A stretch of 64,000 bases of DNA. Source: Pedococcus sp. 5OH_020. Lineage in GTDB: Bacteria; Actinomycetota; Actinomycetes; Actinomycetales; Dermatophilaceae. Positions 1 to 64,000 of this stretch are shown one piece after another (within the stretch, counting starts at the first letter, position 1; each line of letters opens with the position of its first letter). The stretch spans positions 124,001 through 188,000 of the forward strand of contig NZ_JAPYZV010000002.1 in NCBI RefSeq assembly GCF_027812955.1. Reading direction: 5' to 3'. Both the position numbers and the translations under genes were made by a program. The notes beneath the pieces were generated by a model, which saw nothing but the letters and a program-made list of their open reading frames with translations, did no database searches and was not told the DNA's origin.

Positions 1-1
1 C

Positions 2-910
2 GTCACCAACCTGTCCCCCAAGGACCGCGATGTCGCGATGGTCTTCCAGAACTACGCGCTCTACCCCCACATGTCCGTCGCGGACAACATGGGCTTCGCG
101 CTCAAGATCGCCGGCGTCGACAAGGGCGAGATCCGCAAGCGCGTCGAGGAGGCTGCCAAGATCCTCGACCTCAGCCAGTACCTGGAGCGCAAGCCGAAGG
201 CCCTGTCCGGTGGCCAGCGCCAGCGGGTGGCCATGGGCCGGGCGATCGTCCGCAGCCCCCAGGTGTTCCTCATGGACGAGCCGCTGTCGAACCTCGACGC
301 CAAGCTGCGGGTCCAGACCCGCACCCAGATCGCCAGCCTGCAGCGACGGCTCGGGGTGACGACCGTGTACGTCACGCACGACCAGGTGGAGGCTATGACG
401 ATGGGCGACCGCGTGGCGGTGCTCAAGGACGGCATCCTCCAGCAGTGCGACAGCCCCCGGCACATGTACGACCACCCGAACAACGTCTTCGTCGCCGGCT
501 TCATCGGCTCCCCCGCCATGAACCTTCTCGACGTGCAGGCGGGCGACGGCGGAGTGGACGTCGGCGGCTCCACCGTCCCGGTCGAGCGGGCCCGCCTCGC
601 TGGCGCGTCGGGCGGGAACCTCACGCTGGGAGTCCGGCCGGAGGACCTGGAGCTCACCACCGAGGGCCAGGGCATCCCCGTCACCGTGGACGTCGTCGAG
701 GAGCTGGGGGCCGACGCCTACATCTACGGCTCCACCAAGGCCCGCCAGCACATCGAGGCGGACGACGACAACGACGCACCGGAGAAGCCGTTCATCGCCC
801 GGGTCGACGGCCGCCGTCCCCCGAAGAAGGGCGATACCGTCTACCTCGCCCCCAAGCAGGGTCACCTGCACCTGTTCGACGCCGAGTCGGGTGCGCGCCT
901 CGGCGACTGA
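2..910 (+). CDS. Sugar ABC transporter ATP-binding subunit, MalK/UgpC type (5' end off window)
   Basis: This is the cytoplasmic ATPase that drives a carbohydrate or glycerol-phosphate ABC importer. The frame is open from base 2, so the start and Walker A lie upstream of the window. Visible are the Q-loop (VFQNYALYPHMSV), the ABC signature LSGGQRQRVAMGRA, Walker B VFLMDEPLSNLDAKLR and the switch histidine in VTHDQVEAMTMGDR. About 120 residues of C-terminal TOBE/OB regulatory domain follow, as in MalK, UgpC and MsmK. In actinobacteria such an ATPase often serves several sugar permeases, so the substrate cannot be read here. A strong hairpin follows the stop. The DUF4032 gene downstream in the same direction is a common neighbour of this ATPase. 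Confidence 0.93.
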   Translation, partial: VTNLSPKDRDVAMVFQNYALYPHMSVADNMGFALKIAGVDKGEIRKRVEEAAKILDLSQYLERKPKALSGGQRQRVAMGRAIVRSPQVFLMDEPLSNLDAKLRVQTRTQIASLQRRLGVTTVYVTHDQVEAMTMGDRVAVLKDGILQQCDSPRHMYDHPNNVFVAGFIGSPAMNLLDVQAGDGGVDVGGSTVPVERARLAGASGGNLTLGVRPEDLELTTEGQGIPVTVDVVEELGADAYIYGSTKARQHIEADDDNDAPEKPFIARVDGRRPPKKGDTVYLAPKQGHLHLFDAESGARLGD

Positions 911-926
911 CCCCTCGCACTATGCC

Positions 927-961
927 GCGTGGCCGGTCCCCCACCCGGGGGCCGGCCACGC
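927..961 (+). terminator. Hairpin terminator after the ABC ATPase gene
   Basis: The arms GCGTGGCCGG-T-CCCCC and GGGGG-CCGGCCACGC pair over 15 bp with one bulged T and a 3- to 4-nt loop. The hairpin lies 17 bases after the stop, is GC-rich, and is followed by only a short T run (GTTTGC). It probably ends or attenuates the ABC transcript before the DUF4032 gene. Confidence 0.6.
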
Positions 962-1000
962 GCCGTTTGCGCCCAGCCGGGCCTGAGGGAGGATGAGCGC

Positions 1001-2251
1001 GTGGCTCTGAACATCACCGCGTCACGGCCGGACCCCGCGCTGTTGGACCTCCCCTGGGAGCTGCCGCTCGAGACGTGGCCCGAGGACAACCTCGCGGCGC
1101 TACCGCGGGGCATCTCCCGGCACGTGGTCCGCTTCGTCAAGCTGTCTGGCCGGGTGCTGGCCGTCAAGGAGATCAAGGCGGACATCGCCGAGCGCGAGTA
1201 CCAGATGCTCCGGGTGCTCAACAGGCTCGAGGTCCCGTGCGTCGAGCCCTTCGGCGTGGTCAGCGGGCGCCTGGACCGGCAGGGCAACGCGCTGGACGCG
1301 TGCCTCATCACCAGACACCTGCAGTTCTCGCTGCCCTACCGCGCCCTCTTCAGCCAGTCGCTGCGCCCTGGGACCTCGTCCCGCCTCATCGACGCCCTCG
1401 CCGTGCTGCTGGTCCGCCTTCATCTCACGGGCTTCTGGTGGGGCGACGTGTCGCTGTCGAACACCTTGTTCCGTAGGGACGCGGGTGCGTTCGCCGCGTA
1501 CCTGGTCGACGCCGAGACCGGCGAGCTGCACCAAACCCTGTCCCACGGCCAGCGCGACCACGACCTGGACATCGCCCGAGTCAACATCGCCGGGGAGCTG
1601 ATGGACCTGGAGGCCGGCGGGTATCTGGAGGCCGGCACGGACCCCGTCGACACCTCCAACCAGATCGTCACCCGCTACGCCGAGCTGTGGGCCGAGCTCA
1701 CCGAGCTGGAGCGGTTCGAGCGCGGCGACCGGTGGCGGGTCGACTCCCGGATCCGCCGCCTCAACGACCTCGGCTTCGACGTCGACGAGCTGTCGATCTC
1801 CACCGACTTCGACGGGACGCACATCCAGATCCAGCCCAAGGTCGTCGACGCCGGCCACCACTCCCGACGGTTGCTCAGGCTCACGGGACTGGACGTCGAG
1901 GAGAACCAGGCACGCCGCCTGCTCAACGACCTGGACTCCTACCGGGCCTCGCAGGACAGGCAGAACGACGACGAGGAGATCGTGGCGCACGAATGGCTGA
2001 CCCGGGTGTACGAGCCGATCACCCGCGCCGTCCCGCGTGACCTGGCCGGCAAGCTGGAGCCCGCCGAGCTGTTCCACGAGGTGCTGGAGCACCGGTGGTA
2101 CATGTCGGAGCGAGCCGGTCACGACGTGCCGATCGAGGACGCCATCCAGGACTATGTGGCCACGGTCCTGCCGAGCAAGCCCGACGAGGCCACGGTGGTG
2201 GGCGTCGACACGGTCGAGATGCCGGTCGTTGCGATGTTCGACGACCTGTGA
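1001..2251 (+). CDS. DUF4032 domain protein with kinase-like fold
   Basis: Conserved actinobacterial protein of 416 aa whose N-terminal half resembles lipopolysaccharide-kinase (WaaP-like) folds. I see a lysine in LAVKEIKAD, and a catalytic-loop-like segment GFWWGDVSLSNTLFR followed by YLVDAETGEL, in the positions expected for an eukaryotic-like kinase loop and metal-binding Asp. The C-terminal half is the DUF4032-specific part. The GTG at 1001 was chosen because AGGGAGGA lies 7 to 16 bases upstream. An in-frame ATG at 929 would add proline/arginine-rich residues that read through the upstream hairpin and look non-coding. The substrate is unknown. Family assignment is by remembered similarity. 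Confidence 0.75.
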   Translation: MALNITASRPDPALLDLPWELPLETWPEDNLAALPRGISRHVVRFVKLSGRVLAVKEIKADIAEREYQMLRVLNRLEVPCVEPFGVVSGRLDRQGNALDACLITRHLQFSLPYRALFSQSLRPGTSSRLIDALAVLLVRLHLTGFWWGDVSLSNTLFRRDAGAFAAYLVDAETGELHQTLSHGQRDHDLDIARVNIAGELMDLEAGGYLEAGTDPVDTSNQIVTRYAELWAELTELERFERGDRWRVDSRIRRLNDLGFDVDELSISTDFDGTHIQIQPKVVDAGHHSRRLLRLTGLDVEENQARRLLNDLDSYRASQDRQNDDEEIVAHEWLTRVYEPITRAVPRDLAGKLEPAELFHEVLEHRWYMSERAGHDVPIEDAIQDYVATVLPSKPDEATVVGVDTVEMPVVAMFDDL

Positions 2252-2278
2252 CGCGCCACTCGCGCGATCGAGTACGCC

Positions 2279-2656
2279 TCAGCTGTTGCCGGAGGACATG
2301 ACTCCCGCGGCGAGCAGGATGATCCACAGAACCACACCCACGACGAGCAGTGCGGTGCCGATGATCCCGCAGATGCGGCCGGCGTTCACCGTGCCGCGGT
2401 TGGTGTAGGCGCCGGGGTTGGCGTCGATCTCGCGGATGGCCTTGTTCCCCATGACCCAGGCGACCGGCCCGAGCAGCTGGATGCACACGAGCGACAGGAT
2501 CCCGAGGATGAGGATGATGGTGCCCTGGGGGTGGTCCCGCGGACCCATCGGGCCGGCGCCGTAGCCGTACTCGGGGGCCGGAGGAGGAGCGCCGTAGCCC
2601 CCGCCTGATCCCGAACCGGGCGGCGGTGGCGGCGGCGGGGTGCCGTAGTCGGACAT
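2279..2656 (-). CDS. DUF4190 small membrane protein
   Basis: Protein of 125 aa with a proline/glycine/tyrosine-rich cytoplasmic head (roughly residues 1 to 42, including a run of seven prolines) and two transmembrane helices. The first is TIILILGILSLVCIQLLGPV and the second is near residues 92 to 117. The loop WVMGNKAIREIDANPGAYTNRG is the DUF4190 signature, with the G-N-A-L/I-R pattern. Function is unknown. These proteins are common in actinobacteria and often carry such low-complexity heads. It is convergent with the DUF4032 gene, with 27 bases between them. Confidence 0.8.
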   Translation of the reverse strand: MSDYGTPPPPPPPGSGSGGGYGAPPPAPEYGYGAGPMGPRDHPQGTIILILGILSLVCIQLLGPVAWVMGNKAIREIDANPGAYTNRGTVNAGRICGIIGTALLVVGVVLWIILLAAGVMSSGNS

Positions 2657-2738
2657 GCTGGAGTCCCTTCAGGTCATGCGTCGCTGCCCCGTGGCGCGAC
2701 TGTCCCGAACGCTAGCGGACTTGTCCTGTTCTGCGTGG

Positions 2739-3731
2739 TTACAACGCCCTACGCCGAGCCACCTCATAGAGCGCGACACCGGTGGCGATGCCGGCGTTGA
2801 GCGACTCCACCGCCGAGGACATCGGGATGGAGACGACCTGGTCGCACGTCTCGCGCACGAGGCGCGAGAGCCCCTTTCCCTCGGACCCGGTGACGATGAC
2901 GATGGGCTCGGTCGCGAGGTCCAGATGGGGCAGCTGGACGTCACCGTCCATGTCGAGGCCCAGAACGAAGAAGCCGGCCTTGCGGTACTCCTCCAGGGCG
3001 CGCGTGAGGTTGGCGGCCAACGCGACGGGGACCCGCGCGGCGGCCCCCGCGGACGTCTTCCAGGCGCTGGCCGTCATGCCTACCGATCGTCGCTCGGGGA
3101 CCACCACGCCGTGCCCGCCGAAGGCGGCGACGGACCTGATGATGGCGCCAAGGTTCCGGGGGTCGGTGATGCCGTCGAGCGCGACGACGAGAGGGATGCC
3201 CGGCGCTTCCGGGTCGATGAAGTCGTGGGGATGGGCATACTCGTAAGGCGGCACCTGCAGGGCGAGGCCTTGGTGCACGGCCCCCTCAGTCAGTCGGTCG
3301 AGCTCGCCGCGGGGAGTCTCCAAGATGGCGATGCCCTTCGCCGTGGCCGTCTTGAGAGCCTCGCGCACGCGGTCGTCCGAGTCGATCCGTCCGGCAACGT
3401 ACATGGTCGTCACGGGAACGTCCGCCCGCAGCGCCTCCACGACCGCGTTCCGCCCAGCCACGATCTCGCTCGACTGCCTGCCGCTGCGCCGAAACCCACC
3501 ACGACCGGCAGCGGGGCGGGGGCCGGGCCTGCCGGTGCGCGAACCGCCGGCCACCCGCTTGTCCGCCGCCTTGGCCAGCCGGTTGGCCTTGTGCTTGGGA
3601 CGGTCCTCGGCCTTGGGGGTAGGCCCCTTGCCCTCCAGCGCTCGCCGCCGCTGGCCCCCCGAGCCGACCGACGCGCCCTTCTTCGACGTACCCTTGCGGA
3701 CCGCTCCACGTCGTTGGGAGTTCCCTGCCAT
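2739..3731 (-). CDS. rlmB: 23S rRNA (guanosine-2'-O)-methyltransferase RlmB / TrmH family
   Basis: SPOUT-class SAM-dependent 2'-O-methyltransferase of 330 aa. It probably methylates the 23S rRNA guanosine corresponding to E. coli G2251. After a basic, low-complexity extension (residues 1 to 75) come the substrate-binding domain ([16 protein letters not shown]) and the three SPOUT motifs: [27 protein letters not shown] and [19 protein letters not shown], which form the trefoil knot. The frame stays open far upstream through cysS, but the ATG at 3731 overlaps the cysS stop as TGATG, so translational coupling to cysS fixes the start. The order cysS-rlmB is standard in actinobacteria. The exact target nucleotide is inferred. 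Confidence 0.92.
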
Positions 3732-5185
3732 CAGTCGCCGCCTGCCTCGTCGTTGCCTCTGCGGGCCAGCGACCAGCGCGCTCCCGATGCCGTGTCCTCG
3801 ATGAGGATCCCCGCTGCCGCGAGCTGGTCGCGGATGGCGTCCGCCGTGCCGTAGTCGCGCGCCGCGCGGGCCGCCTCCCGGGCGCCCAGCCGGTCGCGCA
3901 CCAGCGCATCGAGCGCGGCCTTCGCGTCGCCGTCGCCGGAGCTGGTACCGGCGTGCCAGTGCGGGTCGAGCGGGTTGACTCCCAGGAGGTCGGTCATGGC
4001 CAGCACGGCCGCGAAGGCCGACGCGAGACCCTCCTGGTCCGCCTCGTCGATGGCGGTGTTGCCCGCCCTGACCGTCTCGTGGACCACGGCCAGCGCGCCA
4101 CTGACGTTGAGGTCGTCGTCCATGGCCGCGGCATATGCCTGGGGGATGGCGGTCGGGTCCGGCTCGGTGGAGAGCTCCGGAAGCACCCGCTGGGCCCGGG
4201 CGAGGAACCCCTCTATGCGCTCCACCGTGGCCTCCGCCTCCTGGAGCGAGCCTTCGTAGTAGTCGATGGTGGACCGGTAGTGCGCTGCGGTGAGGTAGTA
4301 CCTCAGGGCCAGCGGTCGGGCGAGCTTGGTGACCTCGGAGACCACGAGGCTGTTCCCGAGGGACTTGCTCATCTTCTCGCCGCCCAGGGTGACCCAGGCG
4401 TTGTGCAGCCAGAAGTTCGCGAAGCCGAGCCCCGCCGCGTGCGACTGCGCCTGTTCGTTCTCGTGGTGCGGGAACCGAAGGTCGACCCCTCCGCCGTGGA
4501 TGTCGAACGTGTCCCCCAGGTACTTGCGGGCCATGGCAGAGCACTCCAGGTGCCAGCCGGGACGACCCGCGCCGAACGGGGTCGGCCAGGAGGCGGTGTC
4601 CGGCTCGGACTCCTTGCGCCCCTTCCACAGGGCGAAGTCACGCGGGTCACGCTTGCCTCGGGGGTCGGCGTCCTCCGCGGCCTCCATGTCGTCGATCCGC
4701 TGGTGGGTCAGCGCACCGTACTCGGGGAAGCTCTTGACGTCGAAGTACACGTCCCCGCTGCCGTCGGGAGCGGCGTAGGCGTGCCCCTTCTCGACGAGGG
4801 TCTCCATGAGCTGCACCATCTCGGTGATGTGCCCCGTCGCCCGCGGCTCGTAGGTCGGCAGAAGGATGCCGAGCGAGGCGAGGGCGGCCGCCGTCGCGAC
4901 CTCGTTGCGATAGGACAGGGCGAACCACGGCTCGCCGGCAGCAGCAGACTTCGCCAGGATCTTGTCGTCGATGTCCGTGACGTTGCGGACCAGCGTCACT
5001 TCGTAGCCGTACCGACCGGCGAGCCAGCGACGCAGCACGTCGAACGCCACGGCGAACCGGACGTGCCCGATGTGCGGCTCGCTCTGCGTGGTGAGTCCGC
5101 AGATGTAGATGCCCACCTTGCCGGGAACCAGCGGCGCGAAGTCGCGCAGCTGGCGCGCGGCAGTGTCGTACAGGCGAAGACTCAC
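3731..5185 (-). CDS. cysS: Cysteinyl-tRNA synthetase
   Basis: Class I aminoacyl-tRNA synthetase that charges tRNA-Cys, 484 aa. The HIGH motif is [12 protein letters not shown], preceded by a zinc-ligand cysteine in IYICGLT. Further zinc ligands are the Cys in WHLECSAMA and the His/Glu in HHENEQAQ. The KMSKS loop is [12 protein letters not shown]. The C-terminal DALR-type helical domain and anticodon-binding tail are complete. MshC is a paralogue, but gene order (ispD-ispF-cysS-rlmB) and the C-terminal domain support CysS. The gene precedes rlmB with a one-base overlap. The phosphoesterase gene is divergent, across a 207-base gap in which I see no clear promoter. Confidence 0.95.
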
Positions 5186-5392
5186 GCGCGCAAGGCTACC
5201 CGCGGGCCGGGGACCAGCCGAAACGGACAGCCGGTCTTGTCAGACGCCGACGGCAGGGCCACTCTGGGAGGCGGCTCGATGGGCACCAGAAGTCCACCCC
5301 ACGCATGACAGCTGTCAGGCGTTCCGGGCCCGGGGTCACGAGCACGTGCCCATCGAAGCCCGCACCGCACGGGCCTCCAGAGAGGACCACCC

Positions 5393-7006
5393 ATGAAAGC
5401 TCGTTTGCTGGCCGCGCTCGCCGGTGTCGCCGCTCTGGGCCTGGCCGCCGCCGCCATGCCGGCGCAGGCGCAGTCCGCTCCGGTGCTCGCCGGTGACCAC
5501 GGCAACCACGCCGCTCCCGGTCCCCTGCCAGGGGGCTACAGCAACCTGGTCGTCATCTACGAGGAGAACCACTCCTTCGACAACCTCTACGGCTCGTGGG
5601 GCCGCGTCGGCCCCGACGTCGTCGACGGCGCCCAGCAGCCCGCCGTGACCCAGGTCGCCCAGGACGGCACGGCATACCGGTGCTTGCCGCAGACCGACGT
5701 GAACCTCGAGTCGCCGCCGCTGCCGAACACGTGCCAGGACGCCTCGCACGGCGTCACCGCGAGCAGCTTCACCAACGGCGCGTTCGTGATCGACGACTTC
5801 ATCAAGCGGGAGGACACGACGTGTCCCCGGCCGGGCCAATCGGCGCCGAACGGTGTCCTCAAGGGCGCCGGGCTCGAGGGAGGCTGCACGCGGGACCAGG
5901 TGCACCGCTTCTACCAGGAGCAGTACCAGATCGACGGTGGGAAGCAGGACCGGTACGTGACCGGGTCCGACGCGACCGGCCTGACGATGGGCCGCTACGA
6001 CACCAAGGCGCTACCGATCTACCAGTACCTCCACTCGCCGCACGCCCCGAACTACGTCGTGGCGGACCGGTTCTTCCAGGCGGCCTTCGGCGGCTCCTTC
6101 CTCAACCACCAGTGGCTGGTGGCGGCTCGCTCGCCCCTGGACACGTCGCACGGAGCCCTCCTTGCAAAGAACTCCGTGCTGGACTCCAACGGCATGGTGA
6201 ACAAGTACCCGCTCTACACGCCGACCGGCCCCTTCGCCGACGGAGCGCTCACCCGGAAGTGCGCCGCAGGGGACGACCCCAAGGTGGCGGCCTGCGGCGA
6301 CTACGCGGTCAACACCGTCCAGCCGTCCTCTAGGCCAGCCGGGGGTGGCGCCAAGATTCCCCTCATCGACGACACCGCGTTCCCGAACATCGGTGACGAG
6401 CTCTCCGCAGCTGGCGTGAGCTGGAACTGGTACGCCGGTGGTTGGGACCAGGCCGCGTCCGGTCACCCTGGCAAGACGTTCCAGTTCCACCACCAGCCCC
6501 TCAACTACTTCGCCAACTATGCGGAGGGAGCGCCCGGGCGCTCGCATCTGCAGGACCAGACCAAGTTCGAGGCCGCAGCCGAGAACGGGACGCTCCCCCA
6601 GGTGAGCTTCGTCAAGCCCTATGGCACGGAGAACGAGCATCCTGGATACGCCAGTGAGCACGAGGGAAGCGACGCCCTCGTCCACCTCGTGAAGACCATC
6701 ACCGCCGGGCCACAAGGACGCCAGACGCTGATCATCGTCACGTACGACGAGTTCGGCGGCTCGTACGACCACGTCGCGCCGCCCAAGGTCGACGCGTGGG
6801 GCCCCGGGACACGGATCCCGGCGCTGGTGCTCTCCGCCGGCATGAAGCACTCGGGCGTGAGCCACGAGGTCTACGACACGACGTCGATCCTCGCGACCAT
6901 CGAGCACAGCTTCGGGCTGGCGCCGCTGTCGACCCGCGATGCGTCGGTCCACGACCTCGGTCCAGCCGTCGCTATCGGGGGGCGGCACGTGGACAACGGA
7001 CACTGA
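5393..7006 (+). CDS. Secreted alkaline-phosphatase-superfamily phosphoesterase (phospholipase C / acid phosphatase family)
   Basis: Exported hydrolase of 537 aa in the PF04185 phosphoesterase family, which includes bacterial phospholipases C and AcpA-type acid phosphatases. The signal peptide is residues 1 to about 27 (positive n-region MKAR, Ala-rich core, AQA cleavage). The metal/nucleophile motif VVIYEENHSFDNLYG is near residue 45. The late motifs YGTENEHPGYASEHEGSD and TYDEFGGSYDHVAPP supply the second metal site. A purine-rich GAGAGGA lies 8 to 14 bases before the ATG. Substrate cannot be told from sequence; with the large phosphate gene set in this window, phosphate scavenging is a reasonable inference. 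It is convergent with ispF. Confidence 0.85.
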   Translation: MKARLLAALAGVAALGLAAAAMPAQAQSAPVLAGDHGNHAAPGPLPGGYSNLVVIYEENHSFDNLYGSWGRVGPDVVDGAQQPAVTQVAQDGTAYRCLPQTDVNLESPPLPNTCQDASHGVTASSFTNGAFVIDDFIKREDTTCPRPGQSAPNGVLKGAGLEGGCTRDQVHRFYQEQYQIDGGKQDRYVTGSDATGLTMGRYDTKALPIYQYLHSPHAPNYVVADRFFQAAFGGSFLNHQWLVAARSPLDTSHGALLAKNSVLDSNGMVNKYPLYTPTGPFADGALTRKCAAGDDPKVAACGDYAVNTVQPSSRPAGGGAKIPLIDDTAFPNIGDELSAAGVSWNWYAGGWDQAASGHPGKTFQFHHQPLNYFANYAEGAPGRSHLQDQTKFEAAAENGTLPQVSFVKPYGTENEHPGYASEHEGSDALVHLVKTITAGPQGRQTLIIVTYDEFGGSYDHVAPPKVDAWGPGTRIPALVLSAGMKHSGVSHEVYDTTSILATIEHSFGLAPLSTRDASVHDLGPAVAIGGRHVDNGH

Positions 7007-7039
7007 CGTCCACCGCCCCGGGTCGAGGCCAGCACCAGG

Positions 7040-7068
7040 TCCGGCCGGTCACCCTCGTACCGGCCGGA
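7040..7068. terminator. Convergent terminator between the phosphoesterase gene and ispF
   Basis: A perfect 10-bp stem (TCCGGCCGGT / ACCGGCCGGA) with a 9-nt loop sits between the convergent stops. No T-tract is present on either strand, which is typical of high-GC actinobacterial terminators. It could serve both directions. Confidence 0.55.
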
Positions 7069-7084
7069 GCTGTCCCCGGGACGG

Positions 7085-7576
7085 TCAGGCTCGTGGGACG
7101 ACCAGGGCGGTCGCCACGGCGGCCAGCCCCTCGGCGCGCCCGGTGAGCCCGAGGCCGTCCGTCGTCGTACCGCTGACCGACACGGCAGCGCGGACGGCAG
7201 CCGCCATGACGCCCTCTGCCTCCCCCCGGCGGCCGCCGATCTTCGGCCGGTTGCCGACCACCTGTACCGCCACGTTGCCGATCTCGAACCCTGCCTGCCG
7301 GACCAGACGGGCCGCCTCTGTCAGAAGCTCCACCCCCGAGGCGCCGGCAAGCTCCGGCCGGCTGGTCCCGAAGTGCTCGCCCAGGTCACCGATTCCCGCG
7401 GCGGAGAAGAGCGCATCACACGCCGCATGGCACGCCACGTCGGCGTCCGAGTGGCCGTCAAGCCCGGCCTCGTCCGGCCACATCAGCCCTGCCACCCACA
7501 GCCGCCGGGCCGGGTCCGTCGTGAAGGCATGCACGTCGACCCCGATGCCCGTGCGAGGCATGCCGGTGAGGTCCAT
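7085..7576 (-). CDS. ispF: 2-C-methyl-D-erythritol 2,4-cyclodiphosphate synthase
   Basis: MEP-pathway enzyme that converts CDP-ME 2-phosphate to ME-cPP and CMP; homotrimeric, zinc-dependent. The metal-binding D-x-H is in GIGVDVHAF near residue 12. [20 protein letters not shown] and the downstream GDLGEHF region are the family core. The closing Thr/Gly segment [16 protein letters not shown] is typical. The reading frame extends upstream to about 8152, but only 158 to 163 residues belong to the family. I chose the ATG at 7576; the ATG at 7561 (MPRTGIG) is equally possible. ispD lies upstream on the same strand with the GNAT gene wedged between in the opposite direction, an unusual interruption of ispD-ispF. 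Confidence 0.93.
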
Positions 7577-7630
7577 GCCGCCATCCAACCACCGACCTCC
7601 CCTGCCCTGGCGACGCGCTAGCGTGCGGGG

Positions 7631-8233
7631 CTGACCGGCCTGCTCGACGTTCCACTGCTCAGCAGTCGGCTCGTCCTCCTCCGACCCCATCGCCGGGGCG
7701 ATCTCGACGCCGTCTACGAGCGGTGCCTCGACGCGGAGACCAGGCGGTACACGACCATCCCGCTGGAGTACACCCGTGGGATGGCCCGCGAGTATCTGGA
7801 GGGTCTGCTCCGGCCGTCCTCCACGTTCGCCTCCTGGGCGGTGGAGCTGGACGGTGCTTATGCCGGCACGATCGACCTGCGGGTCATGCCAGTGGACGCG
7901 GGTGCGGGTGACCTCGGCTTCGTCACCCACCCTGCCCTGCGCGGGCGGGGGGTCATGTCGCAGGCGGTCCGTCTGGTCCTGGGCCATGCCTTCGACACGC
8001 TCGGGTGGCAGCTCGTTCGATGGCAGGCCCACGCAGGCAACTGGGCCAGCGCGAAGACGGTATGGCGCAGCGGGTTCCCCATCCCCACGTTCGTGCCCGA
8101 CCTGCTCGTCGAGCGAGGGAGGATGGTCGACGGATGGCTGAGCACCCTTCACGCCGGCTGGCCCGGGAGCCGGGGACAGCCTGGGAGGACTGGGTGGAGG
8201 CCCTCAGCCCCGGGGGACCTCAGCCGTCAGTGA
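7631..8233 (+). CDS. GNAT-family N-acetyltransferase (probable CTG start)
   Basis: Acyl-CoA-dependent N-acetyltransferase of the RimJ/RimL type; substrate unknown. The start of the fold, [20 protein letters not shown], lies well upstream of the first ATG (7781). The acetyl-CoA loop is [20 protein letters not shown], and [14 protein letters not shown] is the usual last strand and helix. In this frame a stop sits at 7619-7621, and no ATG, GTG or TTG occurs before 7781. CTG at 7631 (or 7640) is therefore the only start that keeps the domain whole. The last residues and the stop lie inside a tandem array shared with the end of ispD. The alternatives are a sequencing error or a decaying gene. Confidence 0.7.
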
Positions 8234-8298
8234 CCTCAGCCCCGGGTGACCTCAGCCGTCGCTGACCTCGCCCGCGCTGACCTCAGCCCTGAGTGAGG
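8205..8298. repeat. Tandem array spanning the stops of the GNAT gene and ispD
   Basis: The word TGACCTCAGCC recurs about five times (with variants such as TGACCTCGCC), organised as two longer units of about 30 bp of the form CCTCAGCCCCGGG-n-GACCTCAGCCGTC. The GNAT stop (8231-8233) and the ispD stop (8283-8285) both lie inside the array, so repeat expansion has set the ends of both convergent genes. Confidence 0.75.
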
Positions 8299-8957
8299 TG
8301 ACGCTCCACCAGCGCCAGGTCGTCCGGGGTCGTGACCTTGAAGGCGAGGGCGTCGCCCGGCACCACGCGGACATGGCCGCCGGCTGCCTCCACGAGCGCG
8401 GCGTCGTCCGTGGCCTCGGCGCCGGAGGCATGAGCATGCTGAAGCACCTCGCGCAGGAAGGCCTGAGGAGTCTGGACTGCGCGCAGCGCAGCGCGGTCCG
8501 GGGTGGCCACGACGACCCCGTCAGCGTCCACCTGCTTGATGGTGTCTGTCACGGGCAGCCCCGGCACCACCGCCGGATGACCGGACCGCACCTCGTGCAC
8601 GAGCCGGGAGACCAGCTCCGCCGGGGCAAGCGCTCGTGCCGCGTCGTGCACCAGAACGATGCCGTCGTCCCTGCGAAGGGCCGCGAGCCCGGCCGCGACG
8701 GAGGCGCTGCGCTCAGACCCACCGGCCACCACGTCGACGTCGGCCGGTCGAGCACTTCGGGACGTGATCGCGCCCGCCTCCTCGAGGTGGGAGGCGGGCG
8801 CGACGATGACGACGTGCGAAACCTCGGAGGCCGTCAGCACTCGCCGCAGGGCGTGCTCGAGCAGGGTGGCGCCGCCGACCATCACGAACGCCTTGGGTTC
8901 AGCGGCTCCGAGCCTGCGTCCCTGTCCGCCCGCGACGAGGACGACAGCGACGCTCAG
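8283..8957 (-). CDS. ispD: 2-C-methyl-D-erythritol 4-phosphate cytidylyltransferase (probable CTG start)
   Basis: MEP-pathway enzyme that couples MEP to CTP. The nucleotide-binding loop [15 protein letters not shown] and the lysine of [10 protein letters not shown] are encoded upstream of the first ATG/GTG pair (around 8885). Later motifs are [23 protein letters not shown] and [10 protein letters not shown]. Between the previous gene and this loop the frame contains no ATG, GTG or TTG. A CTG at 8957-8955 overlaps the carD stop as CTGA, exactly where ATGA or GTGA is normally found. Starting there gives 224 aa, normal for IspD. The gene is almost certainly cotranslated with carD. Confidence 0.9.
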
Positions 8958-9436
8958 GAGGCGAGGACCTCGTCGAGAATGGCCTCGGCCTTGTCCTCGT
9001 TGGTCTTCTCAGCGAGCGCAAGCTCGGAGACGAGGATCTGGCGCGCCTTGGCGAGCATGCGCTTCTCCCCGGCGGAGAGCCCGCGGTCCTTGTCACGGCG
9101 CCACAGGTCACGGACGACCTCGGCTACCTTGATGACGTCGCCGGACGCGAGCTTCTCGAGGTTCGCCTTGTACCGGCGCGACCAGTTGGTGGGCTCCTCC
9201 GTGTGGGGGGCACGAAGAACGGAGAAGACCTTGTCCAGGCCATCCTGTCCGACGACGTCCCGCACGCCGATGTCCTCGCAGTTGTCTGCAGGGACCTCGA
9301 TCGTCAGATCACCCTGGGCGACCTTGAGCTTGAGGTAGATCTTCTCCTCACCCTTGATTGTGCGGGTGTTGATCTCTTCGATGAGTGCAGCCCCGTGGTG
9401 GGGGTACACGACCGTCTCGCCGACCTTGAAAACCAT
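8954..9436 (-). CDS. carD: CarD family RNA-polymerase-binding transcription regulator
   Basis: Essential-type actinobacterial regulator of 160 aa that binds the RNA polymerase beta lobe and stabilises open complexes, notably at rRNA promoters. The N-terminal Tudor-like RNAP-interaction domain begins [20 protein letters not shown]. The C-terminal helical DNA-binding domain contains [20 protein letters not shown], with the conserved tryptophan that wedges the upstream fork. Length and sequence are fully typical. It is the first gene of a carD-ispD operon, overlapping the ispD start by 3 bases. A TATTCT hexamer (complement of 9466-9471) about 30 bases before the ATG is a plausible -10 element. 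Confidence 0.95.
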
Positions 9437-9632
9437 GTGCTGTTTTCCCCTTTCGCGACCTACAGAATATCACGGCACGCCGATTCTCGGAAAGCGGCGA
9501 ACATTGCATTTGCGCAGGTCAGAGCGCCATAAATGCGCTGTGGGAGCAGTAATGCGGTCTTGACAGAATGCCGTCCGCCATGCAACGCGCACGGGTGCGC
9601 GCCGCCACAACGGCCCAGGTAGGCTGTCGGTC

Positions 9633-10265
9633 GTGATCCGCCGAACCCCCCTGGCCGCCCGCTCGACGGGCCGCACCACGCCCTTGCGCCGACTGCTGCC
9701 CGTCTGCCTGGGCCTGGCCGCGCTCGCCCTCGGTGCCTGCCAGACGCAGTCGGTGGTGCAGACGCAGCGCACCTACAACCCAGCGGACGGGGTGCCGGTC
9801 GACCTGGGCCAGGTCCAGCTCCGCGACCTCGTCGTGGTCACGAGTGGCAAGGACAAGCCCGGAGTCCTGACCGGCGCGATCAGCAACAAGGGCAACGACG
9901 CCCAGCGGGTCGCCTTCGCACTGCCCAACGCGCAGCCCGTCTTCACCGAGGCCCCCGCGCACTCGGTGCAGTCGCTGTCGGGGTCGACGCAGGTCCAGCT
10001 GCCCAGCGTGCCGGCCGCCCCCGGCGACGTGGTGACCCTGACCGTGCAGTCGCCGACCGCCCCCGCTGCTGTGGTGACGGTGCCGGTCCTGCCACCGAGC
10101 GGGTACTATTCGACGCTGGGCGCCACCTCCTCGGGGAGCAGCACGTCCACGTCCTCCACGAGCAGCTCGGGCGGCACCTCGGCGACCAGCACGGCCACAC
10201 CGACCAGCACGGCCACACCGACTAGCACGGCGACACCGTCGGCGACGACCACGACGACCCCCTGA
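9633..10265 (+). CDS. Putative lipoprotein with Ser/Thr-rich repeat tail
   Basis: Protein of 210 aa, GTG start. A basic N-region and hydrophobic stretch end in a lipobox (LALGAC, Cys about residue 35), so it is probably lipidated and anchored on the outer face of the membrane. Residues about 45 to 155 form a predicted beta-rich domain that I cannot assign (QVQLRDLVVVTSGKDKPGVL and following). The last 50 residues are Ser/Thr-rich, with TSTATP repeated from an 18-bp tandem unit, typical of a wall-spanning or glycosylated linker. It is convergent with regX3 with 7 bases between the stops. Similar lipoproteins next to phosphate regulators exist in actinobacteria, but the function is unknown. Confidence 0.7.
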   Translation: MIRRTPLAARSTGRTTPLRRLLPVCLGLAALALGACQTQSVVQTQRTYNPADGVPVDLGQVQLRDLVVVTSGKDKPGVLTGAISNKGNDAQRVAFALPNAQPVFTEAPAHSVQSLSGSTQVQLPSVPAAPGDVVTLTVQSPTAPAAVVTVPVLPPSGYYSTLGATSSGSSTSTSSTSSSGGTSATSTATPTSTATPTSTATPSATTTTTP

Positions 10266-10272
10266 CCGGCGC

Positions 10273-10956
10273 TCAGCCGCTCTCGAACTTGTAGCCGAGG
10301 CCACGCACCGTCACGATGTGACGCGGCTCAGCGGGGTCCGGCTCGATCTTGGCCCGCAGCCGCTTGACGTGGACGTCGAGGGTCTTGGTGTCGCCGACAT
10401 AGTCGCTGCCCCACACCCGGTCGATGAGCTGCATGCGCGTCAGCACCCGCCCGGTGTTGCGCAGCAGCATCTCGAGGAGCTCGAACTCCTTCAGCGGCAG
10501 CGGGGTGGGCGCGCCGGCGACCGTGACAATATGGCGCTCCACGTCCATCCTCACCGGGCCCGCCTCGAGCGTGGTCGGGAGCAGGTCCTCCGGCTCGGAC
10601 AGCCGTCGCAGGACGGCCTTGATCCGAGCCAGCAGCTCACGCGAGGAGTAGGGCTTGGTGACGTAGTCGTCCGCGCCGATCTCCAGCCCGACGACCTTGT
10701 CGATCTCGCTGTCCTTGGCAGTGAGCATGATGACCGGGACGCTTGAGCGCTGGCGCAGTGCCCGGCAGACCTCGGTCCCGGAGAGTCCCGGAAGCATCAG
10801 GTCGAGGAGCACCAGGTCCGCACCGGCACGGTCGAAGTCGTCGAGGGCGTCAGGTCCGGTCTCGGCCACCGCGACCTCGTACCCCTCTTTGCGCAGCAGG
10901 TACGACAGCGGGTCAGAGAACGAGACCTCGTCCTCGACCACCAGGATTCGGGTCAT
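10273..10956 (-). CDS. regX3: OmpR-family response regulator, RegX3/PhoP-like
   Basis: Two-component DNA-binding regulator of 227 aa, partner of the adjacent kinase. The receiver domain is residues 1 to about 120, with acidic pair VVEDE, phospho-acceptor Asp near residue 52 (LVLLDLMLPG), the Thr in VIMLTAKD and the Lys in DDYVTKPYS. The winged-helix domain covers about 130 to 225 (LPLKEFELLEMLLRNTGRVL ... TLDVHVKRLRAKIE ... VRGLGYKFE). It probably controls phosphate starvation genes, given phoU next to the kinase and PHO-box-like repeats upstream of phoU and pstS. The ATG at 10956 overlaps the kinase stop as ATGA. An in-frame extension to 11508 runs antisense to the kinase and is rejected. 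Confidence 0.92.
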   Translation of the reverse strand: MTRILVVEDEVSFSDPLSYLLRKEGYEVAVAETGPDALDDFDRAGADLVLLDLMLPGLSGTEVCRALRQRSSVPVIMLTAKDSEIDKVVGLEIGADDYVTKPYSSRELLARIKAVLRRLSEPEDLLPTTLEAGPVRMDVERHIVTVAGAPTPLPLKEFELLEMLLRNTGRVLTRMQLIDRVWGSDYVGDTKTLDVHVKRLRAKIEPDPAEPRHIVTVRGLGYKFESG

Positions 10957-12266
10957 GCGGCTGGCTCTCCTCGGTGGGGCGCGACCCGGTCGGTCGGGCG
11001 GGCGGATGAGAGGTCGGATGCGGCAGCGTCGCCGGGTGCAGCGTCGTGGCCGGATGCGGCAGGGTGGCCGTCGCCGGTGCGGTCGGCGCGGGTCCGGTCG
11101 ACGCGGGTCCGGTCGACGCGGGTCGGGTCGGTGTGTCTGCGGTCGGCGGCGGCGGGAAGCCGGATGGTGAAGCTGGAGCCACGGCCCTCCTCGCTCCAGA
11201 CCGTGACGTCCCCCCCGTGGTTCGCGCAGATGTGCTTCACGATGGCCAGGCCCAGGCCGGTGCCTCCGGTGGCACGCGAGCGGGCGTCGTCGACGCGGTA
11301 GAACCGCTCGAAGATCCGCTGCTGCTCCGCCTCGGGGATCCCCTGCCCCTGGTCGGTCACGGTGATCTCGACCATCTCGCCGACCACGCGCCCGCCGACC
11401 GCCACGCGAGTACCGGGGTCGGAGTAGGCGACGGCGTTGCCGACGAGGTTGCGGACCGCGGTCACCAGGAGGTCCTCGTCGCCGAAGACCTTCAGGTCCG
11501 GTGCGCACGCCTCGGCGATCTCGATCTGCTTGGAGTCCGCGCCGACGCGCGAGTAGTCGATGGCCTCGTGGACGGCCGCAGTGACGTCGACGAGACGAGG
11601 CTCGTGCAGCGTGTCGGCCACCTGGAGCCTGGAGAGGTCGACGATCTCCTTCACCAGCTGGGCGAGCCGGTGGCTCTCCACCTGCATCCGCCCGGCGAAG
11701 CGCTCGACCGCCTCGGGGTCGTGCCGGGCGTCGAGGATCGCCTCGGCCAGCAGTCCCAGACCGCCCACCGGGGTCTTCAGCTCGTGGCTGACGTTCGCCA
11801 CGAAGTCACGCCGCACCTCCTCCACCCGTCGCGCCTGGGTATGGTCCTCCACGAGCAGGAGCACGTGGCTCGAGCCCAGCGGGGCGACGCGCGCCTGCAT
11901 GATGGAGCGTCCCTGGCCCAGCGGCCCGCGGGCCAGCTCGAGCTGCGACTCCCGGATGACTCCGTCCCTGCGGACCTGCCGGGCGAGGTGACGCAGCTCG
12001 GCGTGAACGAGCTCGTTGCCCTTCACCAGCCCGTACGCCACCGCGGACGGGGAGTTGTTGATCACCGCATCGGCGGAGTCCACCACGATGCCGCTGGAGC
12101 GCAGGACGGCCAGGACGTCGGCCACGCCGGCCGGCAGCGCGCTGACCGGCGGCGCCGCCGGCACGCTCGTCTGCTGCCGCTCGGAGTAGCGGACCGCGAT
12201 GACGGCCAAGGCGCCGGTCAGTAGGCCGGCGAACCCGGCCAGGAGGGTGGCACTCGTCGCATCCAC
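10953..12266 (-). CDS. senX3: Sensor histidine kinase, SenX3/PhoR-like
   Basis: Membrane histidine kinase of 437 aa. It has an N-terminal transmembrane segment (LLAGFAGLLTGALAVIAV), a PAS-like region (about 45 to 145), HisKA with the phospho-His in FVANVSHELKTPVGGL (about His161), and HATPase_c with its N, G1 and G2 boxes (VRNLVGNAVAYSDPG, VTDQGQGIPEAEQ, GGTGLGLAIVKHI). Start GTG 12266 was chosen because upstream in-frame sequence (to 12446) is repeat-derived and overlaps the PHO-box array. TTG 12275 is an alternative. The C-terminus has an odd 65-residue tail beginning with a 15-bp-encoded repeat (TRVDRTRVDRTRADRT) beyond the normal end of the ATPase domain. It forms an operon with regX3 and is divergent from phoU. 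Confidence 0.92.
   Translation of the reverse strand: MDATSATLLAGFAGLLTGALAVIAVRYSERQQTSVPAAPPVSALPAGVADVLAVLRSSGIVVDSADAVINNSPSAVAYGLVKGNELVHAELRHLARQVRRDGVIRESQLELARGPLGQGRSIMQARVAPLGSSHVLLLVEDHTQARRVEEVRRDFVANVSHELKTPVGGLGLLAEAILDARHDPEAVERFAGRMQVESHRLAQLVKEIVDLSRLQVADTLHEPRLVDVTAAVHEAIDYSRVGADSKQIEIAEACAPDLKVFGDEDLLVTAVRNLVGNAVAYSDPGTRVAVGGRVVGEMVEITVTDQGQGIPEAEQQRIFERFYRVDDARSRATGGTGLGLAIVKHICANHGGDVTVWSEEGRGSSFTIRLPAAADRRHTDPTRVDRTRVDRTRADRTGDGHPAASGHDAAPGDAAASDLSSARPTDRVAPHRGEPAA
11085..11130. repeat. 15-bp tandem repeat in the senX3 3' region
   Basis: About three copies of the unit CGCGGGTCCGGTCGA encode the DRTRV/A repeats of the kinase tail. This is an in-frame minisatellite that lengthens the kinase beyond its catalytic domain. 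Confidence 0.7.
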
Positions 12267-12340
12267 GTCACTCAATGTACGGTGCGCTGCACCCCTGCCC
12301 GTGCGCTGCATGGGGCCGCGCTGCACGCGCGTCCCCAGAT

Positions 12341-12373
12341 GTTCACCTGACCTCACCCGACCGTTCACGGCCT
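12341..12373 (+). promoter_or_regulatory. PHO-box-like direct repeats between senX3 and phoU
   Basis: Three consecutive 11-bp units: GTTCACCTGAC, CTCACCCGACC and GTTCACGGCCT. This is the spacing and consensus (G-T/G-TCAC, every 11 bp) of PhoP/RegX3-type PHO boxes in actinobacteria. The array lies between the divergent kinase and phoU genes, so it may regulate both. Downstream, a 12-bp direct repeat (CACACCCGTGCC, about 12413-12436) fills the phoU leader. Confidence 0.65.
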
Positions 12374-12445
12374 CGTGGGAGCCTCGGGTCGCACGCACCG
12401 CCGCACACCCGTGCCCACACCCGTGCCCACACCCATAGGGAAGCA

Positions 12446-13132
12446 ATGCGCGACGCCTTTCACGAGGACCTGGACGCCATCTCCGACCAGCTGGTGGAGA
12501 TGACCCGCCTGGCCGGGTCCGCCATGTCCCGCGCCACGACGGCGCTCCTGGACGCCGACATCCGCCTGGCCGAGTCGGTGATCGAGGCCGACAAGGAGCT
12601 GGACCGCATACGGCAGGACCTCGACGCCCTCTCGGTGGACCTCCTCGCCCGGCAGCAGCCGGTGGCCACCGACCTGCGCATGGTGGTCACGTCGATGCGG
12701 ATGAGCGCGGACCTCGAGCGGATGGGCGACCTCGCCCGGCACGTCGCCAAGGTGGCGCGGCTGCGCTACCCCGACTCCGCCGTCCCTGCCGACATCCGCG
12801 CCACCATCCTCCAGATGGGCCAGGTGGCCGAGCGGATCGTCGCCAAGTGCGGCTCGGTGATCGCCGCCAAGGACGTGGACGACGCGAAGACCCTCGAGCG
12901 CGACGACGACGCCATGGACGAGCTGCACCGCACCCTCTTCAGCCATCTCATCGACGGCACGTGGAAGCACGGCACCGAGGCCGCCGTCGACATGACGCTG
13001 GTGGGCCGGTACTACGAGCGCTTCGCCGACCACGCCGTGTCGGTGGCCCATCGGGTGGTGTACCTCGTCACCGGCGAGTGGGACGTCGCCGAGGACCACG
13101 AGGAGCAGGAGGACCGCGCCTCAGGCCTCTGA
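12446..13132 (+). CDS. phoU: Phosphate signalling protein PhoU
   Basis: Cytoplasmic PhoU of 228 aa, which links the Pst transporter to the sensor kinase and represses the phosphate response when phosphate is plentiful. It consists of two three-helix-bundle PhoU domains, each with a metal-binding E/DxxxD signature: DLERMGDLARHVAKVA in the first, and the matching YYERFADHAVSVAHRV in the second. The ATG at 12446 follows AGGGAAGC. The gene faces senX3-regX3 across a PHO-box-like array, the standard actinobacterial arrangement. It is separate from the pst genes, which are 24 kb away. Confidence 0.94.
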   Translation: MRDAFHEDLDAISDQLVEMTRLAGSAMSRATTALLDADIRLAESVIEADKELDRIRQDLDALSVDLLARQQPVATDLRMVVTSMRMSADLERMGDLARHVAKVARLRYPDSAVPADIRATILQMGQVAERIVAKCGSVIAAKDVDDAKTLERDDDAMDELHRTLFSHLIDGTWKHGTEAAVDMTLVGRYYERFADHAVSVAHRVVYLVTGEWDVAEDHEEQEDRASGL

Positions 13133-13145
13133 GGCGAGCGGGCCC

Positions 13146-13880
13146 TCAGCGCCCCTGGTTCGCCACCGCGGCCGCTGCTTCCGCGGCTGCCTCTGGGTCC
13201 AGGTACTCGCCCGGGCGAGTAGGCATGAAGTCCTCCCCGAGCGTGTAGACCAGCGGCTGGCCGGTAGGGATGTTGAGCCCGGCGATGTCCTCGTCGCTGA
13301 TCCCGTCCAGGTGCTTGACCAGCGCCCGAAGGCTGTTCCCGTGCGCCGTGACGAGGACCGTCTCGCCGGCTACGAGGTCCTGCTGGATGGCGCCGTCCCA
13401 GTACGGCATCATCCGGGCGATGACGTCCTTGAGGCACTCCGTCCGGGGGACCTCGACGCCGGCGTAACGGGGGTCGCCGCTCTGGTCGTAGTCGCTGCCT
13501 CGCTCGATCGGCGGCGGTGGGGTGTCGAACGAGCGACGCCACAGCATGAACTGCTCGTGCCCGTACTTCTCCCGGGTCGCTGCCTTGTCCAGGCCTTGGA
13601 GGGCGCCGTAGTGCCGTTCGTTCAGCCGCCAGCTGCGGCGCACCGGGATCCAGTGACGGTCGGCGGCGTCGAGGGCCAGGTTGGCGGTGCTGATGGCGCG
13701 ACGCAGCACGGAGGTGTGCACCACTGTGGGCAGCAGCCCCTCCTGCTTGAGCAGCAGTCCCCCGTCGACCGCCTCGGCGCGACCCTGGTCGTTGAGGTCG
13801 ACGTCGACCCAGCCCGTGAAGAGGTTCTTGGCGTTCCAGTCGGAGTGCCCGTGCCGGAGGAGGATCAGGGTGTAGGCCAT
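13146..13880 (-). CDS. gpmA: 2,3-bisphosphoglycerate-dependent phosphoglycerate mutase
   Basis: Glycolytic/gluconeogenic enzyme of 244 aa that interconverts 3- and 2-phosphoglycerate. The phospho-His motif [12 protein letters not shown] is at residues 5 to 16. [33 protein letters not shown] and the second catalytic His in [20 protein letters not shown] are all typical of GpmA. The C-terminal tail is alanine-rich. It ends 13 bases from phoU (convergent). YbjN-domain and mshA genes lie upstream on the same strand, an order seen in many actinobacteria. Confidence 0.95.
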
Positions 13881-13912
13881 GCGGTCAGCCTAGCCACGCG
13901 GCGCGACGCCGC

Positions 13913-14422
13913 TCAGCGGCGATCCAGCAGATGGCGGAAGGCCTCCAGGTTGCGCAGGGACTCGCCGCGGGAGACGCGCCAGTCCCACTCCCTCTGCATG
14001 CTGGTGAGGAAGCCGGTGGCGAGCAGCTCGTTGAAGTGGGCGTCCGCCGCCTCAAGGAGCACGCCGAACAGCTGGTCCAGGTATGCGGCGTCGACGGCTG
14101 CGGCGGGCACCCGGCCCGTCACGTAGACGTCGCCGGAGGCGTCGACGGCGTAGGCCAGCCCGGGCAGGCGCAGGTTCTTGCGCAGCAGGTAGCGGTAGAA
14201 CTGCTCGTGGTTCTCGTCGGGGTTGCGGATGACGAAGGCTGAGACCGACAGCGCGTCCCCACCGGCCACCAGCGAGGCCACGGTCCGCAGCTTCTTCTCC
14301 CCCGGCAGGGTCACGACCAGCTCGCCGTCGCGGGCACCGGGCTCCCACTCGAGCTCCGCGGACGCCAGGTACCCCTCCACCGTCGTCCTCAGCGAGGTCG
14401 CAGGACCACCCCCCGGGCTCAC
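13913..14422 (-). CDS. YbjN-domain protein
   Basis: Protein of 169 aa with the YbjN / type III secretion chaperone-like fold. After a short leader the pattern [20 protein letters not shown] is followed by beta strands ending at [20 protein letters not shown], then [20 protein letters not shown] and [20 protein letters not shown]. No enzymatic residues are apparent. YbjN proteins are thought to act as chaperones or regulators. The GTG at 14422 overlaps the mshA stop (GTGA), which fixes the start and implies translational coupling to the mycothiol glycosyltransferase. Confidence 0.8.
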
Positions 14423-15729
14423 GGGATCACCGCCGCCGGAACTCCGGTGAGGGAGCCGTGCGGCGAGGGGGAGTCCAGGGCACGGGCGCGGGCGCGGCAC
14501 GCCTCCACATAGACCTCGTAGAGCCGCTCCGTCGTGCGGTCCCAACCGAAGAGGGCGGCGTGCCCCCGCGCCTTACGGGACAGGCATTCGCGACGCTGCG
14601 GGTCGAGGAGCAGGTCCTCGAGGGCGTCCGCCCACTGCTCGACCCCATGACCGTCCACGAGGATGCCGGCGTCCCCCACGGCCGTCGGAAGCCCTCCGAC
14701 GCGGGCCGCGACGACCGGGGTCCCGCAGGCCTGCGCCTCGATGGCGACGAGTCCGAACGACTCGGAGTGGGATGGGACTGCCACGGCGTCCGCGGCGCGG
14801 TACCACTGGGCGAGCTCCTCCCGCGGCACGGGTGGGAGGAACCTCACCTGGTCGGCGATGCCGAGCTCCTGGGCCAGGTCGTGCAGCCAGCGGGGATGCG
14901 CCAGACCGGAGCCGGACGGCCCCCCGAGAACGGCCACGACCAGCTGACGCCTCCACTCCGGGTGGCGCCTGAGCAGCTCCGCTGCCGCCTTCACGAGGAC
15001 CTCTGGGGCTTTGAGCGGCTGGATGCGGCCGACGAACAACAGGACCTTCGCCTCCGGCGGCAGGCCGAGCGCCTGTCGAGCGGCGCGAGGGTCTCCGGGC
15101 GAGAACAGGGACAGGTCCACCCCGGGGGGTACGACGACCACTTTGTCGGGCTCCGCGTCGTACAGGTCGATGAGCTCGTGCCGCTCCTCGAGGGTGTTGG
15201 CGATGAGCCGGTCCGCCGCCTCCACCACCTGGAGCTCGCCGATCTCGCGCCCCGACGGCTCGCGGGTCTCGCCCTGCGCCAGGTGGAGGTTCTTCACCCG
15301 CGCCATCGTGTGCATCGTGTGGACCAGTGGCACCTGCCAGCGGTCGGCTGCGAGCCAGCCCACCTGCCCGGAGAGCCAGTAGTGCGAGTGGACCAGGCTG
15401 TAGTGGTCCTCGGGGGCATGCGCGCCGGTTCGCATCACTCCGGCCGCGAAGGCGCAGAGCTGTCCGGGCAGGTCCTGCTTCCCCAGTCCCTCGTACGGTC
15501 CGGCGGTCACATGGCGCACCAGCACGCCGGGCGCTAGCTCCACCGTCGCGGGCAGCTCCGCAGTGGTGGTCCGGGTGAAGATCTCGACCTCGACGTCGCG
15601 CCTGGCAAGCTGGCGCGCGACCTCGACCACGTAGACGTTCAGCCCGCCGGCGTCACCCGTTCCCGGCTGCTCCAGCGGCGACGTGTGCACGCTGAGCATG
15701 GCGACACGGTCGATGCGGTCGCAGCCCAT
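14419..15729 (-). CDS. mshA: D-inositol-3-phosphate glycosyltransferase (mycothiol biosynthesis)
   Basis: GT4-family enzyme of 436 aa that transfers GlcNAc from UDP-GlcNAc to 1L-inositol 3-phosphate, the first step of mycothiol synthesis. Evidence: the early glycine-rich loop [20 protein letters not shown], the [16 protein letters not shown] segment, [40 protein letters not shown] (the EX7E retaining motif), and a typical total length. The ATG at 15729 starts [18 protein letters not shown] as in characterised MshA proteins. An open frame to 16038 is read-through of the next gene's antisense. The last mycothiol step, mshD, is at 32.7 kb. Confidence 0.93.
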
Positions 15730-15761
15730 ACCGGGAAGTCTGCCACCTGGCCGGTGGATCG

Positions 15762-16553
15762 CTAGGACGAGGGGCTGGGCTGCGGGCGGGCCTGGGACGA
15801 CACGGTCAGGTACCCCGAGTCGGACCAGACGTGCACGTCGGTACGGCCCGGGAAGCGCAGGTCGACGCCGCGGGCCACCCGCTGCGGCCCGATGCCGACG
15901 TCCGTCCCCAGCAGCGTGGAGAACGCGGCCTGGCCGTCGCGGCTGCCCGAGGCAAGCCACGCAGCCGACTTGCGAAGGTTGACCGCCGTCAGCGCGGGGC
16001 GGATCCCGATCGTGGCAGGCTCCCGGTCGAGGTGCCACACCACCCCGTCCGCCCCGTTGATGTTCGCGCCGAGCCGCACCACCGTTCCCTCCAGCTCCAC
16101 CCGCATCGTGAACGGCAGTGACGTGGTGGAGTCGTAGACGTGCCCGAAGTAGGTCGCCCGGCCCGGCAGGAAGACCAGCTCGTCCACCGTCACGTTGTCG
16201 AGGCTCCGGGCGACGTCCTCCGTCGTCTGGTCACCCTGGCCCGTGGCTGCACCCTCCACCGCGGAGAGCATCGACCCCCGGATCACCGTCTGCAGGAGCA
16301 GGTCGTTGCCGCGCAGGATCCGCAGGCCGTCGCTGTACAGGGACACCGACACGTCACCCCCAAGCGTGGCGACGCCTGTGGCGCCGGGGGCCACGCGGAG
16401 AAGCCCCGGCTCCACACCCGCGATGCCGGCGTCCCGGCCCAGCCAGCTCGGGAGCTGGGTGGAAAGACCCAGGAGCGCGAGAGCGCCCAGCGAGACGACG
16501 AGGGCCACCATGCTGCGGCTGACGTCCCGCTCGCGCCACGCCATCCGATGCAC
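15762..16553 (-). CDS. Hypothetical membrane-anchored exported protein
   Basis: Protein of 263 aa that I do not recognise. A single hydrophobic segment near residues 14 to 34 ([20 protein letters not shown]) suggests a signal anchor with the rest outside. The remainder is beta-rich, with repeated short hydrophobic strands ([40 protein letters not shown]) and no Cys or obvious catalytic motif. It precedes mshA on the same strand with 32 bases between. It is divergent from the methyltransferase gene. The start may be the ATG three codons further on (MAWRERD). Confidence 0.65.
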
Positions 16554-16591
16554 AGGCTCACCCTAGAGGCGGCGGCCCGTAGGCTGTCCGC

Positions 16592-17389
16592 GTGGCTGGG
16601 CAGCGTCCGGTGGGCACCATCACCCGTGGGACGACCAACCCGAACAGGCTGCGGCGGGTCGATCGCTGGCTCGCCGGCCCGCAGGCTTGGCGCCTGCGCA
16701 GTGCGGGGCCCCGACCGGTGGTCGTCGACCTTGGCTACGGCGCCTCACCAGTGACTGCAGTGGAGCTCCACGACCGGCTGCGCCGCGTGCGGCCCGACGT
16801 CGAGGTGGTCGGCGTGGAGATCGACCCGGCACGGGTCGAGCAGGCTGGACCGTTGGCGCGACCGGGTCTGTCGTTCGCACTCGGCGGTTTCGAGGTGCCA
16901 CTCGCCGCGCACCGCAGGGCCACCGTGGTGCGGGCGTTCAACGTCCTGCGTCAGTACGAGGAGTCGCAGGTCGCGCAGGCGTGGGCGACGGTCCAGGCAC
17001 GGCTGACCGACGACGGGCTCCTCGTCGACGGGACCTGCGACGAGCTGGGCCGACGCAGTGCCTGGGTCGCACTGGACCGGTCGGGACCGCTGTCCCTGAC
17101 GATGTCGTGGCGCCTGCGAGACTTGCAGGCCCCCTCCGGCATCGCCGAGCGCCTGCCGAAGTCCCTCATCCACCGTAACGTGCCCGGCGAGCCCGTGCAC
17201 GCCCTTCTGCTGGCGCTGGACCGGGCGTGGGCGCACGCAGCGCACCACTCGACGTTCGGGATGCGGCAACGCTTCCTCGCCGCGGCCGCGTCGCTACGGG
17301 ACGAGGGGTGGCCTGTGCTCGACGGGCCGGCACGATGGCGACTGGGAGAGCTCACTGTGGCGTGGTCCGCCGTGCGGCCACGCACCTGA
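16592..17389 (+). CDS. Class I SAM-dependent methyltransferase-like protein
   Basis: Protein of 265 aa with a Rossmann-type SAM-binding core. Motif I is VVVDLGYGASPVTAVELHDR (about residues 48 to 67), and the acidic end of strand 2 is EVVGVEIDPARVE. A later strand reads ADDDGL-like as RLTDDGLLVDGTCDELGRRS. Substrate unknown; actinobacterial relatives are annotated only as class I methyltransferases. The GTG at 16592 was chosen. The final residues AVRPRT and the stop belong to the first unit of a 26-bp tandem array, so the C-terminus is repeat-defined. Confidence 0.75.
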   Translation: MAGQRPVGTITRGTTNPNRLRRVDRWLAGPQAWRLRSAGPRPVVVDLGYGASPVTAVELHDRLRRVRPDVEVVGVEIDPARVEQAGPLARPGLSFALGGFEVPLAAHRRATVVRAFNVLRQYEESQVAQAWATVQARLTDDGLLVDGTCDELGRRSAWVALDRSGPLSLTMSWRLRDLQAPSGIAERLPKSLIHRNVPGEPVHALLLALDRAWAHAAHHSTFGMRQRFLAAAASLRDEGWPVLDGPARWRLGELTVAWSAVRPRT

Positions 17390-17468
17390 CGGGCGCCGTG
17401 CGGCCACGCACCTGACGGGCGCCGTGCGGCCACGCACCTGACGGGCGCGGTGCGGCCACGCACCTGAC
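17372..17468. repeat. 26-bp tandem repeat containing the stop codon of the methyltransferase gene
   Basis: There are 3.7 copies of a 26-bp unit with almost no divergence (one C/G change at the third-fourth junction). Each unit contains the self-complementary GTGCG-GCCA-CGCAC hairpin followed by CTGACGGGCGCC. The stop codon of the upstream gene (17387-17389) is the TGA of the first unit. The array occupies the convergent gap to the cupin gene and may work as a multi-hairpin terminator. Confidence 0.9.
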
Positions 17469-17482
17469 CTCAGTGCTCGGCG

Positions 17483-17851
17483 TCAGCGGGCGTAGTCGTC
17501 CTCGAGCCGGACGATGTCCGCCTCGTCGAAGTCGCCGTACGCGACCTCGAGCAGCCGCCCCGCCACGTCACCCTTGTTCGCCATCCGGTGCAGGGCTCCG
17601 CACGGCACCCAGACCGGCTCGCCCGGCTCCGCCAGCCACGTCCGGTCGCCGACGGTGACCTCGATCGGCACGTCGAGCACCTGCCAGAACTCGCCGCGAT
17701 GAGCATGCGTCTGCAGCGACAGCCGATGACCCGGCTCGACGGTGATGATCTTGACGGTCACCCGCTCGTTGGAGACGAACTGCTGGAACTGCCCCCAGGG
17801 GCGCTCGACGACGAAGATGTCCTCGCGTGGGTCGGGCATCGAGTGGGTCAT
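17483..17851 (-). CDS. Cupin protein, mannose-6-phosphate isomerase C-terminal type
   Basis: Protein of 122 aa with a single cupin barrel like the C-terminal isomerase domain of type II phosphomannose isomerase / GDP-mannose pyrophosphorylase. Markers are RPWGQFQQFVSNERVTVKII, the cupin metal motif PGHRLSLQTHAHRGEFWQVL (H-x-H ... E) and the second half WVPCGALHRMANKG. It probably isomerises mannose-6-phosphate or a related sugar phosphate. A standalone cupin of this sort is common in actinobacteria. The ATG at 17851 was chosen over an upstream TTG. The next gene upstream (DUF2516) ends 4 bases before it, so they are likely cotranscribed. Confidence 0.8.
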   Translation of the reverse strand: MTHSMPDPREDIFVVERPWGQFQQFVSNERVTVKIITVEPGHRLSLQTHAHRGEFWQVLDVPIEVTVGDRTWLAEPGEPVWVPCGALHRMANKGDVAGRLLEVAYGDFDEADIVRLEDDYAR

Positions 17852-17855
17852 GCCG

Positions 17856-18194
17856 TCACCACGGTCCGTACGGGCCCATGTGCGAACCTCGACCGCCGTG
17901 CCCGCTGACCTGCTGCAGCGCCGGACGGACGTCGGCGAGGTAGATGCCGGCCGCCACAATGGCGATGATGCCGACGGAGAACAGGGTCGTCGAGTTCGCC
18001 ACCGAGATGAAGCCGAACAGCGCCCCCACGCCCGTGACGAGCGTCCAGAACTTCTTGGTGCGCTTGCCTGCCGCGACGAACGCGTCCGGCCGGTGCCGCA
18101 GAGCGTCGACGAGGGCGAACACCTCCGCGGCGAAGGCGGCGAGGCTGAGCAGCAGGATGACGATCCCCTGTGCCGAGCCCAGAACGTTGAACAT
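17856..18194 (-). CDS. DUF2516 family membrane protein
   Basis: Actinobacterial membrane protein of 112 aa. Three hydrophobic segments: around residues 10 to 30 (IVILLLSLAAFAAEVFALVD), 48 to 66 and 68 to 88. The DALRHRPDAFVAAGKRTKKFW loop is the family hallmark. It has no known function. It sits between dtd and the cupin gene on the same strand. Confidence 0.82.
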   Translation of the reverse strand: MFNVLGSAQGIVILLLSLAAFAAEVFALVDALRHRPDAFVAAGKRTKKFWTLVTGVGALFGFISVANSTTLFSVGIIAIVAAGIYLADVRPALQQVSGHGGRGSHMGPYGPW

Positions 18195-18211
18195 GGGGGA
18201 CAGCCTACGGG

Positions 18212-18637
18212 TCAGACGTCCACGACTAGGGTGAATGGGCCGTCATTGACGAGGCTCACCTCCATCATGGCGCCGAACCGACCCGTGGCCACCTCCACAC
18301 CGCGCGCACGCAGCGCCGTCACCAGCGCGTCCACCACAGGTTCCGCCACGGTCCCGGGTGCCGCCGCGCTCCAGGACGGGCGCCTGCCCTTGCGGGTGTC
18401 CGCGTACAGGGTGAACTGGCTGACGACGAGCACTGGCGCGCCATCGTCCCGCACCGAACGCTCGTCGCGCAGGATGCGCAGCTCGCTGATCTTGCGGGCC
18501 ATGGCGTCGACCTCGGCCGGGCCGTCGCCATGCGTGACGCCGACCAGGGCCAGAAGGCCGGGCCGGTCGATCCTCCCGACGGTCTCGCCCTCGGCGACGA
18601 CGGAGGCGCGCGTCACCCGCTGCAGGACGGCGCGCAC
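18212..18637 (-). CDS. dtd: D-aminoacyl-tRNA deacylase
   Basis: Proofreading enzyme of 141 aa that removes D-amino acids (and glycine from mischarged tRNA-Ala) from tRNA. It has the family start [18 protein letters not shown], the cross-subunit motif [17 protein letters not shown] and the C-terminal NDGPFT (N-x-GPxT), which together form the active site of the dimer. Full length. It ends 17 bases before DUF2516 and starts 6 bases after the asparaginase stop, so the run asparaginase-dtd-DUF2516-cupin may be one transcript. Confidence 0.93.
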
Positions 18638-18643
18638 GGCTCC

Positions 18644-19624
18644 TCAGACGTTGACGGCCACGATGGCACCGACCGGCTCGCCGTGTCCCAGCACCGGCGA
18701 GCACTCCAGCTGGGCCAGTCCCGACGACTCCACGCCGAGCCGGCGCAGGACGGCCGCGAGGATCACCGGTTTCGCCCGCGGGTAGCCGTCTGCCACCTTC
18801 AGCGCGATGCCACGGCCGTCGGCGAGCCCCACCGCGTACACCGACTCGGCGCCGTCCTTGGCGATGAGGCCCGGCGTGGACCGCACGAGGACTGTCACGT
18901 CCCGGCCCGTCCCGCCGAGGTACTCCGGGTTCGCGCGGATGGCATCGGCGACCTGCGCCTCCTGGGTGCCCGCCGGCGCAGAAGCGATCGTGCCGAACGC
19001 ACGCGCCAGCCCCGCGAGCGTCACGGCCATCACGGGCGCCCCGCAGCCATCGACCGCGGTCGCGGCGATCTGGTCGCCGGTGAGCTCCTCGAGGGTGGCC
19101 GCGATGGCCTGCTGGAGCGGATGCGAGGGATCACGGTACGTCGCGACGTCCCAGCCGTTGACCACACAGGTGGCCAGCATGGCCGCATGCTTGCCTGAGC
19201 AGTTCTGCGTGATCGGCAGCCGGGTGCCGCCCGCGCGGATCACCGCCTCCCGGGACGCTTCGTCGACCGGGTAGTCGGGCGTGTTCTGCAGAGCCTCCTC
19301 ACCGAGCCCGCAGGACGCGAGCATCTCGCGCACGGCTGCCACGTGGAAGCCCTCCCCGGAGTGGCTCGCCGAAGCCAGTGCCAGATGGGCAGGCGGCATG
19401 CGCAGGCCAGCGCGGACCATCGCCAGGGTCTGCACCGGCTTGTTGGACGAGCGCGGGAAGATGGGGTCGTCGACCGAGCCCAGCGCCAGGCTCGACGTGC
19501 CGTCCGGCCCCGTCACGACGACCGAGGCCCGATGCGCCGACTCCACGAAGCCACCACGCACGTAGTGCGCGAGGACCGGGGCCTGCTCGAGGACTGCCGC
19601 GGTGTCGGTCGTGGGCGTGCTCAC
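18644..19624 (-). CDS. Asparaginase (L-asparaginase II, AnsA-like PF06089 family)
   Basis: Protein of 326 aa of the actinobacterial/rhizobial asparaginase family, unrelated to E. coli type I/II enzymes. It probably hydrolyses L-asparagine to aspartate and ammonia. Family features are VARYRGGFVES-like YVRGGFVESAHRASVVV, PIFPRSSNKPVQTLAMVRAG, the SASHSGEGFHVAAVREML segment, QNCSGKHAAMLATCVVNGWD and DGCGAPVMAVTLAGLA. Start GTG 19624 was chosen (GGGCGG upstream); GTG 19642 would add six residues. No signal peptide, so it is cytoplasmic. Confidence 0.85.
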   Translation of the reverse strand: MSTPTTDTAAVLEQAPVLAHYVRGGFVESAHRASVVVTGPDGTSSLALGSVDDPIFPRSSNKPVQTLAMVRAGLRMPPAHLALASASHSGEGFHVAAVREMLASCGLGEEALQNTPDYPVDEASREAVIRAGGTRLPITQNCSGKHAAMLATCVVNGWDVATYRDPSHPLQQAIAATLEELTGDQIAATAVDGCGAPVMAVTLAGLARAFGTIASAPAGTQEAQVADAIRANPEYLGGTGRDVTVLVRSTPGLIAKDGAESVYAVGLADGRGIALKVADGYPRAKPVILAAVLRRLGVESSGLAQLECSPVLGHGEPVGAIVAVNV

Positions 19625-19677
19625 CCGCCCGAGCCTATCCACGGGCGACGACGAGGGCGCGGCGGTGGGTAGTCCGA

Positions 19678-19707
19678 CGGCCCTCCTCGCAGAAGCGAGA
19701 AGGGCCG
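19678..19707 (-). terminator. Hairpin between the HBHA-like gene and the asparaginase gene
   Basis: Stem CGGCCCT/AGGGCCG, a C-A mismatch, then CTCGC/GCGAG with an AGAA loop: 12 paired bases in total. It lies 35 bases past the stop of the HBHA-like gene and probably terminates that transcript. No T-run. Confidence 0.5.
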
Positions 19708-19741
19708 CCGGACGCTGGGTGGACGCGGGTGCCGGCCTGGG

Positions 19742-20428
19742 TCAGTCGCCGACCTTCTTCGCGGCAGCCGTGCTGGCGCTCTTCGTCGCCGTAGCAGTCT
19801 TGCGGGCGCCGGTGGTGGTGCGCTTGGTGGCCGTCTTCGTGGCGGCGGCCGACTTGCGGGCGGTGGTCGTGGTGCGCTTGGCGGCGGTACGCGTGCGGGC
19901 GGCGGACTGCTTCAGCGCCACGGCCGCCTCGGCCGTCTCCTCGACCAGCGAGCCGCCAATCGTGTCGGTGGCGGCCGTAGCCTCACGACGACCGGTGGTG
20001 AGGGTGGCCTTGGCGGAGCGCTGGAGCTCGCTGGCGGACTTGCGCACAGTGGTGACTGCGCCCTTGCCGAGGGCGACGGTGGTCTCGGCCTGCGAGATCA
20101 GGTCCTTGGTGGACTTCTGCGTGCGTACCCGCTTCACCAGCTTCTCGCCACGGGCGGCGACGGACTCGTACGTCTCCTGTGCCCTGCCGGCGAGCTCGAG
20201 GCTGCGGTTGAGAGCCAGCCCAGGAAGCTCCTGAGCCTGTCCGGCGACTGCGGCCACCCGGGCCTGCGCCTTGTTCTGCAGGGACGTCGGGTTGAGCTCC
20301 TGGCGAGCGGCGGTGGCGCGAACTCGCGCGTCCCGCACCTTCTCGACGGCCAGGTCGGTCAGGCCGACGGCGGCGAACACGGGGGTGGTGTCGGTGACGG
20401 TCTTGCGGATGTCGGCAACGAGTGCCAT
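19742..20428 (-). CDS. HBHA-like coiled-coil surface/DNA-binding protein
   Basis: Protein of 228 aa resembling mycobacterial heparin-binding haemagglutinin. The N-terminal segment (DIRKTVTDTTPVFAAVGLTD) and a long helical, coiled-coil middle match HBHA. The last 60 residues are Lys/Ala/Thr-rich (repeats of KRTTTTARKSAAATKTATKR type), the counterpart of the HBHA lysine-rich heparin-binding tail. The tail is also histone H1-like, so nucleic-acid binding is possible. No signal peptide. It lies one base after a helix-turn-helix gene, the same order as Rv0474-Rv0475 (hbhA) in M. tuberculosis. Confidence 0.75.
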   Translation of the reverse strand: MALVADIRKTVTDTTPVFAAVGLTDLAVEKVRDARVRATAARQELNPTSLQNKAQARVAAVAGQAQELPGLALNRSLELAGRAQETYESVAARGEKLVKRVRTQKSTKDLISQAETTVALGKGAVTTVRKSASELQRSAKATLTTGRREATAATDTIGGSLVEETAEAAVALKQSAARTRTAAKRTTTTARKSAAATKTATKRTTTGARKTATATKSASTAAAKKVGD

Positions 20429-20429
20429 G

Positions 20430-20879
20430 TCAGTCTCCTTGGTTGCGAGGGGCTTTGGTGGTCGTGGTGGACTTGCTGGACGAGCGCCTGCGTGCCTTCG
20501 CCTCGGAGCGCTTGGTCCCCGAGCCGACGAAGGAGTCGTAGACGTCGAGCAGCGTGGCTTTCTGGCGGTCCGTGAGACGCGGGTCGGCGGCGATGGCGGC
20601 CCGGGTGTCGGGCGCCTCCGCCTCGTGGCCGTGCCGCTCGTCCAGGATCCCCGCCCGCACGTACAGGGACTCCGAGGAGACCTCGAGCCCCTTCGCGAGC
20701 TGCTGCAGGATCTCGGCGCTGGGCTTCTTGAGCCCGCGCTCGATCTGCGACAGGTAGGGGTTCGAGATGCCGGCCAGCTCGGAGAGCTGACGCAGCGACA
20801 ACCGGGCCGACTGACGCTGCTCGCGCAGGTAGTCGCCCAGGCTGTTGCCGCTCAGCGGCCCCAACGGAATCCGGCTCAC
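20430..20879 (-). CDS. XRE-family helix-turn-helix regulator (Rv0474-like)
   Basis: DNA-binding protein of 149 aa. The HTH_3 domain spans about residues 12 to 72: SLGDYLREQRQSARLSLRQL, then SELAGISNPYLSQIERGLKK as the recognition helix-turn-helix, then PSAEILQQLAKGLEVSSESL. The C-terminus is a basic Ser/Thr/Lys tail (KARRRSSSKSTTTTKA). GTG 20879 was chosen because upstream in-frame residues to 20990 cover the probable operator region. It is adjacent to the HBHA-like gene and presumably controls it and itself, as proposed for Rv0474. Confidence 0.85.
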   Translation of the reverse strand: MSRIPLGPLSGNSLGDYLREQRQSARLSLRQLSELAGISNPYLSQIERGLKKPSAEILQQLAKGLEVSSESLYVRAGILDERHGHEAEAPDTRAAIAADPRLTDRQKATLLDVYDSFVGSGTKRSEAKARRRSSSKSTTTTKAPRNQGD

Positions 20880-20898
20880 CGGACCATGATGCTTGCTG

Positions 20899-20919
20899 CA
20901 GTTAGCAGAATGCAAACTG
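20899..20919. promoter_or_regulatory. Candidate autoregulatory operator upstream of the XRE regulator
   Basis: An inverted repeat CAGTT-n11-AACTG lies 20 to 40 bases upstream of the regulator start, embedded in an unusually A/T-rich stretch that also reads TTGCT...TGCAA. It is a plausible site for the XRE dimer and overlaps where the promoter should be. This is inference from position and symmetry. Confidence 0.4.
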
Positions 20920-20997
20920 AGGGCAGCGTGTCTCCCCTCACACCCACTCTCCCGAGGCAGCAACCGACAGCCGACCTGAGGCGTCGACACCCGCCAG

Positions 20998-21849
20998 TCA
21001 GCTGCGGCGGTGGCCTCGGTCCTTGACTCCGAGCAGGGTGCGGGCCTCCTCCGTCGACAGCGCTGGGCGCTGCATCACCTCGGCCAGGTGCGCCGCGCGG
21101 GCGACCAGCTCGCGGTTGTGGGTGACCGGGACCCCGCGGGCGAACACGATGTTGTCCTCCATGCCGACGCGAAGGTGTCCCCCCGACGCGAGCGCCGCGG
21201 CCGCAATGGGCAGGTGTGCCCGCCCGATGCCCGTCGCCGACCACGACGTCACCTCGGTGGGCAGCATTGCGACCGCCGCCAGCAGCGCTGCCGGTGTGCC
21301 CGGCATACCCCCGGGTACGCCGGTCACGAAGTCGACGTGGACCTTGCCGCCATAGGGCAGCCCATGCGCGTCCAGGAGCCTTGCGAGCGAGGCGACGTGG
21401 CCGAGGTCGAACAGCTCGAACTCCGGTACGACCTCCCGCTCCTGCGCCTGCCGGTACAGGTCCGACATGAAGCCGTAGGGGTTGAGGAAGACGTCGGCCC
21501 CGAAGTTGGTCGTGCCACACGTCAGCGAGCACGAGTCCGGCTTGGCGTCGAGCACGGTGAGCCGCTGCTCGAGCGGGTCGTGGACGCTTCCACCAGTGGA
21601 CAGCTGGACCACGAGAGAGGTCTGCTCGCGTAGCGCCTGCACCGCGGCACGCAGGAAGCCCTGGTCCAGCGTGGGCTGGTGCGAGGCGTCCCGGAGGTGC
21701 AGATGGATCATCGAGGCGCCGGCAGCCTCGCACGATACGGCCGTCTCGACGAGCTCCTCCAACGTGGTGGGAAGCTGCGGAAACCCTGCCTTCGACAGCT
21801 CCGCTCCGGTGGGGGCGACGGTGATCAGGGTGCCGGCTGGGGAGGGCAT
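20998..21849 (-). CDS. BKACE family beta-keto acid cleavage enzyme (DUF849)
   Basis: Protein of 283 aa of the zinc-dependent TIM-barrel family that condenses a beta-keto acid with acetyl-CoA, for example 3-keto-5-aminohexanoate cleavage enzyme. The first metal pair is in MIHLHLRDASHQPTLD (H-x-H). The catalytic region includes SLTCGTTNFGADVFLNPYG, FELFDLGHVASLARLL and GHLRVGMEDNIVF, where the conserved Glu and Asn-rich segment bind metal and CoA. The true substrate of BKACE members varies and cannot be read here. No lysine-fermentation genes are nearby, so the annotation should stay generic. Confidence 0.88.
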   Translation of the reverse strand: MPSPAGTLITVAPTGAELSKAGFPQLPTTLEELVETAVSCEAAGASMIHLHLRDASHQPTLDQGFLRAAVQALREQTSLVVQLSTGGSVHDPLEQRLTVLDAKPDSCSLTCGTTNFGADVFLNPYGFMSDLYRQAQEREVVPEFELFDLGHVASLARLLDAHGLPYGGKVHVDFVTGVPGGMPGTPAALLAAVAMLPTEVTSWSATGIGRAHLPIAAAALASGGHLRVGMEDNIVFARGVPVTHNRELVARAAHLAEVMQRPALSTEEARTLLGVKDRGHRRS

Positions 21850-22009
21850 GGCGTCATCATGGCAGTGCCCCGCTTCTTCGGGCCGGCAGTGCCGAGTCCA
21901 GCGGGCTCCGGGGGCGGGAGAGGTTGTGTGGGAGACTGTGGGCGCCTCAACGCAAGCCTGAGCTGACCGGAACCCCTGCGGCGGGTCCGGCGAGAGTGAA
22001 AGCGGGACC

Positions 22010-23422
22010 GTGGATCTTCACGACTACTACAGGGTGATCCGCAAGCGGTGGCGGACGATCACCGCCGTCACGCTCGCGATGGTCGCCATGGCCGCCCTGC
22101 TGACGCTATGGAGCCCCAAGACCTACCAGGCGCGGACCCAGCTGTTCGTGTCGACCTCGGGAGGGTCGGACTCCACCCAGCTGCTGCAGGGCAACACCTT
22201 CACCCAGCAGCGGGTCAAGTCGTATGCCGACCTCATCACCACGCCGGCCGTTCTGGGGCCGGTCGTCAAGGAGCTTGGCCTCGCGATCACGGCCGACCAG
22301 CTTGGCACCAAGATCACGGCCACCGTGCCCCTGGACACGGTGCTCATCGACGTCCTGGTGACCGATGCCGACCCGCAGCAGGCGGCCAAGATCGCCGGCG
22401 CGGTCGGTAAGCAGTTCTCCACCAGCATCCTCGACCTCGAGCGGGTGTCGGAGAACTCCCCGAGCCCCGTGAAGGTATCCGTCGTACGGCCCCCGTCCGT
22501 CCCCACCTCTCCCATCAGCCCCAACCCGGTGCGTAACGTCGGCCTGGGCCTGGTCCTCGGGCTGGTGCTGGGGCTCGGTGTAGCGCTGCTGCGCGACACC
22601 TTCGACACGTCGATCAAGAGCGAGCGGGACGTCAAGGAGGCGACGGACGAGACGGTGATCGGTGGGATCACCTTCGACCCCGAGGGCCCCAAGCAGCCGC
22701 TCATCGTCCAGTCCGACCCGCACGGACCGCGGGCCGAGGCGTTCCGCGCCTTGCGCACCAACCTCCAGTTCGTGGACGCGGCCAACCACCAGCGGTCGAT
22801 CGTGTTCACCTCTTCCGTACCAGGGGAGGGGAAGACGACCACGACGGCCAACCTCGCGATCAGCATGGCCGCCGCCGGCGCCCGGGTCTGCGTCATCGAA
22901 GGGGACCTGCGCCGCCCCCGACTGCTGGACTACATGGGCATGGAGGGCTCGGTCGGGCTCACCAACGTGCTCATCGGCCAGGCGGAGCTGATCGACGTGC
23001 TGCAGCCGTTCGGCGACACCGGCATCCAGGTTCTCGGCGCCGGCCAGATCCCACCCAACCCGAGCGAGCTGCTCGGCTCCGAGACGATGTCTCGCACGAT
23101 CCGCCGCCTCGAGGAGATGTTCGACTACGTCATCATCGACGCGCCCCCCGTCCTGCCGGTGACGGACGCGACTGTCCTGAGCACCATCACCGGAGGCGTC
23201 GTCGTGGTGGCAGGGTGCGGTGTGGTGGACAAGGAGCAGCTGGCGAGGGCGCTCGCCTCCCTCACCGCAGTGAACGGGAACGTCCTCGGTGTGGTGGTGA
23301 ACCGCATCCCGACGCGCGGTGCGAACGCGGAGAGCTACTACTACGGCGAGGGCTACGCGCCACTGTCATCGGACCGGGGTCGCAAGGAGCGAACCCGCGA
23401 GCGGCACAGCGCCACGGTCTGA
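22010..23422 (+). CDS. Polysaccharide co-polymerase / tyrosine autokinase (Wzz-CpsD/BY-kinase fusion)
   Basis: Inner-membrane bacterial tyrosine kinase of 470 aa that regulates capsular or exopolysaccharide chain length. Residues 1 to 200 are the Wzz domain with two transmembrane helices (TAVTLAMVAMAALLTLW and VGLGLVLGLVLGLGVALL). The cytoplasmic kinase follows, with Walker A SSVPGEGKTTTTANL near 265, Walker A' VCVIEGDLRRPRLLDYMG, and Walker B VIIDAPPVLPVTDA. The C-terminal Tyr cluster ESYYYGEGY is the autophosphorylation site. GTG start. The two C-terminal lines of sequence around the stop are duplicated as a 30-bp repeat. Likely partners are the LMW phosphatase at 27.0 kb and the LCP protein at 25.1 kb; no glycosyltransferases adjoin it. 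Confidence 0.92.
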   Translation: MDLHDYYRVIRKRWRTITAVTLAMVAMAALLTLWSPKTYQARTQLFVSTSGGSDSTQLLQGNTFTQQRVKSYADLITTPAVLGPVVKELGLAITADQLGTKITATVPLDTVLIDVLVTDADPQQAAKIAGAVGKQFSTSILDLERVSENSPSPVKVSVVRPPSVPTSPISPNPVRNVGLGLVLGLVLGLGVALLRDTFDTSIKSERDVKEATDETVIGGITFDPEGPKQPLIVQSDPHGPRAEAFRALRTNLQFVDAANHQRSIVFTSSVPGEGKTTTTANLAISMAAAGARVCVIEGDLRRPRLLDYMGMEGSVGLTNVLIGQAELIDVLQPFGDTGIQVLGAGQIPPNPSELLGSETMSRTIRRLEEMFDYVIIDAPPVLPVTDATVLSTITGGVVVVAGCGVVDKEQLARALASLTAVNGNVLGVVVNRIPTRGANAESYYYGEGYAPLSSDRGRKERTRERHSATV

Positions 23423-23456
23423 CCCGGCGAGCGCCACAGCACCACGGTGCGACCCC
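23397..23456. repeat. 30-bp direct repeat across the stop of the tyrosine kinase gene
   Basis: Two adjacent 30-bp units (GCGAGCG-n-CACAGC-n-CCACGGT...) match at about 25 of 30 positions. The stop codon at 23420-23422 lies in the first unit. A second short duplication (GCGACCACGGTCTC, about 23538 and 23562) adjoins the ygfZ end. Confidence 0.7.
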
Positions 23457-23554
23457 GCCAGGCACCCACACGACGCGGCGGGGACCGCCACCCGCGCTAC
23501 CGGGCTATCTCGCCGGAACGGCGACGAGCCTCAAGCAGCGACCACGGTCTCGCC

Positions 23555-24610
23555 TCACGGGGCGACCACGGTCTCCTGGCTGGCACTGATGCCGCTGACG
23601 GACAGCGTCACCTCCACCGGGGTGTTCCGCTTCACCAGGGCCAGTCCGACAGGCCCGTCCTGGAAGTGGCGAGCCACCGACGTCAGGTGACCGACCTGCC
23701 GGTCCCCCAGCAGCACCGGGGCGCCGCGGTCGGGCAGGGTGTGGCCCGAGCCGTCGAGGTGCAGAAACACGAGCCGTCGTGGCGGCCTGCCCAGGTTGTG
23801 CACCCGGGCGATCGTCTCCTGGCCGCGGTAGCACCCCTTGTGCAGATGTACGGCGGTGCGTAGCCAGTCGACCTCGTGCGCGATGGTGCGGTGGTCTGTC
23901 TCGAAGCCGAGCCGCGGGCGCCACGTCGCGACGCGCAGCGCCTCGCTGGCCCAGGTCCCGGCGAGGTCGCGGTCCCCCACGGTCGCGTCCAGCTCTCGCC
24001 GAGGGACGAGCACCTCCCGCCACCGGCGGTCGTGGCCGGGGTGACCCGCCACGGCACCATACGCCGCGGTGTCCCCGACGAGATCCGGCCACGGGTCGCG
24101 CCAGGCGAGCGGCTCACCCTCGCGCGACTCGGCAGCGGAAGGCTCGCCGACCACGGCCCAGTCAGCCGTCACGTCGGCCACCTCCACCCGGAGCATGAAC
24201 CGCATGGAGTCCAGCCAGGCCACCAGCGTCACGGCCTCTCCCGGCTCAGTGGTCACCCAGGTCGTCGCCCCGTCGTCGACCAGGTGGAGGTCGTGCTCGA
24301 TGTGGCCCTTGGGGCTGAGGATGAGGGCCTCCCGCGACTGGCGAGGAGCCAGCCCGGTAAGGAGCTGGCTGGTGACCGAGTGCAGCCACGAGAGACGGTC
24401 GGGTCCACTCACCGTGACCACGCCCCGGTGCGAAAGGTCCACGACCGCGAGCCCCTCACAGACCAGCCGCTGCTCTCGGAGCGGGTCGCCGTAGTGGGCC
24501 GCCACGCCGGCGTCGGGCCCCTCTCCCTCGACGGCGCCGTGACGTGCCAGGAGGGGTGAACGGGGGGCACCCGTGGGCGCCGCGGCGGGGAGCTCTATCG
24601 CGTCGCGCAT
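23555..24610 (-). CDS. ygfZ: YgfZ/GcvT-fold folate-binding protein
   Basis: Protein of 351 aa of the aminomethyltransferase-like YgfZ (IBA57) family, which uses tetrahydrofolate and assists repair or maturation of certain Fe-S enzymes. The diagnostic YgfZ signature K-G-C-Y-x-G-Q-E is present as HKGCYRGQETIARVHNLG, with the conserved Cys. Earlier segments VVDLSHRGVVTVSGPDRLSW and LSPKGHIEHDLHL fit the GcvT fold. ATG 24610 was taken as start; GTG 24619 is possible. Either start overlaps the fur gene, implying translational coupling. Confidence 0.88.
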   Translation of the reverse strand: MRDAIELPAAAPTGAPRSPLLARHGAVEGEGPDAGVAAHYGDPLREQRLVCEGLAVVDLSHRGVVTVSGPDRLSWLHSVTSQLLTGLAPRQSREALILSPKGHIEHDLHLVDDGATTWVTTEPGEAVTLVAWLDSMRFMLRVEVADVTADWAVVGEPSAAESREGEPLAWRDPWPDLVGDTAAYGAVAGHPGHDRRWREVLVPRRELDATVGDRDLAGTWASEALRVATWRPRLGFETDHRTIAHEVDWLRTAVHLHKGCYRGQETIARVHNLGRPPRRLVFLHLDGSGHTLPDRGAPVLLGDRQVGHLTSVARHFQDGPVGLALVKRNTPVEVTLSVSGISASQETVVAP

Positions 24611-25011
24611 GTGCTGCACTGTCCGTGGACTGCCATGTGGGTCACGTCAGCAACAAAGCCGTTCACGGCCAGAACATTCCCGGCGAAGTCCGCGGCGAGC
24701 TCCCTGCGGCACTCCTCGACCCGGCCGCAGGAGCGGCAGACGAGGTGGATGTGGTCGGCGTGGTCGGCGAGGTGGTAGCTGGGAGCCCGGTGGTCCAGGT
24801 GGGTGTGGCCGACGACCTCGAGGGACTCCAGGGCCTCCAGAGCCCGGTAGACCGTTGACGGTGCCAGGGCGGGACCACCGTCGGCCGCGACCAGCGCGAC
24901 CACGTCGTCGGGCGTCGCGTGGCCCAGCCGAGTCACAGCATCGAGCACCCGCTGCCGCTGTGGGGTCATCCGCCGACCCTGGGCGCGCAGCCGCTCACCG
25001 ACGTTCTGCAC
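24595..25011 (-). CDS. Fur-family metal-responsive repressor (Zur/FurB-like)
   Basis: Regulator of 138 aa. It has an N-terminal winged helix (MTPQRQRVLDAVTRLGHATP, then STVYRALEALESLEVVGHTH) and a C-terminal dimerisation domain with metal ligands DHADHIHLVCRSCGRVEECR and a final CSTC. The two CxxC pairs make the structural zinc site. I cannot separate Fur, Zur and PerR by eye, although presence next to ygfZ and the divergent LCP gene is recurrent in actinobacteria. The start ATG/GTG at 25011 is 56 bases from the divergent LCP start, so the two genes share a promoter region. Confidence 0.88.
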   Translation of the reverse strand: MQNVGERLRAQGRRMTPQRQRVLDAVTRLGHATPDDVVALVAADGGPALAPSTVYRALEALESLEVVGHTHLDHRAPSYHLADHADHIHLVCRSCGRVEECRRELAADFAGNVLAVNGFVADVTHMAVHGQCSTCATR

Positions 25012-25067
25012 CCCTCCACTGTACGGAGTGCGCCGTCCGGCCGTGGACGCCCACCTACACTGTGCGG

Positions 25068-26090
25068 GTGCTCGACCAATTTGAAGACACCCGGACCGGC
25101 CCTGCGCCTCGCCGACGCTCGCGGGTTCGACGTGTCCTGGCCGTCCTCGTGGCGCTCGTGCTGCTCGTGGTCGTGGGAGGCGCCGCGGCGTACCTGCTGT
25201 TCCTCAACCACACCGTCACCTCGAACGTCAAGCACGCGGCACTGCTGCCGACTCCAGAGCAGGGCGGTGGCGGCGGCGCTGCCGCGCCGACCAAGAAGCC
25301 GGGCGCCGAGAAGGCCCAGAACCTGCTGTTCATCGGCTCCGACGCTCGGGCCGGGCTGGCCGGCGCGAGGTCCGACGTCATCGTGCTGATGCACGTCGCG
25401 TCGGACCGCAAGACCGTGACCCTGGTGCACTTCCCTCGTGACCTCTACGTCAGCGTGCCCGGTCACGGCAAGGACAAGATCAACGCCGCCTTCGCGTACG
25501 GCGGCTCTCCCCTGCTGGTGCAGACGCTCCAGAACCTCGTCGGCGTCCCCGTGGACCATGTCTGCCTCGTCGGGTTCGAGGGGTTCAAGAACATGACGGA
25601 TGCTGTCGGGGGGGTGAACGTGTACGTCGAGGAGCCCAGCTCGGGAGCCAACTACACGTTCAGCAAGGGCTACCAGCACATGGACGGTGCCGAGGCGCTC
25701 GCCTTCGTGCGGGAGCGGAAGGACCTCAGCGAAGGCGACATCTCGCGGGGTCGGCGCCAGCAGGCCTTCATCAAGGCCCTGATGCTCAAGTCACTGAGCC
25801 GGGACGTTCTCACCAACCCGATCCGGCTTGCCGAGTTCGTGGACGCGGGCACGAAGAACCTCACCGTCGACGACGACTTCTCAGTGGCCGAGATGCGTCG
25901 TGAGGCGCTGTCGCTGCGAAACCTGCGCGGCAAGGACGTCGCTTTCGTGACGGCGCCGTTCAGCGGTTTCGGGACCGCTCCCAACGGTGGGTCGATCGAC
26001 GTGGTGGACGAGACCGGGATGCGCCAGCTCGGAGAGGCCCTGCAGAACGACGAGCTGTCGACGTACTCGGACGCCACCCACACGCCGTGA
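25068..26090 (+). CDS. LytR-CpsA-Psr (LCP) family cell-wall glycopolymer ligase
   Basis: Membrane-anchored phosphotransferase of 340 aa that attaches polyprenyl-linked glycopolymers to peptidoglycan. It has a basic cytoplasmic N-terminus (RRRSRVRR), one transmembrane helix (VLAVLVALVLLVVVGGAAAY, about 24 to 43), and a Gly/Ala linker. The LCP domain has the usual signature residues: IGSDARAGLAGARSDVIVLM, VTLVHFPRDLYVSVPGHGKD, KINAAFAYGGSPLL and ISRGRRQQAFIKAL (the conserved Arg residues for the pyrophosphate). GTG 25068 gives the normal topology; the longer upstream frame is antisense to fur. It probably works with the exopolysaccharide kinase at 22.0 kb. Confidence 0.9.
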   Translation: MLDQFEDTRTGPAPRRRSRVRRVLAVLVALVLLVVVGGAAAYLLFLNHTVTSNVKHAALLPTPEQGGGGGAAAPTKKPGAEKAQNLLFIGSDARAGLAGARSDVIVLMHVASDRKTVTLVHFPRDLYVSVPGHGKDKINAAFAYGGSPLLVQTLQNLVGVPVDHVCLVGFEGFKNMTDAVGGVNVYVEEPSSGANYTFSKGYQHMDGAEALAFVRERKDLSEGDISRGRRQQAFIKALMLKSLSRDVLTNPIRLAEFVDAGTKNLTVDDDFSVAEMRREALSLRNLRGKDVAFVTAPFSGFGTAPNGGSIDVVDETGMRQLGEALQNDELSTYSDATHTP

Positions 26091-26092
26091 CC

Positions 26093-27022
26093 TCAGGAGG
26101 CCTTCTTCCAGTCCGCGAGCCCGGCGCCGGAGTGGTACGTCGAGTCGCCGATCAGCAGCCATCCGGCATCCTTGACGACGGCCAGAGCCACGGTGCCGGG
26201 CTTCACCTTCGCCGGTTCCACGAGCACGCAGCCGAGGGCTGAGTCCGGCTTGGCCGCGTCGACCACGGCCAGACCGGTGCAGGAACCGGCCGCTGGCAGG
26301 GCGAGAAGGCTGCGGCCAGTGCTGTCGAGCGCCAGGGAGAGGGCTCCCGGGACGGTGGCCGAGGCCTTCCACGACGCCCCGCTCCTGCTGACCATGACGC
26401 GTCCGTCATGGCAGAGGGCTCCGGCGCCACTGTCGACGACGGCCAGGTCGATGACGTCGTCCTTGCCGCACGGCCTGCCGCTGTCGCCACCGGGGAGCCC
26501 GACGTCCGTGCTGGTGCGCGGGTCGCGATACCAGACGTCGCCGACGGGCTGGCTGTCGCCGAAGTCGCCGTCGTACGAGTCGGCCTGACGGATCGACGGC
26601 ACGCAGCCTCCGGACGAGTCCGCGCCCACCAGGAAGGCGGAGGAGTCCGGACGGACCCGCACCCGGACGATGGCGTCGTACGGCGCCGGGCGTTTCGCCC
26701 ACGTCCTGCCACCGTTGCGGCTCAGGCTGAGCTGGGCACCACCCTTGCAGGACCCGGTGCTCCACCGGAGCGCCGTGTCGGCATCCACCACCGTCAGACC
26801 GACCTGGAGTGGAACCACCGCAAGCGACCCGCTCGAGGGGCTCTTGGACGGGTCCGTCGACCGTGAGACGGCGACGGGCGCCGAGGTCCCAGCGCCGATC
26901 GTGGTGCCACCCCCTTCGACGGGGTTCCTCGTGCTCTTGACGGCGAAGCCGACCAGCAGCACGTCGACCACGAGAAAGGCGGCTAGAGCCAGGACGCCGG
27001 CGCGTTCGCTGACCCGCGGCAT
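26093..27022 (-). CDS. Hypothetical membrane-anchored protein with BNR-like segment
   Basis: Protein of 309 aa: a signal anchor (LALAAFLVVDVLLVGFAVKS, about 10 to 29), a Thr/Ser/Pro-rich linker (to about 65), then a beta-propeller-like region. The repeat-type motif LSLSRNGGRTWAKR resembles the Asp-box (S-x-D/N-x-G-x-T-W) of BNR/sialidase propellers, and a second weaker one is MVSRSGASWK. Six cysteines in the outer domain suggest disulphides. Function unknown. The ATG overlaps the stop of the tyrosine phosphatase gene as TGATG, so the two are cotranslated. It is convergent with the LCP gene. Confidence 0.7.
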   Translation of the reverse strand: MPRVSERAGVLALAAFLVVDVLLVGFAVKSTRNPVEGGGTTIGAGTSAPVAVSRSTDPSKSPSSGSLAVVPLQVGLTVVDADTALRWSTGSCKGGAQLSLSRNGGRTWAKRPAPYDAIVRVRVRPDSSAFLVGADSSGGCVPSIRQADSYDGDFGDSQPVGDVWYRDPRTSTDVGLPGGDSGRPCGKDDVIDLAVVDSGAGALCHDGRVMVSRSGASWKASATVPGALSLALDSTGRSLLALPAAGSCTGLAVVDAAKPDSALGCVLVEPAKVKPGTVALAVVKDAGWLLIGDSTYHSGAGLADWKKAS

Positions 27023-27603
27023 CAGCTTCTCCCCAAGGCGCGGGTCACGGCGGGCAGGGACCTCATGATCTGTGCGGACATCCTGTCGAAGACGTCGGGT
27101 CCCCGGCCGTACGGGTCGACGATGTCGGCCTCTTCGTCTGAGAGGGGTGCGCGCGCCCCCCGTTGGGCGGCCGCCAGCGCCACGACGCGCACGACGTGGT
27201 CGCGAGCGGACTCCCCGGGGACGCTCAGGCGCTCCGGCGGGACGCCGGACACCAGCTCGGCGAACTCGCGGAAGGCGAACACATAGCGCAGGGCCTTGGG
27301 ATGGAGCATGGCGACCTTGCCACGGTGTGCCCGGGTGGCCGTCAGCACGAGATCCGCCTCGGCGACCGACGCGGCGGTGAGGTGCCGCGCGACGAAGCGG
27401 TCAGCGGCATAGCCCTGACCCTCCAGAAGGACGCGGGCCTGCTCCTCCATCGGGTGCCCGGCCAGGGCCCCTGTTCCTGCGCTGCTCACCTCGACAGCGC
27501 CCACCCCCCAGGAGCGCTCGAGGTCCGTCTGGAGCGCTCTCTCGAGGAACGGTGAGCGGCACACGTTGCCGGTGCAGACCGTGAGGATCCGCGCAGGGGT
27601 CAT
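27022..27603 (-). CDS. Low-molecular-weight protein-tyrosine phosphatase
   Basis: Cytoplasmic phosphatase of 193 aa. The P-loop ILTVCTGNVCRSPFLERAL (C-x5-R-S) is at residues 6 to 24, and the general-acid loop is IVDPYGRGPDVFD near 160 (DP). Such Wzb/Etp-like enzymes dephosphorylate the Tyr cluster of exopolysaccharide kinases, and the BY-kinase gene is 3.6 kb away. A 60-residue middle insertion compared with the shortest family members holds AMLHPKALRYVFAFREFAEL. The ATG at 27603 is 11 bases past the nitrobindin-like gene stop. The downstream BNR-like gene overlaps by one base. Confidence 0.9.
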   Translation of the reverse strand: MTPARILTVCTGNVCRSPFLERALQTDLERSWGVGAVEVSSAGTGALAGHPMEEQARVLLEGQGYAADRFVARHLTAASVAEADLVLTATRAHRGKVAMLHPKALRYVFAFREFAELVSGVPPERLSVPGESARDHVVRVVALAAAQRGARAPLSDEEADIVDPYGRGPDVFDRMSAQIMRSLPAVTRALGRS

Positions 27604-27613
27604 CCCAGGACCC

Positions 27614-28111
27614 TCAGGCCACACGCTTGAGCTCGGCGGAGACGTGACTCTGCAGCGACTGACCCACGGCGGCCATGTCCATGGCCCACAGGAGGTTCGA
27701 GTTGACCAAGCCGTAGAGACGCGTCCCGGCGTTGTACTCCTTGGCGTGCGGGCTCCGCAGCACCCCGTCCGTACGGAGCTCCACCTTCGCGGGCTCCGCC
27801 TTGCCGAAGTAGAGCTCGACGATGCCGGTGGGGTGGGTCAGCAGCAGCTCGACCTCACCACCCTCCACAGGCCTCCAGAACCCGAGCTCGGTGGCCAGGG
27901 GCCGCACCTTCTGTCCCGCGTCGTCCAACAGCCAGGTGCGGCTGTGCCACTCGAGGAAGGGCCTGCCGTCATGGCTCACCTCGACCTCCTGCCCGAAGTG
28001 CGCCGACTCGATCGTCGGGTAGCCGACGACGCCGGCACCCTCCCAGCGACCGATGAGCCACGCCAGCGGCGCCAGCTCTCGGGGCAGGTCCGAGTCGAGG
28101 GTGAACTGCAT
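27614..28111 (-). CDS. Nitrobindin-like FABP-family haem-binding protein (peroxynitrite isomerase)
   Basis: Ten-stranded beta-barrel protein of 165 aa in the THAP4/nitrobindin family, which binds ferric haem and isomerises peroxynitrite. The family opening LAPLAWLIGRWEGAGVVGYP contains the G-x-W-x-G-x-G motif, and the haem-ligand region near the C-terminus includes YNAGTRLYGLVNSNLLWAMD. An ATG (28111) overlapped with the stop of the 32-aa membrane gene (TGATG) fixes the start. The mycobacterial orthologue is Rv2717c-like. Operon: 32-aa protein, this gene, LMW phosphatase, BNR-like protein. Confidence 0.85.
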   Translation of the reverse strand: MQFTLDSDLPRELAPLAWLIGRWEGAGVVGYPTIESAHFGQEVEVSHDGRPFLEWHSRTWLLDDAGQKVRPLATELGFWRPVEGGEVELLLTHPTGIVELYFGKAEPAKVELRTDGVLRSPHAKEYNAGTRLYGLVNSNLLWAMDMAAVGQSLQSHVSAELKRVA

Positions 28112-28209
28112 CAGCGGGGGGTCCTCACAAGGCGGTACACGACGAACCCGGCGAACCAGGTGACGGCAAGAGCCGTGAGGGCCAGCAGGGTGATGTAGAA
28201 AGCGTGCAC
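28111..28209 (-). CDS. 32-residue single-pass membrane protein
   Basis: Small gene with GTG start 28209: the product opens MHAFYITLLALTALAVTWFA and ends YRLVRTPR. One transmembrane helix (about residues 4 to 26) followed by a basic tail gives an N-out/C-in topology by the positive-inside rule. The stop overlaps the nitrobindin-like start as TGATG, strong evidence that it is translated and coupled. I cannot name a family. The length makes it easy to miss. Confidence 0.65.
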   Translation of the reverse strand: MHAFYITLLALTALAVTWFAGFVVYRLVRTPR

Positions 28210-28232
28210 GGCCAGATCGTAGCCTGTGGCAC

Positions 28233-28604
28233 ATGAGCGACCCCGGAGCCCGGCTGGTGGTGAAGTGCACGAGCGGCGCAGAGGCCGCCGAACGGCTCAA
28301 CCAGGCCCTCACGGTCGCCGCGACGGCGGCGGCGAGCGGCGCGGACGTCAGCCTCTGGCTGACCGGCGAGGCGACGTGGATTGCGGTCCCCGGTCGCGCG
28401 GAGGCGGTGGAGCTGCCGCATTCCGCCCCGCTGGGCGATCTGCGGGACGCCGTCCTCGCCGCGGGTCACGTCACGGTCTGCGGGCAGTGCGCGGCGCGAC
28501 GGGAGCTCACCGAAGCCGACCTCGTGCCCGGCGTGGTGATCCGCGGCGCGGCAGCATTCGTCGAGGAGGTCCTGGCCGAGGGCGCCCGAGCACTCGTCTA
28601 CTGA
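28233..28604 (+). CDS. DsrE/DsrF-like family protein
   Basis: Protein of 123 aa with a DsrE-like alpha/beta fold. The pattern LVVKCTSGAEAAERLNQALT, then AATAAASGADVSLWLTGEAT, then a cysteine pair VTVCGQCAARREL and VIRGAAAFVEEVL matches the family, which includes sulfur-relay and peroxiredoxin-like proteins. The C-x-x-C is the only candidate redox or persulfide site. The promoter region (about 23 bases) is shared with the divergent 32-aa gene. The gene ends just before the 14-bp tandem array. Confidence 0.78.
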   Translation: MSDPGARLVVKCTSGAEAAERLNQALTVAATAAASGADVSLWLTGEATWIAVPGRAEAVELPHSAPLGDLRDAVLAAGHVTVCGQCAARRELTEADLVPGVVIRGAAAFVEEVLAEGARALVY

Positions 28605-28619
28605 CAGCTGCCGCCGGCG

Positions 28620-28717
28620 CAGGTCAGGCCACGCAGGCCAGGCCACGCAGGCCAGGCCACGCAGGCCAGGCCACGCAGGCCAGGCCACGCAGGTCAGGCC
28701 ACGCGGGTCAGGCCACG
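28620..28717. repeat. 14-bp tandem repeat, seven copies, containing the stop of the membrane-protein gene
   Basis: Seven exact-length copies of CAGG(T/C)CAGGCCACG (98 bp). Read on the minus strand the unit is CGTGGCCTGACCTG, and the stop of the membrane-protein gene (28708-28710) is the TGA of the first unit. In the central copies that TGA has become TGG. The array lies between convergent genes, and GGCC...GGCC symmetry within it could fold. Confidence 0.9.
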
Positions 28718-29565
28718 AAGTAGCGCACGACGAGGTAGGCCACCACACCCACCAGCATCGAGGACGCCGCGGCCACTGCGAGCTGCGCGCGAGGCATGAC
28801 CGTGGCGGGTAGCACCACGAGGATCCGCCGCACGGCATGCGACACGGCTGCCGTCAACAGCCCCAGGAGGGCTGCGGGAGCAGTTCGAGGATGGTGCGCC
28901 ACGAGGGCGACGGTCAGCGCGGCGGCCCCGCCGAGCAGCATCGCCACGAAGAGGGCCCACGGGCGCAGTCGTCCGATCCCGACCAGCGGGTCCGCCAGGG
29001 CGCCAACGCCCAGCCCCGCCATGGCGGCCGCAAGGGCATGGTCGCCGCCGTGCACGTGCGGGATCGCGGCGAGGGCGATGCCGGCCGAGATGATGGCCAA
29101 GCCGGAGGTGCTGGCGGCGACCGACTCAGTGAGGCGAGGGCGGCCGTCCCGCCGCATGAGCTGGTGCAGGAAGGCCACCACGACAGCAACCGCCATGCCG
29201 GCAGGGAGCCAGCGCAGGTAGGGGTCGTCCCGGGTGAGCAGCACCGCCGCGGCCATGAACAGCGTGCCGGCAGCGAGGACCCCCGTCGTGGCGCGAGCGC
29301 TGGGCAGGCCCAGCAGCACGGGCCAGCCCCAGGCCAGTACGAACCCGCCGAGAGCGACTGCCACGACGACGAGCTCGGGACTGGCGTAACCGGTCAGTGC
29401 CACCAGCGCGGCGTACGCCGTCGTCCCCACCATGGTGAGCGGGCGGGGGGTCAGTGCTCGTCGAGGCAGCGTGCGCACGCCGGGCGGGGTGGCCCGGCGA
29501 TGCCGGCGAGTCGTCGGGAGGGAGCCGGTGGGCACCTGGTCGGGGACGTCGGGCACAGTGCGCAT
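28708..29565 (-). CDS. Polytopic membrane protein of unknown function
   Basis: Protein of 285 aa with a basic, Thr/Arg-rich N-terminal tail of about 45 residues and about seven transmembrane helices (for example [74 protein letters not shown]). No transporter or enzyme motif; HVHGGDH in a mid-protein loop might bind metal. Conserved in related actinobacteria, in my recollection, beside the MoaD-like gene and glnR. ATG 29565 was taken as start, 8 bases after the MoaD-like stop; longer readings would overlap that gene. Confidence 0.72.
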
Positions 29566-29572
29566 CCTCGCA

Positions 29573-29848
29573 TCAGCCACCGGCAAAGGGCGGCAGCACC
29601 TCCACGACCGCCCCCCTGGCCAGTGGCGAGTCGCCACGGGCCACCCGACCGTCGAGCAGCAGGGTGCTCACCGTGACGACAGTCGCAAGCGACGGGTGAA
29701 GAGCGACTACCGCCTGTACGGCGTCCCCTACGGTCGTGCAGCCGGCGACCTCGTCCTGGTCCACCCCGGCAGCCGCTCGGGCTCCCGCCCAGTAGCGCAC
29801 TGCGACGACCGGCCGGTCGGTGTCCTGCGGCATTTCGGCTGCTCCCAT
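29573..29848 (-). CDS. MoaD/ThiS-family small sulfur carrier protein
   Basis: Ubiquitin-fold protein of 91 aa ending in [10 protein letters not shown]. The C-terminal Gly-Gly is the adenylation and thiocarboxylation site of MoaD. The core [20 protein letters not shown] and [20 protein letters not shown] match the beta-grasp fold. It probably supplies sulfur for molybdopterin synthesis or another thiocarboxylate pathway. No other molybdenum cofactor genes are visible nearby, so the pathway is inferred. It is divergent from glnR. Confidence 0.85.
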
Positions 29849-29917
29849 GGTGGGACAAGGGTCTCATCATGTGTTCGCCCCGTCGTGCGGGCCCCTAGCG
29901 CCGTATCCTTCACAGGC

Positions 29918-30607
29918 ATGGCCCGTCTCCTCCTGCTGACCAACGCGCTGGCCCCCAGCGCCGAGGTCCTGCCGGCGCTCGGCCTCCTGACCCACCACGT
30001 CCGGGTGATCCCCGCCGAACCGACCGCCCTGGTCGACGCGCCGGCGTGCGACGCGGTGCTGCTCGATGCTCGGCGCGACCTCGCCGTGGCCCGGTCGCTG
30101 TGCCGGGTGCTGCGTGCCACCGGCATGTCGGTCCCTCTGGTCGCCATCCTCACTGAAGGCGGCCTGGCCGGCATCACGACTGAGTGGGGGGTGGACGAGG
30201 TCCTGCTCGAGTCGGCCGGTCCTGCGGAGGTCGAGGCCAGGCTCCGTCTCGCCGCCGGGCGGCTGCAGGAGCTGCAGGAGCCCGAGGACCTCCAGATCAC
30301 CTCCGGCGACGTGACCATCGACGAGGCCACCTACTCGGCGCGCGTCCGCGGTCGGCTCCTCGACCTCACGTACAAGGAGTTCGAGCTGCTCAAGTACCTG
30401 GCGCAGCACCCCGGCAGGGTGTTCACGCGGGCTCAGCTGCTCCAGGAGGTGTGGGGCTACGACTACTACGGCGGCACCCGGACGGTCGACGTCCATGTCC
30501 GCCGCCTGCGCGCCAAGCTGGGCTCCGAGCACGAGGTCCTCATCGGTACGGTGCGCAACGTCGGCTACCGGTTCGTGCCCTCGGACGACATCCCGGCAGG
30601 CACCTGA
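29918..30607 (+). CDS. glnR: Nitrogen-control response regulator GlnR
   Basis: Orphan OmpR-family regulator of 229 aa, global controller of nitrogen assimilation genes (glnA, amtB and others) in actinobacteria. The sequence is nearly superimposable on Streptomyces GlnR as I recall it: [20 protein letters not shown] at the start, the atypical receiver with Asp near residue 50 ([20 protein letters not shown]), and winged helix [55 protein letters not shown]. Unlike Streptomyces GlnR it lacks most of the C-terminal extension. No kinase is adjacent, as expected. A strong hairpin terminator follows. The in-frame upstream region to 29432 is antisense to the MoaD-like gene. Confidence 0.92.
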
Positions 30608-30657
30608 CGCTCGCCGGGCCCGTGAGATCTCCCCGAACGGCTGTCCCGTACGGGGTA

Positions 30658-30689
30658 GAGGCGCCCCTCCCGCTCGGGAGGGGCGCCTC
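30658..30689. terminator. Strong bidirectional terminator after glnR
   Basis: A perfect 14-bp stem (GAGGCGCCCCTCCC / GGGAGGGGCGCCTC) with a GCTC loop, followed by TT on the plus strand. It lies 50 bases past the glnR stop and 27 before the end of the convergent nucleotidase gene. Confidence 0.85.
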
Positions 30690-30715
30690 TTGCCGTGCGT
30701 GGGCCGGGGCCGGGT

Positions 30716-32599
30716 TCAGTTCTTGGTGATCCGGGTCAGCGGTGCGGGACTGTACGGCGAGTGGCCCTCCAGGTAGCTCGCGAAGGCGTCGATGTCCAGA
30801 CCGCCGATGTACTTCCCGGCGCCCTGGGTGAAGGCCGGGAAGCCGTCCCCGCCGTCGGCGAGGAAGTTGTTGGTCACGACGCGGTAGGACTGGCTGTCGA
30901 CCAGCGGTGCCCCGTTGAGGGTCACCTCGCCCAGGGTGCCGTTGGTGTAGGTGTAGGCGAAGCCCTGCGAGACCTGCAGGATCTTGGAGCTCGTCACGGT
31001 GTTGGGCGACGCGATGCTCCCACCACCCCACTGCTCGCGCAGCAGCTCCTTGATCTGGGCGCCGGTCATGGTCAGGGACACGAGGTAGTTGTTGAACGGC
31101 TGCACGGTGAAGGCCTCCTCGAAGGTCACCGCCCCAGACGCCTCGCCCCACGACGAGGACGCGACCGTCAGGTCCGCCCGGATGCCGCCGGGGTTCATGA
31201 AGGCGATCGTGGGCGTCTGGCCGCCGGTCACCACCGAGGGGTCCGCCAGCTGGGCGTCCGCGATGAGGTCGCCCAGGGGCGACTCGCCGCCTGCGTTCGT
31301 GCTGCGCGTGATGTCGGACGTGATCGTGCCGAGGACCCGGCTCGCGATGGGCGCGATCAGGGTCTTGTAGGTGCCGATGAGCTCGGTCTGCGCGGTGTCC
31401 TTCGGGACATCACGGGTGACGACCATGTTGGCCGCGTCCACCGACGTGCGGACGACGTCCTGGGTGCGCCGGTCGTACGTCAGGTTCGTCTCCGTGAAGA
31501 GGCGGCCGAACGAGCTGGCCGAGGTCACCAGACGGGGCTGTCCCGCCGGGTCGGGGATGTTGCAGACATACGGCTGGTGGGTGTGGCCGGAGATGATCAT
31601 GTCGATCTGCGGCGACAGCCGCTTCGCGATGGAGATCACCGGGCTGGCGCTCTCGTCCGGGTTGAGGCCACCGCCCGCCTGGCACGCGGAGTCGTAGCGG
31701 TTCTCCAGGCCTGAGGCCGGCTTGGTGTTCGGCCCACCGGCGTAGCTGGCGGTGCGCAGCGGCGTGGCGCCCTGGTGGAGCAGGACGACGATCGCCTTGA
31801 CGCCCTGGGCCTCAAGGGTGGGAACCAGGTCGTTGGCGGTCTGCACCTCGTCGGTGAACTCCAGCCCCTCGACGCCGGACTTCGTGACGATGTTGGGCGT
31901 GTCCTTCAGCGTCATGCCGATGAAGCCGATCTTGGCACCCTTGAAGTTCTTGACCCACGTCGCGGGCAGGATCGTCTGACCGGTGGCCTTGTACCGGACG
32001 TTGGCCGCGAGGATCGGGAAGTCGGCGCCTGAGAAGCTCTTGCCGCCCGGGCAGGAGTCCTGGTTGTTGGCGCCGGTGCCGTCGGGCAGGCAGCCGCCGT
32101 CGGCGAGCCGCTGGAGCTCCTTGTACCCCTCGTCGAACTCATGGTTCCCCACCGCCGTCACGTCGAGACCGAGCTCGTTCATCGACTCGATCGTCGGCTC
32201 GTCGTGGAACGCTGCCGAAAGCAGTGGCGAGGCGCCCACGATGTCGCCCGCGGCAACCGTCAGCGAGTACGGGTGGCCCTTGCGAGCCTCCGCCAGATGC
32301 GTGGCGAGGTACTCCGCGCCGCCCGCGTTCACCTGGTCCGCTGGGACCACCGAGTAGGTCGTCCTGCCGTTGGTGGTCGTCGCCTGCTCCTTGTAGCGGT
32401 CCGACAGGAGCACCCGTCCGCTCGAGCCGCCCGGCGGCTCAAGGTTGCCGTGGAAGTCGTTGAAGGACAGGAGCTGGATGTCCATGGTGGGACCGACGGG
32501 TGCCGCCGAGGTGGGGCCGCCGGCCACGGCGGTGCCGGCGGCAGCCAGCGCGGCCACCGCGACGATGCCGGACAGCCGCCGTGTGGAGAGAGAGGTCAT
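30716..32599 (-). CDS. Secreted 5'-nucleotidase / UshA-type metallophosphoesterase
   Basis: Exported enzyme of 627 aa that removes phosphate from nucleotides or other phosphoesters. It has a signal peptide (MTSLSTRRLSGIVAVAALAA..., cleavage near 35). The calcineurin-like metallophosphatase domain carries the two-metal motifs LLSFNDFHGNLEP, VTAVGNHEFDEGYKELQRL, DMIISGHTHQPYVCN and SVVTGG in the later domain. The C-terminal 5'-nucleotidase substrate domain has FMNPGGIRADL, FNNYLVSLTMTGAQIKELL and YRVVTNNFLADGGDGFPAF. ATG 32599 was chosen for a typical signal peptide. Its role in phosphate scavenging agrees with the many phosphate genes nearby. Confidence 0.92.
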   Translation of the reverse strand: MTSLSTRRLSGIVAVAALAAAGTAVAGGPTSAAPVGPTMDIQLLSFNDFHGNLEPPGGSSGRVLLSDRYKEQATTTNGRTTYSVVPADQVNAGGAEYLATHLAEARKGHPYSLTVAAGDIVGASPLLSAAFHDEPTIESMNELGLDVTAVGNHEFDEGYKELQRLADGGCLPDGTGANNQDSCPGGKSFSGADFPILAANVRYKATGQTILPATWVKNFKGAKIGFIGMTLKDTPNIVTKSGVEGLEFTDEVQTANDLVPTLEAQGVKAIVVLLHQGATPLRTASYAGGPNTKPASGLENRYDSACQAGGGLNPDESASPVISIAKRLSPQIDMIISGHTHQPYVCNIPDPAGQPRLVTSASSFGRLFTETNLTYDRRTQDVVRTSVDAANMVVTRDVPKDTAQTELIGTYKTLIAPIASRVLGTITSDITRSTNAGGESPLGDLIADAQLADPSVVTGGQTPTIAFMNPGGIRADLTVASSSWGEASGAVTFEEAFTVQPFNNYLVSLTMTGAQIKELLREQWGGGSIASPNTVTSSKILQVSQGFAYTYTNGTLGEVTLNGAPLVDSQSYRVVTNNFLADGGDGFPAFTQGAGKYIGGLDIDAFASYLEGHSPYSPAPLTRITKN

Positions 32600-32689
32600 G
32601 TGTGAGTCCTTGTGCGGAAGGGGCTCCGGCGGTAGCCGGACCACCGCACGCTAACCGTGGATGCCCCCGAGCGGAAGATGCGTGGTGCA

Positions 32690-33646
32690 ATGCTCACCGT
32701 GCCTCATCCCGTGATCCGTCCCGAAGCCGCCCTGACCGAGCATGAGCGGCTTCAGGTCCGGGACGTGCACGTCCGCGCGCTGGAGGTCGACGGCGTGAGC
32801 CCGCTGTCGGAGCAGTCTCTGCTGTCGCTGGACTCGCCCCCGGGTCGGGTGCGGCACTTCCTGTCGTATGCCGGGTCGCGGCTGGTCGGGTACGCGCAGC
32901 TCGACGACGCCGGCTCCACCGCTGCCTCCGGCGAGCTGGTGGTCGACCCAAGCTCACGGCGCCGCGGCGTCGGCCGGGGCCTGCTGGAGGCGGTCCTTGG
33001 CGCTGCCCCCGAGGCGCGGGTGTGGTCCCACGGCCATCTGGTGGGTGCGCAGGTCCTCGCCCGGAGCGCCGGGCTGAGCCCCGTGCGTGACCTGCACAAG
33101 ATGGCCCGGCCGCTCTCCCGTGCCGACACCGAGGCGTCCGCCACCGCGCTGCCCCCTGGCTTCAGCGCCCGGCCCTTCGAGCCGGGGCGGGACGAGGCTG
33201 CCTGGCTCAGCGCGAACGCAGCGGCGTTCTCCCATCACCCGGAGCAGGGCCGCCTGACCGTGGCGGACCTCCAGGAGCGGATGGGGCAGCCGTGGTTCGA
33301 CCCGTCGGGCCTCATCCTCGTCGAGGCCGGCGAGCACCCCGGGAAGGTGGCCGCGTTCCACTGGACGAAGGTCGACCCGGCCCAGCGCTCGACGCTCGAC
33401 GCGAGCGCCACGGCCGGTGAGGTCTACGTCGTCGGCGTGCACCCGGCATACCAGGGGCGGGGCCTCGGCAGGCCCGTCACGGCGCTGGGCCTGGCCCATC
33501 TGGCCGGCCTCGGGCTGCCCGAGGTGGTGCTCTACGTCGACGGTGACAACGAGGCGGCTATGCGCACCTACACGCGCCTGGGATTCCGCAGCATCATGGT
33601 GGATGTGATGTATTCGCGCACCGGTGACCGACCCCTGTCAGGATGA
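32690..33646 (+). CDS. mshD: Mycothiol synthase (GNAT acetyltransferase)
   Basis: Tandem-GNAT enzyme of 318 aa that acetylates cysteinyl-glucosaminyl-inositol, the last step of mycothiol synthesis. N-terminal [25 protein letters not shown]-terminal catalytic [24 protein letters not shown] (acetyl-CoA loop) and the closing [20 protein letters not shown]. Length and two-domain layout match MshD. Start uncertain: GTG 32657 and ATGs 32678 and 32690 are in frame with no good ribosome-binding site; 32690 begins [19 protein letters not shown]. It is 4 bases from the ppk start, with a likely shared transcript. Confidence 0.88.
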
Positions 33647-33650
33647 CCGC

Positions 33651-35912
33651 ATGAGCGTCACGACCCGCAGCACCGAGGACGCCGAAACCCTCGACCCCGA
33701 CCTCCCCGAGCAGGAGGTCTCCATCGCGAGCGCGCAGCCTCGCGCCTCCAACGGTCGCTTCATGCGGGTGGTCCACCCCGCAACGGGGCCGGACGACAGC
33801 GGCCTGCCGGTCGACCGGTTCCTCGACCGGGAGATCTCGTGGCTGCAGTTCAACGAGCGGGTCCTGCAGCTGGCGGCGGACGACTCGGTCCCGCTGCTCG
33901 AGCGGGCCAGGTTCCTGGCCATCTTCACGTCGAACCTCGACGAGTTCTTCATGGTGCGCGTCGCCGGGCTCAAGCGCCGCATCGCCACCGGCCTGGCCGT
34001 GCGGTCCGCCTCGGGGCTGGAGCCGAGGGAGGTGCTCGAGCAGATCTCGCTCGTGGCCCACGAGCTGCAGTCGATGCAGTCGGTCGTCTACAAGCAGAAG
34101 GTGCAGCCGGCCCTGGAGGCCGAGGGCGTCTCGATCGTCCGATGGGACGAGCTGAGCGACGCCGAGCGTGAGCGGCACTCCGAGCTCTTCACCGACCGGG
34201 TCTTCCCCGTCCTGACGCCCCTTGCGGTGGACCCGGCCCACCCCTTCCCGTACATCTCGGGCCTGTCGCTCAACCTGGCCGTCGTCCTGGTCAACCCCAA
34301 GAGCGGCAAGGAGCACTTCGCCAGGGTGAAGGTGCCGCCCCTGCTGCCGCGGCTGCTGCACATCGGGCCGGAGACCGGCGACCCGGCGACGACCGACCTG
34401 TCCAGCACGCGCTTCGTCCCGCTCGAGGACGTCATGGCCGCCCACCTGGACATGCTGTTCCCGGGCATGGAGGTCCAGGAGCACTTCACCTTCCGGGTGA
34501 CCCGCAACGAGGACCTCGAGGTCGAGGAGGACGACGCGGAGAACCTCCTCACCGCCCTGGAGAAGGAGCTCACCCGCCGCCGGTTCGGCCCCCCGGTGCG
34601 GCTCGAGGTCGACGAGGCGATGGACGACCACGTCCTGGACATGCTGGTGCGCGAGCTGGGAGTCAGCGACAGCGAGGTCTACCGGCTGCCCGCTCCGCTG
34701 GACCTGCGCGGCCTGAACCTCGTGGCGGACCTGGAGCGGTCCGACCTGAAGTTCGAACCCTTCCGCGGACAGTCGCACCCTGACCTCGCCCCGGCCGAGA
34801 GCGCCAAGGCCGCCGACATCCTGTCCGTCGTCCGGGACAAGGACGTGCTGCTGCAACACCCCTACGACTCGTTCTCCACCTCGGTGCAGGCCTTCATCGA
34901 GCAGGCGGCGGCGGACCCGCACGTTCTGGCCATCAAACAGACGCTCTACCGCACCAGCGGCGACTCGCCCATCATCGACGCCCTCATCGACGCTGCCGAA
35001 GCGGGCAAGCAGGTCCTGGCGATCGTGGAGATCAAGGCCCGCTTCGACGAGCAGAACAACATCTCCTGGGCACGCAAGCTCGAGCACGCCGGGGTGCACG
35101 TCGTCTACGGGATCGTGGGGCTCAAGACGCACGCCAAGCTGTGCATGGTGGTCCGTGAGGAGAACGACGGGACGCTGCGCCGGTACTGCCACATCGGGAC
35201 GGGCAACTACAACGGCAAGACGGCGAGGCTCTACGAGGACTTCGGGCTCCTCACCTCCGACCCGCAGGTAGGTGACGACCTGGCGCGGCTGTTCAACCAG
35301 CTGTCCGGGTTCGCGCCGCGCAGCAAGTTCAAGCGGCTGCTGGTCGCGCCACGCTCGGTACGCAGCGGCCTCGTCGAGCGCATCGACGCGGAGATCGAGC
35401 ATGCCAAGGCGGGCCGGGAGGCCCTCGTGCAGATCAAGGTCAACTCGATCGTCGACGAGCAGCTCATCGACGCCCTCTACCGGGCCTCGCGGGCCGGCGT
35501 CCACGTCGACATCTGGGTGAGGGGGATCTGCGCGCTCCGGCCCGGCGTCGAAGGGCTGTCCGAGAACGTCGAGGTGCACTCGATCCTGGGCCGCTTCCTG
35601 GAGCACTCCCGCGTGTTCTTCTTCGGTGGCGGTGGTGAGCCCGAGGTCTACATCGGAAGCGCCGACATGATGCACCGGAACCTGGACCGGCGGGTGGAGG
35701 CGCTGGTGCGCCTGGCCGACCCCCGGCACATCGCGGACCTGCAGGCCCTGCTGGCGCGCGGGATGAGCGCCGACTTCGCGCACTGGCGGCTCGGCAGTGA
35801 CGGCCGCTGGACCCGGGTGAGCCTGGACGCGGAGGGTCAGCCGCTGGCGGACCTCCAGAGCGCGCTCATCGACCTGCACACCAAGCGCCGCCGCAAGGCA
35901 CGCCGGCGTTGA
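33651..35912 (+). CDS. ppk: Polyphosphate kinase 1
   Basis: Reversible enzyme of 753 aa making inorganic polyphosphate from ATP. It has the N-terminal helical domain ([20 protein letters not shown], then [20 protein letters not shown]), a head domain, and two PLD-like catalytic domains. The phospho-His is in [13 protein letters not shown] (about His494) and the second catalytic region is [20 protein letters not shown]. The C-terminal [20 protein letters not shown] is typical. ATG 33651 follows GGATGA. The N-terminal 55 residues before the conserved part are family-typical in actinobacteria. The stop overlaps the next start (TTGA). A 761-residue antisense frame here is a composition artefact. 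Confidence 0.95.
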
Positions 35913-36859
35913 CCGCGCCGATCCCGGCCGCGGGCACGGTCGCGTGGCGCCGCCGGCGTGGTGAGCTTCAGGTCGCCCTGGTGCACCGCCCCAAGTACGA
36001 CGACTGGTCCTGGGCCAAAGGGAAGCTCGATCCCGGGGAGCTGTGGCCCGTCGCGGCGGTTCGCGAGACGCTCGAGGAGACGTCCCTCAAGGTTCTGCTG
36101 GGGCGGCCACTGCCGCCGGCGACATACACCGTCCTGGACGCCACCGGTGAGCCTGCCACCAAAGAGGTCCGCTACTGGGCTGCCGAGGCCACCAAGCGGG
36201 CAGGGCCCCTCACCAACGAGATCGACGAGGTGCGCTGGCTCGACGTGGCTGCGGCCCACGACCGGCTCGACTACGCCCGCGACCGGGACCAGCTCCGTTC
36301 GCTGGTCCGTGCCGACAAGGCCGGCACGCTGACGACCTGGCCCCTGGTAGTCGTCCGGCACGCGCAGGCGGTCGGCCGGAGCCACTGGCGGGGAGACGAC
36401 CCCGAACGCCCCCTGTCGCGCAGCGGCGCCGAGAGGGCTGCGGCAATCGTCCCACTGCTCATGGCCTACGGCATCAAGCGGCTGGTCACCTCACCGTCCG
36501 CACGGTGCCGGGACACCCTCAAGCCGTATGGCGATGCGCGTGGCGCTGCACTGCGGACCAAGCAGGGGCTCAGCGAGGAGGGGTACGACCTCGACCCCAA
36601 GCAGTCGACCCGCCACCTGGCCCGGTTGCTCGAGCGGGGCACGCCGGCGGCGCTGTGTACGCACGGGCCGGTGCTCCCCGCGCTGCTCGAGTCGCTGTGC
36701 GAGCTGGTGGCCCAGCGCGAGCCGGAGGCCGGCCAGGTGGTTGCAACGCTGGCCGCTGCCGCCGAAGAGAAGATGGTCAAGGGCGAAGTGCTCGTGGCCC
36801 ACGTCAACGGGACCGGCGAGGCCGCCCGGGTCGTGGCCGTAGAGCGTCATCTGCCGTGA
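35909..36859 (+). CDS. MutT1-like NUDIX hydrolase fused to histidine phosphatase
   Basis: Bifunctional protein of 316 aa resembling mycobacterial MutT1 (Rv2985). The N-terminal NUDIX domain has the box G-x5-E-x7-RE-x2-EE in [20 protein letters not shown]. The C-terminal phosphoglycerate-mutase-like domain begins [13 protein letters not shown] (RH-A-Q in place of RHG) and carries the Arg in [17 protein letters not shown] and the His in [16 protein letters not shown]. MutT1 hydrolyses 8-oxo-(d)GTP and diadenosine polyphosphates. The TTG start overlaps the ppk stop as TTGA, so it is coupled to polyphosphate synthesis; Rv2984 (ppk)-Rv2985 is the same pair. Confidence 0.9.
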
Positions 36860-36881
36860 CCTGACCCGCTGCTGACCTCCC

Positions 36882-36958
36882 GTTCACACGGTGCACTCCC
36901 GCGGGTCGGTGCGACGGCCTTCAATGTCTCGCTGGTGTTCACCCGCCGTTCACCCGTG
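36882..36958 (+). promoter_or_regulatory. PHO-box-like direct repeats upstream of pstS
   Basis: Two perfect adjacent 11-bp units GTTCACCCGCC and GTTCACCCGTG (36937-36958), plus an isolated GTTCACACGGT at 36882. They match the actinobacterial PHO box and the array upstream of phoU in this window. They lie about 90 bases before the pstS GTG, a good place for activation by a PhoP/RegX3 regulator. Confidence 0.7.
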
Positions 36959-37049
36959 ACGGACCGCGGCGTCACCCTCCCTGCCTACCTTCACAGTCGT
37001 CGGGCAGCCAGCCCGCCCCTGGTTTCCCCTGTGGAGAGGTTCCAACACC

Positions 37050-38198
37050 GTGAAGATCCAGCGTCTCGGCCAGCTGGCCAGCGTGGCACTGGTCGGCTCC
37101 CTCGCGCTCGCCGCGTGCGGCTCCGACAACAACAACGCCTCGGGTGGCGGGGCGTCGAGCGGTTCTGGGGGCTCGAGCAGCAGCTCGGGTGCCGGTGGCT
37201 CCGGCGCCGCCGAGTGCGGCTCGGGCACCCTGAACGCCGAAGGCTCCTCCGCGCAGAAGAACGCCATCGAGGAGGCCATCTCGACCTTCCAGGACGAGTG
37301 CTCCGGTGCGACGGTGAACTACAACCCCACCGGTTCCGGCGCGGGCATCAAGCAGTTCATCGCAGGTCAGGTCGACTTCGCGGGCTCCGACTCCGCGTTG
37401 AAGACGGTGGAGAAGGACGGGGTGGTGGAGGCCGACGCCGCGGCCAAGTACTGCGGCTCCCCCGCCTGGAACCTGCCCATGGTGACGGGACCCATCGCCA
37501 TCGCCTTCAACGTCAAGGGTGTCGACAGGCTGGTCCTGACCCCGCAGGTGGCGGCCGGCATCTTCAGCGGCAAGGTGACCACCTGGAACGACCCGTCGAT
37601 CGCCAAGATCAACTCCGGTGTCAGCCTGCCTGCGGAGCCCATCAAGGTCTTCTTCCGTTCCGACGAGTCGGGCACCACGGAGAACTTCACGAAGTACCTC
37701 AAGGCCGCCGCGCCGTCCGCCTGGACCGCTGAGCCGGGCAAGAAGTGGACCGGTAAGGGCGAGGGCAAGCCCAAGTCCGACGGCGTCGCGGGAGCCGTCA
37801 AGTCGACAGAAGGTGGCATCACGTACGCCGAGTGGTCCTACGCCAAGGACAACTCCTTGGGCATCGCCCAGATCGACAACGGCGCCGGTCCTGTGGAGCT
37901 CACAGGCGAGGCGGTGGGCAAGGCCGTCTCCGCCGCCAAGGCCGACGGGCAGGGACACGACCTTCGCCTCAAGCTCGACTACGCGACCAAGGAGGCCGGG
38001 GCCTACCCGATCCTGCTGGTCACCTACGAGATCGTCTGCTCCAAGAGCAAGGACGCCGGCAAGGCGGCGCTGACGAAGGCCTTCCTCAAGCACTTCGCCT
38101 CTGCCGAGACCCAGAAGTCGCTCGAGGACATCGGCTACGCGCCGCTGCCCGACGAGGTGCGGACCAAGGTGGACGCGGCGATCGCCGCCCTGTCCTGA
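37050..38198 (+). CDS. pstS: Phosphate-binding lipoprotein PstS
   Basis: Periplasm-side phosphate receptor of the high-affinity Pst importer, 382 aa, GTG start. The lipobox ALAAC is at about residue 24. A Gly/Ser-rich linker follows to about 55. The phosphate-binding segments are LNAEGSSAQKNAIEEAISTF, YNPTGSGAGIKQFIAGQVDF (including the Ser/Gly phosphate loop), AGSDSALK and FFRSDESGTTENFTKYLKAA. The conserved Asp/Ser/Arg/Thr residues for phosphate are all present. It is the first gene of pstS-pstC-pstA-pstB, followed by a strong hairpin that may raise pstS transcript stability. Confidence 0.95.
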   Translation: MKIQRLGQLASVALVGSLALAACGSDNNNASGGGASSGSGGSSSSSGAGGSGAAECGSGTLNAEGSSAQKNAIEEAISTFQDECSGATVNYNPTGSGAGIKQFIAGQVDFAGSDSALKTVEKDGVVEADAAAKYCGSPAWNLPMVTGPIAIAFNVKGVDRLVLTPQVAAGIFSGKVTTWNDPSIAKINSGVSLPAEPIKVFFRSDESGTTENFTKYLKAAAPSAWTAEPGKKWTGKGEGKPKSDGVAGAVKSTEGGITYAEWSYAKDNSLGIAQIDNGAGPVELTGEAVGKAVSAAKADGQGHDLRLKLDYATKEAGAYPILLVTYEIVCSKSKDAGKAALTKAFLKHFASAETQKSLEDIGYAPLPDEVRTKVDAAIAALS

Positions 38199-38214
38199 CG
38201 GCACAGTCAGCACG

Positions 38215-38251
38215 GGTATGCCGGGTGGCTGAGACAGCCACCCGGCATACC
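38215..38251 (+). terminator. 17-bp intercistronic hairpin between pstS and pstC
   Basis: A perfect inverted repeat of 17 bp (GGTATGCCGGGTGGCTG and complement) with a 3-nt AGA loop. There is no T-tract, so it is more likely an attenuator or 3' stabiliser that lets PstS exceed the permeases than a full terminator. Confidence 0.75.
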
Positions 38252-38301
38252 GCACGCTTTCCCCCCGCAGACCCTGCGCCCGACCGACCGATAGGTGTGA
38301 C

Positions 38302-39312
38302 GTGGCCACAGTGACCGGAGTCTCCGTCGCCGACGAGGTGCCGGGACCGCCTGAGCGGTCCCCGCTCAGCGCGGACGGCGCGGGCACCCGCCGGCTCGGC
38401 GACCGGCTGTTCGGAGGGGCCGCCCAGGGCGCCGGGATCCTCGTGATCGCCCTCGTCACGCTGGTGGGGCTGTTCCTGCTGTGGCAGGCGGTCCCCGCGC
38501 TCGCCCGCAACGAGGCCGGCTTCCTGACGTCTCGCGAGTGGACCGTGAGCGGCGACCATCCCCGGTTCGGGATCGTCGAGCTTCTCTGGACGACCGTGGT
38601 GTCCTCGCTGATCGCCATGGCGATCGCAGTCCCGGTCGGCGTGGCCGTGGCGCTCTTCATCACCCAGTACGCCCCCCGCTGGCTGGCCAAGCCGGCGGCG
38701 AACCTCGTGGACCTGCTCGCGGCCGTGCCGTCGATCATCTACGGGCTGTGGGGCCTTCGGACGTTCGGTCCCAAGTATGAGCCGGTCCAGACGTTCCTCC
38801 AGGACAAGCTCGGCGCCTTCCCGCTGCTGTCGAAGACCAGCGTGAGCGGCAGCGGCACCGTCATGTTCATCGGGATCGTCCTCGCCATCATGGTGCTGCC
38901 CATCGTCACCGCACTGTCGCGTGAGGTGTTCGCCCAGACGCCGGTCGCCCACAAGGAGGGCGCCCTCGCGCTGGGGGCCACCCGGTGGGAGATGATCCGC
39001 ACCGCAGTGCTGCCGTTCGGGCGACCGGGCGTCATCTCGGCCTCCATGCTTGCCCTGGGCCGCGCGCTGGGCGAGACCATCGCGGTGACGATCATCGTGT
39101 CGACCTTGGCCGACCAGACGGTGTGGTCGTGGTCCCTGTTCAACGGCGGCGAGACGTTCGCGTCCAGGATCGCCAACAATGCGCAGGAGTTCGACAGCCC
39201 GCAGAAGGCCGGAGCCTTCATCGCGGCGGGGCTCGTGCTCTTCATCCTCACGTTCATCGTCAACGCGGTCGCCCGCATCGTGATCGAGCGTCGGAAGGCC
39301 TTCTCCGAATGA
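38302..39312 (+). CDS. pstC: Phosphate ABC transporter permease PstC
   Basis: Inner-membrane permease of 336 aa with six transmembrane helices. The EAA cytoplasmic loop is VAHKEGALALGATRWEMIRT, followed by LPFGRPGVISASMLALGRAL as in PstC. An N-terminal cytoplasmic extension of about 45 residues (SADGAGTRRLGDRLFGGAAQ) is usual in actinobacteria. GTG start 38302, 50 bases after the intercistronic hairpin. The stop overlaps pstA as ATGA. Confidence 0.94.
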   Translation: MATVTGVSVADEVPGPPERSPLSADGAGTRRLGDRLFGGAAQGAGILVIALVTLVGLFLLWQAVPALARNEAGFLTSREWTVSGDHPRFGIVELLWTTVVSSLIAMAIAVPVGVAVALFITQYAPRWLAKPAANLVDLLAAVPSIIYGLWGLRTFGPKYEPVQTFLQDKLGAFPLLSKTSVSGSGTVMFIGIVLAIMVLPIVTALSREVFAQTPVAHKEGALALGATRWEMIRTAVLPFGRPGVISASMLALGRALGETIAVTIIVSTLADQTVWSWSLFNGGETFASRIANNAQEFDSPQKAGAFIAAGLVLFILTFIVNAVARIVIERRKAFSE

Positions 39313-40274
39313 GTGCCGCTGACACGGCCGCACGCGCGCCCAGCGCACCTTCGGGCGGGCAGTCCTCTTCCGGCCGTCCCGCAGGTGGACGCCCAGCGGA
39401 GCCGCCGCCGGCTCTGGGCCACCCCGCCCGCGTCCGCGAGGCACGGGACCTGCTCGCCAGCGTGGTCATGTGGGCCGCGTTCGCGCTGGCCCTCATCCCG
39501 CTGGTGTGGATCCTGTGGACGGTCGTGTCCAAGGGGTACCACCTGCTGTCGGAGGGGCAGTGGTGGACCAACTCCCAGAAGGGCATCACCTCCCGGCGCG
39601 AAGGTGGCGGTGCCGTGCACGCCATCCAGGGCACGCTGGTCCAGGGCCTGACGACGGCGCTGATCTCGGTGCCGATCGGCGTCATGACCGCGATCTACCT
39701 GGTCGAGTACGGTCGTGGTCGCCTCGCGAAGGCCGTCTCGTTCATGGTCGACATCCTCACCGGGATCCCGTCGATCGTGGCGGGCTTGTTCGTGTATGCG
39801 GTGTGGGTGACGACCTTCCACTTCCAGCGGGTGGGTTTCGCCGTGTGTCTCTCCCTGGTCCTGCTGATGATCCCGGTCATCGTGCGCTCCACCGAGGAGA
39901 TGCTCAAGCTCGTGCCCAACGAGCTCCGCGAGGCGTCGTATGCCCTGGGCGTCCCGAAGTGGAAGACGATCTTCAAGATCGTCCTCCCGACGGCGTTCTC
40001 GGGCATCGTCACCGGCATCCTGCTGGGTCTGGCGCGGGTGATGGGCGAGACCGCGCCGCTGCTGATTCTGGGCCCGTACTCCAAGTCCATCGCGACCGAC
40101 CTCTTCAGCGGGTACATGGCCACCTTGCCGACCATGATCAACCAGGACCGCACCGAGAGCCTGCAGCCCGCAGTGGACCGCGTCTGGGCCGCAGCGCTAA
40201 CGCTGATCCTGCTCGTGCTGCTGCTCAACGTCGCCGGACGGCTGGTCGCACGCTTCGGCTCCGTGAAGAAGTAA
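39309..40274 (+). CDS. pstA: Phosphate ABC transporter permease PstA
   Basis: Second permease subunit, 321 aa, six transmembrane helices. The EAA loop is LREASYALGVPKWKTIFKIV followed by LPTAFSGIVTGILLGLARVM. The first 50 residues are a Pro/Gly/Ser-rich cytoplasmic extension. ATG 39309 overlaps the pstC stop, implying coupled translation and equal amounts of both permeases. A longer in-frame reading upstream to 38985 lies inside pstC and is rejected. It is followed by a 99-base gap to pstB. Confidence 0.94.
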   Translation: MSAADTAARAPSAPSGGQSSSGRPAGGRPAEPPPALGHPARVREARDLLASVVMWAAFALALIPLVWILWTVVSKGYHLLSEGQWWTNSQKGITSRREGGGAVHAIQGTLVQGLTTALISVPIGVMTAIYLVEYGRGRLAKAVSFMVDILTGIPSIVAGLFVYAVWVTTFHFQRVGFAVCLSLVLLMIPVIVRSTEEMLKLVPNELREASYALGVPKWKTIFKIVLPTAFSGIVTGILLGLARVMGETAPLLILGPYSKSIATDLFSGYMATLPTMINQDRTESLQPAVDRVWAAALTLILLVLLLNVAGRLVARFGSVKK

Positions 40275-40373
40275 GCCCTCCCCACCACTGGTCCCACCAC
40301 CGAACCACCCCGAAACCACCACCGGAACCCCTGCGGCGCACCCGCCGTGACCCGCTCCAGAAGGACGACGACC

Positions 40374-41150
40374 ATGGCGAAGCGAATCGACGTCAGTGAC
40401 CTGAACGTCTACTACGGCGCCTTCAAGGCGGTCGAGGGCGTGACCATGACCGTCGAGCCCCGTTCGGTGACCGCCTTCATCGGGCCGTCCGGCTGCGGCA
40501 AGTCGACGTTCCTGCGCACGCTGAACCGAATGCACGAGGTCATCCCCGGTGGGCGCGTCGAGGGGAAGGTCATGCTCGACGACCAGGACCTCTACGCGTC
40601 GGGGGTGGACCCCGTGGCGGTGCGCCGCACCGTCGGCATGGTGTTCCAGCGCCCGAACCCGTTCCCGACCATGTCGATCTACGACAACGTCGCGGCAGGG
40701 CTGAAGCTCAACGGGCTCAAGGGGAAGAAGAAGCTCGACGACGTCGTGGAGAAGTCGCTCAAGGGCGCCAATCTCTGGAACGAGGTCAAGGACCGGCTGA
40801 ACAAGCCCGGAGCCGGCCTCTCCGGTGGCCAGCAGCAACGACTGTGCATCGCACGGGCCATCGCGGTCGAACCGCAGGTGCTCCTCATGGACGAGCCCTG
40901 CTCGGCACTCGACCCGATCTCCACCCTGGCCATCGAGGACCTGATCGGTGAGCTCAAGAGCAAGTACACGATCGTCATCGTGACGCACAACATGCAGCAG
41001 GCGGCTCGGGTCTCGGACCGGACTGCGTTCTTCAACCTGGCGGCGACGGGGAAGCCCGGGCAGCTGGTCGAGGTCGACGACACCCAGCGAATCTTCAACA
41101 ACCCGAGCGTCAAGGCCACCGAGGACTACATCTCCGGCCGCTTCGGCTGA
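40374..41150 (+). CDS. pstB: Phosphate ABC transporter ATPase PstB
   Basis: ATPase subunit of 258 aa with all ABC motifs: Walker [22 protein letters not shown]-loop [20 protein letters not shown], signature [20 protein letters not shown], Walker [21 protein letters not shown] and switch His in [14 protein letters not shown]. The PstB-specific RPNPFP and [11 protein letters not shown] are present. ATG 40374 has AAGGACGACG upstream. The stop sits in the first unit of an approximately 51-bp repeat array. The operon lacks phoU, which lies at 12.4 kb. Confidence 0.95.
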
Positions 41151-41252
41151 CACGCCGCCCCCGGCTCTCCGCCCTTCGCCCGCCGCCCCGCTGCGGCTGA
41201 CACGCCGCCCCCCGGCCCTCCGCCCACCGCGCCGCCGCCCCGCTGCGGCTGA
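41139..41252. repeat. About 51-bp tandem repeat starting at the pstB stop codon
   Basis: Units begin at 41139, 41189 and 41241 (50 and 52 bp long), with the core CGCT(T/G)CGGCTGACACGCC. The pstB terminal codons GGC-TGA are in the first unit and are copied in the later ones. Each unit is C-rich, with CCGCCC runs. It continues into the inverted repeat at 41258. Confidence 0.85.
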
Positions 41253-41257
41253 CCCCC

Positions 41258-41330
41258 CGACTTTGTATGCGGTTCGCCGCCGACAGCCGCCAAGATCGCC
41301 CCAAGATTGGGCATTCCGCATACAAAGTCG
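41258..41330. repeat. Inverted repeat CGACTTTGTATGCGG, first pair
   Basis: CGACTTTGTATGCGG at 41258-41272 is perfectly complementary to CCGCATACAAAGTCG at 41316-41330, with a 43-nt spacer. The same word recurs at the far side of the adjoining pseudogene. The A/T-rich centre stands out from the surrounding C-rich DNA. Confidence 0.85.
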
Positions 41331-41394
41331 CGGCTGGGCGAGCCGGGCGGAGTGTCCACAGGGGCCGGCCTGTCGGCCTGCTGCTCCCCGGTAC

Positions 41395-41984
41395 GCCTCC
41401 TCCAAAGTCGACTCGCCGGACTCGGCCCACCACCGTCTGGTTCATGCCGCCTCACGGTCTGCCACCACCTACGACGGCCTACCCGTGACCTCCGTGGCCA
41501 GGACGGTGGTCGACTGCCTTCGGTCGCTTCGTCCCGGAGATGCGGTGGCCATAGCGGATGCCGCTCTGCGACGCGGTCTTACCTGCGCGCTGGAGATCGA
41601 GGACGCCATGGACGTCGAGCATCGCTGGCCGGGTGTGAGCCGGCACGTTTGTGGGCTGGGTGGACTTCTTGTGGCACGACGCAGCGGTCGTCGGAGAGGC
41701 AGACGGGGCGGGCAAGTACCTCGGCGACTTCGACCCCGGCCGGCGACTGGTCTCCTGAGGCAGTGGCACGGCGGGTACAGGAGGCCGGCGTACGGGAAAG
41801 CCGCCTCCGCGAGCTCGGTTTCGGGGTCGTCCGGTGGGAGCCCGAGGAGGTGGTGCGGCGACCGGCAGACGTAGCGCAACGCTTTCACGCGGCGCGCCGG
41901 CGCGTGGACCCGTCCCAGGTGCGGGCTCTGCTCCGCTACGACGGCCAGGCCACCACCACATTGTATGCGGCGAGCCGCGCGTGA
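41395..41984 (+). pseudogene. Frameshifted AbiEi/DUF559-type endonuclease-domain protein remnant
   Basis: Three frames together recover a common actinobacterial protein. Frame 1 gives GLPVTSVARTVVDCLRSLRP then GDAVAIADAALRRGL (AbiEi-like C-terminal part). From about 41645 another frame gives FVGWVDFLWHDAAVVGEADG then AGKYLGDFDPG (the Vsr/DUF559 nuclease core, D...E-x-K). The third frame ends the domain with RESRLRELGFGVVRWEPEEV. The N-terminal winged-helix part is missing. At least two frameshifts and one stop (about 41757) make it non-functional. It fills most of the pstB-pit gap and is bracketed by inverted repeats. Assignment rests on remembered family patterns. Confidence 0.65.
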
Positions 41985-42029
41985 CCCCTGCGCCGGGGCA
42001 GGACCGCGGCAAACCGCATACAAAGTCGG
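41961..42029. repeat. Inverted repeat TTGTATGCGG / CCGCATACAA, second pair
   Basis: TTGTATGCGG (41961-41970) pairs with CCGCATACAA (42014-42023). The right copy extends to the full CCGCATACAAAGTCG word seen at 41316. With the first pair this gives four copies (three full, one degenerate) flanking the pseudogene. Confidence 0.8.
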
Positions 42030-42069
42030 CCGAGAGGGGCGGTGCTGCGCGTCAGAGGAACAGGCGGCG

Positions 42070-43062
42070 TCAGACGAACACGTGGATGATCCAGAAGCTG
42101 ACTGCCGCGACCAGACCTGCCCCGGGGAACGTCAGGATCCAGGCACCGACGATGTTCCCGGCGACTCCCCAGCGCACGGCCGAAAGTCGCTTCGTCGCGC
42201 CGACCCCCATGATGGCCGACGTGATGGTGTGCGTCGTCGAGATCGGGGCGCCGAACGCCATGCCCGCGACGTAGAGGATCGAGGCTGCCGTCGTCTCCGC
42301 GGCGAAGCCCTGGGGCGGGTCCAGGTGGATGATCCGCCGCCCGAGGGTGCGCATAATGCGCCAGCCGCCGGCATAGGTCCCGAGGCTGATGACGATGGCG
42401 CTCATGACGAGCACCCACAGCGGGACGCCCTTGCCGTTGTAGTGGCCCCCCACCGTCAGGGCGAGGACGACGACCCCAGCTGTCTTCGAGGCGTCCTGCA
42501 GCCCGTGGCCGAACGCCATGGCCGCGGCCGACGCCGTCTGGGCATAGCGGAAGCCGCGTGACACCTTGCCGGGCTGGGACCCCCGGAACAGCCACAGGAT
42601 GGCGGTCATGACGAGGTAGCCGAGGATGACGCCGACCAGCGGCGACGCCACCATCGGAACGACCACCTTCTCCAGGATGCCGTGCCACTTCACCGTGGCA
42701 CCCGCAGCCAGCGCCGCACCCCCGAGCCCACCGATGAGGGCATGCGAGGACGACGACGGAAGGCCATACCACCAGGTCAGCAGGTTCCAGCCGATCGCGC
42801 CGATCAGCGCGGCAGCGCAGATGACCAGCCCCTCGCTCCCCTGCGGGGCCTCGATGATGCCCTTGCCGACGGTGTCCGCGATCTTCTTGCCGAAGAAGGC
42901 GCCGAAGAGGTTGGCGACCGCGGCCATGGCGAGCGCGACCCTGGGAGTGAGCGCACGCGTGGAGACGGACGTGGCGATCGCGTTGGCCGCGTCGTGGAAG
43001 CCGTTGGTGTAGTTGAACCCCATCGCCAGGGCGATGACGATCCCGATCGGAAGCAGGTCCAT
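42070..43062 (-). CDS. pit: Low-affinity inorganic phosphate transporter, Pit family
   Basis: Membrane phosphate:H+ (metal-phosphate) symporter of 330 aa with about ten transmembrane helices. The two family duplications are visible: FNYTNGFHDAANAIATSVST near residue 15 (GANDVANA-like signature) and GHGLQDASKTAGVVVLALTV near 185. Other typical parts are WYGLPSSSSHALIGGLGGAA (SSSHA) and GAPISTTHTITSAIMGVGAT. It is cotranscribed with the DUF47 gene, 8 bases upstream. Together they give constitutive uptake beside the inducible Pst system. Confidence 0.94.
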   Translation of the reverse strand: MDLLPIGIVIALAMGFNYTNGFHDAANAIATSVSTRALTPRVALAMAAVANLFGAFFGKKIADTVGKGIIEAPQGSEGLVICAAALIGAIGWNLLTWWYGLPSSSSHALIGGLGGAALAAGATVKWHGILEKVVVPMVASPLVGVILGYLVMTAILWLFRGSQPGKVSRGFRYAQTASAAAMAFGHGLQDASKTAGVVVLALTVGGHYNGKGVPLWVLVMSAIVISLGTYAGGWRIMRTLGRRIIHLDPPQGFAAETTAASILYVAGMAFGAPISTTHTITSAIMGVGATKRLSAVRWGVAGNIVGAWILTFPGAGLVAAVSFWIIHVFV

Positions 43063-43070
43063 GGGAGAGC

Positions 43071-43697
43071 TCAGGACTCCTTGACCGCGATGCTCTCGAC
43101 CTTGTGCGCCACGTTCTCGAAGGCGTCCGCGGCGGCCTCGAGCTCCTCGATGACCTCCTTGAGCTTCATCACGGTGATGGCGTCACTGCCGAAGTCACCG
43201 TTGAAGAGACCAGCCAGCAGGCGGCGGTAGACCTGGTCCGCCTGGTTCTCGAGCCGGTTGATCTCGATCCAGTACTCGGACAGGTCCTTCATCGACCGCA
43301 GCCGCGGCATGGCTTCGGCCGTGAGCTCCGACATCCGGGAGAGCACCTCCACCTGGTCCGAGATGCCGGCCGGAAGGTCACCGATGCGGTAGAGGACGAT
43401 CAGGTCGACCGTCGCGTCCATGAGGTCCATGCAGTCGTCGAGGGCCGACGCCAGACCATGGATGTCCTCACGGTCGAAAGGTGTGATGAACGAGCTGTTC
43501 ACCTTCCGGATGATCGCGTGGGTAGCCTCGTCAGCGTTGTGCTCGATCTCCCGCATTCGCGTGGCGACAGCCTCGCGCTCGGAGTTCGCGACGCCGAGGA
43601 TGGTGGTCAGCTCCCGGGAGCCATCCACCAGGTAGGAAGCAGACTTGGCGAACAGGTCGTAGAAGCTGTTCTCCTGCGGGGTGAGGCGGAAGCCCAC
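43071..43697 (-). CDS. DUF47 family PhoU-like Pit accessory protein
   Basis: Cytoplasmic all-helical protein of 208 aa, distantly related to PhoU, that regulates or stabilises Pit transporters. Family features: MGFRLTPQENSFYDLFAKSA, EHNADEATHAIIRKVNSSFI (E-H-x-A-D), TPFDREDIHGLASALDDCMD and MKLKEVIEELEAAADAFENV. No transmembrane helix. It lies directly upstream of pit with 8 bases between, the standard pairing. Confidence 0.92.
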   Translation of the reverse strand: MGFRLTPQENSFYDLFAKSASYLVDGSRELTTILGVANSEREAVATRMREIEHNADEATHAIIRKVNSSFITPFDREDIHGLASALDDCMDLMDATVDLIVLYRIGDLPAGISDQVEVLSRMSELTAEAMPRLRSMKDLSEYWIEINRLENQADQVYRRLLAGLFNGDFGSDAITVMKLKEVIEELEAAADAFENVAHKVESIAVKES

Positions 43698-43782
43698 GGT
43701 TCTCTCCGGTCATGCGGGGGGATGGCCGTGGATGATGCTACGGCCAAGCGCGGTCAGGAGCGCAACTCGGCCGGGGACCAGT

Positions 43783-44001
43783 TCAGGCGTTCTGCCGGGT
43801 CCAGGCTTTGAGGGGGTGTCCTGCCGGCTCGCCGGTCGTGATCGGGTGGCCGCGCCGGATCCCCAGGGCCCGGTCGATCTCCTCCTCGGTCAGCTGTCGC
43901 TCGCTCGCAGAGGCAGCCACGACCAGGTCGCCCACCAGCTCGATCTCGTGCTGGAGCGCGTCGTCGGTGAGCTCTGCACCGCCGTGCGGGTCCGTGGTCA
44001 T
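43783..44001 (-). CDS. Small acidic hypothetical protein
   Basis: Predicted protein of 72 aa that I cannot name. It is acidic in the middle (DDALQHEIELVGDLVVAASA, then SERQLTEEEIDRALGI, a predicted helix pair) with a basic C-terminus (GHPLKAWTRQNA). Conserved small proteins with the ELxxEIxLVxDLVxAA pattern occur in related actinobacteria, as I recall. The region upstream to 44141 is A/T-richer (TTGCTATCTCTTGACC at 44044) and may hold its promoter. Confidence 0.6.
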   Translation of the reverse strand: MTTDPHGGAELTDDALQHEIELVGDLVVAASASERQLTEEEIDRALGIRRGHPITTGEPAGHPLKAWTRQNA

Positions 44002-44141
44002 GGGAAAACGCTAACGGAGGTTCACAGGAACCCGACATCAAGTTTGCTATCTCTTGACCAGTGGACGGTTCGAACCACCCATTCGGGTCATGGACGGACT
44101 ATCCGGACTAGTCACAAAGGCCTATGCCACATAGTGGTCGC

Positions 44142-44324
44142 ATGCCGTCCCCAGAAGACGCGCCCGCCGTTCCGGAGAGCGGCGACGTGCAGGACCGTGG
44201 CTCCTTCAGCCACGGGGTATGCCGCTGGTGCGGCTGGCGGGGACCAGGTCGCCGCTCGCGGCATGTCTCACGCCAGGACGCGCTCACCCATCAGCTGGGC
44301 TGCCCCTCCCGGCCCGTGGACTGA
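44142..44324 (+). CDS. Small zinc-finger-like hypothetical protein
   Basis: Protein of 60 aa with C-x-x-C in VCRWCGWRGPGRRSRHVSRQ followed by H-x4-C in DALTHQLGC, a plausible C2HC zinc site. The basic middle would suit nucleic-acid binding. ATG 44142 was chosen (44124 adds six residues). A low-confidence gene call based on the ordered cysteines and host-like codon use. The next 170 bases to 44496 hold no gene that I can support. Confidence 0.45.
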   Translation: MPSPEDAPAVPESGDVQDRGSFSHGVCRWCGWRGPGRRSRHVSRQDALTHQLGCPSRPVD

Positions 44325-44496
44325 CGGAAGTCTTCGCGCGTCGGGCCGGGAGCGCCTCACGGCGCGTGGCCGCTCGTAGCGGCTTCAGTTGGGACCCGGG
44401 GCTACCGCGGCCCGACGCACAGTTGACTCTAACTCGCCGAACCCCCTGAGTGTTCCCCGTTCCCCATGCGAGTGTCAGATGAGCTCGCCGGCGATC

Positions 44497-45144
44497 TCAG
44501 ATCAGCTCGCCCGAATGCCACAGGGCAGCGCTGGCTTCGAGGTCACCGGCGGTGGACAGCATGGAGGCCGCGCGTGCCGTCTGCCTCCCCGCAGCCTCCC
44601 GGTCCTGGACATCGGTCGTGTGCGCTCGGTCCGCGCGCCCGGCGGCGACCACCCGACAGAACGCCGCCGCGCGTTGCAGGGCTACCGACAGGTCGCCCTC
44701 GAAGACGCCCCGAAGGATGGCGTCGGTGAGAGCGCGCAGCTCGTCGGGCCCAGGGGGCTCGGCGACGCCCGCGACAGCATGGTTGACGTCGGTGAAGCGG
44801 ACCCCGGCGGAGTAGTCGGCGCTGGCCTCGGCCGGGTCGCTCTGCACCCACTCGCGGAGGGCATACAGCCGCCACAGCGCGCCGGGCAGACTCCGCGCCG
44901 GCCGGTCGGCCCATAGCTCCGCCACCGTCGACAGCCCGAGCTCGTCGACCAGGGAGACCAGCCTCGCGGTGAGCTGGGGGTCGTCGGAGGCCCGGCCCGT
45001 GCCGACCAGCACTGCCGCCGTCTCGTGGGCGATCTCGGTGACCTCGGCCGGGTCAGGGACCGTGCCACCCTGCGACTCCATCGCCGCCGGGCTGAAGAAC
45101 GCCGGCCGCCGGGGGCCCGGCCGACCACTGGGCTCGTTTCTCAT
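44497..45144 (-). CDS. Conserved actinobacterial protein of unknown function
   Basis: Helical protein of 215 aa without a recognisable motif. The arrangement PAFFSPAAMESQGGTVPDPA, then LPGALWRLYALREWVQSDPA, then AVAGVAEPPGPDELRALTDA and FEGDLSVALQRAAAFCRVVA is a conserved actinobacterial family sometimes mislabelled as an RNA polymerase subunit. No membrane segment. It is divergent from the ligD-like gene. ATG 45144 was chosen; an upstream in-frame start at 45177 would add eleven residues. Confidence 0.65.
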   Translation of the reverse strand: MRNEPSGRPGPRRPAFFSPAAMESQGGTVPDPAEVTEIAHETAAVLVGTGRASDDPQLTARLVSLVDELGLSTVAELWADRPARSLPGALWRLYALREWVQSDPAEASADYSAGVRFTDVNHAVAGVAEPPGPDELRALTDAILRGVFEGDLSVALQRAAAFCRVVAAGRADRAHTTDVQDREAAGRQTARAASMLSTAGDLEASAALWHSGELI

Positions 45145-45232
45145 CGCCCCAAGTCTCGCACCGACGAGGGCCGACACAAGTGCGTGGCGACCTGCGGTGG
45201 TCGGCTACGGAGTTCGGGGGTAGGCATGGGGA

Positions 45233-46672
45233 GTGGCTGACAGAGGGCTGGACCGCTACCGCAGCATGCGCGACCCTTCGCGGACACCCGAACCGGTGCC
45301 GCCTCCCGGACCGCTCCCCGTGGGGCACGACACCACGTTCGTGATCCAGGAGCACCACGCGACTGCCCTGCACTGGGACTTCCGGCTGGAGCGGGACGGA
45401 GTGCTCGTGTCGTGGGCCGTGCCGAAGGGCCTGCCCCTGGACCCGAGGTCGAACCGTCTCGCCGTTCCGACCGAGGACCACCCGATCGAGTATGCGGACT
45501 TCGAGGGTGACATCTCCGAGGGCGAGTACGGCGGAGGACGGGTGCGGGTCTGGGACCGCGGCACGTACGAGACGGAGAAGTGGACCGACCGCGAGGTGAA
45601 GGTCGTGCTGCACGGCTCGCGGGTCGAGGGCCGCTACGTGCTGTTCAAGACCGGTGGACGAGCCTGGATGATGCATCGCATGAGCCCGCCGCCGCAGGAC
45701 TACGAACCTCTTCCCGAGCGCATCGCCCCGATGATGGCGACCCTTCGCGAGGAGCTTCCTCCGGACGACGACCGCTGGGGCTACGAGATGAAGTGGGACG
45801 GCGTGAGGGCGGTCGTCTACGTCGAAGGTGGGCGCCCGAAGGCTATGTCCCGCAACGACATCGACGTGACTGCCACCTACCCGGAGCTGCGCGCCATGGC
45901 GGAGTCGATGGGCTCCACGCAGGCGGTCCTGGATGGCGAGCTGGTCGCCCTCGACGCGGCAGGGCGCCCCAGCTTCGAACGGCTTCAGCCGCGGATGCAC
46001 GTGGTCGGGGAGGCCGCGGTGCGGCGGCTGACGAAGTCGGTGCCGGTCACGTTCTTCGTATTCGACGTGCTGCACCTCGACGGTCGGTCCACCCTGTCCT
46101 TGACGTACGCCGAACGGCGAGTGCTCTTGGAGTCCCTGCAACTCGACGGTCCGACCTGGAGGACTCCCCCCGCCTGGTTCGGGCAGGGCGCGGCCGTTCT
46201 GGCGGCTGCGGTGGAGCAGGGGCTCGAAGGCGTGGTGGCCAAGAGACTCGACTCGCCGTACAAGCCGGGGCGCCGCGCCGAGACGTGGCTCAAGGTGAAG
46301 AACCTGCGCACCCAGGAGGTGGTCGTCGGCGGGTGGAAGCCCGGGGAGGGGCGCCGGGAGGGCACCATCGGGTCCCTGCTGCTCGGCATACCGGGTGATG
46401 GTGGCCTGACGTATGCCGGCAAGGTGGGCACCGGGTTCACGCAGACGTCCCTGGTGGACCTCCAGCACCGGCTGACGCCGCTGGAGGTGGCGTCGTCACC
46501 GTTCACGACGACAGTGCCGGCGGCCGACGCCCGGCTGGCCCACTGGGTGCGACCGGAGGTCGTGGGCGAGGTCCGTTTCGCCGAGTGGACGCGGGACGGC
46601 CGGCTACGTCACCCGGCCTGGCGAGGGCTGCGACCCGACAAGGCGCCCGGGGACGTGGCGCGCGAGACATGA
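45233..46672 (+). CDS. ligD: ATP-dependent DNA ligase, LigD type with 3'-phosphoesterase domain
   Basis: DNA-repair ligase of 479 aa for non-homologous end joining. The N-terminal 3'-phosphoesterase domain is about residues 25 to 150 (FVIQEHHATALHWDFRLERD, then VPKGLP, EYGGGRVRVWDRGTY, with its metal His/Asp residues). The C-terminal adenylation domain has the nucleophile Lys near 187 (YEMKWDGVRAVVYVEGG) and LDGELVALD, EGVVAKRLDSPYKPGRR and WLKVKN. An OB domain ends the protein. The polymerase/primase domain of full LigD is absent, and no Ku gene is in the window. GTG start. In some actinobacteria the polymerase domain is a separate gene. Confidence 0.92.
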   Translation: MADRGLDRYRSMRDPSRTPEPVPPPGPLPVGHDTTFVIQEHHATALHWDFRLERDGVLVSWAVPKGLPLDPRSNRLAVPTEDHPIEYADFEGDISEGEYGGGRVRVWDRGTYETEKWTDREVKVVLHGSRVEGRYVLFKTGGRAWMMHRMSPPPQDYEPLPERIAPMMATLREELPPDDDRWGYEMKWDGVRAVVYVEGGRPKAMSRNDIDVTATYPELRAMAESMGSTQAVLDGELVALDAAGRPSFERLQPRMHVVGEAAVRRLTKSVPVTFFVFDVLHLDGRSTLSLTYAERRVLLESLQLDGPTWRTPPAWFGQGAAVLAAAVEQGLEGVVAKRLDSPYKPGRRAETWLKVKNLRTQEVVVGGWKPGEGRREGTIGSLLLGIPGDGGLTYAGKVGTGFTQTSLVDLQHRLTPLEVASSPFTTTVPAADARLAHWVRPEVVGEVRFAEWTRDGRLRHPAWRGLRPDKAPGDVARET

Positions 46673-46832
46673 AGAGAGCCCTGGAACGGCGCCGACTCGG
46701 GCGAGGTCGCTGAGTCGCACAGCAGCGCGTCCGTGCCTGTGCCGGCGCCATGCTGAGCCGGGTATCCTCGCCGCACGTAGGGGTCCTCCACGGTGCGCAT
46801 GCTCATCGAGCCGTGACCGCGCTTTCCCTACC

Positions 46833-46904
46833 GGGCCTCTAGCTCAACGGCAGAGCTGCGGACTTTTAATCCGTAGGTTGTCGGTTCGAATCCGACGGGG
46901 CCCA
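46833..46904 (+). tRNA. tRNA-Lys (anticodon TTT)
   Basis: A full cloverleaf can be drawn. The acceptor stem GGGCCTC pairs with GGGGCCC (one T-G pair), the D stem is GCTC/GAGC with a short 7-nt loop, the anticodon stem is GCGGA/TCCGT with loop CTTTTAA (anticodon TTT), the T stem is GTCGG/CCGAC with TTCGAAT, and the discriminator is A. No CCA is encoded. It marks the left edge of the accessory region, a typical integration target. Confidence 0.92.
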
Positions 46905-47039
46905 CTCATGTTTCTGCAGGTCAGAGCGCGACGGCGCCATGGAGCAGGGCCGGAAGCGCGCTAGCCAGGGGAGCGTGGTAACCGTTTGGTAACCCGCATA
47001 CCGGCAACAACACTCTTGCCGAAGGGGGCCGCGACGAGA

Positions 47040-47092
47040 GACTCCGATTGATAATCGGAAGGTCGGCAGTTCGACCCCGCCCCTGGCCACCA
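47040..47092 (+). pseudogene. 3' fragment of a tRNA gene (anticodon GAT, Ile-like)
   Basis: The 3' two-thirds of a tRNA: anticodon stem TCCGA/TCGGA with loop TTGATAA (anticodon GAT), variable loop, T arm GGCAG/CCGCC with TTCGACC (one A-C mismatch), the 3' acceptor strand CCTGGCC, discriminator A and encoded CCA. No matching 5' acceptor or D arm precedes it. It looks like a tRNA end left by integration or deletion. Confidence 0.6.
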
Positions 47093-47097
47093 CCCGG

Positions 47098-47130
47098 AGC
47101 CGCAGGTCGCAACAACGCTGGTCTGCGGCT
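47098..47130 (+). terminator. Hairpin after the tRNA fragment
   Basis: AGCCGCAG pairs with CTGCGGCT (8 bp, 17-nt loop) and is followed by TTTG. It is placed where a tRNA terminator would be. Confidence 0.4.
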
Positions 47131-47426
47131 TTGTGCATCCAGAAGTCCCGTCGAGCGGCCGGCTGAATACCGTGACTCACCCTTCCAGAATGCCGCGTGG
47201 TTATACGCGGAGGGCGGGAGCCTGCCGACGAGCAGGTCCAGGTCCTCCCAGCTCAGAGTGACCGAGTCGGTGACAGTGGTGAGCAGGGCTCGCAGCGGTC
47301 TCCAGTCGGCCATGGGCAAGTCTGTCCCAGTTGTCCGACAGAACTCCGGAATACGGGCAAGAACCTCCACTACGCTCCGCCATACCCAGCAAGAACCGGT
47401 TTCGCTACCTGGAAGGCCACGTCGCC

Positions 47427-47627
47427 ATGCCCGAGCCTTGGCTGTCTGCCGACGACATCGCCGTCCACCTCGGCGTCACGAAGGACACGGTCTATTCGTG
47501 GATCTCCGACAAGGCGATGCCGGCCCACAAGGTGGGGCGCCTCTGGAAGTTCCAGGCGAGCGAGGTCGATGCCTGGGTCCGGAGCGGAGGCGCCGCGGTC
47601 GTCGATGACGCACACCCGCCGGGCTGA
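47427..47627 (+). CDS. Excisionase-family MerR-like helix-turn-helix protein leading the BREX operon
   Basis: Protein of 66 aa with the excisionase (Xis/HTH_17) winged-helix pattern: WLSADDIAVHLGVTKDTVYS forms the HTH, and WISDKAMPAHKVGRLWKFQA the wing, with the family's K-x-G-R-L-W-K-F signature. Such proteins bind DNA as monomers or in arrays. It is 79 bases upstream of brxA in the same direction, with a palindrome between. Likely a transcriptional regulator of the defence operon rather than a recombination factor; similar genes precede other defence loci. A longer in-frame start at 47331 is possible. Confidence 0.8.
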   Translation: MPEPWLSADDIAVHLGVTKDTVYSWISDKAMPAHKVGRLWKFQASEVDAWVRSGGAAVVDDAHPPG

Positions 47628-47658
47628 TGAGCTCCGTCCGGCGGTTCTGTCGGACGGC

Positions 47659-47670
47659 CAGGATATCCTG
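47659..47670. promoter_or_regulatory. 12-bp palindrome upstream of brxA
   Basis: CAGGATATCCTG is a perfect palindrome, 37 bases before the brxA ATG and 31 after the helix-turn-helix gene stop. It is the only strong dyad in the gap. It is a candidate operator for the upstream regulator. A Shine-Dalgarno AGGGGAGG follows at 47690-47697. Confidence 0.5.
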
Positions 47671-47706
47671 ATCAACTTTGTTCAAGGCAGAGGGGAGGCA
47701 CACACC

Positions 47707-48294
47707 ATGACCGCAGCCGCGCGCTATGCGCTGTCGTTCACCAGCGGTGCCCTTCTTGTGCGTGAAGCCCTGGTGGCCGCACCGCTCTACCTGAGAGTCC
47801 AGGACTGGGCGAAGGTCCGTGAACTGATCGAGGAGGACAACCTCCTCCAAGCCCGCACGCGCTCGTCGGGCTTCCGGCTCGCCCGTGAGGTCGCTCAGCG
47901 GCTTTCCGTGCTCACTGATGGCGAGCTCGAACTGCTCCTCGACGCCACGCCGACCGAGCGTGGCTACCTGATGTGGGCCGCCGCCTGCCGCCGTTACGAC
48001 CTCATCGGCGAGTTCGCCGAAGAGGTTGTACGCGAGCGGTACCTCGTTCTGGCCCAAGCGCTCGGCCACGACGACTTCGACAGTTTCATCCGGGGCAAGG
48101 CGCTCTGGCATGAAGAAGTGGCCAACCTAAAGGACACGACCTTGCGCAAGCTCCGCTCCACCGTCTTCCGCATGCTTATGGAGGCGGGCCTGATCGCGGA
48201 CGACGGCCGCCTCAATCAGGCCGTCCTGTCCGCGCGGCTCAAGGACGCCCTGTCCGACGACCTCCACTTCTTTCCGACAGGCGGCACCGCATGA
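47707..48294 (+). CDS. brxA: BREX protein BrxA (DUF1819)
   Basis: Small helical BREX protein of 195 aa. BrxA folds like the RNA-binding antitermination protein NusB and is part of type 1 BREX phage defence. Family features: RYALSFTSGALLVREALVAA at the start, the RTRSSGFRLAREVAQRLSVL segment, RGYLMWAAACRRYDLIGEFA and LRKLRSTVFRMLMEAGLI near the end. ATG 47707 has a strong Shine-Dalgarno; the longer in-frame reading from 47197 crosses the regulator gene. Overlaps brxB by 4 bases (ATGA). Confidence 0.9.
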   Translation: MTAAARYALSFTSGALLVREALVAAPLYLRVQDWAKVRELIEEDNLLQARTRSSGFRLAREVAQRLSVLTDGELELLLDATPTERGYLMWAAACRRYDLIGEFAEEVVRERYLVLAQALGHDDFDSFIRGKALWHEEVANLKDTTLRKLRSTVFRMLMEAGLIADDGRLNQAVLSARLKDALSDDLHFFPTGGTA

Positions 48295-48896
48295 CGAGTG
48301 CCGCCGATCTCCACAAGCAGGAGGAGCACCTGTTCGCTGTCCTCAGCGGGAAGCGCTTCCTCCGGATGGAGGGCCTGAGCAACGAGGTCCCGTTCTTCAT
48401 CTACCCCTACCCACCAGAGGCGTCACTCGCGGTGGCGCAGGTGAAGAAGCGCATCAAAAGCAAGCTCTCCACGAAGCACGGCATCACCGTGCGCGAGGTC
48501 AACCTCTACGACCTGGCCGTCGAGATCCTCAAGGAGCGCGGCGTCTGGGAGCGGATCCTCCAGGCGGAGCCAGACCTGGAGAAGGACGACTTTCGCGAGA
48601 TGCTCCAAGGGATGCTGGACCCGCAGCTCCACATCGCGCCGGCGATCCGCGCCAAGATCGAGGACGGCGAGTTCGACATCTTCTTCCTCTCCGGTATCGG
48701 TGAGGTCTTCCCGTACATCCGGTCCCACAACGTGCTCAACAACCTTCAGAGCGTCGTGACCGGCAAGCCCATGCTCATGTTCTTCCCCGGCCGCTATGAG
48801 CAGTCCGACACCCTCGGCTCGTCTCTCGTGCTCTTCGGGCGCTTGAAGGACGACCAGTACTACCGAGCCAAGAACATCTTGGAACAGGAAGCGTGA
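48291..48896 (+). CDS. brxB: BREX protein BrxB (DUF1788)
   Basis: Protein of 201 aa, DUF1788. The family start EEHLFAVLSGKRFLRMEGLS, NEVPFFIYPYPPEASLAVAQ, and the later DIFFLSGIGEVFPYIRSHNV, LNNLQSVVTGKPMLMFFPGR and YEQSDTLGSSLVLFGRLKDD are characteristic. The biochemical role is unclear, although it is required for defence in characterised type 1 systems. It is coupled to brxA by ATGA and is 4 bases before brxC. Confidence 0.92.
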   Translation: MTSAADLHKQEEHLFAVLSGKRFLRMEGLSNEVPFFIYPYPPEASLAVAQVKKRIKSKLSTKHGITVREVNLYDLAVEILKERGVWERILQAEPDLEKDDFREMLQGMLDPQLHIAPAIRAKIEDGEFDIFFLSGIGEVFPYIRSHNVLNNLQSVVTGKPMLMFFPGRYEQSDTLGSSLVLFGRLKDDQYYRAKNILEQEA

Positions 48897-48900
48897 CGCG

Positions 48901-51900
48901 ATGCAGCTGAACGAAATCTTCGCCAAGGACGTCCAGCGCCCGATCGAGGGCGTCATCAAGGCGGACGACGTCGCACACCTTGGCACCGAGGTTGAGGAGT
49001 ACGTCCTCACCAACGAAGCCGCCAAGGGCCTCGAGCTTCTTCTTGAGGCCTACACGAACTACACCAACGCCAACGGTGTCTGGATCTCGGGATTCTTCGG
49101 CTCCGGTAAGTCGCACCTGCTCAAGATGCTGGCGCACCTCCTCGGGGACGTCGAGGGTCAGGAGTTCGACCGTGCACAGGTCTCCGAGAGCTTCCGGTCC
49201 AAGGCGACGGGGGCATTCCTGCCCGCCCTCCTGACCAAGGCTGAGCGCATCCCAGCAACGAGCCTCCTGTTCAACATCGACCAGAAGGCAACGCTGATCA
49301 CCAAGGACCAGACCGATGCCTTGCTCAAGGTTTTCGTAAAGGTTTTCGACGAGAGCCGGGGCTACTACGGCAACCAGGGACATGTCGCGCGCTTTGAGCG
49401 CGACCTCGATACGCGGGGCCAGTACGAGGCGTTCAAGGAGGCGTTCGAGCGCATCGCTGGCATTCCGTGGTCGCAGGGTCGCGAGCAAAGTGCCCTGGAG
49501 GGCGCGAACATCGACGCCGCCTTCGCTGAGGTCAACGGCGAGGCGGCTACCGGCATCATCAAGCAGTACCAGGCGTCGTATGCCGTCTCGATTGAAGACT
49601 TCGCCGACGGGGTCAAGGCGTGGCTCGACAAGCAGCCTCACGGCTACCGCCTCAATTTCTACGTCGACGAGGTCGGCCAGTTCATCGGCTCCAACACCCA
49701 CCTAATGCTGAACCTCCAGACCATCGCGGAGAGCCTCAACACGAAGTGCGGCGGGCGCGCCTGGGTGATGGTCACCTCGCAGGAGGACATGGACAAGGTC
49801 GTCGGCGACCGCACCCGGCAGCAGGGAAACGACTTCTCCAAGATCCAGGCGCGCTTCAAGACCCGCGTAAAGCTCACCAGCGCGGACGTCGAGGAAGTCA
49901 TCCGGAAGCGACTGCTCGATAAGAACAGCAAAGGTCAGACCGCGCTCGAGGGGATCTACGCCGTCCAGTCGGCCAACTTCAAGACGCTTTTCGACTTCGT
50001 CGATGGCGCGAAGACCTACCGCAACTTCACCGACGAGAGCCACTTCGTTGGCACTTACCCCTTTGTCAGCTACCAGTTCCCGCTGTTTCAGGCGGCGATC
50101 GAGGGCATCTCTGACCACAACGTCTTCGAGGGACGCAACAGCTCGGTCGGTGAGCGGTCGATGCTCGGTGTCGTCCAGCAGGTTGCCAAGGACATCGGCG
50201 ACGTTGAGGTCGGCACGTTGGCCACCTTCGACCACATGTTCGCCGGCATCCGAGCCTCGCTGAAGTCCGCGGCGCAGCGTTCCATCGACGTCGCGGAGCG
50301 CAACCTGGACAACCAGCTCGCCATCCGGCTCCTCAAGGCACTGTTCCTCGTGAAGTACGTCGACAGTTTTCAGGCCACCCCACGCAACCTGACTGTGCTC
50401 GTTTACGACCGGTTCGGCCTCGACTTGCCCGCGCTCGCCGAGGACGTCAAGGGGGCGCTTGCCGAGCTGGAGCGGCAGACATACATCCAGCGCAACGGCA
50501 ACGTCTACGAGTACCTGACCAACGAAGAGCAAGTGATCGAGGAGGAGATCAAGAACGTCGACATCGACGCCTCCGAGGTCAGCGCCCAGCTCTTCAAGAT
50601 CCTGTCCGGCGACGTGGTCAAGACGAACAGGATCCGGTACGCCAAGAACGGTCAGGACTTCCCGTTCGGCTTTAAGCTCGATGACCAGGTCCACGGCCCC
50701 CAGCGCGAACTCTCGGTCCACTTCATCACCCCGGAGTACCCGTACGAGGCGGCGCAGATCCGGATGCATAGCGCGGGCAAGGACGAACTCCGGGTCATCC
50801 TCGACCCGGACGATCGTGTGCTTTCGGATCTTCGTCTGCTGCTGAAGACCGACAAGTACACCAAGCGGAAGCGGATCTCTTCGCTCTCAGCGATTGAGGA
50901 GCAGATCCTTCAGTCGAAGGCCACGCTGAATCGCGAGCGTGAGAAGCAACTGGTGCAGCGGATCCGGAGCGCGGTGGGCAAGGCCTCTCTAGTCATCAAC
51001 GCGGCCGATGTTCCCGCGTCCTCGCAGGATGCAGTCGGCCGTGTGACCGAGGGGTTCCAGGAACTCATCAGTCGCAGCTACACCCAACTCAGGTTGCTGG
51101 GTGGCGTCACCTACACCGAGCAGCAGGTGGCGGGTGCTGCCAGTCCGGACAGCGGCCTGTTCGACGCCGACGCGCTGCTCAAGACCAGCCAGCCCGCCGA
51201 GGAGGTCTTGTCGACAATCCTTCGCAAGGACGGTCAGGGCGAGCAGGTGACGATGAAGGCCATCGTCGACACCTTCCAGGCGAAGCCCTACGGCTGGGAT
51301 CTCGGGTCGATCGAGGTCATCGTGGCTTCGCTGATCGGTGCATCGAAGATCACCGTGACAGTCGATGGCAACGTCCTCAAGCGCAGCGAGGTCGCAAACG
51401 CGCTACGCAACACACAGAAGCACGGTCACGAGATCCTCGCGCCGCAGAAGACGTTCGATGAGCGCAAGGTCGCCAACTTCCGCAAGTTTTGCACCGACTT
51501 CTTCGACGAGGGCAACGCGCCGAAGGACCCGTTGGAGCTCGCCCGCCACGGGGCAGACAAGCTGAGAGGCAAGCTCGATGAGCTGAAGGCGACAATCAGT
51601 GGTTCGAAGTACCCGTTCGTCGAGCAGCTCGGCGCGCCCATCGCGCTCCTGGAACAGGTCATGGGCAAGCCCGACCACTGGTACCTCACTGGCTTCGACC
51701 TCGGTGACGACCTGCTGGAAGCCAAGGAGAACCTGATCGACCCCATCCAGTCGTTCCTGCACGGAGCGCAGAGGTCAATCTACGACGAGGCGGCGACACT
51801 CCTTTCGACGCACGGCAGCAACCTGAGCTACCTGCCGCCGGGCAGCGACGAGCCGATCAAGAGCGCTCTCGCGGACCCAAATGCGTTCCGGGGCAATAGG

Positions 51901-52365
51901 ATGGCCCAGCTCAAGCAGGCAACCGATCACCTTCGCAGCCAAATTGACGACATGGTTGCCACGAACCGAGCGGCGATTACAGCAGCCATCGAGGGGCGCA
52001 GGAACGAGCTGCTTGGCGGGACCTACTACGCCAACGCAACGCCAGAGGCGCAGCAGCGAGTGAGGCAACGCATCGACAAGACACTCTCCCGTGTCGCCAC
52101 CGAGAGCCAGGTTGCGCTCATCCTCCAGATCGGCGCGAACTTCGAGGCGAGTGACTACCCAAGCCTGCTGGACCTGCTCGCTGCCTCGCCCATGGAGCCG
52201 GACCCCGAGCCCACACCCCAGAAGCAGACGGTGTCCGTGAAGACGATCGCAGTTTCGGGCACTTCAGGCATTCTCGAGTCCGAGGCGGACGTCGACAAGT
52301 ACCTCGCCGCTCTCCGTGGCGCGCTCATCGAGACCCTCAACGACGGAAAGCGAATCACCCTCTGA
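48901..52365 (+). CDS. brxC: BREX protein BrxC, large P-loop ATPase
   Basis: Protein of 1154 aa, the normal length for BrxC. The Walker A motif is at about residues 64 to 75 (GFFGSGKSHLLKML). A Walker B-like strand is RLNFYVDEVGQFIG near 245, and AWVMVTSQEDMDKVVGDRTR follows as the sensor region. The C-terminal half is helical with a coiled-coil character (DKYTKRKRISSLSAIEEQIL). BrxC is an AAA-like ATPase of the ORC/Cdc6-type, thought to assemble with PglX and PglZ on DNA. It starts 4 bases after brxB; the stop overlaps pglX as TGATG. Confidence 0.94.
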   Translation: MQLNEIFAKDVQRPIEGVIKADDVAHLGTEVEEYVLTNEAAKGLELLLEAYTNYTNANGVWISGFFGSGKSHLLKMLAHLLGDVEGQEFDRAQVSESFRSKATGAFLPALLTKAERIPATSLLFNIDQKATLITKDQTDALLKVFVKVFDESRGYYGNQGHVARFERDLDTRGQYEAFKEAFERIAGIPWSQGREQSALEGANIDAAFAEVNGEAATGIIKQYQASYAVSIEDFADGVKAWLDKQPHGYRLNFYVDEVGQFIGSNTHLMLNLQTIAESLNTKCGGRAWVMVTSQEDMDKVVGDRTRQQGNDFSKIQARFKTRVKLTSADVEEVIRKRLLDKNSKGQTALEGIYAVQSANFKTLFDFVDGAKTYRNFTDESHFVGTYPFVSYQFPLFQAAIEGISDHNVFEGRNSSVGERSMLGVVQQVAKDIGDVEVGTLATFDHMFAGIRASLKSAAQRSIDVAERNLDNQLAIRLLKALFLVKYVDSFQATPRNLTVLVYDRFGLDLPALAEDVKGALAELERQTYIQRNGNVYEYLTNEEQVIEEEIKNVDIDASEVSAQLFKILSGDVVKTNRIRYAKNGQDFPFGFKLDDQVHGPQRELSVHFITPEYPYEAAQIRMHSAGKDELRVILDPDDRVLSDLRLLLKTDKYTKRKRISSLSAIEEQILQSKATLNREREKQLVQRIRSAVGKASLVINAADVPASSQDAVGRVTEGFQELISRSYTQLRLLGGVTYTEQQVAGAASPDSGLFDADALLKTSQPAEEVLSTILRKDGQGEQVTMKAIVDTFQAKPYGWDLGSIEVIVASLIGASKITVTVDGNVLKRSEVANALRNTQKHGHEILAPQKTFDERKVANFRKFCTDFFDEGNAPKDPLELARHGADKLRGKLDELKATISGSKYPFVEQLGAPIALLEQVMGKPDHWYLTGFDLGDDLLEAKENLIDPIQSFLHGAQRSIYDEAATLLSTHGSNLSYLPPGSDEPIKSALADPNAFRGNRMAQLKQATDHLRSQIDDMVATNRAAITAAIEGRRNELLGGTYYANATPEAQQRVRQRIDKTLSRVATESQVALILQIGANFEASDYPSLLDLLAASPMEPDPEPTPQKQTVSVKTIAVSGTSGILESEADVDKYLAALRGALIETLNDGKRITL

Positions 52366-55300
52366 TGGAAACCGCTCGGCTGAAGAACTTCGCGACCTGG
52401 GCTCGCAAGGAACTCATCCGCGAGGTCACCGCGCGCATCGCCGCGGTGCTGGCGCCCGGATCGTCAGAGCGAGTGGAGCAGGCGAAGGCGGTTGCCGCCT
52501 TGGAGAAGGCAGTCACGGCTGCCGGCGGCGGAGACAAGGGCCGCGCTGCGGTGGCGGACAAAGTCGCCTACACCTGGTTCAACCGGATCATCGCGCTCCG
52601 CTTCATGGACGCCAACGGCTACACCGGGATCGGCGTTGTCTCGCCACAGGCAGCAGTGGTGGTGGGCCAGCCCGAGATCCTAGCCGAGGCAAAGCGCGGT
52701 GTCATCGACGCCCCCGTTGTCAGGGACGCGACGCGCGGGGCCGTTGCCGGCTTGCTGGACGGGACCCGTGCGAGTGGTGATCCACAAGGCGAGGCTTACG
52801 CGCTGCTCTTGGAGGCGTACTGCAACCATTGGCACAAGGCCATGCCATTCATGTTCGAACGCGAGGGTGACTTCACCGAGCTGCTTGTCCCAGCGAACCT
52901 GCTCGCTGACGACTCAGTGCTCAACCGGTCCGTCAAGGTGCTGAGCGAGGACGTCTGCAAGGACGTCGAGGTCATCGGCTGGCTCTACCAGTTCTATGTC
53001 TCGGACCGGAAGGACGAGGTCTTCGCTGGGTTCAAGAAGAACAAGAAGGCCGGCGCCGACGAGCTCCCGGCCGCCACCCAACTCTTCACTCCACATTGGA
53101 TCGTCCGCTACCTCGTCGAGAACTCCCTAGGCCGACTTTGGATGCTCAACCGCCCGAATTCGGGCTTGGTCTCGCAGATGGAGTACTACATCGCCCCGGT
53201 CCAAGACGAGACCGACTTCCTCAAGATCACGAGGCCCGAAGAGCTGAGGGTCATCGACCCCGCTTGCGGGTCGGGCCACATGCTGACCTACGCCTTCGAC
53301 CTGCTCTTCGCGATCTACGAAGAGGAGGGCTACAGCCCCGCGGAGATCCCGAGCCTGATTCTTGCCAACAACCTGTACGGCACTGAGATCGATCCGCGCG
53401 CGGGGGCGCTTGCCGCATTTGCGCTCACGATGAAGGCCGCCGCCAAGCGCAAGCTCTTCCTCAAAAACGCCGCCGGGCCGAACGTCTGCGTGATCGAGCC
53501 GATCTCCTTTGGCCCCGACGAACTCGCCTTCCTGGTCACCAAGGACGGTGACAAGCACGCCGAGGAGGCGTTCTGGAACCAGTTCGCCGAGGCAGACACG
53601 CTAGGCGCTCTCATCGGCCCGGACGGCGAACTATGTTCTCGCCTAGCGCGTCATCTTGAGTCCATGCGTGGCGCGCAGGACCTCATAACTACGGTCACGC
53701 TTGGGTCAGCTGAGCGAGTGATCGACCAAGCTACATACCTTACACGTCGCTACTCAGTCTTGGTCGCGAATCCGCCATACATGGGAGCCGGAAATGTGAA
53801 CAGTGGGGTCTCCCAAGAACTAAAGCGGCGCTTCGCTGGCTTTCATGGGGATCTGTTTTCCAGTTTCATCGCACGGTCGGCGACTCTTGTCATGCAGGGC
53901 GGGCGCGTCGGGATGATGACCCCCAATGTGTGGCTGTACATCGCAACGCAGGTGTCGGTGCGTAGGCTGATGATGGGGAAGTTCCCGCTTCGGACTCTGG
54001 TTGAGTTGCCACTGGGCGGCTTCAAGGGAGCAACGGTCCAGGTCTGCGCGTTTGTCTGTGGCGTCGGGACGGCCGCTCGCAACGTCGATTTCGTCCGGTT
54101 GGCGAAGGAGCCGGGTAATGAGGAATTGCTTAGAGGCCTGCTGGCCCAAGCCCTGCGAAATCGAGATAATGATTGCCGATACTTCGAGCGCGATCTGACG
54201 CAATTTGATCATCTGCCGAACAATGCATTCGCCTACTGGTTGACGGAGGGAATGCTCCGCGCCTTCAGGAAGGGCCGTACCGTCGCTGAAATTGCGGAGC
54301 CTCGCGTCGGGCTACAGACCAACGACAACGGGCGGTTCATTCGGTACTGGCACGAGGTGTCCGCAGAGAAGATTGGTCGGGGGCTGTCGCGTCCCGAAGC
54401 AGCCGCCTCTTCGTTCAAATGGTTCCCATACAACAAGGGTGGCGACTACAGGAAGTGGTACGGGAATCAGGACTTCGTCGTCAACTGGGAACGCGACGGC
54501 GCGGAGATCATCGAATTAGCCGCAGCCAAGTACGGTAGCGCTACCCGAACAGTGAAGAACCTCAGGTACTACTTCGAGCCTTCAGTTTCCTGGTCTAAGA
54601 TCGGGACTGGGATGCCAGCGTTCCGCTACTTTCCCAAGGGGTTCATCTTCGATCACGCTGGAACATCTGCGTTTAGTAGTGCGAGCGAACTCGTGAAGTT
54701 GGCCGGAATATGTAACTCCAACGTCGCACGTCAGATGCTCGCAGCGACGTCTCCGACTCTCAACCTCGAGGTTGGAACGTTAGCGCAACTTCCCGTCGTG
54801 GATCTGTCAGCACGGAGTTCGGAGATTGTCAAAGACCTCATTGAGCTTCACCGTGACGACTGGAATCGATCCGAAACTGCTTCCGACTTTTCTCGTCTTG
54901 ATCTGCTCTGCGCCGGCGAGAAGTCGGTCGCACTAGCCGTCGCTGACGCACTCAAGTGCGGCGAATCGTGTGCGGAGCATGCACGCACACTCGAGATCGA
55001 GCTCAACGCCGAAGTAGCCCGCCTCTACGGGATCGATGCTGAGGTGGAATCCGATGTCCCGCTCAACCGCGTGACTCTTGATGGGAATCCGGCATTCAAA
55101 TACGGCATCGGGGTCAGTCCTGCGGACGCGACGCGCCGGTTTGGGGAGGACCGCGTCCTTGACCTCGTCTCATATGCAGTCGGCTGCATGTTCGGTCGCT
55201 TCAGCCTCGACCAAGCGGGCTTGATCCTCGCTGATGAGGGCGGGACGGTGCAGGACTACTTGGGGAAGGTTCCCTCGCCAACATTCATGCCGGATGTGGA

Positions 55301-55844
55301 CAATGTCATCCCAATCATGGACGGTGACTGGTTCGAGGACGACATCGTCGAGCGGTTCCGCAAGTTCCTGCGCGCCGCGTTCGGTGAGCAGCACTTTGAG
55401 GAGAATCTGCGCTTCGCTACCGAGTCGCTCGGCGTCAAGAACCTTCGCGACTACTTCGTAAAGTCGTTCTACAAGGACCATGTGCAGCGATACAAGAAGC
55501 GTCCGATCTACTGGCTCTTCTCAAGCCCGAAGGGCTCATTCAACGCCCTGATCTATATGCACCGGTACACGCCATCGACCGTTTCGACCGTGCTCAATGA
55601 GTACCTTCGCGAGTTCCAGGCCAAGCTCAAGGCGAGCCTTGAAAACGCCGAACGTTCGAGTAATGCGAAGGAAGCCGATGGGCTCCGCAAGATCCTGCTG
55701 GAGCTCGATGAGTATGAGCACGACGTGCTCTACCCCCTGGCCTCCCGGAACGTCGCCATCGATCTCGACCACGGTGTGAAGGTCAACTATCCGAAGTTCG
55801 GCAGCGCTCTCAAGAACATTGTGGGCTTGGAGGCGACTTCATGA
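52365..55844 (+). CDS. pglX: BREX adenine-specific DNA methyltransferase PglX
   Basis: N6-adenine methyltransferase of 1159 aa that marks host DNA at a non-palindromic BREX site and takes part in excluding phage. SAM motif I is VIDPACGSGHMLTYAFDLLF at about 296; the catalytic NPPY is VLVANPPYMGAGN at about 469. From about 53.6 to 55.2 kb (residues about 420 to 960) codon use shifts to A/T-rich, rarer codons, matching the target-recognition region, and returns to operon average at the C-terminal part (KRPIYWLFSSPKGSFNALIY). Length matches type 1 PglX. Overlaps brxC by one base and pglZ by four. Confidence 0.95.
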   Translation: METARLKNFATWARKELIREVTARIAAVLAPGSSERVEQAKAVAALEKAVTAAGGGDKGRAAVADKVAYTWFNRIIALRFMDANGYTGIGVVSPQAAVVVGQPEILAEAKRGVIDAPVVRDATRGAVAGLLDGTRASGDPQGEAYALLLEAYCNHWHKAMPFMFEREGDFTELLVPANLLADDSVLNRSVKVLSEDVCKDVEVIGWLYQFYVSDRKDEVFAGFKKNKKAGADELPAATQLFTPHWIVRYLVENSLGRLWMLNRPNSGLVSQMEYYIAPVQDETDFLKITRPEELRVIDPACGSGHMLTYAFDLLFAIYEEEGYSPAEIPSLILANNLYGTEIDPRAGALAAFALTMKAAAKRKLFLKNAAGPNVCVIEPISFGPDELAFLVTKDGDKHAEEAFWNQFAEADTLGALIGPDGELCSRLARHLESMRGAQDLITTVTLGSAERVIDQATYLTRRYSVLVANPPYMGAGNVNSGVSQELKRRFAGFHGDLFSSFIARSATLVMQGGRVGMMTPNVWLYIATQVSVRRLMMGKFPLRTLVELPLGGFKGATVQVCAFVCGVGTAARNVDFVRLAKEPGNEELLRGLLAQALRNRDNDCRYFERDLTQFDHLPNNAFAYWLTEGMLRAFRKGRTVAEIAEPRVGLQTNDNGRFIRYWHEVSAEKIGRGLSRPEAAASSFKWFPYNKGGDYRKWYGNQDFVVNWERDGAEIIELAAAKYGSATRTVKNLRYYFEPSVSWSKIGTGMPAFRYFPKGFIFDHAGTSAFSSASELVKLAGICNSNVARQMLAATSPTLNLEVGTLAQLPVVDLSARSSEIVKDLIELHRDDWNRSETASDFSRLDLLCAGEKSVALAVADALKCGESCAEHARTLEIELNAEVARLYGIDAEVESDVPLNRVTLDGNPAFKYGIGVSPADATRRFGEDRVLDLVSYAVGCMFGRFSLDQAGLILADEGGTVQDYLGKVPSPTFMPDVDNVIPIMDGDWFEDDIVERFRKFLRAAFGEQHFEENLRFATESLGVKNLRDYFVKSFYKDHVQRYKKRPIYWLFSSPKGSFNALIYMHRYTPSTVSTVLNEYLREFQAKLKASLENAERSSNAKEADGLRKILLELDEYEHDVLYPLASRNVAIDLDHGVKVNYPKFGSALKNIVGLEATS

Positions 55845-58339
55845 GCGAAGTATCGGCTGTCCGTCCGCACCTGGAGCGCCGATTCGCGGACCAACGAGTC
55901 GTGTTCTGGCACGACCCTCTAGGTCAGTACGCCGCCGACCTCGACGGCCTCGACTTGGCGGGCGTCACGACCCTGCGTGTCGCCAATGACGAGTACGGCA
56001 TCAAGCACCGGTTGCTCCAGAAGCAGCCTGACGACAAGTTCCTGGTCTACCGCACCGGTCAGCCACCCGTCGGCACCCGCAACTGGCTCCTCGATCTCGA
56101 GCTGGCCTACGGCGTATTCACCGCCGACCGAAGCTCGCTTGTGTCGCAGGACCTCGGGCTGAGGGCAGACGGCATCGACGAAGTCGTGCAGGCTCACGAG
56201 AAGTTCTTCAACGCGAGCAAGCGCGTCCAGAGCCTCAAGGCACTGTTGACACCTGACGATGACGCAGCCCGGCTTCGAGCCAAGATGTCCGCCGTTGTGC
56301 TCGGTCAGAAGGAGCACAGTCTTCTTGAGATCACCCGGACACTGTTCATCGAAAACGGCAAGGGCGGGCGCACCAAGTACGACGCGCTCGTCGACTATGG
56401 CGTGGAGGATTTCTACTGGCGAGGCGTCGCGTCGATCTATGGCTACGAGGCGACCTCACCGGGCATTGACGACTTCATTCTCTGGATCTTCCGCAAGGCC
56501 ATCGATGGCTTTAGGTCCGACCGCCCCGGCGGACTCCAGAACATCCAGCTGGACTTTGCGAGCTTCCGCAACGACCGGCGCAGCCAGCAGGCACTCGCGA
56601 TCCTGGCGAGGCGGGCGTCCGCCGACCTCGACTACAAGGCAAGTATCGAAGAGGCCGGATTCCGCGAGCTGGTAGCCGTCGACCTGTTCGAGGAGACCGA
56701 TCGCAAGATCATCGCGGACCTCGCGCGGGCTGTCACGGAACAGGCGGTGACGGCCCGTGAGGTAGCCGAAGTGGTCCGTGCCCGCCAGAGCAGCGTATGG
56801 ATCGACGGCTATCGCCCGCTCTATACGGCCATCGCAGCGGCAGCAGACCTGTTGTCGGAGTTGGGCACGATCGACTTCACGTTCTCGACGTTCGACGAGG
56901 CGTTGGAGCGTTACCGCAGCGAGTGGTTCCGCATCGACCAGCTCTACCGCCAGTTCACCTACGCCCGCCGAACCTTCGAGGGACCTCACCCACTCGACTC
57001 GCTGCGCGAGCAGGTCGAGAAGCGCTACACCAACAAGTTCGTGTACGAGCTCGGCAACGCCTGGCAAAAGCAGGTAGACCAAGCCGAAACCTGGCGCTCC
57101 GCCACGGTCAGGTCTCAGAGATCGTTCTATGGCGACTACGTCGAGCAGCTGGTCCGCGAGGACAAGAAGGCTGTCGTCATCGTCTCCGACGCGCTCCGCT
57201 ACGAGGTCGCCGACGAGTTGCGCTCGCGCATCCGGCAGGAGGACCGATTCGATGCAGAACTCGAGGCTGTTCTGGGGGTGCTGCCCAGCTACACCCAGTT
57301 GGGGATGGCCGCCCTCTTGCCGCACCGGACGCTCAAGCATTCGCCGGACGGCAAGACTGTCCTCGCTGACGACCAGCCGACCAACGGGACCGCATTCCGC
57401 AAGAAGATCCTGGAGACGGTCGGCGGGACGGCGATCCAGGCCGAGGACTTCAAGGCGCTAAGCCCGGAAGAGCGGCGTGAGCTCTTCAAGAACAACCGCG
57501 TCTTGTACGTCTACCACGACGTCATTGACGCCACCGGTGACAAGCAGGGCACCGAGCGCCGCGTGTTCGAGGCGGCTGAGCAGGCGCTGAGCGAGCTGGT
57601 CGACCTGGTGAAGAAGGCGGCGAACGCGAACGCGACCAACATCTTCGTGACCGCCGACCATGGCTTCCTGTTCCAAGACGACGAGCTGCCACAGCAGTTC
57701 TTCCTGTCTGAGGCGCCCCACGGAGACAAGATCCTGGTCAAGAACAAGCGCTACGTCCTTGGTCACGGACTCAAGCTCGACTACGCGTTCACCACGTTCA
57801 GTGGAGTCCAGCTCGAACTCGACAGCGACATCGAAGTGCAGATCCCCAAGTCGATCCACCGACTCCGCCTGCCCGGCGGGGGAACACGATTCGTGCACGG
57901 GGGAGCGACCTTGCAGGAGGTCGTCGTCCCGGTGCTCGCGGTCAACAAGAAGCGCAAGAGCGACACCCGGTTGGTCAACGTCAAGGTGCTGCCCGACACC
58001 GACAAGATCACCACCGGGCAGCTTGTTGTGAAGTTGTTCCAGTCCGAACCGGTGAGCGACAAGGTCCAGGCGCGCGTGCTGCGAGCTGGCCTCTACGTTG
58101 GGGAGACCTTGATCTCCAACGATCCTCAGCCGGAGCTGACCTTTGACTCCGCTTCGGGCGAGCAGCGTGACCGGTACCAGAGCATCCAGCTCCTGCTGAA
58201 CAAGGATGCCAACGACTACAACAATCGCGCCGTCGAGTTCCGGCTCGAAGAGCGCATCCCCAACACGAACCAGTGGCGCGTCTACGAGAAGGCGATCTAC
58301 ACCCTCAAGCGCTCCTTCACCTCGGACTTCGACTTCTAG
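55841..58339 (+). CDS. pglZ: BREX phosphatase-like protein PglZ (type A)
   Basis: Protein of 832 aa in the alkaline phosphatase superfamily. The metal-binding signatures are KAVVIVSDALRYEVADELRS (Asp near 450) and TNIFVTADHGFLFQDDELPQ (Asp-His near 606), with a third part GGTRFVHGGATLQEVVVPVL. The N-terminal 400 residues are the PglZ-specific helical domain. Reported activity of the family is divalent-metal-dependent nuclease/phosphatase chemistry. ATGA overlap with pglX and TAG stop 11 bases before brxL keep it inside one operon. Confidence 0.94.
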   Translation: MSEVSAVRPHLERRFADQRVVFWHDPLGQYAADLDGLDLAGVTTLRVANDEYGIKHRLLQKQPDDKFLVYRTGQPPVGTRNWLLDLELAYGVFTADRSSLVSQDLGLRADGIDEVVQAHEKFFNASKRVQSLKALLTPDDDAARLRAKMSAVVLGQKEHSLLEITRTLFIENGKGGRTKYDALVDYGVEDFYWRGVASIYGYEATSPGIDDFILWIFRKAIDGFRSDRPGGLQNIQLDFASFRNDRRSQQALAILARRASADLDYKASIEEAGFRELVAVDLFEETDRKIIADLARAVTEQAVTAREVAEVVRARQSSVWIDGYRPLYTAIAAAADLLSELGTIDFTFSTFDEALERYRSEWFRIDQLYRQFTYARRTFEGPHPLDSLREQVEKRYTNKFVYELGNAWQKQVDQAETWRSATVRSQRSFYGDYVEQLVREDKKAVVIVSDALRYEVADELRSRIRQEDRFDAELEAVLGVLPSYTQLGMAALLPHRTLKHSPDGKTVLADDQPTNGTAFRKKILETVGGTAIQAEDFKALSPEERRELFKNNRVLYVYHDVIDATGDKQGTERRVFEAAEQALSELVDLVKKAANANATNIFVTADHGFLFQDDELPQQFFLSEAPHGDKILVKNKRYVLGHGLKLDYAFTTFSGVQLELDSDIEVQIPKSIHRLRLPGGGTRFVHGGATLQEVVVPVLAVNKKRKSDTRLVNVKVLPDTDKITTGQLVVKLFQSEPVSDKVQARVLRAGLYVGETLISNDPQPELTFDSASGEQRDRYQSIQLLLNKDANDYNNRAVEFRLEERIPNTNQWRVYEKAIYTLKRSFTSDFDF

Positions 58340-58350
58340 GGCGGGCTGAC

Positions 58351-60516
58351 ATGACTGAAGACACCGATCTCCATGTGATCGATGACGACTTCCCCGACGA
58401 CCTCACAGCGGAGCAGACCGAGGACCAGACCCCTGAACAGTCCGAACTCGACAAGAAGATCAACCAGCACTTCGCCGGCGTCGTGGTTCGCAAGGATCTG
58501 GTCAAGGCGGTCAAGGGCAACGCCATCGTCCCGTCGTACGTCCTCGAGTACCTCCTTGGTCAGTACGCCGCGTCGGACGACGAGGCCACGATCCAGGCGG
58601 GCATCGGTTCGGTGCGCCAAATTCTGGCCGACCACTACGTCCACCGGAACCAGTCGGAGCTCGTGAAGTCGACCATCCGCGAGCGCGGCCGGTACAAGAT
58701 CATCGACAAGGTCACGGTCACCCTCAACGACAAGGAAGACCGATACGAGGCCGAGTTCTCCAACCTCGGAATCAAGGGCGTCATCGTCGAAGCGGCCACC
58801 GTCAATGCCCACCCCAAGCTCCTGGTCGGCGGCGTCTGGTGCATCTGCGACATCGACTACTTCCACTTCGACGATGCACGTGTCGTTCCGTGGCAACTCG
58901 GCTCACTCAAGCCGATCCAGCTGTCCAACTTCGACTTCGACGGCTACACAACTGCGAGGCGCGAGTTCACCACCGACGAGTGGATCGAGGTGCTGATCCA
59001 GTCAATCGGCTTCAACCCCAAGCTGTTCGGCCGGCGCGCCAAGCTCATCCAGCTCGTGCGGCTGATCCCCTTCGTCGAACGCAACTACAACCTGGTCGAG
59101 CTCGGCCCCAAGGGAACGGGCAAGTCGCACATCTTCTCGGAGTTCTCTCCGCACGGCATGCTGATCTCCGGCGGAGAGGTCACCGTCCCCAAGCTCTTCG
59201 TCAACAACTCCAACGGCCGCATCGGCCTGGTCGGCTACTGGGATGTCGTGGCCTTCGACGAGTTCGCGGGGAAGAAGAAGCGCGCTGACAAGGCGCTCGT
59301 CGACATCATGAAGAACTACATGGCGAACAAGTCGTTCTCGCGTGGTGTGGAGACGCTGGGTGCCGAGGCGTCGATGGTCTTCGTAGGCAACACGTCTCAC
59401 AACGTGCCGTACATGCTCAAGCACTCCGACCTGTTTAATGAGCTGCCCGAGAGCTACCACGACTCGGCCTATCTCGACCGTTTGCACTTCTACATCCCAG
59501 GATGGGAAGTCGACACCATCCGCGGGGAGATGTTCTCGGAGGGCTATGGCTTCGTCGTCGACTACATCGCCGAGGTGCTCAAGTCGATGCGAAACGCTGA
59601 CTACTCAGATCGCTATCAGCAGCACTTCACTCTGGGCTCCGACATCTCCACTCGCGACCGCGACGGCATCCACAAGACGTTCTCCGGCTTGATGAAGATC
59701 CTGCACCCGCACGGCGGCGCGACGAAGGAGGACATCGCCGAGATCCTCGAGTTCGCCATCGAGGGACGCAAGCGTGTGAAGGACCAGATCCTCCGCATCG
59801 ACACCACGATGGCCGACGTCAGGTTCGGCTACCTCGACAAGGCCGGCGACTGGCACGCAGTCACGACCTTGGAGGAAGACGAGTACCCGGCGTACTACTA
59901 CAAGAGCCGTCCCGACCATGGCGACGGGGACACGGCGGGCGCGAAGGCACCTGGCGGCGTCGAGGTCGCGGACGCGGTCCTCGGCAAGGACGCCGCAAGG
60001 ACCGAACCACTCTTCGAGGGCCATCGCGAGCTCCAGGAAAACCAACGCGGCGTCTCCTACGAAACCCTCCTGCTGCCGTATCTCGCCGGGGCCTCCGAGA
60101 TCACGATCGTCGATCCGTACATCCGCCAGTTCCATCAAGCTCGCAACCTCATGGAGCTGATCGAGGCACTTGCCCTCGTGAAGGACCCGGCGGATGAACT
60201 GAAGGTCTTCCTCGTGACGAGCGAGAACACCGACGGCCCCGAGAAGCTGCAGAAGCAGATGGAGTTTCTGCTTCGCGTCAAGCAGGCTGCTGCGGTCGCC
60301 GGGATCACGCTCGACGTGAAGTTCGATGGCACGATCCACGACCGCTCGATCGTCGCCAACTCCGGCTGGCGCATCAATCTCGGGCGGGGCCTAGACATCT
60401 TTCAGTACGTCGCGAACGACGCGTTCGACCTCGCGGTGAAGCTCCAGCAGTACCGCCAGGTCAAGGCCTTCGGCGTAAGCTACATCAGGGAGACAGCGGG
60501 CAGCGAAGTGGGCTAG
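58351..60516 (+). CDS. brxL: BREX AAA+ Lon-like protein BrxL with C-terminal MIT_C/PLD-like domain
   Basis: AAA+ ATPase of 721 aa that forms DNA-binding rings in type 1 BREX. N-terminal part INQHFAGVVVRKDLVKAVKG and AIVPSYVLEYLLGQYAASDD. Walker A is near 250 (VELGPKGTGKSHIFSEFSPH), Walker B-like GYWDVVAFDEFAGKKKRADK near 300, then sensor VFVGNTSHNVPYMLKHSDLF. The segment from about 567 (GVSYETLLLPYLAGASEITI ... TIHDRSIVANSGWRINLGRG, LDIFQYV) resembles the MITD1 C-terminal phospholipase-D-like fold. I could not locate a Lon Ser-Lys dyad. ATG 58351 was chosen over an open frame into pglZ. Confidence 0.93.
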   Translation: MTEDTDLHVIDDDFPDDLTAEQTEDQTPEQSELDKKINQHFAGVVVRKDLVKAVKGNAIVPSYVLEYLLGQYAASDDEATIQAGIGSVRQILADHYVHRNQSELVKSTIRERGRYKIIDKVTVTLNDKEDRYEAEFSNLGIKGVIVEAATVNAHPKLLVGGVWCICDIDYFHFDDARVVPWQLGSLKPIQLSNFDFDGYTTARREFTTDEWIEVLIQSIGFNPKLFGRRAKLIQLVRLIPFVERNYNLVELGPKGTGKSHIFSEFSPHGMLISGGEVTVPKLFVNNSNGRIGLVGYWDVVAFDEFAGKKKRADKALVDIMKNYMANKSFSRGVETLGAEASMVFVGNTSHNVPYMLKHSDLFNELPESYHDSAYLDRLHFYIPGWEVDTIRGEMFSEGYGFVVDYIAEVLKSMRNADYSDRYQQHFTLGSDISTRDRDGIHKTFSGLMKILHPHGGATKEDIAEILEFAIEGRKRVKDQILRIDTTMADVRFGYLDKAGDWHAVTTLEEDEYPAYYYKSRPDHGDGDTAGAKAPGGVEVADAVLGKDAARTEPLFEGHRELQENQRGVSYETLLLPYLAGASEITIVDPYIRQFHQARNLMELIEALALVKDPADELKVFLVTSENTDGPEKLQKQMEFLLRVKQAAAVAGITLDVKFDGTIHDRSIVANSGWRINLGRGLDIFQYVANDAFDLAVKLQQYRQVKAFGVSYIRETAGSEVG

Positions 60517-60667
60517 CCACCTTTGTCAGACCCGGAGGCGAACGCGAGGGCGGTGCGCGCAACTCTTGCCGAAGGACCTGGTGCAGGTTGGTGGTGGCAA
60601 GATCGCGGTCCTCGAGCGTTGCCGCTAGGGCGTGTTCTGACTTTCGTAGGTCGGGTCGTTGCGTGCG
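60517..60667. other. Gap after brxL
   Basis: No gene is supported here. Several weak inverted segments (CTTTCGTAGGTCGGGTCGTT) lie before the IS end. The BREX transcript presumably ends here, but I see no convincing hairpin. Confidence 0.4.
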
Positions 60668-60699
60668 GATCTGCTGCACAAACAGGTAACCGTGGTTAG

Positions 60700-61068
60700 T
60701 CACGCCGCCTGAGTGGCGGGCGTGGTCATGATGGGCTCATATTCCATCGGGGTCAACCGGCCGAGAGGGTCCTGGCGACGTCGTCGGTGATATGTCCGTT
60801 CGACCCAGGCCACGATCGCGATCCGCAGGTCCTCACGGGTGGTCCAGGGTTGCCGGTTGAGGACGTTCTTCAACGTCAAGGTCGTGCCGCAGGCCGAGTA
60901 CGAGGCCCTTTTGAAGCAGGCTGAAGACCGACTCCATCGCTGCGTTGTCGCCCGCGGCGCCGACGCGGCCCATAGAACCCACTTCACCAGGTCGTCGTGT
61001 CGGCGGACCGACCTTCTTGCCCCTGCCGCGCTTCTTCCCGAAGGCCGACGTCCGAGCAGATCCGCCAC
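60700..61068 (-). pseudogene. IS3-family transposase OrfB remnant (integrase core 3' part)
   Basis: The end of the rve domain is readable: LNRQPWTTREDLRIAIVAWV, ERTYHRRRRQDPLGRLTPME, YEPIMTTPATQAA, which includes the terminal catalytic Glu region and the RRR-x3-LGxLTPxE signature. A preceding piece GAAGDNAAMESVFSLLQKG is in another frame (around 60960), so at least one frameshift separates them. The DDE front half is lost. Confidence 0.75.
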
Positions 61069-61244
61069 GCGGTCCGATCAGCCATCTACTGCCCTCCGTG
61101 ACGGGCTTCATTGGCGAGGATTCTGTGGCCGAACTCGGAGTCGTCCCTATGGGCGTCGAACAGGGCGTTGGCGCGATACGCCTGCTTGAGCGGCGTCGGC
61201 GACCGAGCCGGCCAGCCAGCGGTAGAAGGGCTGGCGGGCGATCT

Positions 61245-61649
61245 TCAGCACCCGGCACCCTCACCGTCGCGGATACCGTCTTCGGCAAGGACTTGGACGA
61301 GCGGGTAGCTCATGTTTCCGGCAGATGCGTCTGCGAAAAGTAGCCGCAGCCCCACGCAGGACCTCAACCTCTTGCTGCAAGGTCCTATCCGCCGCTCCGC
61401 CTCCCGCAGCTCAGCCGAGTGCACGGCCGTCGGCCCGTCGCGGTTGCCGTCCTCGACCTCGGCCTTCTTCATCCACGAGTACAGGGTCGTGAAGCGGATC
61501 CCGTAGTCCGCCGCAATCTCATCGAGGCCGACACCCGGCTCACGGCTACGGGCAAGCCGACAACGTGCTCGCGAAACTCCCTGGGATGCGGCTTCGACAC
61601 GGTGGCATCCTTCCAGCCCAACCATCGGGTTAGGCAGATCGGTTGTCAC
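61245..61649 (-). pseudogene. IS3-family transposase OrfA remnant
   Basis: Helix-turn-helix part of the transposase: GLDEIAADYGIRFTTLYSWM then KKAEVEDGNRDGP. Both flanks are out of frame with it (the start near 61600 reads SRARCRLARSREPGV, where a second frame would give the family's RxRAV pattern). The leucine-zipper end RRIGPCSKRLRSCVGLRLLF is corrupted. Non-functional. Confidence 0.7.
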
Positions 61650-61698
61650 CTATCCGTGCAGCAGACCCCTCACCCCTAACGCTAGCCCTGGTCGCTGG

Positions 61699-62835
61699 TC
61701 ACGCATGTGCGTCTGAGCCGAAGACTGTCTCGGCCGCCCGAACGGCCGCCTCTTCACCGAGGGCCGGTAGGACATGGGAGTAGGTGTCGAGGGTCAGCGC
61801 GATCGAGGAGTGACCGAGTCGCTCGCTGACCACTTTGGCGGGGACGCCGTTGGACAGCATCAGCGTGGCGTGGGTGTGGCGCAGGTCGTGGAACCTGATC
61901 CGTTTCAGGCCGGACTTGAGGACCAGGAGGTCGAAGTGATCACTGACGTGGTCAGGCTTCTCGGGCGTGCCGTTCTCCCGCGCAAACACAAGATCGTGGT
62001 CCTCGTAGGCACTCCCCCAAGCGAGCCTGTTCTCTGCTTGTCTCGCTCTGACTCGCCGCAGCACTTGGATGGTTCGCGGATCGAGCGCGATCGACCGAAA
62101 TCCGCTGCGTGTCTTGGGCGCTCCCTCCTCGAGCAGTCGCCCACGCTGGGTGATCTGCCGTCGTATCGATACTCGGCCAGCGTCAAGGTCAACGTCTGAC
62201 CAGCGCAACCCAACGGCCTCGCCTCTACGAACGCCGGTCATACCCACGAAGAGATAGACCGGATAGAGCGGATCGTCGGTAACTGCGTCGAGGAAGGTCC
62301 GCAACTCGGTGCCTGACCACACGACGATGTCTGGCTTTCGGGGTACTTCGAGTTTCAATCCGACGGCCGGGTTGCGGAGGATGAGGTCGTCAGCGAGTGC
62401 CGCGTTGAGTGCTACTCGGACTGTCGCGTGCACCCGTCGCAGGGTCGAAGCAGATAACGGCTTTCGGACCCCGTGTCCGGCGAGGGTAGCGAACATGGTC
62501 CTGAGATCCCCCCGCGAGAGTCGTTGGAGCAGAACATGACCTACGTGCGGGATCAGGTAGATGTTGACGTGGCTCTCATACGCCCGCTTGGTGCTGGGCC
62601 TGACGGTCAGCGAGGGCAGCCATTGTTCTGTGAGGTACTCCCCAACGGTCGTCCGATCGGGCTGGACGTAAGCGTTCTTCTGAAGCGCGGCCAGGACGTC
62701 GGTCAGGTGGGACTGCGCCTCTCGGCGGGTCGTGAAGCCGCCCTTCTTTCGTTGCCTGCGCTTGCCGTCTGCGCCACGCGGCTCGTCCCACATGACGGCC
62801 CATGTGTTGCCTCGCTTGTGAACGTGACCTCTCAC
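61699..62835 (-). CDS. int: Tyrosine recombinase / phage-type integrase
   Basis: Site-specific recombinase of 378 aa. It has an N-terminal Arm-DNA/SAM-like region (GHVHKRGNTWAVMWDEPRGA, KKGGFTTRREAQSHLTDVLA), a core-binding domain (LTVRPSTKRAYESHVNIYLI, then IPHVG), and a catalytic domain with Arg in GVRRGEAVGLRWSDVDL (about 203), H-x-x-R in FHDLRHTHATLML (about 316 to 319), His in SERLGHSSIALTL (about 342) and nucleophile Tyr in DTYSHVL (about 352). All catalytic residues are present, so it may be active. GTG 62835 was preferred; 62865 adds ten residues. Its element continues past the window. Confidence 0.92.
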   Translation of the reverse strand: MRGHVHKRGNTWAVMWDEPRGADGKRRQRKKGGFTTRREAQSHLTDVLAALQKNAYVQPDRTTVGEYLTEQWLPSLTVRPSTKRAYESHVNIYLIPHVGHVLLQRLSRGDLRTMFATLAGHGVRKPLSASTLRRVHATVRVALNAALADDLILRNPAVGLKLEVPRKPDIVVWSGTELRTFLDAVTDDPLYPVYLFVGMTGVRRGEAVGLRWSDVDLDAGRVSIRRQITQRGRLLEEGAPKTRSGFRSIALDPRTIQVLRRVRARQAENRLAWGSAYEDHDLVFARENGTPEKPDHVSDHFDLLVLKSGLKRIRFHDLRHTHATLMLSNGVPAKVVSERLGHSSIALTLDTYSHVLPALGEEAAVRAAETVFGSDAHA

Positions 62836-63069
62836 GCCCTCACCTCCAGTCCATCGATGTATCAACTACTTCTGGCGTGCATTTGACAGCTACAAATCCG
62901 GAACTTCACGCCACACAGTTGCTCCTTCGCCTTTCCGGCCTCTCGAAACGGCGACCGGTGGTGGCACACGGCGACATCGGTTGGCATGTCGGCAGCCGTA
63001 GTAGTTACTCATTGCACCAGTCAGCCCTGACAGGCTCGGTCGGGCGCGTATTCATGATCGACCTAGGCT
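62836..63069. other. Intergenic stretch upstream of the integrase gene
   Basis: About 230 bases with lower GC than the host and no supported gene. It presumably holds the integrase promoter and possibly the attachment site. I see no copy here of the tRNA-Lys 3' end. Confidence 0.4.
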
Positions 63070-63969
63070 TTAGGCAGTGGCCTGAATGGCAGCCGAGGCG
63101 GCTACCGCTTCGCGTGCAAAGTAGGCGTCAGCGTCGCGGTAGAACAAGGCCCCGGGGTTCCGCATGCTGTCGTCCTCTTGGCGGTCCGCAAACCACTGCG
63201 TCACTGCCGCGACTACCACTCGCCTGCCAAGTCGCTCCGCTCCGTGGTGCATGACCCCGGCCAGCAATGAGATGTCGACGGGGACGGTCTCCGGCAGCGA
63301 GTGTGCGGCCTTTAGGGCGAAGATAGACGCAGCCTTCAGGCTCCAGTCCGTCGTCAGGGAATCGGAGCCCGCATCTGGATAGGCGGCCGCGAGCTCCTCA
63401 ACCGTGGTCTCCTGGGTCACGGTGAGGACCGGCCGCAGAGTACGTGCATTGCTAGTCTTCCGCGCCCCAGCATCCATGGTGGTGTGTTCGTTAGAGACGT
63501 TCAAACCGTTGGTTACGTTAGTAGGACATCCGGGGGACGCAGACATCTCCTTCGGGCCTCCGCCGGCCTCGCCGACTTTCTGCGCTGCGAGGGCCCTGGC
63601 CAGAGGACCAGCAACGCTCGAGGACTGGATCTGCCAACCACCGGCGGCCGGAGAGGGTTGGCGGATCAGGTTGTAGTCGATCGAGTAGTTGTTCGCTCGG
63701 CCCCCGGGACGCGGCGTGATCAACATCCCCTGCGCGTTGCGCGGCGCGCTGGCCAGCCGGTCGACTCTGATCAAACCCATCGTCTCTAGCTCGCCGACGG
63801 CCCGCTGAACGGTCTTGGCCGAACGTCCGATCTCCTTGCCGATCTTCTCGCAGCCCCAAAACGAGGCCCCGGTTTCGTAGTTCTGCCAACGGGAGATGTG
63901 GCGGAGGACTTTCTGCTGGGATGGCTTGGGCAGCACCGGACACCAGTGGTCGAGCCAATCATTCTTCAT
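63070..63969 (-). CDS. Helix-turn-helix protein of an integrative element (replication or regulation)
   Basis: Protein of at least 299 aa. Residues about 10 to 75 are a winged helix of the kind found in plasmid/phage replication and replisome-organiser proteins: SQQKVLRHISRWQNYETGAS, FWGCEKIGKEIGRSAKTVQR, AVGELETMGLIRVDRL. The middle is a low-complexity linker. The C-terminal domain (SLTTDWSLKAASIFALKAAH, SMRNPGALFYRDADAYFARE) resembles the tail of such proteins. The ATG at 63969 is used, but the frame remains open to the window edge (…LSKEQFVEMKNDW), so the true start may lie outside. It travels with the integrase. Confidence 0.65.
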   Translation of the reverse strand: MKNDWLDHWCPVLPKPSQQKVLRHISRWQNYETGASFWGCEKIGKEIGRSAKTVQRAVGELETMGLIRVDRLASAPRNAQGMLITPRPGGRANNYSIDYNLIRQPSPAAGGWQIQSSSVAGPLARALAAQKVGEAGGGPKEMSASPGCPTNVTNGLNVSNEHTTMDAGARKTSNARTLRPVLTVTQETTVEELAAAYPDAGSDSLTTDWSLKAASIFALKAAHSLPETVPVDISLLAGVMHHGAERLGRRVVVAAVTQWFADRQEDDSMRNPGALFYRDADAYFAREAVAASAAIQATA

Positions 63970-64000
63970 CTCAACGAACTGCTCCTTGGACAGCTCCGCC

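Follow-up and report, generated by a model that had tools for sequence, protein, structure and literature searches.

Organization of the locus

We analyzed a 64,000-nt stretch of DNA from Pedococcus sp. 5OH_020, hereafter called the window; the genome amounts to 4.43 Mb in 32 contigs, with 100% completeness and 0.15% contamination. At the locus of interest, a GNAT acetyltransferase frame on the plus strand (7631–8233) lies between its divergent neighbor ispF (7085–7576, minus strand, TIGR00151) and the convergent gene ispD (8283–8957, minus strand, as read from CTG). Upstream of ispD lies carD (8954–9436, minus strand), which ends in TCC TGA. The initial annotation had named both GNAT and ispD as candidates for a CTG start, and for ispD this was borne out: the CTG (8955–8957, minus strand) overlaps the carD stop codon TGA (8954–8956) as CTGA, and the GNAT CTG is 1.3 kb away. 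The predicted RNA structure was in no way unusual at the two starts (z = 0.18 and −1.40). The comparison set consisted of ten congeners and the window genome, that is, 11 genomes of the genus. The best named relatives, judged by ispD, were Phycicoccus sp. Soil748 and Root101 and Knoellia koreensis, which we take to be members of GTDB Pedococcus, family Dermatophilaceae.

The convergent junction between GNAT and ispD varied among these genomes. In the window, a 32-bp tandem array of three copies (8202–8296, without strand) occupies the 3′ ends of the two genes, and unrelated tandem arrays were seen at the junction in three genomes, namely, the window genome and those of loci L004 and L011. The array unit is 32 bp in the window, TGACCCGC in G010, and AGGCGTC in G006. 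At L010 (genome G005), the GNAT and ispD stop codons are approximately 1.28 kb apart, whereas this distance is −11 to 106 bases in each of the other ten, and something seems to have been inserted there.

Start region and tail of the GNAT gene

The GNAT frame of 200 codons, which is probably a damaged gene, belongs to PF13302 (Acetyltransf_3) by profile search, scoring 81.1 bits against a cut-off of 25.4, with the match spanning residues 15–149. As originally reported, it has no standard start codon in its first 50 or so codons: an in-frame TAG stop codon (7619–7621) is followed by no ATG, GTG, or TTG until the ATG at 7781–7783, and the CTG candidates between these points are at 7631, 7640, and 7655. 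This first ATG lies inside the domain and is not the start; its Met is kept in the six genomes aligned. The claim that homology extends upstream of the ATG was confirmed, but its limit, placed at approximately 7640, lies slightly farther upstream. Homology begins at approximately 7631, because the PF13302 score was 81.1 bits when the frame was read from 7631 versus 54.8 bits from 7781, and because codon 7631 aligns with the ATG of the orthologs. In GC-rich DNA, a stop-free frame is weak evidence when taken by itself, and it is conservation that counts.

GNAT orthologs occurred in all ten congeners, with identities of 59–76%, and all ten start with ATG. The window CTG (7631–7633) aligns with this ATG in six congeners; the other four carry a short N-terminal insertion, and their ATG is 9 or 21 nt farther upstream than the window CTG. 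GNAT was also found beside ispD in 3 of 19 further family loci (L293, L294, and L296, from two other genera), again always with ATG. CTG at the GNAT start was therefore confined to 1 of the 14 genes near ispD, and since all 13 orthologs near ispD have ATG, the change is private to the window genome. The genome holds no close GNAT paralog, the sole other match being 31% identical.

By eye, a TANNNT motif was recognized before the ATG of every one of these orthologs, at a distance of 8 nt in nine congeners, 7 nt in one, and 8 nt in L293, L294, and L296. In the window, the corresponding hexamer TAGCGT (7619–7624, plus strand), a candidate −10 box, is followed by 6 nt and then by CTG, as opposed to the 7–8 nt that precede ATG in the 13 orthologs. 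TANNNT at 7–8 nt before ATG is also the arrangement of leaderless genes in Mycobacterium and Corynebacterium, suggesting that the GNAT orthologs may have the layout of leaderless actinobacterial mRNAs. The window gene departs from it in having CTG in place of the ATG or GTG that a leaderless gene carries at its 5′ end, and CTG did not serve leaderless initiation in the assay described in PMC4633059, where CTG and TTG were ineffective initiators at the leaderless position in Mycobacterium smegmatis.

The C-terminal tail of the window GNAT appears to be altered as well. Congeners end with a motif of the type REPVAxWDEVxAAL, and tail identity to the reference was 0.38 for the window versus 0.50–1.00 in four other genomes. 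An apparent homolog of this motif (profile positions 8–21) was located at 8164–8205 on the plus strand, in frame 1 and outside the GNAT frame. As a blind search over all six frames of the window, the match is weak (domain E-value 1.6, sequence E-value 0.54) and ranks second behind an unrelated hit at 0.1; it sits at the expected place, for which the chance was estimated at approximately 1 in 1,000. The 32-bp tandem array begins at the site of the motif. The tail seems to have left its frame, which would be a second lesion.

The body of the gene shows no sign of relaxed selection relative to congeners, as judged by pN/pS and by invariant columns. Between the window and its congeners, pN/pS was 0.37–0.76 in the N-terminal part of GNAT (control pairs, 0.35–0.93) and 0.28–0.49 in the rest (control pairs, 0.25–0.48), and the window departs from otherwise invariant columns at 4 of 69 positions, compared with 0 to 5 in each of the other ten genomes. 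Of the features expected of a pseudogene, loss of the start codon relative to intact orthologs was found, as was, less firmly, loss of the frame in the tail; relaxed selection was absent, as would be expected if the damage were recent. The lack of decay in the body implies that the damage is recent, that the gene still works, or that the lesions are errors.

We favor, at somewhat better than even odds, the view that GNAT is a recently damaged gene, in which the ATG of a leaderless layout would have changed to CTG in the window genome and the tail would have fallen out of frame. Such a gene is most likely translated little or not at all and is probably silent. Alternatively, the gene may work from CTG 7631, the ATG having naturally switched to CTG at the very 5′ end of a leaderless mRNA or directly beside it. 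The frame is indeed open and aligned with congeners over approximately 178 codons, selection does not seem relaxed, the −10-like box is kept in such a way that the CTG would fall near +1, and the PF13302 match stops short of the altered tail. We nevertheless regard a working CTG as unlikely in view of the M. smegmatis assay, the 707 leaderless mRNAs of Corynebacterium glutamicum, all of which begin with AUG or GUG according to PMC3890552, the ATG kept in all 13 orthologs near ispD, and the apparent second lesion. Switches from an ancestral AUG start to CUG number 2 of 61,358 in PMC5622118.

The remaining explanation, that the start and tail are assembly base errors in a real gene with a standard start, is favored by two apparent lesions within approximately 600 bp of a normally constrained body and by their occurrence in one genome only. 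Poor local assembly quality was not supported by two coarse tests, however. Split-frame counts for the window were 6–10 per query genome, similar to the 4–11 of control pairs, in a test made coarse by shadow ORFs, and the window had the worst tail of its set for only three of 33 ORFs, namely, GNAT and ORFs 154 and 270. The assembly, moreover, is 100% complete and 0.15% contaminated, and errors at both sites appear improbable. The window GNAT, whose CTG is not conserved among relatives, does not qualify as a CTG-start gene on sequence alone.

The ispD start in the window and the genus

The enzyme encoded by ispD belongs to the MEP pathway and is presumably essential here. When read from the CTG at 8957 (minus strand), the window ispD scored 226.2 bits against TIGR00453 (cut-off, 181.3), covering profile positions 2–217 of 219, the nucleotide-binding loop at the N-terminus among them. 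No standard codon occurs in frame before GTG 8885, which lies inside the enzyme, and a start there would lose the loop. The CTGA overlapping the carD stop codon marks the beginning of ispD in every one of the 11 genomes of the genus, and no in-frame ATG, GTG, or TTG precedes the nucleotide-binding loop, with two GTG exceptions: one at +21 in four genomes, within the first conserved stretch, and one at −147 in a single genome, inside carD. The gene therefore has the properties required of a CTG start, namely, no standard in-frame start codon and a CTG whose phase is conserved among relatives, and these alignments indicate that the CTG is very probably the real start codon.

A search at an E-value of 1e−20 returned a single ispD match in 7 of the 11 genomes, with two matches in three congeners and a second domain in G000. 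This second IspD-like domain (G000:C11:466874-467539, L280) is part of a 602-aa open frame and is 31% identical; its best model is TIGR00453, at 172 bits, below the cut-off of 181.3.

ispD starts across the family and beyond

The family search covered 186 genomes, with hits in 178. From these, a non-random sample of 70 loci was taken, consisting of the 30 best hits and 40 picked down the list to cover genera, and by our own mapping of the loci, it represents 34 of the 52 genera that gave hits. Standard codons were counted between the upstream stop codon, reaching no more than 60 nt into carD, and the fifth codon of ispD. No standard start was present in 43 of the 70 loci, from 19 genera, and 38 of these 43 had CTGA in frame, as against an expectation of one-third (p = 1e−13); when only the first such locus of each genus was used, the count was 17 of 19 (p = 6e−7). 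Three of the 43 (L084, L095, and L099) have CTG at −21 instead, and the other two (L057 and L062) lack CTG as well as a standard start. A standard ATG, GTG, or TTG candidate was present in the remaining 27 loci, 12 of which also have an in-frame CTGA. The distance from the CTG to the conserved part of ispD varies from 0 to 54 nt among the family loci.

At L084, L095, and L099 (genera g17 and g50), no NTG candidate other than the CTG at −21 lies within the stretch that was counted, and the Terrabacter locus L124, probably from the same genome as L099, has CTG at −21 too. At both L057 and L062 (genus g30), ATC follows CTGAC, and ispD may perhaps start with this ATC.

Outside the family, 67 class-level loci were collected (27 best hits and 40 picked), of which 3 proved to be family members, leaving 64. 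Only 2 of the 64 (L216 and L262) have no standard start, both with an in-frame CTGA; where carD was not adjacent, this count allowed standard codons as far as 180 nt upstream and was therefore more generous than that within the family. Among the named loci (best 80 of 591), 13 have no standard start and 4 were left unclassified as carD was not adjacent. The named and family sets cannot be added together, since some loci are probably from the same genomes (L124/L099, L138/L108, and L127/L078). In a quick tree of 102 ispD proteins, in which 37 of 99 forks are open, 13 changes between the two start classes were counted over the 102 rows, the CTG class being defined as having no standard start and so taking in L057 and L062. 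These changes suggest that the CTG start arose or disappeared on several occasions. At L178 (Wenjunlia tyrosinilytica, presumably Streptomycetaceae), one of the four loci at which carD is not adjacent, a CTG is preceded seven bases upstream by AAGGA, and no ATG, GTG, or TTG is nearby; this is a possible CTG start of ispD away from carD.

The carD-ispD junction

A Shine-Dalgarno (SD)-like GAGGT (8967–8971, minus strand) lies 9 nt before the ispD CTG in the window, and the same spacing was found in all 38 family loci with an in-frame CTGA and no standard start. The position and phase of the CTG, its overlap with the carD stop codon, and the SD-like element are established by comparison of the aligned sequences. 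Conservation of GAGGT and TCC TGA is by itself no proof of start use, because both are also dictated by the CarD sequence and occur where ispD starts elsewhere. Of 71 distinct family loci, 70 have a carD that terminates in TCC TGA, and 195 of 319 internal TCN codons are TCC. As to selection on the CTG through the carD wobble base, TCC prevails outside the family too.

The last carD codon outside the family showed a pattern of its own: the ratio of TCC to other TCN was 56:4 before TGA versus 17:11 before TAA or TAG, in rows that are related and not independent. TCC is commoner before TGA, as if GTGA or ATGA were avoided.

Translational coupling from carD to ispD is likely from this arrangement. 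Ribosomes translating carD would reach its TCC TGA end, with GAGGT 9 nt before the CTG, and either the ribosome finishing CarD or a new 30S subunit drawn by GAGGT would initiate at the overlapping CUG (CUGA), presumably with initiator tRNA. The junction resembles the NTGA (−4) pairs of termination-reinitiation, in which the stop and first codons overlap and an SD-like element lies inside the upstream gene (PMC12548453, PMC6728339); both features are present at carD/ispD, and NTGA is given as the commonest spacing of coupled overlapping pairs in PMC12548453. It differs from the NTGA pairs described there in its first codon, which is CTG rather than ATG, GTG, or TTG. Term counts gave no instance of CTG or CTGA in the main text of PMC6728339 and none of CUG in PMC12548453. 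A CTG behind an SD-like element has been proven by mutation for SAerR of Rhodobacter capsulatus, although, as described in PMC6199135, that codon is an internal start producing a short isoform, does not overlap an upstream stop codon, and is not the sole start of a metabolic enzyme. Counting against a CTG start of ispD is the finding in M. smegmatis that CTG was not enriched even behind an SD sequence, at 0.03% (PMC4633059). A conserved CTG start of ispD was not found as a subject in the open-licence literature, judged by the titles and abstract openings of the matches listed.

One could also imagine that ispD has no start of its own and is expressed as a CarD-IspD fusion by a −1 frameshift at the carD stop codon, since such a shift at TCC TGA yields the same phase as CTGA. 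For the same reason, the count of 38 in-frame loci among 43 separates neither possibility from the other. The carD stop codon has no slippery heptamer, however, and the 27 of 70 family loci with an in-frame ATG, GTG, or TTG candidate include 15 out of phase with CTGA; L084, L095, and L099, with CTG at −21, are likewise out of phase with a fusion. A fusion is accordingly very improbable, and we retain the CTG as the ispD start.

Survey of start codons

The initial annotation had suggested either local base errors or a real tolerance of CTG starts, for both genes alike. The genes proved to differ. The ispD CTG recurs in all 11 genomes and is thus not an error or a local feature, whereas the GNAT CTG, found in one genome together with a tail apparently out of frame, points to damage or base errors rather than to tolerance. 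A general tolerance found no support: no third clear case emerged in a sampled survey of starts, in which half of the compared window ORFs gave no sharp start.

The survey aligned 38 window ORFs with three to five congeners. Synteny ends at approximately 45 kb and ORFs past it were lost, some of the 38 are probably antisense shadows, and 9 others (taken for shadows, cut, or short) were omitted. A sharply bounded column of standard starts was present in 19 of the 38, and GNAT alone among these had CTG in the window. The other 19, including ispD, had no sharp standard start column. Automatic start calls proved to be partly wrong. Among the latter 19, ORFs 367, 268, and 270 have a CTG column at the edge of conservation and were not counted as CTG starts, because in none is CTG present in all genomes. 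Three congeners were also compared over 195 kb, where they share 57 genes; 3 of these had no standard column, and 5 were flagged. In three of the five flagged genes, a conserved Met start stands at the edge, one is a non-orthologous ABC transporter, and one is ispD, so that ispD alone of the 57 credibly combines a conserved start with the lack of a standard codon. With no third case among the genes surveyed, general CTG tolerance was not supported, and the proximity of the two CTG candidates appears fortuitous, one being an old feature and the other a new lesion.

Implications

Taken together, we consider it likely, with a probability of roughly two in three, that the two CTG cases are unrelated: GNAT has lost its start codon, and CTG is the true start of ispD. 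A gene in the course of losing its start, as GNAT probably is, is nothing out of the ordinary. The ispD half is the interesting one, a conserved start of a rare kind; few bacterial start codons are rarer than CTG. For annotation, a gene finder limited to ATG, GTG, and TTG would cut 24 residues, together with the nucleotide-binding loop, from ispD.

As a tentative proposal that we consider less likely than not, the family may keep CUG as the normal ispD start because a weak restart codon at the carD stop fixes a low IspD:CarD ratio, with TCC TGA held against GUGA or AUGA and with some members using other rare starts (the shifted CTG of L084, L095, and L099, and perhaps the ATC of L057 and L062). 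If this were true, the initiation machinery may be far more tolerant of CUG than its M. smegmatis counterpart, provided that an SD sequence and a terminating ribosome are present. Independently of this proposal, the occurrence of the ispD CTG across many genera provides a natural test of how CUG acceptance depends on SD strength, stop-codon overlap, and initiation factor 3.

What the first reader, a model, noticed from the sequence alone, without database searches (positions are those of the whole stretch)
47427..60516. Complete type 1 BREX phage-defence operon in an actinobacterium, next to a tRNA
Six genes in the canonical order brxA-brxB-brxC-pglX-pglZ-brxL, all on one strand. Five are joined by 4-base or 1-base overlaps or gaps of 4 to 11 bases, and all have intact motifs and full lengths. 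In actinobacteria the better known Pgl system (type 2) has a different gene set, so an intact type 1 operon here suggests horizontal gain. It lies between a tRNA-Lys gene and an integrase, and is flanked by a decayed IS element.
Basis: partly seen in the sequence, partly recalled or inferred. Interest (0 to 1): 0.75.

Follow-up and report, generated by a model that had tools for sequence, protein, structure and literature searches.

The report
BREX island with damage-type promoter
This actinobacterium carries a complete anti-phage system of a known kind (type 1 BREX) on a 32-kb island at a tRNA gene, and comparison with relatives suggests that a small dedicated regulator and a DNA-damage-type promoter control it, which remains to be tested.

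Summary
In detail: all six proteins match BREX-1 models and the gene joints are as described. One correction: brxA starts at 47707; 47427 starts a separate 66-aa HTH gene.

The operon lies in a 32-kb element at tRNA-Lys with a perfect 44-bp repeat at both ends. One genus relative has a near-empty site; 9 of 10 lack BREX. Type 1 in an actinobacterium is not itself a surprise: a BrxC search gave 58 loci, 56 with actinobacterial titles. The nearest operons found are in Nocardioides and Aeromicrobium. BrxL is the known HKD-tailed variant; the middle of PglX is swapped.

What looks new is the control region.
(i) The HTH gene precedes brxA in 37 of 56 loci. Tandem 10-bp repeats lie upstream of it and mostly fade where the gene is broken or missing.
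(ii) A published PafBC (ssDNA-sensing, DNA-damage) promoter motif sits before brxA: >=9/12 in 31 of 56 sequences (1.3 expected) and 8 of 10 further loci, against 0 of 8 chosen non-actinobacterial operons.

The window's own PafBC site is a weaker 9/12 match, and one actinobacterial group lacks the motif. Regulation is inferred, not tested.

The parts
46833..46905 (+). tRNA-Lys (TTT), integration site
   Evidence: ARAGORN; Rfam RF00005 70.4 bits
46862..46905 (+). attL core: 44 bp repeated 100% at G000:C22:202913-202956, about 32 kb downstream
47351..47368 (+). proposed operator repeat pair, upstream of the -10 of the HTH gene
   Evidence: by eye from the sequence; coordinates; repeat class
47371..47376 (+). 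TACGCT, proposed -10 element of the HTH gene promoter
   Evidence: sequence; inference
47382..47399 (+). proposed operator repeat pair (leave-one-out score 17.0), downstream of the -10
47427..47627 (+). 66-aa HTH_17 protein, proposed dedicated BREX regulator
   Evidence: Pfam HTH_17 51.9 bits (cut-off 27); PADLOC mad1 7.4e-12; profile hit within 400 bp upstream of brxA in 37 of 56 loci
47647..47669 (+). PafBC-type promoter CTGTCGGAC-N8-TATCCT, 9 of 12 positions of the published consensus
   Evidence: consensus in PMC5656591 passages
47707..48294 (+). brxA, 195 aa
   Evidence: PADLOC 6.1e-68; Pfam BrxA 1e-51
48291..48896 (+). brxB, 201 aa
   Evidence: PADLOC 4.2e-67; Pfam BrxB 1.1e-41
48901..52365 (+). 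brxC, 1154 aa
   Evidence: NF033441 1137.6 bits, cut-off 400
52365..55844 (+). pglX, 1159 aa; residues about 420-900 hypervariable
   Evidence: NF033452 1227.1 bits, cut-off 500; variable middle
55841..58339 (+). pglZ type A, 832 aa
   Evidence: TIGR02687 733.5 bits, cut-off 270.35
58351..60516 (+). brxL, 721 aa, with C-terminal MIT_C/PLD-like domain (HDR motif at residue 663)
   Evidence: TIGR02688 627.2 bits; MIT_C 1e-38; motif; MITD1 4a5z 2.1e-19
60700..61650 (-). decayed IS3-type transposase remnant
   Evidence: NF033516 partial 3.5e-07; HTH_Tnp_1 below its cut-off
61699..62865 (-). tyrosine integrase (Arm-DNA-bind_4 + Phage_integrase)
   Evidence: Pfam 2e-26

Best explanation
A complete type 1 BREX operon (BrxL-HKD variant) carried as cargo of a 32-kb defence island integrated at tRNA-Lys. 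The machinery should work as in other BREX-1 systems: PglX methylates host sites and unmethylated phage DNA is blocked (established for the family, not shown here). What I add is its control. The 66-aa wHTH protein encoded just upstream binds tandem 10-bp repeats around its own promoter and acts as a dedicated, probably repressing, regulator. The core operon has a second promoter of the PafBC type, so that single-stranded DNA made during infection or damage would raise brxA-brxL expression through the host's PafBC. Shown: the operon, the island, conservation of the HTH, of the repeats and of the PafBC-type box across relatives, and a PafBC-like WYL pair in the host genome. Inferred: that the protein binds the repeats, the sign of its effect, and that PafBC drives brxA.
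For: Operon. Island.
HTH: found by tblastn with the window's protein upstream of brxA in 38 loci. A profile trained on these hits within 400 bp upstream of brxA in 37 of 56 loci, once (L060) about 2.8 kb upstream, and nowhere else in the 58 loci at E 1e-3. In 396 phylum genomes it has 8 matches at 1e-12; 4 of the 8 lead BREX operons: the window's, a distant BREX-1 (G023, BrxC 49%) and two that look like BREX-3 (G137, G276).
Repeats: base matching at lag 10 counts 65 against 4.5 expected (maximum 15 in 100 shuffles) in 25 non-redundant intact upstreams; leave-one-out score mean 16.6 against -1.0 (sd 3.6) for shuffles; six broken-HTH loci score 5.5, -0.8, 9.8, 1.6, -3.2, -0.3; 17 HTH-less loci average 3.1 over 400 bp against 2.7 for shuffles.
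PafBC box: >=9/12 in 31 of 56 and >=10 in 23 of 56 sequences (window plus 55 loci; shuffle means 1.33 and 0.13, maxima 5 and 2 in 100); spacer 8 best of 4-13. Other ORF starts in the same loci: 4.6% and 0.74% of 1765. Further loci: >=9 in 8 of 10, >=10 in 7 of 10. Eight chosen non-actinobacterial BREX-1 operons: 0 of 8 reach 9. In the window's genome the motif TGTCRGTG-N8-TAnnnT occurs 11 times (0 for the reversed pattern); 5 of the 11 precede recA, uvrA, uvrB, sbcD and a RecB/AddB-like nuclease. Two adjacent WYL genes are present; one matches PafBC 6sj9 at 3.1e-58.
Against: The window's own PafBC site matches only 9 of 12, a score that 4.6% of other ORF starts reach, so it rests on orthology. 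25 of 56 upstreams fall below 9; the Arthrobacter-type group (L020-L024 and plasmid pAL1) and G023 lack the box although all of these but L020 have the HTH. A few sites scoring 9 lie elsewhere or lack most of the -10 (for example L011). 17 of 56 loci lack the HTH, among them L039, whose BrxC is 93% identical. One broken-HTH locus (L029, 9.8) keeps a repeat score above its intact relative L027 (7.8), and one HTH-less locus (L057) scores 13.2 over 400 bp. The repeat model was seeded with a consensus read by eye. The HTH matches no solved structure by sequence, and fold matches to RacA, Xis, RdfS and BldC are not significant (best E 0.026). No expression or binding data exist here.
Confidence: 0.6

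Rival explanations
1. An ordinary BREX-1 island with constitutive housekeeping promoters; the HTH is an excisionase-like passenger and the box is an ordinary sigma-A promoter.
For: HTH_17 is an excisionase-type domain (recalled) and Xis/RdfS are among the fold neighbours. The element has an integrase. 17 of 56 loci do without the HTH.
Against: The HTH travels with brxA rather than with the integrase: the window's integrase has only 25-31% matches, in 9 of 58 loci, and the HTH also leads two BREX-3-like operons. Fixed 10-bp repeats accompany it. The TGTCRGTG-N8-TAnnnT box leaves 11 bp between TTGTCR and the -10, too short for a -35/-10 pair, and spacer 8 is preferred.
Confidence: 0.25
2. The HTH is an activator (or recruits RNA polymerase) rather than a repressor of the BREX promoter.
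For: In several loci the repeats lie upstream of the presumed -10, near where a -35 would be (by eye). Loss of the HTH with retention of the PafBC-type box is compatible with a redundant activator.
Against: In the window and its nearest kin one repeat pair lies downstream of the presumed -10, where a bound protein would block transcription. BldC, a mechanistic analogue, is described as acting as a repressor of development (PMC5859096, passages).
Confidence: 0.3
3. The operon is a decayed or silent copy.
For: The neighbouring IS is decayed, and the island carries two integrases and a tRNA-Phe fragment, so it has been rearranged.
Against: All six frames are intact with conserved motifs and near-full-length profile matches. 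Operons elsewhere share 91-92% DNA identity from the end of pglX through brxL.
Confidence: 0.05

Closest known systems
Type 1 BREX (Goldfarb 2015, recalled, paper not held; PMC12839542, sections 14 and 19 and passages)
   Same: Gene set, order, PglZ type A, BREX-1 PglX, BrxL
   Different: Preceded by a 66-aa HTH gene and a PafBC-type promoter instead of the WYL repressor BrxR
BrxL-HKD variant of BREX-1 (PMC12839542, section 19)
   Same: C-terminal PLD-like domain with an H-x-R (HDR) motif, in the window and in 44 of 44 relatives examined
   Different: Nothing seen; the paper counts 1030 of 2913 type 1 taxa with BrxL
BrxR, the WYL-domain repressor of Gram-negative BREX (PMC9122589, PMC9122601, passages)
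   Same: Regulator gene immediately upstream of brxA
   Different: BrxR of E. fergusonii is a WYL protein of 295 aa; here the gene encodes a 66-aa wHTH protein with no sensor domain. Four of the 8 non-actinobacterial plasmid operons fetched have a WYL gene in that position
BldC of Streptomyces (PMC5859096, passages)
   Same: Small single-domain MerR-like wHTH; direct-repeat sites
   Different: No sequence match and only a weak fold match (E 0.22); the repeat here is AWACCSGGYN at 10 bp, BldC's is AATTXXXX(C)
PafBC / RecA-NDp promoters (PMC5656591, PMC11804915, passages)
   Same: tTGTCRgtg-8 nt-TannnT motif, upstream of DNA-repair genes in this genome
   Different: No link to BREX found in the searches run; the window site deviates at three lower-case positions
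MADS mad1 (PADLOC model)
   Same: The HTH matches the mad1 profile at 7.4e-12 over 56 of 60 positions
   Different: No other MADS gene was seen in the operon; probably shared HTH_17 ancestry

Membership tests
Type 1 BREX | brxA-brxB-brxC-pglX-pglZ-brxL, type-specific PglX and PglZ | tested here: met
Type 1 BREX | Intact ATPase and methyltransferase motifs | tested here: met
   (BrxC and BrxL Walker A; PglX DPACGSG and NPPY); PglZ active site not verified
Type 1 BREX | 6mA at a non-palindromic motif and phage restriction | not testable with these tools
   needs native DNA and plating
BrxL-HKD variant | HKD-type (H-x-R) C-terminal domain replacing the Lon-like domain | tested here: met
BrxR-regulated BREX | WYL regulator upstream of brxA | tested here: not met
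   the gene at 47427-47627 is HTH_17 only
BldC family | Single small wHTH fold related to BldC | tested here: inconclusive
   wHTH model, mean pLDDT 75; 6ama among Foldseek hits but E 0.22
BldC family | Head-to-tail binding to direct repeats | not testable with these tools
   repeats exist; binding not measured
PafBC-dependent promoters | tTGTCRgtg-N8-TannnT | tested here: inconclusive
   window site matches 9 of 12 scored positions, all upper-case ones included; strong across relatives
PafBC-dependent promoters | Loss of induction without PafBC | not testable with these tools
   needs a mutant
tRNA-integrated genomic island | Duplicated tRNA 3' end at both ends, integrase, absence in relatives | tested here: met

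The most novel reading that the evidence does not exclude
Actinobacterial BREX-1 is a damage-inducible immune system: ssDNA from infection activates the host's own PafBC to switch on the core operon, while a BREX-associated BldC-like repressor on tandem 10-bp repeats (a family also found at BREX-3) sets the basal level. This would replace the Gram-negative BrxR by tapping a host WYL sensor.
Probability: 0.5. Interest if true: 0.72.

Novelty: new variant of a known kind. Interest (0 to 1): 0.5.

Why it matters
How BREX is kept quiet and then raised is known, in the papers I saw, for BrxR systems of Gram-negative bacteria. If actinobacterial BREX is wired to the PafBC DNA-damage response, phage defence and DNA repair share one ssDNA sensor, which can be tested with pafBC mutants and reporter fusions. 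The HTH would also be a marker for finding BREX-1 and BREX-3 operons. One of the papers seen states that no WYL factor was known to regulate phage defence in Actinobacteria (PMC10693628, passages).

Tried and rejected
Rejected: that the 365-aa ORF at 47197 is BrxA (the profile match begins at residue 171). That type 1 in an actinobacterium is unusual in itself. That the inverted copy GTCCGACAGAAC / GTTCTGTCGGAC around the HTH gene is the conserved operator: by eye it is shared only with L038. That the right-flank gene 205598-207937 marks the empty site: its homologues are scattered in relatives, so the test was redone with the gene at 208522 and the tRNA-Glu-Asp-Phe cluster. That the tRNA-Phe fragment travels with BREX: it has no match at E 1e-3 in the 58 loci.

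Led nowhere: NCBIfam named neither of two ORFs taken around the first WYL match nor the ORF taken for the second, so a PDB sequence search was used: L137:1048-2037 matched PafBC, L137:75-1187, which is not a WYL protein, matched nothing; the second WYL protein was not identified separately. No solved relative of the HTH was found by sequence. Contexts of the HTH matches G137:C4 and G212 were fetched and read as ORF lists but no defence system was recognised (one G212 neighbour had no PADLOC hit); G370 was not fetched.
Full report
OBSERVATION. brxA starts at 47707, not 47427: the BrxA match begins at residue 171 of the long ORF, and 47427-47627 is a separate 66-aa HTH_17 gene. BREX-1-specific NCBIfam cut-offs are exceeded for PglX and PglZ (type A), and the BREX cut-offs for BrxC and one of two BrxL models. 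Motifs of BrxC, BrxL and PglX are intact. BrxL ends in a PLD-like MIT_C domain with an HDR motif, found in 44 of 44 relatives examined; this is the BrxL-HKD variant reported for 1030 of 2913 type 1 taxa with BrxL (PMC12839542, section 19 read).

THE ISLAND. G+C drops from about 0.70 to about 0.62 near 47 kb. The last 44 bp of tRNA-Lys recur at 100% at C22:202913-202956, about 32 kb downstream. In relative G006 the gene left of tRNA-Lys and the gene corresponding to 208522-209514 flank tRNA-Lys, with 0.7 kb after it; in the window's genome the 32-kb island plus about 5.6 kb of further sequence lie between. BrxC is absent in 9 of 10 genus relatives, and the one that has it, G009, has it on another contig than its tRNA-Lys. 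G009 equals Phycicoccus sp. Soil802 over 5096 bp, so the genus is taken to be that of Phycicoccus. Genes 26-35% identical to the window's integrase lie near tRNA-Lys in 5 of 10 genus relatives, and second partial tRNA-Lys copies lie downstream on the same contig, 4 to 131 kb away, in 5 of 10: a hot spot. The island also holds a type IV restriction protein, an Mrr-type gene, a KAP/PifA-like NTPase and a second integrase.

ORIGIN. A BrxC search, which finds close relatives of the query, returned 58 loci; 56 have actinobacterial titles and two are MAG contigs with other names. In evenly drawn samples BrxC occurs in 7 of 396 phylum genomes (E 1e-50) and 21 of 396 order genomes (E 1e-150), the window's own included. 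Of the eight loci compared by DNA, the closest are Nocardioides gansuensis (86% over 6.5 kb, 92% over 5.3 kb) and Aeromicrobium terrae (90% over 5.9 kb, 92% over 5.3 kb), while the same-genus copy is 80% over 5.1 kb. That supports transfer between families (family placement recalled). Between the two well-matched blocks lies a stretch inside pglX with almost no DNA match. Among 13 PglX proteins, 60-residue blocks from 421 to 900 average 25-47% pairwise identity, with 60% at 361-420 and 53% at 901-960, against 76-90% elsewhere. I read this as exchange of the specificity part.

THE HTH GENE. tblastn with the window's protein found it upstream of brxA in 38 loci. A profile trained on the open copies hits within 400 bp upstream of brxA in 37 of the 56 loci with brxA, once about 2.8 kb upstream (L060), and nowhere else in the 58 loci at E 1e-3; the hits are partly by construction, the lack of others is not. 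By eye I class 6 copies as broken or decayed (L007, L016, L029, L032, L033, L048); 17 loci lack it. In 396 phylum genomes 8 matches at 1e-12 fall in 7 genomes: two at BREX-1 (G000, G023), two at operons that look like BREX-3 (G276 with BrxF, G137 with a BrxC of that type and PglXI; pglZ was not looked for), one fused to a type II methyltransferase (G253), and three whose context I could not name or did not fetch. Another BREX-1 (G109, BrxC 47%) has no such HTH in the stretch fetched. The family is thus BREX-associated, not exclusive to it. A model (mean pLDDT 75) shows a winged HTH; Foldseek lists RacA, phage Xis, RdfS and BldC, none significant.

THE REPEATS. In 25 non-redundant intact sequences the 120 bp before the HTH gene show a strong 10-bp self-match: 65 against 4.5 expected and at most 15 in 100 shuffles, with weaker peaks at lags 5, 15, 20 and 30. 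This lag test does not depend on a chosen word. The unit is AWACCSGGYN, from a model seeded with a consensus read by eye. Leave-one-out scores average 16.6 against -1.0 (sd 3.6) for shuffles; the window scores 17.0; the lowest intact locus scores 5.8 (L041). Of six broken-HTH loci, five score 5.5 or less and L029 scores 9.8; its nearest intact type, L027, scores 7.8. The 17 HTH-less loci average 3.1 over 400 bp against 2.7 for shuffles, with L057 (13.2), L034 (7.8) and L055 (7.4) higher. An earlier word count (45 against 13.5) used words chosen after looking. BldC, a 68-residue protein, binds direct repeats head-to-tail (PMC5859096, passages): a mechanistic analogue only.

THE PafBC-TYPE PROMOTER. 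The published motif of LexA/RecA-independent damage promoters is tTGTCRgtg-8 nt-TannnT (PMC5656591, passages). I recalled it on reading the HTH-brxA gap and then tested it, so the first set is not blind. In 110 bp before brxA (window plus 55 loci) 31 of 56 reach 9 of 12 and 23 reach 10 (shuffle means 1.33 and 0.13, maxima 5 and 2 in 100); 7 are perfect, all from one group of similar operons; spacer 8 gives the most of spacers 4-13. After thinning similar upstreams, 17 of 40 reach 9 and 14 reach 10 (no shuffle was run on this subset). Upstreams of other ORFs of 150 aa or more in these loci, taken in six frames so that many are not real genes, reach 9 in 4.6% and 10 in 0.74% of 1765. In further genomes of the order (21 of 396 with BrxC) I dropped the window, five copies identical to loci already used and five with cut or short upstreams; of the remaining 10, 8 reach 9 and 7 reach 10. 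Two of the 10 are 92-95% similar to earlier loci, and one, G023, a miss, had been looked at before. Eight non-actinobacterial plasmid operons, chosen by me from 40 listed of 301 records, all score 8 or less; the Arthrobacter plasmid pAL1 scores 7. The motif with TGTCRGTG occurs 11 times in the window's genome (0 for the reversed pattern); 5 of the 11 precede uvrA, uvrB, recA, sbcD and a RecB/AddB-like nuclease, and the other 6 precede genes not recognised as repair genes. Two adjacent WYL genes are present, one matching PafBC 6sj9 at 3.1e-58. PafBC is activated by ssDNA (PMC11804915, passages). The window's own site, CTGTCGGAC-N8-TATCCT at 47647-47669, scores 9 and meets all upper-case positions: weak alone, supported by its position and orthologues.

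PRINT. Searches (listings, each capped at 5 to 25 papers of a longer list) and passages of PMC12839542, PMC9122589, PMC9122601, PMC10693628, PMC10482375 and PMC12458937 showed no mention of a BldC- or excisionase-like regulator or of a PafBC promoter for BREX. In PMC12839542 the words MerR and excisionase do not occur in the main text. The library holds only open papers and supplements were not read, so this is not proof of absence.

VERDICT. The finding as given is an ordinary new member of a known system in a textbook tRNA island. The control region is the part worth following: strong in comparison, untested in the cell, and only moderate for this window taken alone.

Noticed in passing
window 47043-47109; G000:C22:216087-216153: A 3' fragment of tRNA-Phe (93% over 67 bp to the intact tRNA-Phe region 45 kb downstream) lies between tRNA-Lys and the BREX module, perhaps the scar of another element.
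   Followed up: partly
L050, L051, L055, L057, L062 between PglX and PglZ: The PglX match stops near residue 842-854 and a tyrosine-recombinase-like match follows before pglZ, as expected for an invertible, phase-variable PglX.
   Followed up: no
L118 and L121 (G137, G276): The same HTH family leads operons that look like BREX type 3.
   Followed up: partly
G000:C22:193427-201408: The rest of the island carries a type IV restriction protein, an Mrr_cat gene, a nucleotidyltransferase and a KAP/PifA-like NTPase: a multi-system defence island.
   Followed up: partly
window 47331-47344 and 47644-47655: Inverted copies of GTTCTGTCGGAC flank the HTH gene; by eye seen only in the window and L038.
   Followed up: partly
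window 45233-46672: An ATP-dependent ligase D-like gene sits between the conserved left neighbour and tRNA-Lys but not at that place in G006.
   Followed up: no
L122:5245-6177(-): The HTH_17 domain is fused to the N-terminus of a type II DNA methyltransferase in G253.
   Followed up: no
L015, L045: Contigs titled Armatimonadetes and Solibacteraceae MAGs carry BrxC 77% and 74% identical to the window's: either wide transfer or mis-binned contigs.
   Followed up: no
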